From Peptococcaceae bacterium CEB3 (lineage in GTDB: Bacteria > Bacillota > Desulfitobacteriia > Desulfitobacteriales > Desulfitobacteriaceae), in the NCBI GenBank assembly GCA_001029295.1, contig LDXJ01000026.1, forward strand, positions 1 to 32,161: DNA of 32,161 bases, given 5' to 3'. A model generated the notes under the pieces. The model had not been told where the DNA came from and did no database searches. It saw only the letters and a program-made list of their open reading frames with translations. Made by a program: the position numbers and the translations under genes. Of this stretch, positions 1 through 32,161 are shown piece after piece. Every line of letters begins with the position of its first letter. The first letter of the stretch is position 1.

Positions 1-452
1 GGTAAGTAACTTAGGATGGCTTTTCCTACACCCGTGCAATAGCCCGGTCGCCGGCTTCCTACTTCCGAATTCATCCTAATAGAACGATCACTATCCACTT
101 TATCTATATACACAACCTCATATCCATCAAGTACAGCCAAATGGGAAGTTTCGGAAAACTTCGCTACAAGTTCATCTAGATACGGTCTTGCTATCTGTCG
201 TAAATCCATTTGCTCCAATACCATGTTGCCTAGTTCCAGTAATTTAATGCCCAGTTTGTATTTTCCCGTATCTGATGCTTTCTGAACAAAGTTGTAATGT
301 TCGAGGGTGCTTAATATACCGAATGCCGTGCTTTTGTTCAGGCTCAATCTATGACTAATTTCCGATAATGCTAATTCCGAATCCCTGTTGGAAAATAACT
401 CCAAGATCAATATCGCGCGTTCGACCGATTGGATAATTTTTTTCTCTGACAT
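1..452 (-). CDS. IclR-family transcriptional regulator, 5' part only (gene runs off the left edge)
   Basis: Translating the minus strand from the ATG at 452 gives an open frame of 150 codons that reaches the window edge. It starts MSEKKIIQSVERAILILELF, continues with a winged-helix region (LALSEISHRLSLNKSTAFGIL, roughly residues 28-48), then the linker YKLGIKLLELG and the beginning of an effector-binding domain ending CTGVGKAILSYL. That order and the motifs S-V-x-R-A-x-x-I-L and G-x-G-K-A are typical of IclR proteins. The ATG is preceded by AGGAG at a suitable distance. It sits at the downstream end of the catabolic array, has its own promoter, and a palindrome lies between promoter and start, so autoregulation is likely. 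The ligand is unknown; a sugar-acid-like compound would fit the neighbours, but that is inference. Confidence 0.88.
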   Translation of the reverse strand, partial: MSEKKIIQSVERAILILELFSNRDSELALSEISHRLSLNKSTAFGILSTLEHYNFVQKASDTGKYKLGIKLLELGNMVLEQMDLRQIARPYLDELVAKFSETSHLAVLDGYEVVYIDKVDSDRSIRMNSEVGSRRPGYCTGVGKAILSYL

Positions 453-467
453 AAATTGCTCCTATCT

Positions 468-484
468 GTTTGACATTGTCAAAC
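468..484. promoter_or_regulatory. 17-bp perfect palindrome, candidate IclR operator
   Basis: GTTTGACA-T-TGTCAAAC is a perfect inverted repeat with a one-base centre. It lies between the predicted promoter and the start codon of the IclR gene, where bound repressor would block transcription. IclR-type regulators usually bind short palindromes near their own start, so the placement fits autoregulation. Confidence 0.6.
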
Positions 485-513
485 GCCGTTCTTACATTAG
501 CGAAGTTGATGAT

Positions 514-542
514 AGTATAGCATTTCCAGCACATCCAAACAA
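514..542 (-). promoter_or_regulatory. Candidate sigma-A promoter of the IclR gene
   Basis: On the minus strand a TTGTTT box (537-542) is followed after 17 bases by TATACT (514-519). Predicted transcription start is near 507, placing the IclR start codon about 55 bases downstream. Only the sequence match supports this. Confidence 0.5.
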
Positions 543-650
543 GGGGCTTTTTTGAGAAAATTTTGAGGAAGTGTCTTGCGATTCGGTTAAGTCCTTTCCC
601 CTTATCTTCCGTAACCGGCTATACTGTCTAGCGTCCTCCTCTTGCGTGTC

Positions 651-783
651 CATGGCATCCTCGTACATATTGGGGATTGGCAGGGACCGGCTGAAACCGA
701 GGAAAGTCACAAAGGAAATAGGAGTTGAGGGTCGCGCAAAATTCCGATACACAGTACCGAGGTTGCGCCAGTCCCATGTGAAC
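651..783 (-). pseudogene. Decayed copy of the small gene at 828-1037 with its leader
   Basis: This stretch resembles 1035-1158 over the first codon and about 120 upstream bases. Matching pieces include the start (CATGGCATCCTC against CACGGCGTTCCTCC on the plus strand), then CGGCTGAA, then GTCACAAAGGAAATAGGAGT against GGCACAAAGGGAATGGGCAT, then TTGCGCCAGTC against TTGCGCCGGTC. Beyond the start codon the reading frame no longer resembles the intact copy except for a few acidic residues. I read it as a diverged tandem paralogue that has lost its function. Confidence 0.45.
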
Positions 784-827
784 AGTCTTCCTGCGACGTG
801 GCCACTGCTAAAAACCAAACGACATAT

Positions 828-1037
828 TCAACACTTGCAGGAAGTCGCCGCGCCTATACCCTCAAGCATAGCTTGCAACCTTTGACACCGGGCCTCCAGC
901 GGAGACATCTTCGCTTCAATCTGCGCTTCGGTTCGCCCCAGACTGGTGAGCCTTTTCCGGTAGAGCCGCAGGAGTTCCTGGTTAATCGAGAGTAGTTGTT
1001 GCAGTGTCTGGTATTCTTCTTCGATGTCGGTATCCAC
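828..1037 (-). CDS. Small coiled-coil protein of unknown function (69 aa)
   Basis: A GTG start at 1037 is preceded by AAGGAGG at five to six bases, which is much better than any start further upstream in the same frame (that frame is open to 1256). The product begins MDTDIEEEYQTLQQLL and is rich in Leu, Gln, Glu and Arg with heptad-like spacing (LLSINQELLRLYRKRLTSL, then IEAKMSPLEARCQRLQAML), so it should be almost entirely helical and probably a coiled coil. No signal peptide or membrane segment is visible. I do not recognise the family. A related decayed copy lies directly downstream (651-783), suggesting a tandem duplication. The convincing ribosome-binding site and the conserved leader are the main reasons to call it a gene. 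Confidence 0.5.
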   Translation of the reverse strand: MDTDIEEEYQTLQQLLSINQELLRLYRKRLTSLGRTEAQIEAKMSPLEARCQRLQAMLEGIGAATSCKC

Positions 1038-1158
1038 GGCGTTCCTCCTTGTTTGAGTGTTTGGGGTTCGGCTGAACCAGGGAAGGGCACAAAGGGAATG
1101 GGCATTGAGTACCCAGGGGAATTCGGGTAGCAGCGGGATTGCGCCGGTCACATTTGAG
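1035..1158 (-). repeat. Start and leader segment shared with 651-783
   Basis: The first codon of the small coiled-coil gene and about 120 upstream bases have a diverged copy at 651-783. The match is roughly three-quarters by eye with a few small gaps. The conserved part is upstream of the start codon, so it may be the 3' end of another lost gene or a regulatory leader. Confidence 0.45.
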
Positions 1159-1200
1159 CGCTCGTTCAACTCACTTGACGAAACGGCTGCAATATGCAAA

Positions 1201-1241
1201 AAAGACTTGATACCGGCTCTGTCAAGTCTTTCTGCTTTTTT
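1201..1241. terminator. Bidirectional Rho-independent terminator candidate
   Basis: AAAGACTTGA (1201-1210) pairs perfectly with TCAAGTCTTT (1222-1231) around an 11-base loop. A run of six T follows at 1236-1241 and a run of A precedes it, so it could act in both directions. Confidence 0.6.
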
Positions 1242-1329
1242 GTGCGAAATCGTCAAGTGGTCAAGTGTTTAGGGCGCTATACGTTTTTGCACGCCTATCG
1301 ACAATTCCTAATGTCCTAATCCAGTCGAA

Positions 1330-1446
1330 ATGAAGCTTGATTTTAAGGACAAAGAGTATCTGGTACGGACCGAAGTTCACGGGGCTGCGGCTATGGCCTT
1401 CAAGGCCGTCGGGGTCCGGGTACCAGAAAGGGTTCAATCGGCCTGA
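1330..1446 (+). pseudogene. Transposase C-terminal remnant (38 codons)
   Basis: A short plus-strand frame from an ATG at 1330 to TGA at 1444-1446 encodes MKLDFKDKEYLVRTEVHGAA followed by a tail ending VRVPERVQSA. The pattern Y-L-V-R-T-E, then G-A-A-x-x-A-F-x-A-V-G and P-E-R-V, resembles the last residues of IS4/IS1634-type DDE transposases as I remember them. No upstream catalytic part or inverted repeats are visible, so it would be a leftover tail. It has no good ribosome-binding site. The family assignment is from memory of the motif and is uncertain. Confidence 0.35.
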
Positions 1447-1581
1447 TGATTACCATAAATAGGTAAATGTGGTGGCATGCCCAATTTTTAAGCTCCAAGA
1501 TTCTTTATTGATGGGGCCTTCAGCATTAGGGGTGTCAAACTCAAGTAAAGAAGAAGACTGGGGTATGAAGCGAGGTGCGTC

Positions 1582-1616
1582 AAAAGGCCCGAACAGTTTA
1601 GGCTGCCGGGCCTTTT
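1582..1616 (-). terminator. Terminator after corrinoid protein gene 1663-2289
   Basis: AAAAGGCCCG (1582-1591) and CGGGCCTTTT (1607-1616) form a perfect 10-bp stem with a 15-base loop, 47 bases past the stop codon of the corrinoid protein gene on the minus strand. The symmetrical A/T ends allow action in both directions. Confidence 0.75.
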
Positions 1617-1662
1617 ATCACTCGGATGGTATGTGTATGTGTTCAGGCGAACATTTTCCCCT

Positions 1663-2289
1663 TTAGGTCAAAAGCCTCTCGGCCAATTCCACCGCCGTGG
1701 CCGCATCAGGGGCATAGGCGTCGGCCCCAATCTCATCAGCAAACTTTTGAGTCACAGGCGCTCCCCCAATCATGACTTTGACACTCTCCCTGTAGGATCC
1801 GAGCTCTTCGATCGTGGCTTTCATCTGACCCATGGTCGTCGTGAGAAGCGCGGACATTCCTACGATTTGGGGCTTGTGCTCCTGCACCGCCTGCACAAAG
1901 TTCTCCGACGCATTGTCGACACCAATATCGATGACCCGGTAGCCAGCACCTTCCAGCATCATCCCCACCAAATTCTTACCGATGTCATGCAAATCCCCTT
2001 TGACAGTGCCTATGACGACAACTCCTTTTTCCTGCACCCCGGAATTGGCAATTAGGGGTTTAATCACTGCCATCCCCGCATGCATAGCCCGTGCGGCAAT
2101 CAACACCTCGGGGACATAAATTTCGTTACTCTTAAACCGTACCCCAATTACGTTCATACCGGCTATGAGACCGTCATTGAGGATTATCCCAACTTCCATA
2201 CCTTCGGCCACGGCTTTTTCGGTATTCTCCTTAACCTTTGCGGCATTGCCGCTGATGACCGCTTCTTTAATCACTTGCATGTCGGACAT
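1663..2289 (-). CDS. Methyltransferase-type corrinoid protein (B12-binding), copy 1
   Basis: The 208-residue product has the two-part layout of MtaC/MtbC/MttC-type corrinoid proteins: a helical cap (about residues 1-85) and a Rossmann-like B12 domain. The D-x-H-x-x-G signature is seen as DLHDIG with His101 as the expected lower axial cobalt ligand, followed by SALLTTT (146-152) and GGAP (175-178). It carries the methyl group between a substrate methyltransferase and an acceptor methyltransferase in the cytoplasm. The ATG has AGGAGG eight bases upstream. It is very similar to the protein at 5630-6259, in DNA as well (a stretch of over 30 identical bases near the 3' ends), indicating recent duplication. 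It is the last gene of the array, separated from the alcohol dehydrogenase gene by decayed genes, and is followed by a terminator. Confidence 0.93.
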   Translation of the reverse strand: MSDMQVIKEAVISGNAAKVKENTEKAVAEGMEVGIILNDGLIAGMNVIGVRFKSNEIYVPEVLIAARAMHAGMAVIKPLIANSGVQEKGVVVIGTVKGDLHDIGKNLVGMMLEGAGYRVIDIGVDNASENFVQAVQEHKPQIVGMSALLTTTMGQMKATIEELGSYRESVKVMIGGAPVTQKFADEIGADAYAPDAATAVELAERLLT

Positions 2290-2497
2290 TCTTTCAGCCT
2301 CCTGTTCTATTTCCTATCGTGATCCAACAGTCGCGTAAACAATTTAGCGATTCGATTTCACAATTGATTTTCTGCCTAGCTTATGGCCTGTCCACGTGAT
2401 CGAAAGTCTGCACGTTCTACTTTGAAACGCTAAACGATCCTTAACGAGCTTCGGTTTCTACAAGAACCTGGCTGACGTTCTCCCTGCTACGCTAACC

Positions 2498-2809
2498 CTA
2501 CCATTCGGCAATACTACCGTCCGCATGGCGCCAGATTTCATTGTGCCAGTTGTGCCCAATAGCATCCATCCTCCGAACTTAATCTTCGTTGATTTCGATA
2601 CCCAAGCCGGGGCCCTGCGGAATCCGGACGAATCCCTTCTCATAAGCGAAAACCGCCGGATCTACCAAGTAATCGAGTAAGTCACCTCCCTGGTTGTAAT
2701 GAATCCCCACACCCAGGCTCTGTTCCTGAATAAAGGCGTTGTGCACCGTGACCTGCCCGTTCTCACTACCTCTGCTATACGCGCCTGCCCAGAACTCAAA
2801 TCCGCCACC
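2498..2809 (-). pseudogene. Galactonate dehydratase (DgoD-like, enolase superfamily) C-terminal remnant
   Basis: Minus-strand translation up to TAG at 2498-2500 gives NAFIQEQSLGVGIHYNQG, then a DLLDYLVDPAVF segment, GPGLGIEINED, a TAA codon (2579-2581), and in the same frame VRRMDAIGHNWHNEIWRHAD followed by GSIAEW. The closing W-R-H-x-D-x-S-x-A-E-W and the P-G-L-G-x-E-I motifs are those of D-galactonate dehydratase of the mandelate racemase subgroup. The TAA replaces a codon that is lysine in E. coli DgoD (EIDEAKV), so a single nonsense change is the simplest reading. Upstream the frame meets a stop at 2810-2812 and no catalytic lid or barrel is left, so at least three-quarters of the gene is missing. 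It suggests the cluster once included aldonate dehydration. Confidence 0.8.
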
Positions 2810-2829
2810 TCATCTATACCGGGTTAGAA

Positions 2830-3110
2830 ACTCTCCCCGGCGCCATCGGTTTTTCAGCGACCGCTTGGACCTGCGGCCCCGCGACGAACTCATCGGATGG
2901 GACAAGGGGAACAATGCGTGAAGCGTTTGAACTCACGCTTCCACGTCCTACCCTGGGTACGAGTCAAGAACCTCATCTCCAAAATCTTATCCCTTACAGC
3001 CAAACGTGCGAATCATCGAATTTCTAACGGACACGTACTACGCGAGGAATGGGAATACCATCCAGCAAACCGCGCGCTCATGTCAGACCTCCCAATGGCG
3101 CCTCCCACTC
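2830..3110 (+). pseudogene. Frameshifted transposase remnant, low confidence
   Basis: Plus-strand translation shows RHRFFSDRLDLRPRDELIGW followed by DKGNNA and a stop in one frame. In an overlapping frame it reads VKRLNSRFHVLPWVRVKNLI, then SKILSLTAKRANHR. The second piece resembles the C-terminal region of DDE transposases with the pattern V-x-R-x-N-S-R-x...V-R-x...L-x-A-L-x-A-K-R. Read together they suggest one transposase interrupted by a frameshift near 2920. The stretch lies exactly between the truncated dehydratase and the alcohol dehydrogenase gene, so insertion could explain the truncation. No inverted repeats were found. Confidence 0.35.
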
Positions 3111-3123
3111 ACAAGATAATTCT

Positions 3124-4197
3124 CTAGCTGCTTACTGTTCGTCCTAACCGGTCAACCAGATAGATAGCTTCCACCACCTGTTGATTGTTTATAGCCTGTG
3201 GCATGTTTCCCATATCCTTAGCGGCTACCGCAACTTCCGCAACGCGCTGGATATCATCGTCACTCATGGCCGCAATTTCCGCCAAAGTAGTTGGAACCCC
3301 ACAGCTTTTAGCTAACTTAACTTCCTCTAAAATCTCGGCCTCACCTCGTCTTTCCAGAGCAAGTAAGCAGAGGTTGCCAAACCCCACTAACAAACCATGC
3401 CCAAACGAATGCGCCGCAGGAACATTGGTAAAGCCAAAGTATATCGAATGGGCCGCAGCCCCTCTACATTTTTCGCCCCCAAGAATGGAGGACATACCCG
3501 CGTAAAAAATAATGGCATCAATTACATTCTCCAGCGCTTCATTAACCTTTCCCTCGTCCATGGCCACTTTGGCCCCAGGTCCAAATTTCTTGATGATGTC
3601 ATAACAGATCTTACCATTGTTGATACCACCCAGCGTCCAGCTGGTCGCCGGAATTTTGCTGCCGGTCGCTCGCAGTTCGTACCACTTGGCCAAAGTATCG
3701 CCCATACCAGCGCAAAGCCATCGCTGTGGTGCGCGCAGGATCACTTCAACGTCAACAAACACGGCCGCGGGACAAGCGGAACGTGGTGAGTTTTCGATAT
3801 AGACACCATTTTCGTCATTGATGATGGAGAGGGGAGTAAAAGCGGCACAAGTGGCAGCAATGGTAGGAACAGTAACGCAGGGAATGTGGTTACGGTAGGC
3901 CACTGCTTTTCCGGTATCCAAAGCTCTACCACCGCCAACGGCTATTAATAAACCAGCCTCTGATTTGTGAGCCAACTGGCTAATTCGCTCAATGTTCCGG
4001 TAGGTACATTCGCCACCGTACCATTCAGGCCCAACGATTTTCAGGTTATATCTGTGCAGACTTTCCAGTATAGGTTCTCTTACAGCCTCTAAGGCTTGCT
4101 TACCACCAATTAATAAGACCGTGCTGGCATGGGCTTGACAGAACATCCCTAGGTCCCGCAACACTCCGTCACCGCGTTTGTATACCGACGGAACCAT
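3124..4197 (-). CDS. GldA-like metal-dependent alcohol/polyol dehydrogenase
   Basis: The 357-residue product belongs to the iron-containing alcohol dehydrogenase superfamily, closest in style to glycerol dehydrogenase GldA and hydroxycarboxylate dehydrogenases. The NAD-binding glycine motif is AVGGGRALDTGKA (86-98). Metal ligands are placed at Asp167 (GMGDTLAKWYE), His250 (AAAHSIY) and His267 (SFGHGLL). Their spacing of 83 and 17 residues is the same as Asp171, His254 and His271 of GldA. It should oxidise or reduce a hydroxyl group of a polyol, cyclitol or hydroxy acid with NAD(H). It lies 69 bases after the UroD-type gene at 4267-5328, so cotranscription is likely. The ribosome-binding site GAGGAG is about 12 bases from the ATG, slightly distant. 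The substrate cannot be read from sequence. Confidence 0.88.
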   Translation of the reverse strand: MVPSVYKRGDGVLRDLGMFCQAHASTVLLIGGKQALEAVREPILESLHRYNLKIVGPEWYGGECTYRNIERISQLAHKSEAGLLIAVGGGRALDTGKAVAYRNHIPCVTVPTIAATCAAFTPLSIINDENGVYIENSPRSACPAAVFVDVEVILRAPQRWLCAGMGDTLAKWYELRATGSKIPATSWTLGGINNGKICYDIIKKFGPGAKVAMDEGKVNEALENVIDAIIFYAGMSSILGGEKCRGAAAHSIYFGFTNVPAAHSFGHGLLVGFGNLCLLALERRGEAEILEEVKLAKSCGVPTTLAEIAAMSDDDIQRVAEVAVAAKDMGNMPQAINNQQVVEAIYLVDRLGRTVSS

Positions 4198-4266
4198 GAC
4201 GTTTACAGACTCCTCTTAACACCTTCAATTCAATTCATAAGTTAATTAGGATATCCTGAATTGGCC

Positions 4267-5328
4267 TCAACTTCGGCTATTTCTGGCTACACGGATCATT
4301 GCCAGCAGGTTTTCCTGGGGTGCGTACATTGGAACCTCACACCCGGAACCCAAAATCAACCCCATGGGACCGGCATTCGAGATCACCTGCGCTGCCGCCT
4401 GCTCCACTTCTTCAACTGTTCCTTGCAACAAAAGCGCAGACGGGTTCAGATTACCCATTAGACAAACACGCTCACCGACCCTTGCCTTAGCCACTTTCAT
4501 GTCGACTTTGTAATCAAGCTCAAGGATTTGAGCCCCGGTATCTGCCATCAGATCCAAAACGGCAGTGTTATTGCCGCAAATGTGCAAGAGCGTCATCGCA
4601 CCCCGTTCTTTAGCCAAGGGACCGATCTCTTTAAAGAAGCGCTTTTCGTAAGGATAAGCAAATTTTTTGTACGTAGCGGGGGATATCACATCCCCTGAAG
4701 CTAACGAATCGCCTGCCTGAACCATCTGCGCACCTGATTCCAAGCATGCCTTGGCAAAGGAAAACAACGCTTCGGTTGTCAAGTCCATTAATTTCAAAAG
4801 GTATTTTTCCGCTTCACCCCCTGGCTCCATAGAGGCTGTGGCCAATTCTATTAAAAACTGGTTGGTTCCCATTAGATGTGAGGCTAAGGATAAGGGGCCG
4901 GTTCCAGGGGCTCTAACCACCACCCGCTCTCCGACTAGTTTTGCCAGACGTTTTATCGCCTCTAAATAGATGGGCATACGCCCGTCTGTGTATGGATTGG
5001 GGACTTTCAAGCGGTCAATATCCTTCAATTCGTTGACAACAGGTGTCTTGAGAGTGGGCGTGCCATTGGGATGATGCTCAACGGTTATGCCAAATCCTTC
5101 CGCAATATAGTAGTTGTCCGATTGAGCTACGACGGCATCTTGTTGATAGAGTTGCCAAGCCCTATACTGAGCTTCTGCCATCAATTCGCCTGATTGGCAA
5201 TACTTGTCAATGGGAACCCCGGCAACCGCCGCCCCGTGGTTGCCCATATAAGGGGCTACCGGAATACAATCAGATTGACCCAGGTCAACCGCACGCCTTA
5301 TTCTCTCCAAGGAAGTCAATGAACTCAT
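4267..5328 (-). CDS. UroD-superfamily corrinoid methyltransferase (MtaA/MtbA/CmuA-like)
   Basis: The 353-residue protein has the uroporphyrinogen decarboxylase fold of cobamide-dependent methyltransferases. A typical zinc site is visible: His249-x-Cys251 in LHICGN and Cys330 in GSGCEVP, as in MtaA and MtbA, where zinc activates a thiol or other acceptor. Sequence blocks RAPGTGPLSLA (139-149), GTNQFLIELA (154-163) and GDVISPATYKKF (212-223) are also characteristic. It is not a haem-pathway HemE, which lacks the H-x-C...C site. It lies downstream of corrinoid protein gene 5630-6259 across a 301-base gap with a structured inverted repeat. It could move methyl between the corrinoid protein and either substrate or acceptor. 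A decayed relative lies at 6372-6652. Confidence 0.9.
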   Translation of the reverse strand: MSSLTSLERIRRAVDLGQSDCIPVAPYMGNHGAAVAGVPIDKYCQSGELMAEAQYRAWQLYQQDAVVAQSDNYYIAEGFGITVEHHPNGTPTLKTPVVNELKDIDRLKVPNPYTDGRMPIYLEAIKRLAKLVGERVVVRAPGTGPLSLASHLMGTNQFLIELATASMEPGGEAEKYLLKLMDLTTEALFSFAKACLESGAQMVQAGDSLASGDVISPATYKKFAYPYEKRFFKEIGPLAKERGAMTLLHICGNNTAVLDLMADTGAQILELDYKVDMKVAKARVGERVCLMGNLNPSALLLQGTVEEVEQAAAQVISNAGPMGLILGSGCEVPMYAPQENLLAMIRVARNSRS

Positions 5329-5475
5329 GACTACACCCCCAACCAGTATTCCCCAGTACTTTCTGTTCCGTGTCGGTTCCTTTTAGTTAATCTTCCTCTC
5401 GTGTTCACAATCGCCTAGTTTTTTTCATAATTATGGCGCCGTAACCTTTCCTTTCGACTTAACCGGCACATCGGG

Positions 5476-5537
5476 TTGAACAAAATAATGATCGAACTGT
5501 TTTATTGACCCCTCTAAGTCAATCATGATTTGTTCAA
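5476..5537. promoter_or_regulatory. Nested inverted repeat between corrinoid gene and UroD gene
   Basis: Within the 301-base gap, TTGAACAAA (5476-5484) and TTTGTTCAA (5529-5537) are perfect inverted arms. Between them ATTGAC (5504-5509) pairs with GTCAAT (5518-5523) around an 8-base loop. There is no T-tract after it in either direction, so an operator or mRNA processing structure is more likely than a terminator. The rest of 5329-5629 shows no gene. Confidence 0.5.
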
Positions 5538-5629
5538 ATGGACAACACTGGTTCTCTCTCCAAGAACAACATCTTTTGCTTTAATAGCCCAAATAATCTT
5601 CCGTCAGACAAATGCATTCGCTATATCCT

Positions 5630-6259
5630 TTAGAAGCTAGAGGACAGCAGTTGATTCGCCTTCTCGACGGCTGTAGCCGCATCAGGGGCATAGGCGTCGG
5701 CCCCAATCTCATCGGCAAATTTCTGCGTCACAGGCGCTCCTCCGATCATCACGCGAACATGATACGATCTCAGCGCTTCTATCGTGGTTCTCATGTTGGT
5801 CATGGTGGTTGTCAAAAGTGCGGAAAGGCCGACAATTTGGGGCTTATACTCTTCGACGGCTTGAGCGAACTTTTCCGGCGATACATCCACTCCTACGTCG
5901 ATAACCTTATACCCCGCGCCTTCCAGCATCATGCGCACCAGGTTTTTGCCAATGTCATGCAGGTCTCCCTTAACTGTGCCGATCAAGACGGTCCCTTTAT
6001 CCTGTACGGCACTGTCGGTCAGGAGCGGTTTGATCACATCCATCCCTGCGTGCATCGCCCGGGCTGCTATGAGCACTTCGGGTACATAGACTTCGTTGTT
6101 CTTAAACCTAACCCCAACCACATTCATCCCCGCAATTAAGCCGTCATTAATAATGGTTTGCGGTGCAAGCCCCTCGGTTAAAGCCTTTTCCGCAAACTCT
6201 CTGACTTCTTTAGCGTTTCCGTTGATAACGGCCTCAGCCATTTCATGTAATGTTGACAT
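5630..6259 (-). CDS. Methyltransferase-type corrinoid protein, copy 2
   Basis: The start is set at the ATG at 6259, where AAGGAGAGG lies just upstream. A longer frame to 6325 has no such site. The 209-residue product has the helical cap, then IGTVKGDLHDIGKN with the cobalt ligand His101, SALLTTT, GGAP and the ending ADAYAPDAATAVEKANQLL. It is nearly superimposable on the 1663-2289 product. Neighbours are a dead UroD gene upstream and an intact UroD methyltransferase downstream, so it is the natural methyl carrier for that enzyme. A small hairpin (CCGAC-GGTAA-GTCGG followed by TTTT on the minus strand, about 6296-6316) lies in its leader and might be an attenuator, but this is weak. Confidence 0.93.
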   Translation of the reverse strand: MSTLHEMAEAVINGNAKEVREFAEKALTEGLAPQTIINDGLIAGMNVVGVRFKNNEVYVPEVLIAARAMHAGMDVIKPLLTDSAVQDKGTVLIGTVKGDLHDIGKNLVRMMLEGAGYKVIDVGVDVSPEKFAQAVEEYKPQIVGLSALLTTTMTNMRTTIEALRSYHVRVMIGGAPVTQKFADEIGADAYAPDAATAVEKANQLLSSSF

Positions 6260-6371
6260 ATCGGTTACCTCTCCTTCTCTTATAGATAGCATGCAAAACC
6301 GACTTACCGTCGGGGTGGAGAGCAAGTATGCAAAAAAGTCGTTGCGTAGTGTTGTTTAGGTTGCGGCTCTA

Positions 6372-6652
6372 TCTCAGTGAGAAGGTATTTTGTGCAAAGC
6401 CCACGCAAATTTCTCGTACGTAATAGGAGAAATAACATCCACTTAAGCCAAAGAATACCTACCAGAACCACACGGGCCCCTGACTCCAGACACGCCTTGG
6501 AAAAGCAGAGTAAAGCCTCGATCCCTTGGCTTCCTGGCCTCCAGGCTCCGTTGATGCAATGGCCAGTTCCAGCAAGAATTGGTTTGTGCCCACCAGAAGC
6601 TAGGCTAAAGACAACGGTCTGGTCCCCAGAGCCCTTTTAGGACTCCACAACT
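6372..6652 (-). pseudogene. Decayed UroD-type methyltransferase, middle part
   Basis: Minus-strand translation in three frames reconstructs a relative of the 4267-5328 enzyme. The pieces are LGTRPLSLA, then LLVGTNQFLLELAIASTEPG, then EALLCFSKACLESGARVV, then DVISPITYEKFAWALHK. These match RAPGTGPLSLA, MGTNQFLIELATASMEPG, EALFSFAKACLESGAQMV and DVISPATYKKFAYPYEK in the same order. At least three frame changes and one stop are needed, and both the N-terminal third and the zinc-site C-terminal part are missing. It sits directly upstream of corrinoid protein 2, so an ancestral methyltransferase-corrinoid pair appears to have been broken here. Confidence 0.85.
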
Positions 6653-6685
6653 GATTCTTTGCCGGCGCACAATTCGTCAATTAGG

Positions 6686-7759
6686 CTACTTTGTGTGAAT
6701 GTATTCCGACAGTTCTCTCGCCCGTTCGGCAGTCGGTACACTAATGTTGAGAAATATCCCTGAAGACGGGAGACCCTCCATGATACAATCGATATCTTCT
6801 TCATCAAGATCGCCAAAAATTATTAGGTTTTTCTTCACCAAGATTTTCCTAAACTGCAGCAACATTTCTTTGGTAGCAGGACCCCCTATGTCTTTGTTCA
6901 CCTGAATGGCCTTTATGTTCCCTACTTGCATTAACGAGTCGAGAATAAAGAAGGATGCCGGATGCAGGTGAGCGACCGTATAGTCGTAGCTTTCGCCATA
7001 TCGTGTATCAGGTTCCAATAAATGCTCGTCATACATTTTCGGCGAAAGCAAAGCAGATAAATCTTCCTGAAACCAGAGGCACCGCCTTGGACACCAAATG
7101 TGATAAAAGCCTAAAGAATATCCATTGTAAAAATCGGGGGTTGCATCAAATTGGGATTCAATCACGTGCCTAAAGATAGCGACAGCTTTGGAAAAAGCGT
7201 CGCGCATGATCCCTGGCTCTTCCACGAGTCCGTATACCAATTCGGTTTGCCCCATCAAGGCTCCCACCACATCGGAAGCCCCCCTTAAAATAGGCTGCCC
7301 GACCGGGAATCTTCCCAATGAAGCCCTATTAAGTTTCTCAACAAACTCAAGATACTTTTTAAACCACGAATTGTCTTCTTTAAACCGTACAGTCTGCAGG
7401 TCTCGGGCTGACTTCACATACGGTATTGAAATGAAACTACTCTGCGTCCCGTATATTTCACATCCTAGCATTCCTTCTAACCACGGGATCCCATTTAACG
7501 GCTCGGCCACCCAGAAACCGTCCTGACCACTTGAACAGGCTTCCTCATACATCCGCTCGAAATCTTCCATATACGCATCCACATCGATCATCTCGGGCAT
7601 AATTTTTTTGCCATCTGTGAGAAGATGCCGTGAAGCATTATACCGACGACTGACAAAATAGTCGCCTATTTGGAAGGATACTAATGGTCTCTTCAAGGGT
7701 TCCCGGTTCCAATATGCCTTGTGAAGCTCAATCTTCCGTCTTATGATTTCTTCGCCCAT
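6686..7759 (-). CDS. Divergent UroD-superfamily protein lacking the H-x-C zinc motif
   Basis: The 357-residue protein aligns in layout with UroD-like methyltransferases of Clostridia: an N-terminal segment ending RPLVSFQIGDYF, a middle GASDVVGALMGQTEL that matches the RAPG...L-x-G-T region, and a C-terminal barrel with KAIQVNKDIGGP. The usual H-x-C-G site is replaced by His264-Leu-His266-Pro (AHLHPASFF), and no late cysteine follows, so metal binding or chemistry should differ. The segment 218-240 is rich in aromatic and cysteine residues (FYHIWCPRRCLWFQED). It may be the substrate-specific methyltransferase of the pathway rather than the acceptor one; that is inference. The ribosome-binding site is weak. 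It follows the gene at 8013-9065 after 253 bases in which I see no gene. Confidence 0.75.
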   Translation of the reverse strand: MGEEIIRRKIELHKAYWNREPLKRPLVSFQIGDYFVSRRYNASRHLLTDGKKIMPEMIDVDAYMEDFERMYEEACSSGQDGFWVAEPLNGIPWLEGMLGCEIYGTQSSFISIPYVKSARDLQTVRFKEDNSWFKKYLEFVEKLNRASLGRFPVGQPILRGASDVVGALMGQTELVYGLVEEPGIMRDAFSKAVAIFRHVIESQFDATPDFYNGYSLGFYHIWCPRRCLWFQEDLSALLSPKMYDEHLLEPDTRYGESYDYTVAHLHPASFFILDSLMQVGNIKAIQVNKDIGGPATKEMLLQFRKILVKKNLIIFGDLDEEDIDCIMEGLPSSGIFLNISVPTAERARELSEYIHTK

Positions 7760-8012
7760 GTCGGCTCGCCCCCACGTTCACTCGTATTCATAACACTTTT
7801 ACTTCTAAACACGGACTAACTTTGGTGCTACGGCGTGATTTGCCGACATCTTTTTGTTCAGGCCTTTTCACTTGGCCCTCATGGATGATTCATCTTGGAA
7901 ATGGTGATACCACACTCCGGTGCCGGTGTTACTACTATCGGTACGTTTCCCAAAGCCCCTACCTGAGATTTACTAAATCAAAAGAGCGATTACGCAGCCA
8001 TACCCTAGTCGG

Positions 8013-9065
8013 TCACAGTTTTCCAGCTTTATAATCTTCTACCGCCCTGATTAACGCGTCAATATTGGCCATCGGGACTTCAGAACTAATTTGGATTGAC
8101 GGGGCAATTATATAACCTCCGTAGGCACCTAACGTTTCAACGCAATGTTTGACTTCTTGGCGTACATCCTCTGGGTTACCAAACGGCAGGGTTACCTGGG
8201 TCGATATTCCGCCGTAAAAAGCCAACTTTCTTCCATAGCGACCGGCCAGCTCTTCTATAGGCATGGCTTGCGGCTGAACAGGGTGCAGGATATCTAGTCC
8301 CATTTCGACTAGATCATCCAATATTAGGCGGACATCGCCACATGAATGATGAATTACCGGGAGTCCGGCTTCTTTATATACGGCCCAGATACGGGCCAAA
8401 CGGGGCTTTATCATCTTTCGCCAGAGCGTGGGAGACATAAGTAGGTTGCGTTGTCCACCGTAATCGTCGCCAGTGCGGCCACAGTTTACTCCCACCTCCA
8501 CATTCCGTTTAGCGATTTCCACTTGATAGTCGGTAATCTTGTCCAGAAGTTCTTCCGCGAAATCCTGGTTTAGAAGCATATCTGTCAAGAAGTTCTCAAA
8601 CCCCCTGAGAGCCCAAGCCCGTTCGAAAAGACAGGTAACCTGGTAAGACGGTACTAAATACTCATTGGCATATTTGGTTACTGTTTCGCGAGCAAAATCC
8701 ATCATCTCGGGTGAAAATGGATCGGGCAAATGATAATCGTGGTACCGACTTAGATCTGCAAGGGGATGATACGCAATAAAGGTGCCTTCTTGCTGGGTAT
8801 CCCAACCTACACCCCACTCATCGAACAGAACCTTCTCTGTCTTTGCAAACATCCGTTTGCGAATTTTGCCAAAAGGATCATTGAGGTACGCGTATACCAA
8901 ATGGTTATCTAGTCGATCGATTAGATATTCCTCATTGTCTGGTATGCCCCAGGCTTCAGTAACTTTGTCCAGAGCGGTGGGTGTAAATTCGATTTGGACA
9001 GGAAAATAATCAACTTGCTCATGCATAATAGCCAGCAGAATGCGTTCTTTGTGTGATAGCCCCAT
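8013..9065 (-). CDS. UroD-superfamily protein with HHSCG motif
   Basis: This 350-residue protein starts MGLSHKERILLAIMHEQVDY, the standard N-terminus of clostridial UroD-like proteins (K-E-R-x-L-x-A-x-x-x-E-x-x-D). GDDYGGQRNLLMSP (199-212) and IHHSCGDVRLIL (238-249) with His240-x-Cys242 are present. The late region reads APSIQISSEVP without the third cysteine ligand, unlike the MtaA-like enzymes at 4267-5328 and 18047-19057. The family contains candidate methyltransferases acting on methylated compounds, but biochemistry is sparse. GGGAGG lies nine bases before the ATG. It follows the MFS transporter after a 377-base gap, so it may start a separate unit. Confidence 0.82.
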   Translation of the reverse strand: MGLSHKERILLAIMHEQVDYFPVQIEFTPTALDKVTEAWGIPDNEEYLIDRLDNHLVYAYLNDPFGKIRKRMFAKTEKVLFDEWGVGWDTQQEGTFIAYHPLADLSRYHDYHLPDPFSPEMMDFARETVTKYANEYLVPSYQVTCLFERAWALRGFENFLTDMLLNQDFAEELLDKITDYQVEIAKRNVEVGVNCGRTGDDYGGQRNLLMSPTLWRKMIKPRLARIWAVYKEAGLPVIHHSCGDVRLILDDLVEMGLDILHPVQPQAMPIEELAGRYGRKLAFYGGISTQVTLPFGNPEDVRQEVKHCVETLGAYGGYIIAPSIQISSEVPMANIDALIRAVEDYKAGKL

Positions 9066-9442
9066 TTACCCGTACCTCCCAAATAATACCTTTTATCAAA
9101 ATGGATAATGGATTACCTCGTTAATACACCATCCCAGTATTTACCGCAAATGTAAACTCTCTTAAGCCTACCACTGCGAATAATAGCAACCTCTCATACA
9201 ATATAAGCCCAAACCCGATAGCTCCTTACGGCCTTTAAGTAATGCAACACTAATAAAAGGAAAAGGTACGCATTTTGACCCAGTGGTTAAAGGATATCCA
9301 AGCCAACGTCCTCGGAGTATCACCGGCTATATGGGGCTTGTGGAAGTAGCACCCCGCACGAGGGTACCACCTCCACTGCGGTGAACGACTGACTTTTACC
9401 AACTAGGCACCTAATAATGCCAATTCCCCAAGTGATGAAGCG
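9066..9442. other. Intergenic gap with a weak hairpin, no convincing gene
   Basis: The gap between the MFS gene and the following UroD-type gene holds an imperfect inverted repeat, GTGGAAGT (9340-9347) with ACCTCCAC (9369-9376), and inner CCC/GGG. There is no T-tract. A 24-codon plus-strand frame from TTG 9275 to TAG 9349 overlaps it. I see no cobalamin riboswitch elements and no tRNA. Confidence 0.4.
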
Positions 9443-10711
9443 CTACGAATTCTTTCTTATCGTATCTTCTTTAATAACGAAAATACTGACAAAAACAATT
9501 GCACTGGAAACTACCATATAGGCAGCAACCGACCAAGGAGAACCATGTGAGATGTGCAAAAGCAAAGTAGCGATAAAGGGTGCACTTCCACCGACAATAG
9601 CATTAGCAAATTCCCTACCTATCACGACACCACTGTAACGCGACTCCACCGGAAACAACAGGGGTAAAAGAACACTAGAGGGTCCCCACATGACATAGGC
9701 TGCCCCGAGTCCAATGGTCATCGCCAGAATGACGATAAACGGATTGCCAGTATTAAGCAATGCAAACATCGGAAACGCAAATAACCCTGATAACACGGCT
9801 CCCACGAGGGATACTGCCTTCAAGCCTTTTTTGTCTGCAACAACGCCGGAAATTATTAAGACAAATATCCCTATAAACGCCGCAATAAGGAGAGCGTACG
9901 AGCTGAATGCTTTAGCGAACTTCAATGTGGACACTAAATATGACAGAACAAATGCCTGAATAATATATGTGTGTACACCCTGAAATTGAAGTAGCGCCGT
10001 AATAATTAACTCCTTTGGATGCTTTGAAAACACTTGTCTGATGGGGTTAACCTTAGTCTTCTCCTTCTTTTCCAAGAACTGTTGTGTTTCATGTAGCCCT
10101 GCTCGTAGATACAACCCCACTGCTGCTGTAACAATGCTTAACAGAAATGGTATGCGCCACCCCCAGTCGAGGAATGCTCCTTGCGGCATCATCGATAGTA
10201 AACCAAATATACCGGAATATAACATAATCGAGATGGGAATTGAAACCGAGGGAAAGCTACCGAAAAATCCTCTTCGCTCTTTTGAACTTTCTACGATAAA
10301 CACCAAGGCCCCTGCATATTCTGCCCCTGCGCCGAATCCCTGTACAAGCCTTAAGACGATCAGCAGAACGGGGGCCCAAAAACCAATAGTCCTATATGTC
10401 GGCAGAAGACCAATTAAAGTTGTTCCCAGACCCATAATGATTATAGTTGCCATTAGGGCCGTTTTACGACCTATTCTGTCACCAACATAGCCAAAAAGCA
10501 TTCCACCAAACGGCCTCGCAAAAAAACCTACTCCAAACGTTGCAAAAGCAAGCAAAGTTCCGACCCACGGGCTACTATTCGGAAAGAAAAGTTTGTTGAA
10601 TACAAGTGCCGCGGCCATCCCATAAACACCGAAGTCGTACCACTCAAGAACAGTACCAATTGTGCTGGCTACAACAACTTTCCTGATGGAGTTTCCTCCG
10701 TTTGGACTCAT
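9443..10711 (-). CDS. MFS transporter, metabolite:H+ symporter (MHS) type
   Basis: The 422-residue membrane protein has about 12 hydrophobic segments. It opens with VVVASTIGTVLEWYDFGVYG, the N-terminal signature of the metabolite:H+ symporter subfamily (ProP, KgtP, ShiA relatives), and has the loop motif GYVGDRIGRKTALM between TM2 and TM3. RLVQGFGAGAEYAGA matches the conserved TM4-5 region. Members import organic acids, betaines or osmolytes with protons, so it probably brings a charged substrate, for instance a sugar acid, into the cell. The start follows a GGGGGG-rich site, and the gene begins 36 bases after the UroD-type gene at 10748-11896, which implies cotranscription and a shared substrate. 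The exact substrate is not readable. Confidence 0.9.
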   Translation of the reverse strand: MSPNGGNSIRKVVVASTIGTVLEWYDFGVYGMAAALVFNKLFFPNSSPWVGTLLAFATFGVGFFARPFGGMLFGYVGDRIGRKTALMATIIIMGLGTTLIGLLPTYRTIGFWAPVLLIVLRLVQGFGAGAEYAGALVFIVESSKERRGFFGSFPSVSIPISIMLYSGIFGLLSMMPQGAFLDWGWRIPFLLSIVTAAVGLYLRAGLHETQQFLEKKEKTKVNPIRQVFSKHPKELIITALLQFQGVHTYIIQAFVLSYLVSTLKFAKAFSSYALLIAAFIGIFVLIISGVVADKKGLKAVSLVGAVLSGLFAFPMFALLNTGNPFIVILAMTIGLGAAYVMWGPSSVLLPLLFPVESRYSGVVIGREFANAIVGGSAPFIATLLLHISHGSPWSVAAYMVVSSAIVFVSIFVIKEDTIRKNS

Positions 10712-10747
10712 AATCCTACGCCCCCCTTTGATTTTGTTACCAGTGAA

Positions 10748-11896
10748 TCACCTCAAATTACTTTCGCCCCATTCCTTGACCGCTTGCTCAAGAACAAGCC
10801 AATTGCTGTCATTAGCTTCATAAATTTGACCACAACCACGCAGTACGTAACCTCCATCGTGACCGGCACTATCTAAGCATCGCCACACCTCTTTTCGGAC
10901 ATCGTCTGGATTGGTACTTACCAGTACCCGTTCATTAAATCCCCCCCATAATCCCACCTGTTTACCAACCCTCTTTTTCGCGTATGCAAGATCAACGTCA
11001 CCAGCAACCTCGGGTACAGCAAGAGTTTCTATGGCGGTTGTACCTGTATCCGCCATTAACTCCAAGAGCCTATTACTTTTTCCGCATACATGAAACGAAC
11101 TTATTAATCCCGGGTTAACAATTTGCTGGATAACCTGTTTATCATAAGGATAAATATATTCTTTATACAGTTCTGGGGAAATACCGATACCGACCGAAGA
11201 CTCGTTGAGTTGAATACAGTCGACGCCCGACGACACCAATGCAGAAACGGTTGTCAGTGTATATGCAGTTAGTGCGGTAAAAAAGTCGTTGACCCATTGG
11301 GGCTGATCATATATTGCCATAATCATTTCTTGAGTTCCGCAAATTGAACAGGCTTCCTGAAATACTCCCGGAACTGTAACAAACACGAACGCCCGGTTTC
11401 CCACTGTTTGGCACATTTTTGTTATCGCGGTTACGTCGCACTTTACCGGATCGGGTCGGTATTCTAGCATTTCTAAAGATTGCCCTGTTTTAAAAGGGTG
11501 ATTCATAGCCCATTTCTGGTATTTTTCCTGTCGGTAATCAAACCTCATGGTTCCTGCGGGAGTCGCAATCGTTCTCGATACCTGCTTTCCGTTTTCGTTT
11601 GCATTAAGTTTTTCCGTTATATTCCAGGTCTTTGTATCTTGCCACTTCATGATTGCCGAAGGCCAAGTGACGACATCTGGTTCCTGAAAGCTATACAAAT
11701 TAATAACCGGATCGTGCCCTAAGCTTTCTTGGAATGATATGATGGTGTCCAACGGGTTCTCCAAATAGGAATTTATAACACTTCCATGTAAGTTCAGCTT
11801 TTTTACCAGATAATTTAAGTTAAATATATTTACAATTGGAACTCTATCTACCGGTTGTCGTAGCAACGTTCTTGTAATTATCTGTTTTGCTTGCAT
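10748..11896 (-). CDS. UroD-superfamily methyltransferase with H-x-C...C site
   Basis: The start is placed at the ATG at 11896, which has GAGGAG five bases upstream, giving 382 residues; an in-frame ATG at 11932 lacks a site. The protein starts MQAKQIITRTLLRQPVDRVP and carries His269-x-Cys271 in FHVCGKSNRLLELMADTG and Cys355 in LRGCGQIYE, consistent with a zinc site of the MtaA/MtbA kind. GISPELYKEYIYPYDKQ matches the central SPxxYxxF region of the other cluster members. It lies between 6-phosphogluconate dehydrogenase and the MHS transporter in one probable transcript. The leader 11897-12009 is purine-rich on the coding strand and holds an inverted repeat, CGTACT (11966-11971) with AGTACG (11990-11995). 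Confidence 0.86.
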   Translation of the reverse strand: MQAKQIITRTLLRQPVDRVPIVNIFNLNYLVKKLNLHGSVINSYLENPLDTIISFQESLGHDPVINLYSFQEPDVVTWPSAIMKWQDTKTWNITEKLNANENGKQVSRTIATPAGTMRFDYRQEKYQKWAMNHPFKTGQSLEMLEYRPDPVKCDVTAITKMCQTVGNRAFVFVTVPGVFQEACSICGTQEMIMAIYDQPQWVNDFFTALTAYTLTTVSALVSSGVDCIQLNESSVGIGISPELYKEYIYPYDKQVIQQIVNPGLISSFHVCGKSNRLLELMADTGTTAIETLAVPEVAGDVDLAYAKKRVGKQVGLWGGFNERVLVSTNPDDVRKEVWRCLDSAGHDGGYVLRGCGQIYEANDSNWLVLEQAVKEWGESNLR

Positions 11897-12009
11897 ATTG
11901 TCTCCTCCTCGCTCATTAGCAGGTCGTCGCATTGTCGCAATTTCTTGGGTGCTGTCCTCCTCCTTCGTACTACTTCAATTTGCCTATCAAGTACGTCCTC
12001 CCCTCCTCG

Positions 12010-12909
12010 CTAATTGTTTTTTTCGACAGGGTGGCCGCCGAACCCGTTTCTTAAAGCCGCAATGACTTTCCCGGCAAACGTATCTTCCTCCAAGGAGCGA
12101 TAGCGCATAAAGAGAGACAAGGCAATAACGGGCGTTGGCACCCCTAAGTCAAGCGCGGTTTCCACCGTCCATTTCCCCTCTCCCGATGAATACATGATCC
12201 CCTTGATACTTTTCAGCTCTTTATCCTTACTAAAGGCCTCCTGAGCCAATTGCATAAGCCAACCGCGGATAACGGAGCCATGATTCCACACACTTGCCAG
12301 CTTGTCATAATCGAAATTAAAATCTGATTTTGAGATAACTTCGAAGCCTTCAGCTAGGGCCTGCATCATTCCGTACTCGATCCCGTTGTGGACCATTTTC
12401 GCGAAATGCCCGCTGCCTGGCTCTCCTGTGTAGAGAGAACCGCCTTCGACTGAGATGCCTTTAAAAATCTCTGCGCAGTAAGCATAAACTTCCTTTTCCC
12501 CGCCGATCATGGTGCAGGCACCGGACAGGGCGCCTTCGATTCCGCCGCTTGTCCCGCAATCCAAGAAATCAATTTCTTTTTCCTTTAGGAGTTTGTACCT
12601 CCGTACGGAATCCCTGAAATTCGAATTACCGCCATCGATGATGATGTCACGGGGTTCAAGCGCGGGCAGCAATTCATTGATTACCTCGTCGATTGTGTCA
12701 CCCGCCGGTATCATCAGCCAGATGACTCGCCTTTTGCTGAGTTTGCGCGCTAGGTCCCCGATAGAGTCGGCTTTAGCGGCACCCTGCTCAGCAATCGCTT
12801 CAACCTTATTCTCGTCAGAATCAAAGGCGGTGACATCATGATGGCGTCTCATTAGATTCAAACACAAGTTATAACCCATCTTCCCGAGTCCGATAATTCC
12901 GATTTCCAA
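12010..12909 (-). CDS. gnd: 6-phosphogluconate dehydrogenase, decarboxylating, short form
   Basis: The 299-residue product is the short 6PGDH found in Firmicutes (YqeC/GntZ-like rather than the 470-residue form). It has the nucleotide-binding GLGKMG (7-12), the substrate region CGTSGGIEGALSGACTMIGG (118-137) and the catalytic helix HFAKMVHNGIEYGMMQ with Lys171, Asn175 and Glu178. It converts 6-phosphogluconate to ribulose 5-phosphate plus CO2 with reduction of NAD(P)+. The start is TTG at 12909 with AGGAGG seven bases upstream. It follows gluconokinase by 143 bases, forming the classical gluconate utilisation pair, and precedes a UroD-type methyltransferase and an MHS transporter in the same direction. 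Confidence 0.93.
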   Translation of the reverse strand: MEIGIIGLGKMGYNLCLNLMRRHHDVTAFDSDENKVEAIAEQGAAKADSIGDLARKLSKRRVIWLMIPAGDTIDEVINELLPALEPRDIIIDGGNSNFRDSVRRYKLLKEKEIDFLDCGTSGGIEGALSGACTMIGGEKEVYAYCAEIFKGISVEGGSLYTGEPGSGHFAKMVHNGIEYGMMQALAEGFEVISKSDFNFDYDKLASVWNHGSVIRGWLMQLAQEAFSKDKELKSIKGIMYSSGEGKWTVETALDLGVPTPVIALSLFMRYRSLEEDTFAGKVIAALRNGFGGHPVEKNN

Positions 12910-13052
12910 AGTCCCAGCCTCCTGTTGCCTCTTCGAGTCGTCTTTTCAAGCACATTTCAAGGTCCTGTACTACTCCCTTTTTGAGGTAAATAACTCATTT
13001 CACACATACCCGCCTTTGTCTAGATCATTTGCTGCTCCTTCCGCCATATCGT

Positions 13053-14558
13053 TTACTGATATTTCGTGAATTCATCCCTTAGCTTTCCGTAAATGCGTTC
13101 AAAAATGGCAAAGTTTCTTTGGTAGATTTCATTTCGCACCCTGTCAGGCTCAAAAACCTGCGTGAACGAAAGCAATTTGTCAACATCCTCTAAGTCTTCA
13201 ATAACTCCCAAGGCGTTCATGCCCATAACCGCCGCGCCGAAACAAGAACTTTCGTAACTCTCGGCTAGACGCACTCTCGTATTAAACATGTCCGCCAACA
13301 TCTGTACCCAAAACTCCGAGCGGGCAAATCCTCCCGAGGCCGTAATCAGCTGGATTTTTCCCGTGACTTCTTCCAACGCCTGCCCGATGCTGTAAAGTCC
13401 GAAAGTCACTCCCTCCAGCACTGCCCGCAGAAAATGCTGCCGTGTATGCGCCATGTTAATTCCGAAGAAGACCGCTTTGGCATTGGCGTCCCAATGAGGA
13501 GCCCGTTCACCCAGCAGGTAAGGCAGAAAGATTAAACCATCCGAGCCGGGCACGATCTTTTGCGCCTCGGCCGTCAAAAGATCGTAGGGATCAACGCCAC
13601 TCTCACCGGCCGAGTTCAACTCGGCTTGAGCAAATGTATCCCTAAACCACCTAAGGGCTATGCCGCCGTTGTTAACCGAGCCTCCCAGTACGTAACGACC
13701 TTTTGTCAGAACGTAGCTGAACAATCTTTCCTTTTCATCATCGGCCGGCTTGTTGGCCACAACCCGAATCGCCCCACTCGTGCCAATCGTTACCGCCGCG
13801 TAGCCAGGCCTAATGGCATCCGCTCCCAGATTCGCCAGACAACCGTCGCTGGCTCCGACAATAAACGGGGTATTTTCGGGAATGGCCATATACTCGGCGT
13901 ATTCTTTTCTTATACCGGTTAACATATGAGTCGCCGGCACCGGTAGAGAAAGCCTGTCGGCGTCGATCCCCAAGTAAGCTAAAGCTTCGCCGTCCCAAGT
14001 TAGTTGGGACAGATCAAAAAGTCCGGTTGCGGAAGCGATAGAGTAATCGACAATATATTGACCAAACATCTTCAACAGTATGAACTCTTTTATACCGATA
14101 AACCTATAAGCCTTATGGAAAATATCTTTCTCATGTTCCTTTATCCACGCCAATTTACAAAGCGGTGACATAGGGTGAATGGGCGTCCCTGTTTTGAGAT
14201 AGATTCGGTGCCCTACTTGGCTGTTTTTTAGGGTATCGGCATACTCTTTGCTGCGCGTATCGGCCCAGATGATCGAATGGGTCATCGCTGTGCCCGTGCG
14301 GTCTACGGCAATGACGCTATGCATAGCCGAACTGAAAGCAATACCTAGAAGGTCGTCCTCGTCCCTTTGCCCCGCCACAGCTTTAACGGAGTTCAAAACC
14401 GCAGCGAAAACAGTTTCAGGGTCTTGTTCATAATGAGAAGGAAAAGGGTTCTCAATGGGGTATTCGATGCTTTTCTGCCGTAAAGGTCGTCCGTCCAGGC
14501 CGAAAGCGATTGCTTTCGTGCTCGTCGTTCCTACGTCTACACCTACAAGGTACTCCAA
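13053..14558 (-). CDS. gntK: Gluconokinase, FGGY family
   Basis: The 501-residue protein has the FGGY sugar-kinase architecture. The N-terminal phosphate loop is YLVGVDVGTTSTKAIAF (3-19), followed by YPIENPFPSHYEQDPETVF typical of gluconokinases, AVTIGTSGAIR in the ATP-binding half, and ITASGGFARSEFWVQMLADM near the C-terminus. It phosphorylates gluconate to 6-phosphogluconate, the substrate of the next gene. The start codon is TTG with GGAGG six bases upstream. A clear sigma-A promoter lies about 85-112 bases before the start. Because of the setting, a modified gluconate or another aldonate remaining after demethylation could be the actual substrate. Xylulokinase or glycerol kinase are the alternatives within FGGY, but gnd as neighbour favours gluconate. 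Confidence 0.9.
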   Translation of the reverse strand: MEYLVGVDVGTTSTKAIAFGLDGRPLRQKSIEYPIENPFPSHYEQDPETVFAAVLNSVKAVAGQRDEDDLLGIAFSSAMHSVIAVDRTGTAMTHSIIWADTRSKEYADTLKNSQVGHRIYLKTGTPIHPMSPLCKLAWIKEHEKDIFHKAYRFIGIKEFILLKMFGQYIVDYSIASATGLFDLSQLTWDGEALAYLGIDADRLSLPVPATHMLTGIRKEYAEYMAIPENTPFIVGASDGCLANLGADAIRPGYAAVTIGTSGAIRVVANKPADDEKERLFSYVLTKGRYVLGGSVNNGGIALRWFRDTFAQAELNSAGESGVDPYDLLTAEAQKIVPGSDGLIFLPYLLGERAPHWDANAKAVFFGINMAHTRQHFLRAVLEGVTFGLYSIGQALEEVTGKIQLITASGGFARSEFWVQMLADMFNTRVRLAESYESSCFGAAVMGMNALGVIEDLEDVDKLLSFTQVFEPDRVRNEIYQRNFAIFERIYGKLRDEFTKYQ

Positions 14559-14642
14559 TGTACTCCTCCCGAAAATAATTTTCCTCTAGCCAAGATATGT
14601 ACCGCGTATTGCTCAAGAAGAAGGAAACTTTTTTCACCTCCA

Positions 14643-14670
14643 AGTATATACCTCCTTAAGATTTTGTCAA
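14643..14670 (-). promoter_or_regulatory. Sigma-A promoter of the gntK-gnd operon
   Basis: TTGACA (14665-14670) and TATACT (14643-14648) are separated by 16 bases on the minus strand, a near-consensus promoter. It lies just downstream of the rpiR terminator, so gntK-gnd starts its own transcript about 75 bases before the TTG start. The RpiR-type regulator encoded upstream is the obvious candidate to control it. Confidence 0.75.
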
Positions 14671-14699
14671 TACGAAAAATTCTTTCGCACACACTCCCC

Positions 14700-14741
14700 A
14701 AAAAACAAAACTCAAGTACCGTCCCTCTAGACGGCACTTGA
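14700..14741 (-). terminator. Terminator of the rpiR gene
   Basis: On the minus strand TCAAGTGCCGTC pairs with GACGGTACTTGA (12 bp with one G-U pair, plus-strand arms 14712-14723 and 14730-14741). TTTTGTTTTTT follows. It starts 23 bases past the rpiR stop codon. Confidence 0.85.
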
Positions 14742-14763
14742 ATCTCACCTACGCCGAAAAATA

Positions 14764-15696
14764 TTAAAACCGCTTGGTCGCGATACCCTCTCGTATCTTA
14801 CCCAATGTTGCAAGAGTCTCCTCTTTTCGCTGCAGAGCCACACCCGCATAAAGGCAGTCGATGAGCATAAGAGCGCTTAACCGGGACTCCATAGCTTCGC
14901 TGCGAAACATGGATTCTTGTCCGAATGAAACCAAAACCAGATCGGACACCTTCGTCAGGGGGGAGCGGGGGTTCCCAGTGATGGCGATGATTTTTGCTTC
15001 ATTCTTCCTCGCTAAACCGATCGCTTCCACGAGATCTTTATTGCTTCCGGAATTGGAGATGGCCATGACCACGTCATTCTTCTTTGCCATCGCGGCAAAC
15101 ATCGCCTGCAAATGCGAATCCGTATGAACGGAGCACTCAATCCCCGTACGAATAAACTTGTGGTAGGCGTCAAAAGCAATGGCACCTGAGCCTCCCATGC
15201 CAAAAAACAAGATTTGACGCGCCTTGAGCATGAACTTAACCGCCTCCGCGAGGGTTTTAGCTTCATTGACGTCGAGGGTTTTTTTCATACTATACTGGTT
15301 GGAAGTGAAAACCTTATTCATAATAATGTACATGTCGTCATTTTCTTTTATCTCTTCATGAATGTTTTGAATGGGTTCGATCAGCGTGCCGGCTAAGCTG
15401 ATTTTCAGTTCCTGATATCCCCGGTAACCCAGCTTGTTGCATAGGCGAAAGATGGTCGTTTCACTCACTGAACTGTTTTCCGCCACTTCCGTGATAGAGT
15501 AATGGATTATATCGCCGGGATTTTCCAAAATGTATTGAGCCGCTTTCCTCTCGGCGGTGTTCAGCCTGCTGTAAATATCTCTTATTCTCTGCAGACAGTC
15601 AGTTGGTTGTTTCTCCTCCACCAGTCCCACCCCAGTCCCCCGGATTGCCCGGAAATTCACCCTAAGTCCTATCCCACCGCTTATCTGCCGGCTCAT
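14764..15696 (-). CDS. RpiR-family transcriptional regulator (HTH + SIS domain)
   Basis: The product contains an N-terminal HTH_6 domain (RIRDIYSRLNTAERKAAQYI through SVSETTIFRLCNKLGYRGYQ) and a C-terminal SIS phosphosugar-binding domain (ILFFGMGGSGAIAFDAYHKF, then AISNSGSNKDLVEAIGLA). RpiR proteins sense sugar phosphates, so 6-phosphogluconate is a plausible ligand given the downstream gntK-gnd. The longest frame starts at ATG 15696 (310 residues) without a clear ribosome-binding site. In-frame GTG codons at 15630 and 15621 lie closer to the conserved domain and are alternative starts. It has its own promoter and terminator and is therefore a monocistronic regulator between the xyl-type operon and the gluconate operon. 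Confidence 0.9.
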   Translation of the reverse strand: MSRQISGGIGLRVNFRAIRGTGVGLVEEKQPTDCLQRIRDIYSRLNTAERKAAQYILENPGDIIHYSITEVAENSSVSETTIFRLCNKLGYRGYQELKISLAGTLIEPIQNIHEEIKENDDMYIIMNKVFTSNQYSMKKTLDVNEAKTLAEAVKFMLKARQILFFGMGGSGAIAFDAYHKFIRTGIECSVHTDSHLQAMFAAMAKKNDVVMAISNSGSNKDLVEAIGLARKNEAKIIAITGNPRSPLTKVSDLVLVSFGQESMFRSEAMESRLSALMLIDCLYAGVALQRKEETLATLGKIREGIATKRF

Positions 15697-15737
15697 CCGC
15701 GAACAGGCTTACAGGATCTTTTTCCACTCATTGTATC

Positions 15738-15765
15738 ATTATACCATCCGTGAAAGACCGGTCAA
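15738..15765 (-). promoter_or_regulatory. Sigma-A promoter of rpiR
   Basis: TTGACC (15760-15765) and a perfect TATAAT (15738-15743) are separated by 16 bases on the minus strand. An 8-bp palindrome, GACCGGTC (15756-15763), overlaps the -35 box and could be a regulator site. Predicted start is near 15731. Confidence 0.7.
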
Positions 15766-15919
15766 GGTAACCTCAGACTGGACAGACCCAAAGCACCCCC
15801 TGGGTCCCTGGGTGCCTTATCGGCTTTTTCCTCACCGCTCTTCTTTATTCATCGCTAGTACTCATCGCCAGTTCGTAGACGCAATCAAAGCCAATCTTGC
15901 GTTGTGCCAAACGCGGGGC

Positions 15920-15958
15920 AAAAACACCGCGACCTCGTGCTCTGTTGGCACGAGGTCG
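15920..15958 (-). terminator. Terminator of the xyl/corrinoid operon
   Basis: CGACCTCGTGC (15930-15940) and GCACGAGGTCG (15948-15958) form a perfect 11-bp stem with a 7-base loop. On the minus strand it is followed after five bases by TTTTT (15920-15924). It lies 47 bases past the corrinoid gene stop and marks the end of the operon. The rest of 15766-16004 shows only a weaker GCACCC/GGGTGC repeat near 15796. Confidence 0.65.
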
Positions 15959-16004
15959 TCAAACCCATGTATCCGAATTGATGATGCTGGAACCTTCCTG
16001 AGGT

Positions 16005-16634
16005 TTACGAAGCATACTGGGCGAACACGTGCACCGCTGTTCCCGCGTCCGGCGCGTAACCGTCCGCGCCGATCTCCGCGGCGTATCTTTCAGACACAGG
16101 AGCGCCGCCCACCAGCACTTTGACCTGGGAACGCAATCCCTCTTGCTCCAACAAGCCGAGCACCGTCCTCATCGAACCCATCGTTGTGGTCAAGAGGGCG
16201 GAGAGCCCGATAGCCGTAGGCTTATGCTCTTTCACCGCCTCGACAAACTTTTCCGGCGCGACGTCGACTCCCAAGTCAACCACATCCCAGCCCGCCCCTT
16301 GCAGCATCGTTCCCAAGAGGTTTTTCCCGATGTCATGAAGATCTCCCTTCACGGTCCCGATAACCACTTTACCCAGGTACTTCCGTCCCGCTTGCAGGAT
16401 CAGCGGTTCAAGAACTTTGAGGCCGGCTTTCATCGCCCGGGCGGCTATCAACATTTCCGGCACGAATATCTGGCCGTCTCGGAATCTTTCCCCTACCACA
16501 TTCATGGCACTGACCAATATTCCTTGTATGATGTCGTCAACCGCGAGTCCGGCCGCAAGCATCTCTTCCACGCCCCGTGCTGTCCCAGCAGCGTCTCCTT
16601 TAATGATCAAATCTTTGATTTCGTCAGCTTGCAC
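16005..16634 (-). CDS. Methyltransferase-type corrinoid protein, copy 3 (divergent)
   Basis: The 209-residue protein has the same cap plus B12 domain as copies 1 and 2, with GTVKGDLHDIGKN (cobalt ligand His100), SALLTTT, GGAP and the ending EIGADGYAPDAGTAVHVFAQ. It differs in many positions from the other two, so it is an older paralogue. The start is GTG at 16634 with only a weak GGCGGA site upstream. It ends the xylFGH / UroD / Gfo-Idh run 130 bases after the dehydrogenase, and a terminator follows, so a sugar importer and a methyl-carrying corrinoid protein seem to be in one operon. Two copies of TTTTAAGATTTTT (16656-16668 and 16676-16688) lie just upstream of the start. Confidence 0.92.
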   Translation of the reverse strand: MQADEIKDLIIKGDAAGTARGVEEMLAAGLAVDDIIQGILVSAMNVVGERFRDGQIFVPEMLIAARAMKAGLKVLEPLILQAGRKYLGKVVIGTVKGDLHDIGKNLLGTMLQGAGWDVVDLGVDVAPEKFVEAVKEHKPTAIGLSALLTTTMGSMRTVLGLLEQEGLRSQVKVLVGGAPVSERYAAEIGADGYAPDAGTAVHVFAQYAS

Positions 16635-16655
16635 GTCAAATCATCCGCCTTTGCC

Positions 16656-16688
16656 TTTTAAGATTTTTCTTCGCGTTTTAAGATTTTT
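16656..16688. repeat. Two 13-bp direct repeats upstream of corrinoid copy 3
   Basis: TTTTAAGATTTTT occurs at 16656-16668 and again at 16676-16688, 20 bases apart (about two helical turns), 22 bases before the corrinoid start. It may be a regulator site or simply AT-rich mRNA that exposes the weak ribosome-binding site. Confidence 0.4.
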
Positions 16689-16764
16689 GCCGTCCCTGGA
16701 TCAGCATTATGTCAGAACTTTGTAGCATCATGCATTTGACCATAAGAGCAGTGAACTACCCCAC

Positions 16765-17841
16765 TCACGCCTTGCTTTCCTCTATACGCTCCACGGCCTT
16801 AACCGTGCGCTTCTCTGAGTTGCTGAGTTCGGCCAGTTCGATGATCCTCATCGTCCGCCAAGCCTCCTCAGGCTTCACGGCCAGATCGGAGCCCCTGGCG
16901 ATAGCGTCGGCAACGTTTTCATAAAAAGCCTGATAACATCCCGGCAGGGTCTCAAGGAGACCCACAACATGCATGTGGTCAATCTCGGCCTCGATCGTTC
17001 CCCACTGTGCCCTTGGCTCGATGCCCCAGGCATTATCAGGCGCCGGGTTTTGCCCCGCGCGCAAGAGATCCTCCTGTCGATCGAAACCGCCTTTAAGAAA
17101 TGAGCCAAGCCGCCCCCGCAGCACAAAGCGCGGACCCGGCTGCCGCACCATCATACCCGCCTTCAAAGCAGCCTTGAGTTTGGGATAACCTAAGACGACC
17201 TCGAAGCTGTCAACTGCCCTACCCCCTTCCCGTTGAACCCGCAGGTCAGCGGTCACTGTATCGGGCCAGCCAAACAAGACCAGAGCTTGATCGATTAGGT
17301 GGGAACCCAAGTCAAAGAGGATGCCCGAACCGGCTTCTCCCGATTCACGCCAGGCTCCCTCATTCACCTCTGGGCGGAAGCGGTCATAGTGGGCCTCGTA
17401 CTCCACAATCTCCCCCAGCATGCCGCTCTTAACCAGTTCCCGAATCGTCCGGAAGTCCCCGTCCCAACGCCGGTTTTGGTAAACGCTCAGTACTCTTTGC
17501 CGTTCTTGGGCCAGCTCAATCAAGGAGCGGGCTTCCGCCGCCGTCAGAGTAAACGGCTTGTCGACGACGACATGCTTACCGGCCAACAGGGCCTGACGGG
17601 CCAATTCAAAATGACTGGAATTGGGGGTAGCCACCACCACCAGATCGACCTTGGCATCCTCCAGGAGCCGGTCGCTCTCCCTCAAAACCAAGGCTTGCGG
17701 AAAATCTCGGCCGGCCCGGTCACCGTGCCGCTCCACGATAGCATACAAATTCAGGGAAGACACCGCATTGATCAGAGGAGCATGAAATACCCGCCCGGCA
17801 AAGCCATAGCCCAGTAACCCCACGTTGATTTTATCTGTCAT
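16765..17841 (-). CDS. Gfo/Idh/MocA-family dehydrogenase, IolW (scyllo-inositol dehydrogenase)-like
   Basis: The 358-residue protein has an N-terminal Rossmann motif (GLLGYGFAGRVFHAPL, 8-23), VVVDKPFTLTAAEA with Lys95 in the D/E-K-P signature, SVYQNRRWDGDF and GILFDLGSHLIDQ, which supplies the catalytic Asp/His pair. Length and the motifs S-V-Y-x-N-R-R-W-D and F-x-x-Y-x-R-x-R-P-E-V match Bacillus IolW (YvaA), an NADP(H)-dependent scyllo-inositol dehydrogenase, better than glucose-fructose oxidoreductase. It should oxidise a ring hydroxyl of a cyclitol or pyranose to a ketone. It lies between a UroD-type methyltransferase and a corrinoid protein in the sugar-import operon, with AAGGAG seven to eight bases before the ATG. 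Confidence 0.88.
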   Translation of the reverse strand: MTDKINVGLLGYGFAGRVFHAPLINAVSSLNLYAIVERHGDRAGRDFPQALVLRESDRLLEDAKVDLVVVATPNSSHFELARQALLAGKHVVVDKPFTLTAAEARSLIELAQERQRVLSVYQNRRWDGDFRTIRELVKSGMLGEIVEYEAHYDRFRPEVNEGAWRESGEAGSGILFDLGSHLIDQALVLFGWPDTVTADLRVQREGGRAVDSFEVVLGYPKLKAALKAGMMVRQPGPRFVLRGRLGSFLKGGFDRQEDLLRAGQNPAPDNAWGIEPRAQWGTIEAEIDHMHVVGLLETLPGCYQAFYENVADAIARGSDLAVKPEEAWRTMRIIELAELSNSEKRTVKAVERIEESKA

Positions 17842-17927
17842 TTTATCGTCTCCTTCTTATCATCTCCGTCTAATCCTCTTCGTCTTATCCTGTCGTTCTC
17901 TTTGCGGAGGACCTCCTTCCTCACCAT
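17838..17927 (-). CDS. Possible 29-aa basic leader peptide overlapping the dehydrogenase start
   Basis: An ATG at 17927 preceded by AAAGGAAG opens a 29-codon frame reading MVRKEVLRKENDRIRRRGLD then GDDKKETIK. It stops with TGA at 17838-17840, overlapping the ATG of the dehydrogenase (ATGA arrangement). The coding strand of this 200-base gap is unusually purine-rich, so the open frame could be chance. If translated, it would couple translation into the dehydrogenase gene. Confidence 0.3.
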   Translation of the reverse strand: MVRKEVLRKENDRIRRRGLDGDDKKETIK

Positions 17928-18046
17928 TGCGCTTCCTTTCTGTTTCTATTTCCTCATTCCGCTTGACTTTTATTCTTCTCCCAAATTTACTACATTTCAA
18001 GCCCCGATTTAACACCGGGTAAATGTCCCACGCGTGTCAGCCCGGA

Positions 18047-19057
18047 TCAATAGCGCGGATAATCGCGTAAAGCCTCGGCGATGGCTTTCAGATTCTCATG
18101 CGGAGTCGAGAGGGGAATCTCGCAGCCCGCCATGATTAGGGTATTGGCGTCCCCCGCGTCCAAACACTTCCAGACCGCCTCCCTGATAAGGGCCGGCGTT
18201 CCCTGCTGCACCACGGCCACGGGGTCGAAATTGCCGCAGGCAGCCGCATAGCCCCGGTAAGTTTCACAGGCCAGCTTGAAATCCACTTTCCAGTCCACAT
18301 CAATGATATCCGCCCCGCTCAATTTCATCAAGTTCAAGATAGCCGTCGTGTTCCCGCAGATGTGGAGTCTGGCCAACGCCCCCGCCTCATGCACGGCGGC
18401 CACCAGGCGCTGCTCATAAGGCTGAGCAAAGACTCCGAAAAGGTCCGGGCCGAGCAAGGAGGCAGCGGCATCCCCCATTCCTATGAGATCCGCACCGGCT
18501 TTAATTTGAGCTACGGCTGAACGGATTTCCGCCTCCAAACATATTTCCAGTAGCTGGTGGACCTGATCCGGACTGTCGTAGACATCCAGCATGATCTCAT
18601 TCATCCCGCGCAGGTCGACTGCCTCGGCAAAAGGCGCTTCCACCCAGCCCATGATCGGGTATTCGTCTCCTGCCTCCCGTTTGTATAACTCGATTCCTTT
18701 GATGCGGTCTCGCATGCGGGTCGAGCGGTAAGGGTCAAAGATCTGCAGTTTTGGCAGATCGTCGTAGCTCTTTAAAAGATTATCCGAACAGAGAGGAATA
18801 TCATCCTCCGGAAACTCGACCTTACCCCCGAAATCGAAAACTTCGCGAAACGGATCGGAAATAGCCCCGAGGATATCCAGGTCGAAATCTTTAGCTACCC
18901 GCAGGTTGGACTCCACTAGAACCTCGTAGTCCAAGTAGAACTGGGATTGCGGCTTGCCAATATAAAGCGGGGCAAACGCCATAATGAGATTACAGTTCGG
19001 AGCCCTGTCCACCGCCTTACCTGCCAGTCGTCTTATCAATCTTTCTTTGGAATTCAT
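18047..19057 (-). CDS. UroD-superfamily corrinoid methyltransferase in the sugar operon
   Basis: The start is set at ATG 19057 (MNSKERLIRRLAGKAVDRAP), six bases after GGAGGAG; a GTG at 19072 overlaps that site. The 336-residue product has the zinc site His232-x-Cys234 in RLHICGNTTAIL and Cys312 in MAGCEIPLSTPHEN, and SLLGPDLFGVFAQPYEQRL matches the central SPxxYxxFxxPYE block. It resembles the 4267-5328 enzyme in motif spacing, so these two are the likeliest MtaA/MtbA-like partners of the corrinoid proteins. It begins 36 bases after xylH and precedes the IolW-like dehydrogenase, tying methyl transfer to sugar import. Confidence 0.9.
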   Translation of the reverse strand: MNSKERLIRRLAGKAVDRAPNCNLIMAFAPLYIGKPQSQFYLDYEVLVESNLRVAKDFDLDILGAISDPFREVFDFGGKVEFPEDDIPLCSDNLLKSYDDLPKLQIFDPYRSTRMRDRIKGIELYKREAGDEYPIMGWVEAPFAEAVDLRGMNEIMLDVYDSPDQVHQLLEICLEAEIRSAVAQIKAGADLIGMGDAAASLLGPDLFGVFAQPYEQRLVAAVHEAGALARLHICGNTTAILNLMKLSGADIIDVDWKVDFKLACETYRGYAAACGNFDPVAVVQQGTPALIREAVWKCLDAGDANTLIMAGCEIPLSTPHENLKAIAEALRDYPRY

Positions 19058-19093
19058 CTGTTTCTCCTCCACCCTTCCTTGACCACTTCGAGT

Positions 19094-20323
19094 TTAGGTT
19101 GCGCGCTTGCGGCTGGCAATGTCAACCCAGACCGCAAACAAGAGAATCAATCCCTTGGCCATATACTGTAAAGAAGCATCCGCATTCATCAGACTTAAAC
19201 CATTATCGATACTGGCCATAACCAAAGCCCCGATGATGGCGCCGTAGACACTCCCTTCCCCTCCCATCGTACTAGCACCGCCGATAATGGCGGCGGCGAT
19301 GGCGTCCAGTTCAAACAGGTTTCCCGCGGAAGCACCGGCGGCGTTTAGGCGGGCTGTAAATATGATGCCTGAAACCGCTGTCAAAGCGCCCATAATAATG
19401 AATAGGATCATCGTCGTCCGCCGGATGTTGATCCCGGAGAAGCGCGCAGCTTCTTTGTTGCCGCCGATAGCGTAAATATGACGGCCGAAAACGGTTTTCT
19501 CGGCCATAAAGTTAAACAACACGGTTAAAGCCATGAGGATCAAAACCGCATAAGGGATCCCCATGTAGTCCGTCATAATGCCAAACACGAAGGCTATCAC
19601 TAAAGAGGTGGCCGCAAGACGCAGCACGAACAATTTCTTATCTGGAACTTCAAACCCATACTTCACTCTGCTTTTTCGCAGCCGGATTTGCCAAAAAACG
19701 TAAAGGCCAATCACCACCAGACCCAGCAAGGCACTCGAATCATTGATCGGTGCAGTGCTGATGAGCTTGGGCAAATATCCCTGACCGATTTCCTTGAAAG
19801 AATGGTTCATCGGGCTAATCGTCGCTCCACCTGTAACCTTAATAACCATACCCCGGAATACCATCATTCCAGCCAAAGTGACGATGAAGGCCGACACTCC
19901 CCGGTAAGCGATCCAGTACCCCTGCCAGATACCGACCAGAATGCCGGCAAGCAAGGTGATGATGATCACCGGAACGGTGCCCATGTTCAGGTTGACCTGC
20001 AGATACGCCGCAATTGCTCCCATCAATCCCACCAGGGAGCCCACCGACAAATCAATGTGTCCGGCCACGATGACCAAGACCATGCCCACCGCCAAAACAG
20101 CGACGCTGACTGACTGCAGAAACAGGTTTGACAGGTTGCGCGGCTCAATAAACATGCCATTGGTTAAATACGTAAACACCAGCCAGATGCCCACCAACAA
20201 TATAACCATGGTGTATTCGCGCATGTTGGCGCGCAAAGATTGCAGCACGGCCGTCAGAAAGGGATCCCCCGCCGTGTTGCGCCCGTTTTCGCGCTGGGCC
20301 CCCGTCTCTTTTCCTTTATCCAC
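19094..20323 (-). CDS. xylH: Sugar ABC transporter permease, XylH type
   Basis: The 409-residue integral membrane protein has roughly ten hydrophobic segments starting after a polar N-terminus of about 35 residues. VLAVGMVLVIVAGHIDLSVG (the AGHIDLS motif of XylH/RbsC permeases), SAFIVTLAGMMVFRG and NKEAARFSGINIRR (the coupling EAA-like loop) identify it as the permease of a monosaccharide importer. The start is GTG at 20323, which overlaps the end of the ATPase gene by eight bases and has AGGAGG eight bases upstream, a translationally coupled pair. It forms the channel of the XylFGH-type transporter. Confidence 0.9.
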   Translation of the reverse strand: MDKGKETGAQRENGRNTAGDPFLTAVLQSLRANMREYTMVILLVGIWLVFTYLTNGMFIEPRNLSNLFLQSVSVAVLAVGMVLVIVAGHIDLSVGSLVGLMGAIAAYLQVNLNMGTVPVIIITLLAGILVGIWQGYWIAYRGVSAFIVTLAGMMVFRGMVIKVTGGATISPMNHSFKEIGQGYLPKLISTAPINDSSALLGLVVIGLYVFWQIRLRKSRVKYGFEVPDKKLFVLRLAATSLVIAFVFGIMTDYMGIPYAVLILMALTVLFNFMAEKTVFGRHIYAIGGNKEAARFSGINIRRTTMILFIIMGALTAVSGIIFTARLNAAGASAGNLFELDAIAAAIIGGASTMGGEGSVYGAIIGALVMASIDNGLSLMNADASLQYMAKGLILLFAVWVDIASRKRAT

Positions 20324-21854
20324 GCTTCACGCCTCCTGTCGCATAGGACATAATCTTCTCCTGGGTGGCTTCGGACGCCGCCATTTCCGCTACTATGCGG
20401 CCCCCGTGCATCACAACGATCCGGTCGCTCATGCCCAGAATCTCGGGTAGTTCGGAGGAGATCATAATAATGCTGACTCCTTGTTTAACAAGATCGTTCA
20501 TAATATTGTAAATCTCGTATTTAGCTCCCACATCGATGCCTCGGGTGGGCTCATCCATAATGAGAACTTTCGGGTTCGTCATCAGCCACTTGGACAGGAC
20601 AACCTTCTGCTGATTGCCGCCGCTCAGGTTTTGCACTCTTTGTTCCAAAGAGGGAGTCTTGATGCGCAGGGAAGAGACAAAATGATTGCTGTGCCGGATC
20701 ACTTCATTTTGATTGATTACCTTCAACTTGGTCGCAGACTCGTAGCTTGCCAACATTACGTTGTTTTTTATATCCATCGTCAACACGAGACCATTATTCT
20801 TGCGGTCCTCCGAAACGTAGCCCAAGCCGGACTTGATGGCCTCGCGAGGTGTTCCCGGTTTTAATTTTCTCCCGTCAAGAAAGATCTCGCCGCTAATCCC
20901 TCGTCCGTAAGTTCCAAAAATGCTCGTGGCCAGCTCGGTGCGCCCGGCGCCCATCAACCCCGCCACTCCCAATATCTCGCCTTTTCGCGCCTCGAAACTG
21001 ATGCCCTTGAGGGCAACCTTATCGGGTATATCCGGATCATAAACGGTTAAATCCTTGACTTTGAGCATCACCGGGCCTGGAACATGCTCCTGGCGCGGAA
21101 AGCGCTGGGTCAACTCCCGCCCCACCATCAAGGAAATGATTTTGTTCTCACTCATATTCCCTGCGGGTTCCGTAGCTATCGTTCTGCCGTCACGCAGAAC
21201 GGTAATCGTATCGGCTATCTGCAGCACTTCGTTCAATTTGTGAGAAATGTAGATACAGGTAACCCCTTTGTTCTTGAGCTCTAGAACGATCTGAAGCAGG
21301 TTAGCGCTTTCGGTTTCCGTCAGAGCGGCCGTCGGCTCGTCCAGAATCAAAATCTCGGCATTCTTGGAGATTGCCTTGGCGATTTCTACCAACTGCTGCT
21401 GCCCTATCCCCAGATTTTTCACCTTGGTGCTGGGGTTAAGGTCCAGGCGGACCTCCCCCAAGGCCTTTTTCGTAAACTCGTACGTGCTGTTCCAGTCGAC
21501 AATACCCCTGCGCGCAATTTCGTTACCCAAGAAGATATTTTCGCTGACTGTCATCTGTTTGACCAAAGTCAGCTCTTGAAATATGATAGCCATACCGGTC
21601 TTCTCACTGTCTTTTAAACTATGAAAAGATTGCTCCGTCCCCCTGATTAAGATCCGGCCCTCATACTGGCCGACTGGGTACATCCCGCTGAGTATTTTCA
21701 TTAGAGTGGATTTTCCCGCCCCGTTTTCTCCCACCAGAGCGTGTACCTCACCCCATTTCACCCGCAGGTTAACATCTTCCAGGGCTTTCACCCCGGCAAA
21801 CTCCTTCTTGATGCCCACCATTTCCAGCAAATAGTCACTCTGATTACAATCCAT
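20316..21854 (-). CDS. xylG: Sugar ABC transporter ATP-binding protein, XylG type (two NBDs)
   Basis: The 512-residue protein holds two nucleotide-binding domains, as in XylG/RbsA/MglA. The first has GENGAGKST, the LGIGQQQLVEIAK signature and EILILDEPTAAL. The second has the degenerate Walker A GLMGAGRTE, LSGGNQQKVVLSKWL and VLIMDEPTRGIDVG. It powers monosaccharide import from the cytoplasmic face. GGGAGG lies seven bases before the ATG, and the gene starts 95 bases after xylF and overlaps xylH. Confidence 0.93.
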   Translation of the reverse strand: MDCNQSDYLLEMVGIKKEFAGVKALEDVNLRVKWGEVHALVGENGAGKSTLMKILSGMYPVGQYEGRILIRGTEQSFHSLKDSEKTGMAIIFQELTLVKQMTVSENIFLGNEIARRGIVDWNSTYEFTKKALGEVRLDLNPSTKVKNLGIGQQQLVEIAKAISKNAEILILDEPTAALTETESANLLQIVLELKNKGVTCIYISHKLNEVLQIADTITVLRDGRTIATEPAGNMSENKIISLMVGRELTQRFPRQEHVPGPVMLKVKDLTVYDPDIPDKVALKGISFEARKGEILGVAGLMGAGRTELATSIFGTYGRGISGEIFLDGRKLKPGTPREAIKSGLGYVSEDRKNNGLVLTMDIKNNVMLASYESATKLKVINQNEVIRHSNHFVSSLRIKTPSLEQRVQNLSGGNQQKVVLSKWLMTNPKVLIMDEPTRGIDVGAKYEIYNIMNDLVKQGVSIIMISSELPEILGMSDRIVVMHGGRIVAEMAASEATQEKIMSYATGGVKRG

Positions 21855-21949
21855 CGTTTCACCTCCCGTTCAGAAGGGGAAGAGGAACAGACCATCCGCC
21901 ATCCCCCTTCCCTTGCCGGAACTTTTCCTGTCCGTCACTCAGAGAACTT

Positions 21950-23008
21950 TCACTTCTTGTAAACATCCGCCTTTTTCAGATAGCCGCTGTCAATGAGAAC
22001 CTTGTCCAAGTTCGATTTGTCAACCACGACCGGTGTGAGTAAAACCGAAGGAACTTCGATTTTGCCGTTGTTAATTGTACCGTTCGTCGCCGGAGTTTTT
22101 CCTTCAGCCATTTTGAGAGCTGCGTCCATAGCCGCTTGGTCTTCAACCCGGGTGTCTTTAAAAACGGTCATAGATTGGGTCCCCGCCAGGATTCTTTGAG
22201 CTCCGGAGAGGGTCGCGTCTTGACCGGTGACTACCACTTTGCCGGCCAAGCCCTGAGCCGCTAAAGCCTGGATGGCAGCCCCGGCCGTATCGTCATTGGG
22301 GGCCAAAATCCCCTGAACATTGTTTTTAGCCAAGGTCAGCGCATTTTCCACGATCTTCATCGCGTTATCCGGCTGCCATCCCTGAATTGCCTGGTCCGCT
22401 ACGATGTGGACATCTCCTTTGGCAACCAGCGGTTGGATATATTTCATGGCCCCCTTCTTGAAAAGCAAAGCGTTATTATCCGTGGGGTCGCCGGACATGA
22501 CAATATAGTTCCCTTTTGGGGCATGCTGGGTTAAATACTTCCCTTGCAGTTCCCCCACCTTCTCATTGTCAAAGGAAACATACAAGTCGTCATCGGCGCC
22601 TGTGATGAGTCGATCAAAAGAGATCACTTTTATTTTGGCCGCGTGGGCCTGCTGGATGATCGCGGCGGCGGCCTGAGCATCATTAGGCGCTACAATGAGT
22701 ACTTTCACACCTTGGTTGATCAAGCTTTCGCATTGAGACAGCTGTTGACCCGAGTCATCGTTCGCGACCTGAACTCTGAGATCAATCCCCATCTTTTTCG
22801 CATCCGCGATCATTTGATTCTTGTCCAAGACCCAGACGGCCGTGCTTTGTGTAGGCAATGACAACCCGATCACCGGCTTTGGACCTGATGACTTACCAGA
22901 GCTTCCAGAATTGCCTGAAGACGGCGCCTGGCCGCAGCCGGACACAGCCAACAGCGTAAGTGCAGCGAGAGCCAACCCGGCCCCCAATTTTCTCAGCCTT
23001 TTTTGCAT
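21950..23008 (-). CDS. xylF: Sugar-binding lipoprotein, XylF type
   Basis: The 352-residue product has a lipoprotein signal peptide with a lipobox (LAVSGC, Cys25) and then a periplasmic-binding-protein type I fold. Matches to E. coli XylF are obvious in order: DLYVSFDNEKVGELQGKYL, SGDPTDNNALLFKKGAMKYI, GWQPDNAMKIVENALT, ILAPNDDTAGAAIQALAAQG, VVVTGQDATLSGAQRI and VPSVLLTPVVV. Anchored outside the membrane, it delivers a pyranose-type sugar to XylGH. Family members bind xylose, but glucose and other sugars are also known, so the real ligand could be a methylated sugar. It follows the LacI-type regulator, and an operator candidate lies 90 bases before its start. Confidence 0.93.
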   Translation of the reverse strand: MQKRLRKLGAGLALAALTLLAVSGCGQAPSSGNSGSSGKSSGPKPVIGLSLPTQSTAVWVLDKNQMIADAKKMGIDLRVQVANDDSGQQLSQCESLINQGVKVLIVAPNDAQAAAAIIQQAHAAKIKVISFDRLITGADDDLYVSFDNEKVGELQGKYLTQHAPKGNYIVMSGDPTDNNALLFKKGAMKYIQPLVAKGDVHIVADQAIQGWQPDNAMKIVENALTLAKNNVQGILAPNDDTAGAAIQALAAQGLAGKVVVTGQDATLSGAQRILAGTQSMTVFKDTRVEDQAAMDAALKMAEGKTPATNGTINNGKIEVPSVLLTPVVVDKSNLDKVLIDSGYLKKADVYKK

Positions 23009-23096
23009 GAACCGTTCCCCCTTTTTCCTTTGTGTTCTTCATTGGTCTTTCGAGACTTTGTTTGGTCTCCGGGTGCGCTAGGGCCTCACCTCCTTC

Positions 23097-23112
23097 CGTG
23101 CTCGTGCACATC
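23097..23112. promoter_or_regulatory. 16-bp element shared with 24374-24389, upstream of xylF
   Basis: CGTGCTCGTGCACATC occurs here, between the LacI-type gene and xylF, and again at 24374-24389 upstream of the LacI-type gene. Its core GTGC-TCGT-GCAC is an inverted repeat. Presence at both promoters points to a shared operator. Confidence 0.55.
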
Positions 23113-23130
23113 TCGTCCACCAAAAAACAG

Positions 23131-24186
23131 TCAGTGCCGCGGCAGCCCCCCTTCACCGTTGAGCATCTCAATCAAAACGACTTCCGGCCGGCTGAGAATA
23201 TAGGGATGCTTCGGTTTGAAACCGGCCTGGAGGTAATCAAAGAGAATCCGAATGGGTTGATATCCCTGCTGAAAAGAATTCTGGGTGATACAGGCTGTGA
23301 CGATGTTGTTTTTGAGCAGGCGGCTGACTTCCTCATTGACATCGAAACCTATGAGCTTTATCTTGCCTTCCCGGTGTTGATCGACGATAGCCGCCCCCAC
23401 AGCCGCGGTGCAGGAATTGGTCACGAAAATCCCCCGCAGATCCGGATGATCATGGATGATTTTCCCCGTCACCTCGTAGCATTTTCCGCTGTCGTCCGCA
23501 TTCTCCCAAGTCCCCACCGTAGTCATGTTCTCTTTGCCCATGCTGCCCACGACTTCGAGAAACCCTTTCCTTCTCGCCTCTGTGTCTTGGGTACTCAGAA
23601 ACCCAGTCAAGACGCCTACTTCTCCCGCACCGTCCAAGAACTTGTACATCAGTTCGCCCGCCACGCGGCCGCCGAGATACCCGTCCAGCCCAACATAACC
23701 AAGCCTCTTGCTGTCGGGTACATCGGTGTTAAAAGTAACCACCGGGATCCCGGCTTCACTGGCATTATCGATGAGCGCCCGGACGAGATGCGGATCCGTT
23801 GGGGTGATGGCAATGCCCGCCACTCCGTCATTCAAGGCTCCCTCCAGCAGTGTCCTTTCCCTGAAACCGTCACGAATCTCTGAAAAATAGAATTTTACCT
23901 CAACCCCGAAATCCGACAGTTCTCTGGCTGCGGTTTCGGCTCCGAAGATCACCTGACCCCAGAAACTCATGGGTGTCCTGGGTACGATAAAGCCAATCGT
24001 GTATCTGTCTTTCTTAACCAGAGCCCTGGCGATCCGGTCCGGCTGATAATCCAGACGCTTCACAGCCTCCAGGATCAAAGCCTCTGTCTCGGGATTGACC
24101 CCCCCGCGCTTATGCAGGACTCGGTCGACCGTGCCCCGGGAAACATTTAACTTTTCTGCAATGTCTTTAATCGTTACTCTTTTCAT
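23131..24186 (-). CDS. LacI-family transcriptional regulator of the xyl-type operon
   Basis: The start is ATG 24186 (MKRVTIKDIAEKLNVSRGTV), which places the HTH at the very N-terminus as usual for LacI proteins and has GAGG nearby. A longer frame to 24228 adds residues unlike the family. The protein has 351 residues: HTH (2-22), hinge YQPDRIARALVKK, and a type I periplasmic-binding-like sensor domain (YTIGFIVPRTPMSFWGQVIF, then GIAITPTDPHLVRALIDNA). The sensor looks like ribose/xylose-binding proteins, which fits a sugar effector. It is encoded directly upstream of xylF with 122 bases between and probably represses it and itself through the repeated 16-bp element. Confidence 0.9.
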   Translation of the reverse strand: MKRVTIKDIAEKLNVSRGTVDRVLHKRGGVNPETEALILEAVKRLDYQPDRIARALVKKDRYTIGFIVPRTPMSFWGQVIFGAETAARELSDFGVEVKFYFSEIRDGFRERTLLEGALNDGVAGIAITPTDPHLVRALIDNASEAGIPVVTFNTDVPDSKRLGYVGLDGYLGGRVAGELMYKFLDGAGEVGVLTGFLSTQDTEARRKGFLEVVGSMGKENMTTVGTWENADDSGKCYEVTGKIIHDHPDLRGIFVTNSCTAAVGAAIVDQHREGKIKLIGFDVNEEVSRLLKNNIVTACITQNSFQQGYQPIRILFDYLQAGFKPKHPYILSRPEVVLIEMLNGEGGLPRH

Positions 24187-24218
24187 TGGAACCTCGCCAT
24201 CGTTTAGAATGTCGGATA

Positions 24219-24273
24219 GTACCAACAAGGTACCAAGAATGTGCCATGAAGGTGCTATGAAGATACCGAGCTG
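24219..24273. repeat. Five 11-bp tandem units in the LacI leader
   Basis: Reading the plus strand the units are GTACCAACAAG, GTACCAAGAAT, GTGCCATGAAG, GTGCTATGAAG and ATACCGAGCTG, exactly 11 bases each and contiguous. They lie 33 to 87 bases before the LacI-type start codon. The period of about one helical turn would put each unit on the same face of DNA. Confidence 0.5.
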
Positions 24274-24373
24274 TGGGACAAAAACCGTGACTAGAAACTT
24301 CAGCTTCTTGTTTCACTCGCCTGCGCCGCCGTAGAAGCAGCAGCCGTGGGAGCAATTCGAGTCTACCTTGCTT

Positions 24374-24389
24374 CGTGCTCGTGCACATC
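24374..24389. promoter_or_regulatory. 16-bp element, second copy, upstream of the LacI-type gene
   Basis: Identical to 23097-23112. It lies about 190 bases before the regulator start. No convincing sigma-A boxes are visible next to it. The rest of 24274-24470 shows no gene. Confidence 0.5.
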
Positions 24390-24474
24390 CTTTACACAAT
24401 ATATTCGCGCCCGAGCCTGAAATTCCTCCTTGCCTTTTTGAATTTCCACAATCTTTTACTGAACGGGGACGCCG

Positions 24475-24516
24475 AGGGGGACGCCGAGGGGACGCCGAGG
24501 GGACAGGCACTTCCCA
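24475..24516. repeat. GC-rich short tandem repeat GGGGACGCCGAG
   Basis: Three consecutive units of 11-12 bases (24475-24486, 24487-24498, 24499-24509) are followed by GGGGACAGGCACTT. The stretch between the LacI-type gene and the promoter at 24710 has no intact gene. GGGGACAGGCACTT resembles motifs found at the ends of REP-associated elements, from memory. Confidence 0.5.
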
Positions 24517-24689
24517 CAATTTGTCGAATCCCTTGGTCCTCAAGGGCTCATGAGGCAGTCCGACTGTTTGAAGCAGAGGAAATAGAAGGAGAAGACCTGC
24601 ACAAAATACTCTTAGCTAATGAAGAACTCTTCAAATACTTAGGTTCCACTCTCTCGACGGCACGGGTGGACGGCGGTTGTACTTCTACC

Positions 24690-24770
24690 AAACGTCGCCA
24701 ATTTTCCCCTTGGACCGGCTTAGGGATAGTGATATAATGGGTCCACCAAAGTGAATGGGGAGTTACCATG
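24690..24770 (+). repeat. Promoter/leader duplicate, copy 1
   Basis: About 80 bases starting at AAACGTCGCCAATTTTCCCC are nearly identical to 27902-27980. Copy 1 still leads into an intact gene, copy 2 does not. Confidence 0.85.
24710..24738 (+). promoter_or_regulatory. Sigma-A promoter of the coiled-coil gene
   Basis: TTGGAC (24710-24715), 17 bases, TATAAT (24733-24738). Predicted start near 24745, 23 bases before the ATG, with GGGGAG five bases from it. Confidence 0.8.
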
Positions 24771-25112
24771 GACAACGAAAAATTTCAAGACCTAATGCTC
24801 GAGCATTTTGGCAAAGTTCTTAATAAGCTGGACAGTCTGGATTCTCGCCTGACTAGAGTTGAATCTCGCCTGGACGGGGTTAAATCCCGCCTGGGCAACG
24901 TGGAATCTGCGCAGGTGCGGATGGAAACAGAGTTTGGCAAGAAGCTGGATGTGCTTTATTACGATTGGCGTGAGACCCAAAAAGGATTCAACAAGGAAGT
25001 AAGAACTGATCTGAAAATCCTGGGCACGAAAGTAGAAGCTCTCCAAATGGAATCCTCAAAACACGATCGAGAAATCAAAGAACTATATCTTGTTAAAGTC
25101 TCAAGGGAGTGA
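24768..25112 (+). CDS. Coiled-coil protein of unknown function (114 aa)
   Basis: The gene has a good promoter, a GGGGAG site and a terminator, so it is a complete monocistronic unit. The product (MDNEKFQDLMLEHFGKVLNK...) carries three near-identical heptads, SRLTRVE, SRLDGVK, SRLGNVE (residues 26-46, DNA units of 21 bases at 24843-24905), followed by a region with LDVLYYDWRETQKGF and a last helical segment. It should form a parallel coiled coil. No membrane segment or catalytic motif is visible. Proteins of this kind are common in Clostridia and are usually uncharacterised. The flanks are duplicated at 27902-28203, where the gene itself has been lost, so it is part of a mobile or recombining unit. 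Confidence 0.7.
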   Translation: MDNEKFQDLMLEHFGKVLNKLDSLDSRLTRVESRLDGVKSRLGNVESAQVRMETEFGKKLDVLYYDWRETQKGFNKEVRTDLKILGTKVEALQMESSKHDREIKELYLVKVSRE

Positions 25113-25134
25113 ATAAAGAAATAAGAGAAATAAG

Positions 25135-25368
25135 AGGAAAAAAGGTCCTCCCGCCGCTCGGCCGGAGGACCTTTCGCATGCGTATCCCCTCTACAGGGCT
25201 TTCCTGCTCATCCTCCGCCAATAGGTATGCCCGGCCATTAGAAAGTAGAGCGTCTGCTTCACGACAAAGAGGGCGATCGAAAGAGGTCGATCGCCACGCC
25301 GGCGTAACCCCAGACATTTGCCGCCAGCACCGTCCCAGCGCTTTCATGGCGACCAACATGTGCACCGG
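25135..25368. repeat. Duplicate of the BceB 3' end plus terminator, copy 1
   Basis: About 230 bases match 27981-28203 at roughly 90 percent by eye, covering the terminator and the last 160 bases of the BceB-type permease gene (minus strand). A 14-base insertion near 25278 and several point changes show decay. The match ends at GTGCACCG, where unrelated sequence begins. Confidence 0.85.
25141..25174 (+). terminator. Terminator of the coiled-coil gene
   Basis: AAAGGTCCTCC (25141-25151) and GGAGGACCTTT (25164-25174) form a perfect 11-bp stem 29 bases after the stop codon. The A-run before it makes it usable in both directions. Confidence 0.8.
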
Positions 25369-25690
25369 CTACGGCCGCGTCAGTTTCCCGCAAAACCGGG
25401 TGGTTACTGAAATCACCTGCCAAGCGAAAGGCTGCCACTACTTTTTCCCCGAAGTTCCCTATATCCTGGATCTCGGGGGACAAGATGCCAAGGTTATTAA
25501 GAAAAACGCCCAAGGCAAGGTCGTCAGCTTTGTCATGAATGACAAATGCGCCGCCGGTACCGGACGCTTTTTAGACGTTATCTTCAGGGGACTGGATTTG
25601 CGCCCGGAAGATACGGATCCGGCAGCCGAGGTCGAACCCGTACCCATCAATTCAATGTGCACGGTTTTTGTCGAATCCGAAGTTATTATC
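25366..25690 (+). pseudogene. BadF/BadG/HgdC-type ATPase fragment (2-hydroxyacyl-CoA dehydratase activator family)
   Basis: Starting where the BceB duplicate ends, the plus strand encodes GYGRVSFPQNRVVTEITCQA, then YILDLGGQDAKVIKK, then VSFVMNDKCAAGTGRFLDVI and PINSMCTVFVESEVI. These are the central motifs of the BadF/BadG/BcrA/D ATPase family (ASKHA fold): T-E-I-T-C, D-x-G-G-Q-D, N-D-K-C-A-A-G-T-G-R and the cysteine motif S-M-C-T-V-F that holds the iron-sulfur cluster. Both ends of the family are missing: no N-terminal phosphate loop and no C-terminal part, and sequence after 25690 is unrelated. The frame runs on from the duplicate by chance. It is a dead fragment, not the corrinoid activator of this cluster. 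Confidence 0.8.
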
Positions 25691-25797
25691 TACTTGTCTC
25701 TCTGTCCCCGATTCCCTATTCCGTGTCTCCCGCATTTTTCCTGCTCACTGCTGTAAACTCTCTATTCTGTATAGCAAACTTGCATTATTAGACCTCC

Positions 25798-25941
25798 ATG
25801 CCTCTTAACCGCCCGTAAACATCTAAAAGGCCGTTTCGCGCCATGAGCATCATTATTCGCCTCTTAACCGCAGCGTAAATATCCTGATCCGTGCCGTAAA
25901 TATCCCAATACGTGTTCTGACTTTCCTGATAAGTATCCCGA
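25798..25941. mobile_element. IS-like end with subterminal repeats (left side)
   Basis: Two related segments, CCTCTTAACCGC then CCGTAAACATC (25801-25823) and CTCTTAACCGC then AGCGTAAATATCC (25861-25883), lie 60 bases apart. GCCGTAAATATCCC (25893-25906) and AAGTATCCCGA (25931-25941) follow. Multiple repeats near the end are a feature of IS21-family elements. AAGTATCCCGA is exactly inverted at 26900-26910. No transposase gene is present. The family call is tentative. Confidence 0.35.
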
Positions 25942-26126
25942 ACTCCCCGTATAGTTAGGAAAGATCCTTAAGACAATAACCATCACCATTTTTCTTGGGA
26001 ACCAATTTTCTTCCCTTCTAAGTGGTAAAAACGGGCATACTACTTATTGAATCCACTACGGAAAGGTGATATCATATGGGCAAAGGAGATAAGCCTCTAC
26101 CGGGGTTTGAAAAGGAGGCAAAATTA

Positions 26127-26264
26127 ATGGCTATGCCAATAGCACCAACACCCGTTTTGAAGGGTAAGGATCTTGTCAAATTGGTAAATGATTTGCAAAA
26201 ACCTGATGGGAAAAAAGACTTAAGGCAAAAAGCTTTAAAGGCTTTGTTAAGTATTTCGAAGTAA
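26127..26264 (+). CDS. Small partner protein of the GNAT acetyltransferase (45 aa)
   Basis: The frame is open from an ATG at 26076, but the ATG at 26127 follows AAGGAGG at seven to eight bases and gives MAMPIAPTPVLKGKDLVKLV, the form I remember for small proteins beside GNAT genes, so I prefer the shorter 45-residue product. The rest is lysine-rich (DLQKPDGKKDLRQKALKALL) and helical. Its stop overlaps the acetyltransferase start by one base (TAATG). The arrangement fits a two-gene toxin-antitoxin-like or modifier module. Function is not demonstrated. The pair is more AT-rich than the methyltransferase genes, a sign of separate origin. Confidence 0.6.
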   Translation: MAMPIAPTPVLKGKDLVKLVNDLQKPDGKKDLRQKALKALLSISK

Positions 26265-26812
26265 TGTTTTATAAAGAAGAAATGTATGAGTACATTTTAC
26301 CCCTGGTAGAGCTTGTCAATTTTTCTAAAGGATATAGGTTGAATGACTTTGATTGTAGCTCGGAAGACTACAATTCTTTTCTTTTAAATGATGCCGAACA
26401 GTACATAAATGAAAATATTTCCAAAATCAAACTTCTAATCAATAAACAAAATGGCGATATAATCTCATACATGGCTTTGAGTACTGATTCCTTTTTGCTT
26501 GATTCAGAAGAAAAATCTAAAGAAGGCCTGGACATTCCATTTAACTCTGTACCAGCTGTTAAAATTGGGAAATTAGCCACTGACAAAAAATATAAGGATT
26601 TACCTTATGGTTCGTTTATGCTATGGTTAAGCCTAGGGTTCTTGGAAAAGATCAATGAACTAGGTGTAGGATGTAGATGTATTATCGTCGACGCCGACAT
26701 TACTGAAAGACCGGATACCCCCGAATTTTATCTAAAAAACGGCTTTGAATTTAACGAGAAAGAGAACAAAAAGAGAACAAGAAGTTTAAGTATGAGATTC
26801 GATGCATTTTAG
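26264..26812 (+). CDS. GNAT-family N-acetyltransferase, toxin-like
   Basis: The 182-residue protein has GNAT features: FDCSSEDYNSFLLNDAEQY (28-46) resembles the F-x-C-x-x-x-x-L-N-x-F-L motif of TacT/AtaT-type toxins and relatives, then IISYMALS, KIGKLATDKKYKDLPYGSFM, where the acetyl-CoA binding loop normally reads Q/R-x-x-G-x-G/A but here reads KDLPYGS, and FYLKNGFEF near the end. It would acetylate a small molecule, a tRNA-linked amino acid or a protein. It overlaps the preceding small gene by one base and ends with its own terminator. The degenerate acetyl-CoA loop is a reason for caution. Confidence 0.75.
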   Translation: MFYKEEMYEYILPLVELVNFSKGYRLNDFDCSSEDYNSFLLNDAEQYINENISKIKLLINKQNGDIISYMALSTDSFLLDSEEKSKEGLDIPFNSVPAVKIGKLATDKKYKDLPYGSFMLWLSLGFLEKINELGVGCRCIIVDADITERPDTPEFYLKNGFEFNEKENKKRTRSLSMRFDAF

Positions 26813-26838
26813 GCCCTCTATTTCTAGGGGGCCTTTTT
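26811..26838 (+). terminator. Terminator of the GNAT pair
   Basis: AGGCCCTC pairs with GGGGGCCT (one G-U pair) around an 8-base loop, followed by TTTTT. The stem begins at the stop codon. Confidence 0.8.
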
Positions 26839-26899
26839 ACCCTTTCTTCCCATGTACCAAACTCTCTACTATCAAATAGAACAATAGAACTCTATTTTG

Positions 26900-26940
26900 T
26901 CGGGATACTTTCCAAAGTGCTATTTTGACTTAACCAAAAA
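26900..26940. mobile_element. IS-like end (right side), inverted relative to 25931
   Basis: TCGGGATACTT (26900-26910) is the exact reverse complement of 25931-25941, and TTGACTTAACC follows. The two ends enclose the acetyltransferase pair. From 26941 to 27090 no gene is visible. Confidence 0.4.
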
Positions 26941-27090
26941 CTCATCTAAATTCGCCCAGCAACCACGAGTTTCTGGAACTCACCCCAAACAATCAAGAGG
27001 GGCTACACTTTATAACGACCCATTTCAAATCTTCCTTGTCAGCGCCAGTTGGCTTAGTCGAGCTCTTGCGATTCAAGCGCTCGCATTCTT

Positions 27091-27900
27091 CTAAAGTATA
27101 TAGTTAATTGGATTACAGTTGTCGGCATTCTCCCGTACCAGAAGAATATATTTTCTTAATAATCGAGCTGTTTCTTCATCTGCATAAGTAGCCAAGCTCG
27201 CTTCAAGTTCACTGGCATACCTTGAAAGAGACTCATGTTTAAACCACCTGTCTGCATGCGCCGGGATATCATTGATTAGTGCATTCCTATTTGCCTGTTT
27301 TTTTTGTTCACGTTGCTGCTGCTCTTCTCTTAATTCCTTGGCTCGTTGTTCTTCTTTCTCCAACTGGTACTCTAAAACTTGTTTTTTGTAGTTAAGGTGA
27401 GCAACTATTTCATTGTCGCAGCACTGCTTGTACAACTCAGTAATCATTGTCGGAATTTGCTTTTCCAACCGATTGTCAACGGCATCAATGTATGATATGG
27501 AACTTGATGAAGCCCTTTCGGAATTAGTACATGAATTCCTTGCTTTGTATATTTCCCAGTTGATTTGAGGCCTTCCGTCATAAACCATTTCGTATAGCGG
27601 CTTAAACTCTGTTCTTCTCTCAACAAGATACCGCCGCTTTGTTTCGCACTCATTTAAGCTGAAAGATATCCTGGTACCCAACAGGATTATATTGATGTTA
27701 TCTCTATCCCCACGATCGACAGAGATACTGCTCTTTAGTTCCCTGAACGCCTTTAAAATAGTATCGACAATTCGATAAGCACGATTGCGCTGACCGTTTG
27801 AAACATCAATTGGAATCACTGACTCGTCGTTACGTTCCTTTATCTTTTCGTACCCTTTCCATAATTTGAGACCATTAGCTCTGAAAGGGTACTCCTTATG
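27091..27900 (-). pseudogene. 5'-truncated gene of unknown function with Glu/Gln/Lys-rich coiled coil
   Basis: The minus-strand frame is open to 28071, but its first part (27901-28071) is just the duplicated promoter/terminator and the BceB end read in reverse, so the genuine gene begins abruptly at 27900 without a start codon or ribosome-binding site. The remaining 265 or so codons run from HKEYPFRANGLKLWKGYEKI through LLGTRISFSLNECETKRRYL, YEMVYDGRPQINWEIYKARN, a charged stretch KEEQRAKELREEQQQREQKK and a last part DRWFKHESLSRYASELEASL. Proteins with this layout (a conserved middle segment followed by E/R/K-rich coiled coil and a W...L-R-x-Y tail) occur in mobile regions; I do not know a function. 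The truncation coincides with the copy-2 boundary. Confidence 0.65.
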
Positions 27901-27922
27901 CAAAACGTCGCCAATTTTCCCC

Positions 27923-27951
27923 TTGGACCGGCTAAGGGATAGTGATATAAT
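27923..27951 (+). promoter_or_regulatory. Orphan sigma-A promoter
   Basis: TTGGAC (27923-27928), 17 bases, TATAAT (27946-27951). The next element is the terminator at 27988, so a transcript would be only about 65 bases and gene-free. Confidence 0.65.
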
Positions 27952-27987
27952 GGGTCCACAAAATTGAATGGGGAAGTTACCGAGGAA

Positions 27988-28024
27988 AAAGGTCCTCCCG
28001 CCGCCGCTCGGCAGGAGGACCTTT
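27988..28024. terminator. Bidirectional terminator of the BceAB-type operon
   Basis: AAAGGTCCTCC (27988-27998) and GGAGGACCTTT (28014-28024), an 11-bp perfect stem. On the minus strand it lies 17 bases past the permease stop and is followed by TTTTT. Confidence 0.8.
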
Positions 28025-28040
28025 CGCACGCGTATCCCCT

Positions 28041-29984
28041 TTACAAGGCTTCCCGGCTCATCCTGCGCCAATAGGTATGCCTGGCCATTAGGAAGTAGAG
28101 CGTCTGCATCACGAAAAAGAGGACGATCACCACGCCGGCGTAACCCCAGACATTTGCCGCCAGCACCGTTCCCAGCGCTTTCATGGCGACCAACATGTGC
28201 ACCGTTCCCACTAGGCAGGGCAGGAAATAGAGGAGCGCGATCTGGGTCCCCATCACTCTGCGAATCTCGGGGAGAGTTACCCCGATCCGCCTCAAAGCCC
28301 GGTATTGCTCACGATCCTCCTGCCATTCAGTGAACAGTTTAAAATAGAGCATGCTGCCCGCAGCCAGAAAGAACAGGGCACTGACAAAGAGCCCAATGAA
28401 GATCGTCAGGGCCAGAGTCTGTTTAGCCTGAAGATAAGGCTGGATACGGGACAAGAAGCGATTTTGCAGCCTGGGAGGTACCAAGTCCCGGATTTTTTGA
28501 GCGCTGCCCTGGTCCTTTTCCCAATGATTCCACTCGTACCCGTAAACCGTCACCCGGTCGGCGGCCGAGGTTTGCGCCAAGATTTTTTGGTAGTCGGCAC
28601 CGTTCAGAACGAGCAAAAAAGTGGCCTCTTGCACGGGAAGAGCAACCGCTCCGCTCCGTTGCCCCTCCATTGTCAAACTGAAGGCGGAATTTCCCGCCCG
28701 GACCGTCACTGTTTCTCCGGCCGGATAGAAAACCTGATTCTTCATCTCCGGATAAGGCAGAACCAAGACTCCTTGGCCTGTGGACGGTGTCGCGGTTTTC
28801 CGGTCGGGCACCCGCTCGGCCAAAAAATTGTAATCCTTAGCCGAAACGGCCAGTGCCTCAAGCGATCTTGTTCCGGCGAAAGCACCCTTCGCCACCTCCG
28901 GCAACGTTACGGGTACCCCCACTAACCTCGCCCGGTAAGCGACGGAAATCCCGTCCTGCTTTTCGATATCCTCGACCTTCCCCGGTGCGACCACGGTTTG
29001 CGTTCCTTTCTGGACAAAACCGATGGTCTGGGGAAAATGCCCGACCAACTCGGCCGTCGTCCTTTGGTACATGGAAAACAGCGTACCTGAAGCCGTGAGA
29101 ATCACTGCGCTCAAGATCGAGACCGTAAAGAGAACCCTGGCATTGTCTTTCAAGCGGAACATCAGCTGCGACACGGTCAGAAGGTTGGTCCCCCGGTAGT
29201 AAAAGGAACCGCGGCGCCGCAACCCGTGCAGAAGCGCAATGCTGCCCTGGGTATAGAGAAAATAGGTCCCCACCGTCACAAGTAGGATCACCGGAGGAAT
29301 AGACACCAGCAGATCTATCGTCGTCACGCGTGCCGCCCAATAATACCCACCTCCCAGGCAGAGCAGAGACACAAGCGTAAGCCAGCACGAGAAAAGGGGC
29401 AGAGACTTGGGTTTGCGGGACTCCTGCAGTCCCTCGATAACCGACTGGCTGGCCAAGGGCAGCAGGGCGACCCAAGTAATCCCGAAAAATAGCAGCAGAA
29501 ATACCAGGGCAGTCAAGCCGACAGCCCGGAGAGGAACGACAAAGCCGAGGGGGTTCTTCACCTGCAACAAGACTGACAAACCCATGAAAAACAACTTGCT
29601 GAACATAATGCCCAGGGCGATTCCGGCTAGGACCGCGAAGAAGCCAATCAGGCCGTTTTCCAGCAGGATCATGCGCTTGATCTGCCCCTTGTTCATACCG
29701 AAGAGAGAAAAAAGAGCCAGTTCTTTCCGCCGCGCGTGCAAGAAAGCGTTGATCGAATAAAGGATAAAGAAAAAGGAAAAGATCGCAATCACATACTCCA
29801 AAACCTGCAATGCCAGGCGCACCTCTTTACCGCCGTAAATATACCCGTTCAGCACCGCGGGATGATAAATGAACGCCGAAAAGAGATAAAAGATCGTGAC
29901 GGAGAAGATGCTGCTGAGAAAAAAAGCCAGGTAGTCGTGCAGATGTCCTCTCACATTTTTGCGAACCAACTGCCAAAGACTCAT
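28041..29984 (-). CDS. BceB-type ABC permease (FtsX/MacB-like fold)
   Basis: The 647-residue protein begins [20 protein letters not shown], as usual for BceB/YxdM/VraG permeases, and shows about ten membrane segments with a large external domain of roughly 200 residues between the seventh and eighth, the part that senses peptide antibiotics. ARRKELALFSLFGMNKGQIK (88-107) is the typical FtsX-like loop. It works with the ATPase encoded by the overlapping upstream gene in resistance and sensing of cell-wall-active peptides, relaying the signal to a BceS-type kinase. ATGA overlap of four bases with the ATPase gene shows coupling. Its last 160 bases are duplicated at 25205-25368. Confidence 0.9.
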   Translation of the reverse strand: MSLWQLVRKNVRGHLHDYLAFFLSSIFSVTIFYLFSAFIYHPAVLNGYIYGGKEVRLALQVLEYVIAIFSFFFILYSINAFLHARRKELALFSLFGMNKGQIKRMILLENGLIGFFAVLAGIALGIMFSKLFFMGLSVLLQVKNPLGFVVPLRAVGLTALVFLLLFFGITWVALLPLASQSVIEGLQESRKPKSLPLFSCWLTLVSLLCLGGGYYWAARVTTIDLLVSIPPVILLVTVGTYFLYTQGSIALLHGLRRRGSFYYRGTNLLTVSQLMFRLKDNARVLFTVSILSAVILTASGTLFSMYQRTTAELVGHFPQTIGFVQKGTQTVVAPGKVEDIEKQDGISVAYRARLVGVPVTLPEVAKGAFAGTRSLEALAVSAKDYNFLAERVPDRKTATPSTGQGVLVLPYPEMKNQVFYPAGETVTVRAGNSAFSLTMEGQRSGAVALPVQEATFLLVLNGADYQKILAQTSAADRVTVYGYEWNHWEKDQGSAQKIRDLVPPRLQNRFLSRIQPYLQAKQTLALTIFIGLFVSALFFLAAGSMLYFKLFTEWQEDREQYRALRRIGVTLPEIRRVMGTQIALLYFLPCLVGTVHMLVAMKALGTVLAANVWGYAGVVIVLFFVMQTLYFLMARHTYWRRMSREAL

Positions 29985-30751
29985 TCCCGGTTCCCCCCCA
30001 ACACGCTGACACTGTCCAGGATCTGCTGGAAAAAAGCCTGGCGATTGGCGCCCCGCCGGACCTCTCCCGCCAGCTTGCCATCCTTGATGAAGAGAATACG
30101 TTTACAATAGCTGGCGGCAAAAGGATCATGGGTTACCATCAGGATCGTCGTCTCACGCTCACTATTGATTCGCGCCAGGGACTCCATCACCTCCCGGGAT
30201 GCTTTGGAATCCAGGTTTCCCGTCGGTTCGTCGGCAAACAGAAGGGAGGGCGCATGAATCAAACCCCTGGCGATAGCCGCCCGTTGCTTTTCTCCACCCG
30301 AGACTTCATAGGTTCTCTTGTCCAGAATTTCCCGGATGTTTAGGATCCCCGCCCACTCCCGCAAGCGGGCGGCACACTCTTCCACTCCCGTCTTGTCCAA
30401 AGCCAGCGGTAGGAGGATGTTCTCCCTTAAGGAAAGCGTATCCAATAGATTGAAATCTTGAAAGATGAAACCGATCTCCCGCCGGCGGAACATGGCCATT
30501 TCTCCCTCCTTCAGGAGAGAGGGATCCGTCCCGTTGATTTCCACCCGTCCGAGCGTCGGCCGGTCCAACGTGGCCAGAATATTCAGCAGAGTAGTTTTGC
30601 CGCTGCCGGAAGGACCCATCACGGCGACAAACTCGCCTTTCTCAATCCGGAGATGAATATCCTCCAGCGCTTGATACAGAAATCCGCTCTTGGAACCATA
30701 GGTTTTACTCAAACCCTCAGTTTTTAAGACCGTCATGTTTAAAATCGTCAA
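29981..30751 (-). CDS. BceA-type ABC transporter ATPase
   Basis: The product has Walker [10 protein letters not shown], a Q-loop [13 protein letters not shown], the signature [15 protein letters not shown], Walker [15 protein letters not shown] and the switch MVTHDPFAA, all of the LolD/MacB/BceA class. The start is uncertain: TTG at 30751 has AGGAGG eight bases upstream, another TTG is at 30757 and an ATG ([14 protein letters not shown]) lies 18 bases further in, too far from the site. It overlaps the permease gene by four bases and follows the kinase gene by about 97 bases. Confidence 0.92.
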
Positions 30752-30848
30752 CGGCAATTCCTCCTTTCTTCCGGTTTAGTGTAACCGAAAAGAAAAGATT
30801 CCGGGAGCGATTCAGCTTACAAGTTCCGCGCCAAACCTTACATTTTTG

Positions 30849-31964
30849 TCACCTTCCGCTCATCCCGTCCAAGGTACCCCGGGAAAAGGTGAGCGTTACG
30901 GCCGTCCCTTCGCCCACCGTCGAACTGACCGCCACTTCGTGCCCCAGATGGGCACAAACTTCTTTCACCAAGTAGAGACCCATGCCGGTGGACTCCCTGA
31001 CCCGCCGCCCGTTTTCCCCCGTAAAAAAAGGATCGAAAATACGCGGCAAATCCTCCGCCGCAATGCCCACACCCTCGTCCCGCACAACCAACCTGACCGT
31101 GTTACCCTCCCTCTCCATGCGAAAGACCAAGTGCTTATTTCCTTCTTTCAGGCGGGAGTATTTAAGCGCATTGTTGATCAGTTGATGTAGGATAAAAACG
31201 AGCCATTTTTCATCCGTCTCCACCACAGCATCGTCTCCCTCGATCTGCGGATAAACAGAGGCGTGGATCCATTCCTTTTTATGTTCGTTGACCACCCGTC
31301 TTACCAGTTCCTGCAAAGAGACCCGGTCGATGCGCACATCTAAATGAAATTCCCTCAAGCGCGCCCAGTGCAGCACCATGTCCAGGCCGTGCCAAAGCTT
31401 GTCGTTCTCCTCGCCGATGCTGGTCAGGAGAGCCCGCGCTTCTCCCGGAGGGAAATTCTCCCCCCGCTGCACCGAAAGGTCGATCACGGAAAGAGGGGTT
31501 TTCATCTGGTGCACCCAGCGGTCGATAAAGACCCGGTGCAAATCCTGGGAGCGCTGCGCTTGGGCCAGCTCCTCCTCATAAGTCCGGTACAGGCGCTGAA
31601 GCAGAAGCTGTACTCCCAACTGCTCCCGCCTCACGCCCGCTTGCACCTTGAGGGCGCTCTCCAATCCGTCCTCACCCGCGAGGGCCTGAGCCATTTGCCT
31701 CCGATATTCTCTTTCCCAGGTGTACCTAAGCACGAAAAACAAGCCGAGCAGGGCACTGCTCAAGAGAAGTATGTAGATGACATTGTTCCAGCCGATGGCG
31801 ATCTTGCTCTCCCGGAGGGCGAGGGTCACGACCGTTCCCGCCAGGAAAAGCGCCCCGTAAAAATGGATGACGTACAGCCCCTGGTCGCGGCAAAAAGCCA
31901 ATTTGGCAAAATAGCTCATAGCTTCCATCCGCTCCTGCGTCGTTTCCTTCGGCTGCCGACTCAC
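30849..31964 (-). CDS. BceS-type intramembrane-sensing histidine kinase
   Basis: The 371-residue kinase has two closely spaced membrane segments (about 31-50 and 60-80) with almost no extracellular loop, the hallmark of intramembrane-sensing kinases. The H-box is WVHQMKTPLSVIDL with His152, followed by the N-box NALKYSRLKEG, G1 DEGVGIAAEDL, F-box FDPFFTGENGR and G2 STGMGLYLVKEV. The GTG start has AAGGAGG nine bases upstream. It should phosphorylate a response regulator encoded just beyond the right edge and control the transporter. An 80-bp tandem repeat ends directly at its ribosome-binding site. Confidence 0.92.
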   Translation of the reverse strand: MSRQPKETTQERMEAMSYFAKLAFCRDQGLYVIHFYGALFLAGTVVTLALRESKIAIGWNNVIYILLLSSALLGLFFVLRYTWEREYRRQMAQALAGEDGLESALKVQAGVRREQLGVQLLLQRLYRTYEEELAQAQRSQDLHRVFIDRWVHQMKTPLSVIDLSVQRGENFPPGEARALLTSIGEENDKLWHGLDMVLHWARLREFHLDVRIDRVSLQELVRRVVNEHKKEWIHASVYPQIEGDDAVVETDEKWLVFILHQLINNALKYSRLKEGNKHLVFRMEREGNTVRLVVRDEGVGIAAEDLPRIFDPFFTGENGRRVRESTGMGLYLVKEVCAHLGHEVAVSSTVGEGTAVTLTFSRGTLDGMSGR

Positions 31965-31972
31965 TCTGGTTT

Positions 31973-32161
31973 TCCTCCTTAAAAGCGCAGATGTTCCGTA
32001 GGATTAAGAAAACTTGCGTCAGCCGCTTTCGCGTCTGCCGAGTTTTCTTTTATCCTCCTTAAAAGTGCAGATGTTCCGTAGGATTAAGAAAATTTGCGTC
32101 AGCCGCTTTCGCGTCTGCCGAGTTTTCTTTTATCCTCCTTAAAAGTGCAGATGTTCCGTAG
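31973..32161. repeat. 80-bp tandem repeat with hairpin, at least 2.3 copies
   Basis: TCCTCCTTAAAAG recurs at 31973, 32053 and 32133, exactly 80 bases apart, and the units differ at only two or three positions. Each unit holds a hairpin, on the minus strand AAGAAAACT pairing with AGTTTTCTT around a GC-rich part capped by a CGC-GAAA-GCG tetraloop, and an AAGGAGG ribosome-binding site. The last unit supplies the site of the histidine kinase. The array continues past the right edge. Confidence 0.9.

Follow-up and report, generated by a model that had tools for sequence, protein, structure and literature searches.

Known enzymes of the UroD superfamily are largely alkyl transferases; its S-methyltransferases bind zinc by a His-Cys-Cys set, and in its O-methyltransferases one or both of the Cys are replaced by carboxylates or non-ligands (PMC10418091, in the text available to us). 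In the accessible portion of PMC13222342, zinc is present in some O-demethylases (veratrole, vanillate) and absent from the Moorella one, and CdmB, a corrinoid chloromethane methyltransferase of UroD fold, is without zinc. The available part of PMC539065 places the ligands of MetE at the ends of barrel strands, with His618 ending strand 5 and Cys620 next, Glu642 ending strand 6 and Cys704 after strand 8, and describes HemE as not a metalloenzyme. A literature search, mostly by title, found no UroD protein with an assigned role in sugar catabolism or in the demethylation of methylated sugars. We know of no UroD-fold sugar isomerase or epimerase.

The stretch of DNA analysed here (the window: 32,161 nt of Peptococcaceae bacterium CEB3, assembly GCA_001029295.1, contig LDXJ01000026.1, positions 1-32,161) carries at 6686-9065 two neighbouring genes whose products, to judge from sequence, are relatives of methyl-transfer enzymes with metal-site residues changed to a different conserved set. 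Both genes (6686-7759 and 8013-9065, hereafter 6686 and 8013) lie on the minus strand, and the coordinates and ORFs of a preliminary description are correct. The altered sites of both proteins are conserved, not decayed, and, since the closer relatives of the pair lie mostly amid genes for the uptake or breakdown of sugars or sugar acids, the two proteins may catalyse a sugar chemistry not yet described; residues, predicted fold and gene context together suggest a metal and an oxygen substrate.

Protein 6686 (357 aa; HxHP family) has a candidate metal site formed by H264, H266, D290 and perhaps residue 338, and the HLHP noticed earlier in place of H-x-C-G is indeed found, at residues 264-267. 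Among 66 aligned homologues from many phyla, H264 is kept in all and H266 in 65/66, its one replacement (by Cys) being in the partial sequence L089, and position 290 is acidic in 65/66 (Asp 58, Glu 7); W93, E95, D163, Q231 and D233 are each present in 66/66 and R159 in 64/66. More variation is seen at position 338 of the last strand (Gln 23, His 19, Asn 11 of the 66; His 17 and Asn 9 in the 30 nearest relatives). As H264, H266 and D/E290 are near-invariant (65-66 of 66), the site is a conserved alternative, and chance or decay was rejected for it. The preliminary description had also seen a Cys-rich stretch earlier in the protein, which comes down to C223 and C227; neither is conserved (Cys in 13/66 and 11/66 homologues), and the two residues were rejected as substitute ligands.

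The assignment of 6686 to the UroD proteins holds by its predicted fold and by remote profile matches of its relatives, 29/52 of which give a PF01208 hit with an E-value of 1 or below (best 1.4e-7); a Pfam match of its own is absent. The protein has no Pfam or NCBIfam match at 1e-3, TIGR01463, NF040654 and NF041608 included, does not reach the PF01208 cut-off of 23.9 and has no match to that model even at E up to 1, and neither 6686 nor its 52-sequence profile retrieved anything relevant by sequence among solved structures. A search of the phylum sample found family matches in 26/398 genomes, most of them remote and seven at E below 1e-80. Scanning the contigs of named genomes with the alignment profile gave 65 HxHP loci; the alignment was needed, as a scan with 6686 alone found zero relatives. 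Hosts include Moorella stamsii, Spirochaetales, Desulfobacterales, Treponema, Planctomycetota, Verrucomicrobia, Lentisphaerae and others. The paralogue in the same genome (G000:C33:30227-31279, 46% identity) keeps H-x-H-P, as do all of six further relatives at 39-47%.

Protein 8013 (350 aa) matches PF01208 with 105.6 bits, over the cut-off of 23.9, and falls far short of the NCBIfam MtaA/MtbA cut-offs (80.8 bits for TIGR01463, cut-off 235.4; 77 for NF040654, 400; 51 for NF041608, 600) as well as that of HemE (TIGR01464, 302.95; 24.2 bits for 8013, no match for 6686). Its HHSCG spans residues 239-243 and supplies H240-S-C242-G; Q264 stands at the position of the MetE Glu, and SIQ, with no Cys, follows the last strand. 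The earlier observation that HHSCG is kept with no third cysteine ligand is upheld: the remaining Cys are 145, 195 and 308, and since C308 lies, in the model, inside helix 298-312 and outside the loop that follows strand 318-322, and that loop has no Cys (APSIQI, against GSGCE and MAGCE in the MtaA-like proteins of the window), no Cys occurs after the last barrel strand. An alignment of 8013 relatives (29 rows, 27 after two wrong ORFs were left out) keeps H240 in 27/27, and the C242 position is occupied by Cys in 19 of these rows and by Asp in the other 8, counted by eye.

Structure prediction, proposed in the preliminary description as a check, returned for 6686 a single TIM barrel of UroD type (AlphaFold2 on 52 family sequences; pLDDT 97, pTM 0.93). 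Its best match by Foldseek and VIA-align is the UroD structure 6w2o (Z 22.5, rmsd 3.3 over 307), tied with MtaA (4ay7; Z 22.1, rmsd 3.2, 303 aligned), and MetE follows at Z about 15. The model of 8013 (pLDDT 84) is likewise a single UroD-type TIM barrel (best Z 25.7, rmsd 3.0 over 303; 4ay7 Z 25.5). UroD, MtaA and MetE head the realignments of 1000 chains, and no sugar isomerase is prominent in the best 50 of the 1000. When the profile of 6686 is compared with UroD proteins (E 6e-14), its H264 falls on H240 of 8013 and its H266 on C242; in the 6686 model strand 260-265 contains H264 and is followed by H266, and D290 comes after strand 282-289, and in the 8013 model H240 is the end of strand 237-240 and Q264 follows strand 259-263. 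The 6686 site thus modelled would share the topology of MetE with His in place of Cys, and we infer that 6686 binds a metal through H264, H266, D290 and perhaps residue 338. A standard zinc site rebuilt from other residues, which the preliminary description had named as evidence against its own proposal, accordingly appears in part, being predicted for 6686 only and as His-His-Asp/Glu.

The pair and the neighbours listed here are all on the minus strand. In transcription order, a gluconokinase-like FGGY kinase (13053-14558; 606.1 bits, under the cut-off of 648.55), an NAD-dependent decarboxylating phosphogluconate dehydrogenase (12010-12909; TIGR00872, 403.5 bits, cut-off 297.2), a PF01208 protein whose HVCG and a further Cys downstream make up His-Cys-Cys (10748-11932), and an MFS transporter (9443-10711) precede 8013 and 6686; then come, directly after 6686, a standalone corrinoid protein (5630-6325), an MtaA-like UroD with His-Cys-Cys (4267-5328; H249, C251, C330), an iron-containing, glycerol-dehydrogenase-like alcohol dehydrogenase (3124-4197) and a second standalone corrinoid protein (1663-2289). 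A third one is found at 16005-16634, so that corrinoid proteins near the pair are those at 1663, 5630 and 16005. The regulator at 14764-15696, presumably of RpiR type, is 54% identical to the regulators of two related sugar islands. The order UroD, 6686, corrinoid protein, MtaA-like protein suits a methyl-transfer set. Elsewhere, the window holds a second set at 16005-24228, with an MtaA-like gene (18047), a corrinoid protein and what we take to be a sugar-type ABC transporter, a Gfo/Idh dehydrogenase and a LacI-type regulator; repeated ORF fragments occur at 25093-25756 and 27091-28333, where an arginine-rich stretch recurs along with pieces that resemble the ABC permease (28041-29984), and the end of 25109-25756 presumably resembles a fragment of a dehydratase activator. 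Scanned with Rfam, the window and five loci yielded two tRNAs alone, both in related loci.

The paralogous locus of the same genome (G000:C33:14000-43207; L126, L127) contains a galactonate dehydratase (688.7 bits, cut-off 311), a tartronate-semialdehyde reductase (487.2, cut-off 397), a keto-deoxy-gluconate-type kinase and a KDPG-type aldolase, and a relative of the MFS transporter (41% identical) lies beside its UroD pair. The corrinoid protein (1663), 4267 and the dehydrogenase are 92%, 98% and 99% identical between the two loci, with an in-frame stop in the second copy of 4267, and the HxHP proteins are 46% and the 350-aa UroDs 56% identical; just upstream of the second HxHP gene lies a short remnant of a broken corrinoid gene. 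By these sequence identities, a recently copied module adjoins two old, divergent pairs.

The usual neighbours of HxHP genes are genes for GntR, TRAP, transketolase halves, SDR, enolase-superfamily dehydratase and HpcH aldolase. At the nearer loci (27 named loci, L061-L089 with a picked ORF), a sugar/acid-sugar transporter cluster lies within 6 kb in 19/27 and an enzyme cluster in 20/27, with one or more such clusters in 24/27 and two or more in 17/27; the counts for the remote loci (34 named, L090-L125) are 7/34 and 15/34, at least one in 20/34, two or more in 7/34 and neither in 14/34, and because of these last 14 the argument from sugar context applies mainly to the nearer half. A UroD-like gene lies within 6 kb in 19/70 HxHP loci, window and paralogous locus included (HMM E 1e-4, some matches weak), which indicates that the pairing recurs. 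The nearest homologue of 8013 (83%, genome G212) belongs to an island with a regulator, a gluconokinase-like gene, a UroD fragment, TRAP genes and a phosphogluconate dehydrogenase-like gene, with no corrinoid gene; the fragment (245 aa, L165:6631-7368) lies between the kinase and TRAP genes. An island with the same flanks in G098 runs from a regulator through HxHP, GntR, TRAP, Zn-dehydrogenase, transketolase, tartronate-semialdehyde reductase and kinase genes to a 4267-like and a phosphogluconate dehydrogenase-like gene, again with no corrinoid gene. The remaining eight 8013-like loci have genes resembling ABC-transporter parts close by and no corrinoid gene. Several HxHP clusters (L064:4979-6289; L213/L215, about 51-52 kb of contigs) also encode lactate-racemase-type (Lar_N) proteins, possibly candidate nickel-pincer acid-sugar epimerases; in G047 and G086 they are accompanied by genes that we take to be LarB- and LarC-like.

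Homologues of the MtaA-like protein 4267 at 49-58% occur in 7/50 HxHP genomes. Around four of these genes, in TRAP or Gfo/Idh contexts, no corrinoid gene was found (one of the stretches is 3 kb). In three genomes the 4267-like genes, at a distance of about 10-13 kb, escaped a view limited to 10-kb flanks. In Spirochaetes (L224, L225, L226), 4267-like genes belong to TRAP sets that hold two UroD-type genes, SDR and Gfo/Idh genes and, within the stretch, no corrinoid gene. Two of the three sets have a Zn-dehydrogenase.

A corrinoid gene accompanies 2/65 named HxHP loci (L084, L125), or 4/70 once the window and the paralogous locus are counted (31 of the 70 have 5 kb on both sides), and none of the nine 8013-like loci (0/9). 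This local absence is weak evidence, because a control UroD that is corrinoid-linked here has a corrinoid gene within 5 kb in only 5/19 relatives (five stretches short on one side). At the genome level, a corrinoid match at 1e-40 is present in 26/26 HxHP and 21/21 8013-like genomes of the phylum sample, against 295/398 overall and 12/17 control genomes with tartronate-semialdehyde reductase, five of which also hold HxHP; these matches may include MetH-type proteins, the counts ignore relatedness, and the 26 HxHP holders include remote matches along with seven strong ones. Among the 50 named HxHP genomes, all but three (G399, G424, G433) reach E 1e-40 or better with a corrinoid match, which makes 47 (these genome-level counts were made by hand), and TIGR02370 is matched at 1e-3 in 49 and its cut-off passed in seven. 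G424 has a TIGR02370 match in a 1240-aa frame and a weak one of 228 aa; G399 has none and G433 one, in a 1294-aa frame, so that in these last two genomes, whose assemblies may be incomplete, HxHP is present and a standalone corrinoid protein was not found. The genome-level co-occurrence favours corrinoid involvement and, with the result for the control UroD, makes the use of corrinoid proteins encoded elsewhere possible.

Demethylation and a corrinoid-free sugar step are thus two close models, the second slightly favoured. Our tentative first choice is that the pair are corrinoid-independent UroD-fold enzymes of sugar or acid-sugar catabolism, with a metal site rebuilt for an oxygen substrate. 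The metal of 6686 and R159 would hold an aldonate, uronate or keto-aldonate by a hydroxyl or keto oxygen and the carboxylate, and E95, D163 or D233 would provide acid-base catalysis for an isomerisation, an epimerisation or a comparable reaction, whose product would feed transketolase, tartronate-semialdehyde reductase, gluconokinase or keto-deoxy-gluconate enzymes; 8013 would act on a related sugar ahead of gluconokinase and phosphogluconate dehydrogenase. Neither would generally need a corrinoid protein, and a genome rich in methyl-group genes would have put the pair beside corrinoid modules. This model draws on the sugar sets around the nearer loci, the rarity of corrinoid genes in cis, the corrinoid-free islands of G098 and G212, the sugar-acid enzymes of the paralogous locus, the corrinoid-free Spirochaete sets with 4267-like genes, and G399 and G433; against it stand the lack of any UroD-fold sugar isomerase or epimerase known to us, the remote loci with neither kind of sugar cluster, the genome-level corrinoid enrichment and the corrinoid genes in cis at the window, the paralogous locus, L084 and L125.

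A serious competitor, held with similar reserve, is that both are substrate-side O-demethylases of O-methylated sugars or sugar acids, served by a corrinoid protein that is encoded in cis in this window but in trans at other loci. The metal would activate the ether oxygen, the methyl group would pass to Co(I) of a corrinoid protein (here 5630 or 1663) and be passed on by 4267 with its His-Cys-Cys site, and the freed acid sugar would enter the gluconokinase/phosphogluconate or galactonate routes. The preliminary description had proposed action on an ether or a different chemistry. Its ether idea fits the residue pattern, because O-type sites of this superfamily of mostly alkyl transferases swap Cys for carboxylates or non-ligands (PMC10418091, available text), and fits the corrinoid neighbours found here, but relatives mostly have no corrinoid gene nearby. 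The gene order of the window speaks for demethylation, as does a genome (41 PF01208 matches, 34 corrinoid-protein stretches over 60 bits) in which 32/41 UroD matches have a corrinoid protein within 5 kb; so do the close 4267 homologues (58-61%), found in 3 other genomes of 199 searched and all in an HxHP cluster, the near-identical module beside two divergent pairs, as expected of a shared acceptor module, the genome-level co-occurrence, and downstream sugar routes that vary between loci. Most loci of relatives, however, including the two islands with matching flanks, have no corrinoid gene, nor have the Spirochaete 4267-like genes one nearby. Known O-demethylase systems, moreover, mostly come with a corrinoid gene of their own, which also weighs against this reading.

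A role for the HxHP barrel in sensing or regulation, and not as an enzyme, is unlikely. GntR and HxHP are fused in a single frame of 604-609 aa in six loci (L065, L069, L072, L075, L076, L083; Desulfobacterota- and Syntrophaceae-type assemblies), and a GntR gene abuts the HxHP gene in three more among 69 unfused ORFs, but HxHP copies are mostly separate genes, and nine polar or aromatic residues, both site His included, do not vary across 52 sequences that span many phyla. Least probable is that the sites are decayed, metal-free remnants of MtaA-type thiol methyltransferase zinc sites: 8013 does have Gln and Ile where MetE has Glu and the last Cys, and CdmB works without zinc (PMC13222342, accessible portion), but the conservation of H264, H266 and D/E290 (65-66 of 66 sequences) and of H240 (27/27) speaks against decay.

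UroD-like genes are abundant in anaerobes, as the matches in this genome illustrate, and their default annotation tends to be decarboxylase or methyltransferase. There is some chance, short of even, that a widespread UroD branch with its own His-His-Asp/Glu metal site performs, in anaerobes across many phyla, a sugar-acid chemistry that needs no corrinoid protein; such a branch would correct this default and might supply a missing pathway step. To our knowledge, it would be the first UroD-fold enzyme whose reaction is neither an alkyl transfer nor the decarboxylation of a porphyrinogen. If the pair instead demethylates methylated sugar acids, it would link the methyl sugars of plant polymers to acetogenesis.

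Among known systems, HemE shares the fold, with Z scores (22.5 against 6686, 25.7 against 8013) that tie with those of MtaA, and differs as a non-metalloenzyme whose sequence model scores far under its cut-off. MtaA/MtbA (4ay7) match both proteins in UroD fold from end to end (Z 22.1 and 25.5), with His ending the matching strand, and differ in that their His-Cys-Cys corresponds to His-His-Asp/Glu in 6686 and to His-Cys without the last Cys in 8013. The O-demethylases of the superfamily and CdmB (acetogen MT-I), set side by side with the pair by description, resemble it in superfamily, in the loss of Cys ligands and in the corrinoid gene that adjoins it here, whereas the loci of its relatives mostly have none. 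MetE has Cys620 where 6686 has His, a Cys after the last strand where 6686 has none and offers only the variable position 338, and two barrels against one (Z about 15), yet its C-terminal barrel presents the same arrangement as 6686: a strand-end His, a second ligand two positions further along and, where the following strand ends, an acidic residue.
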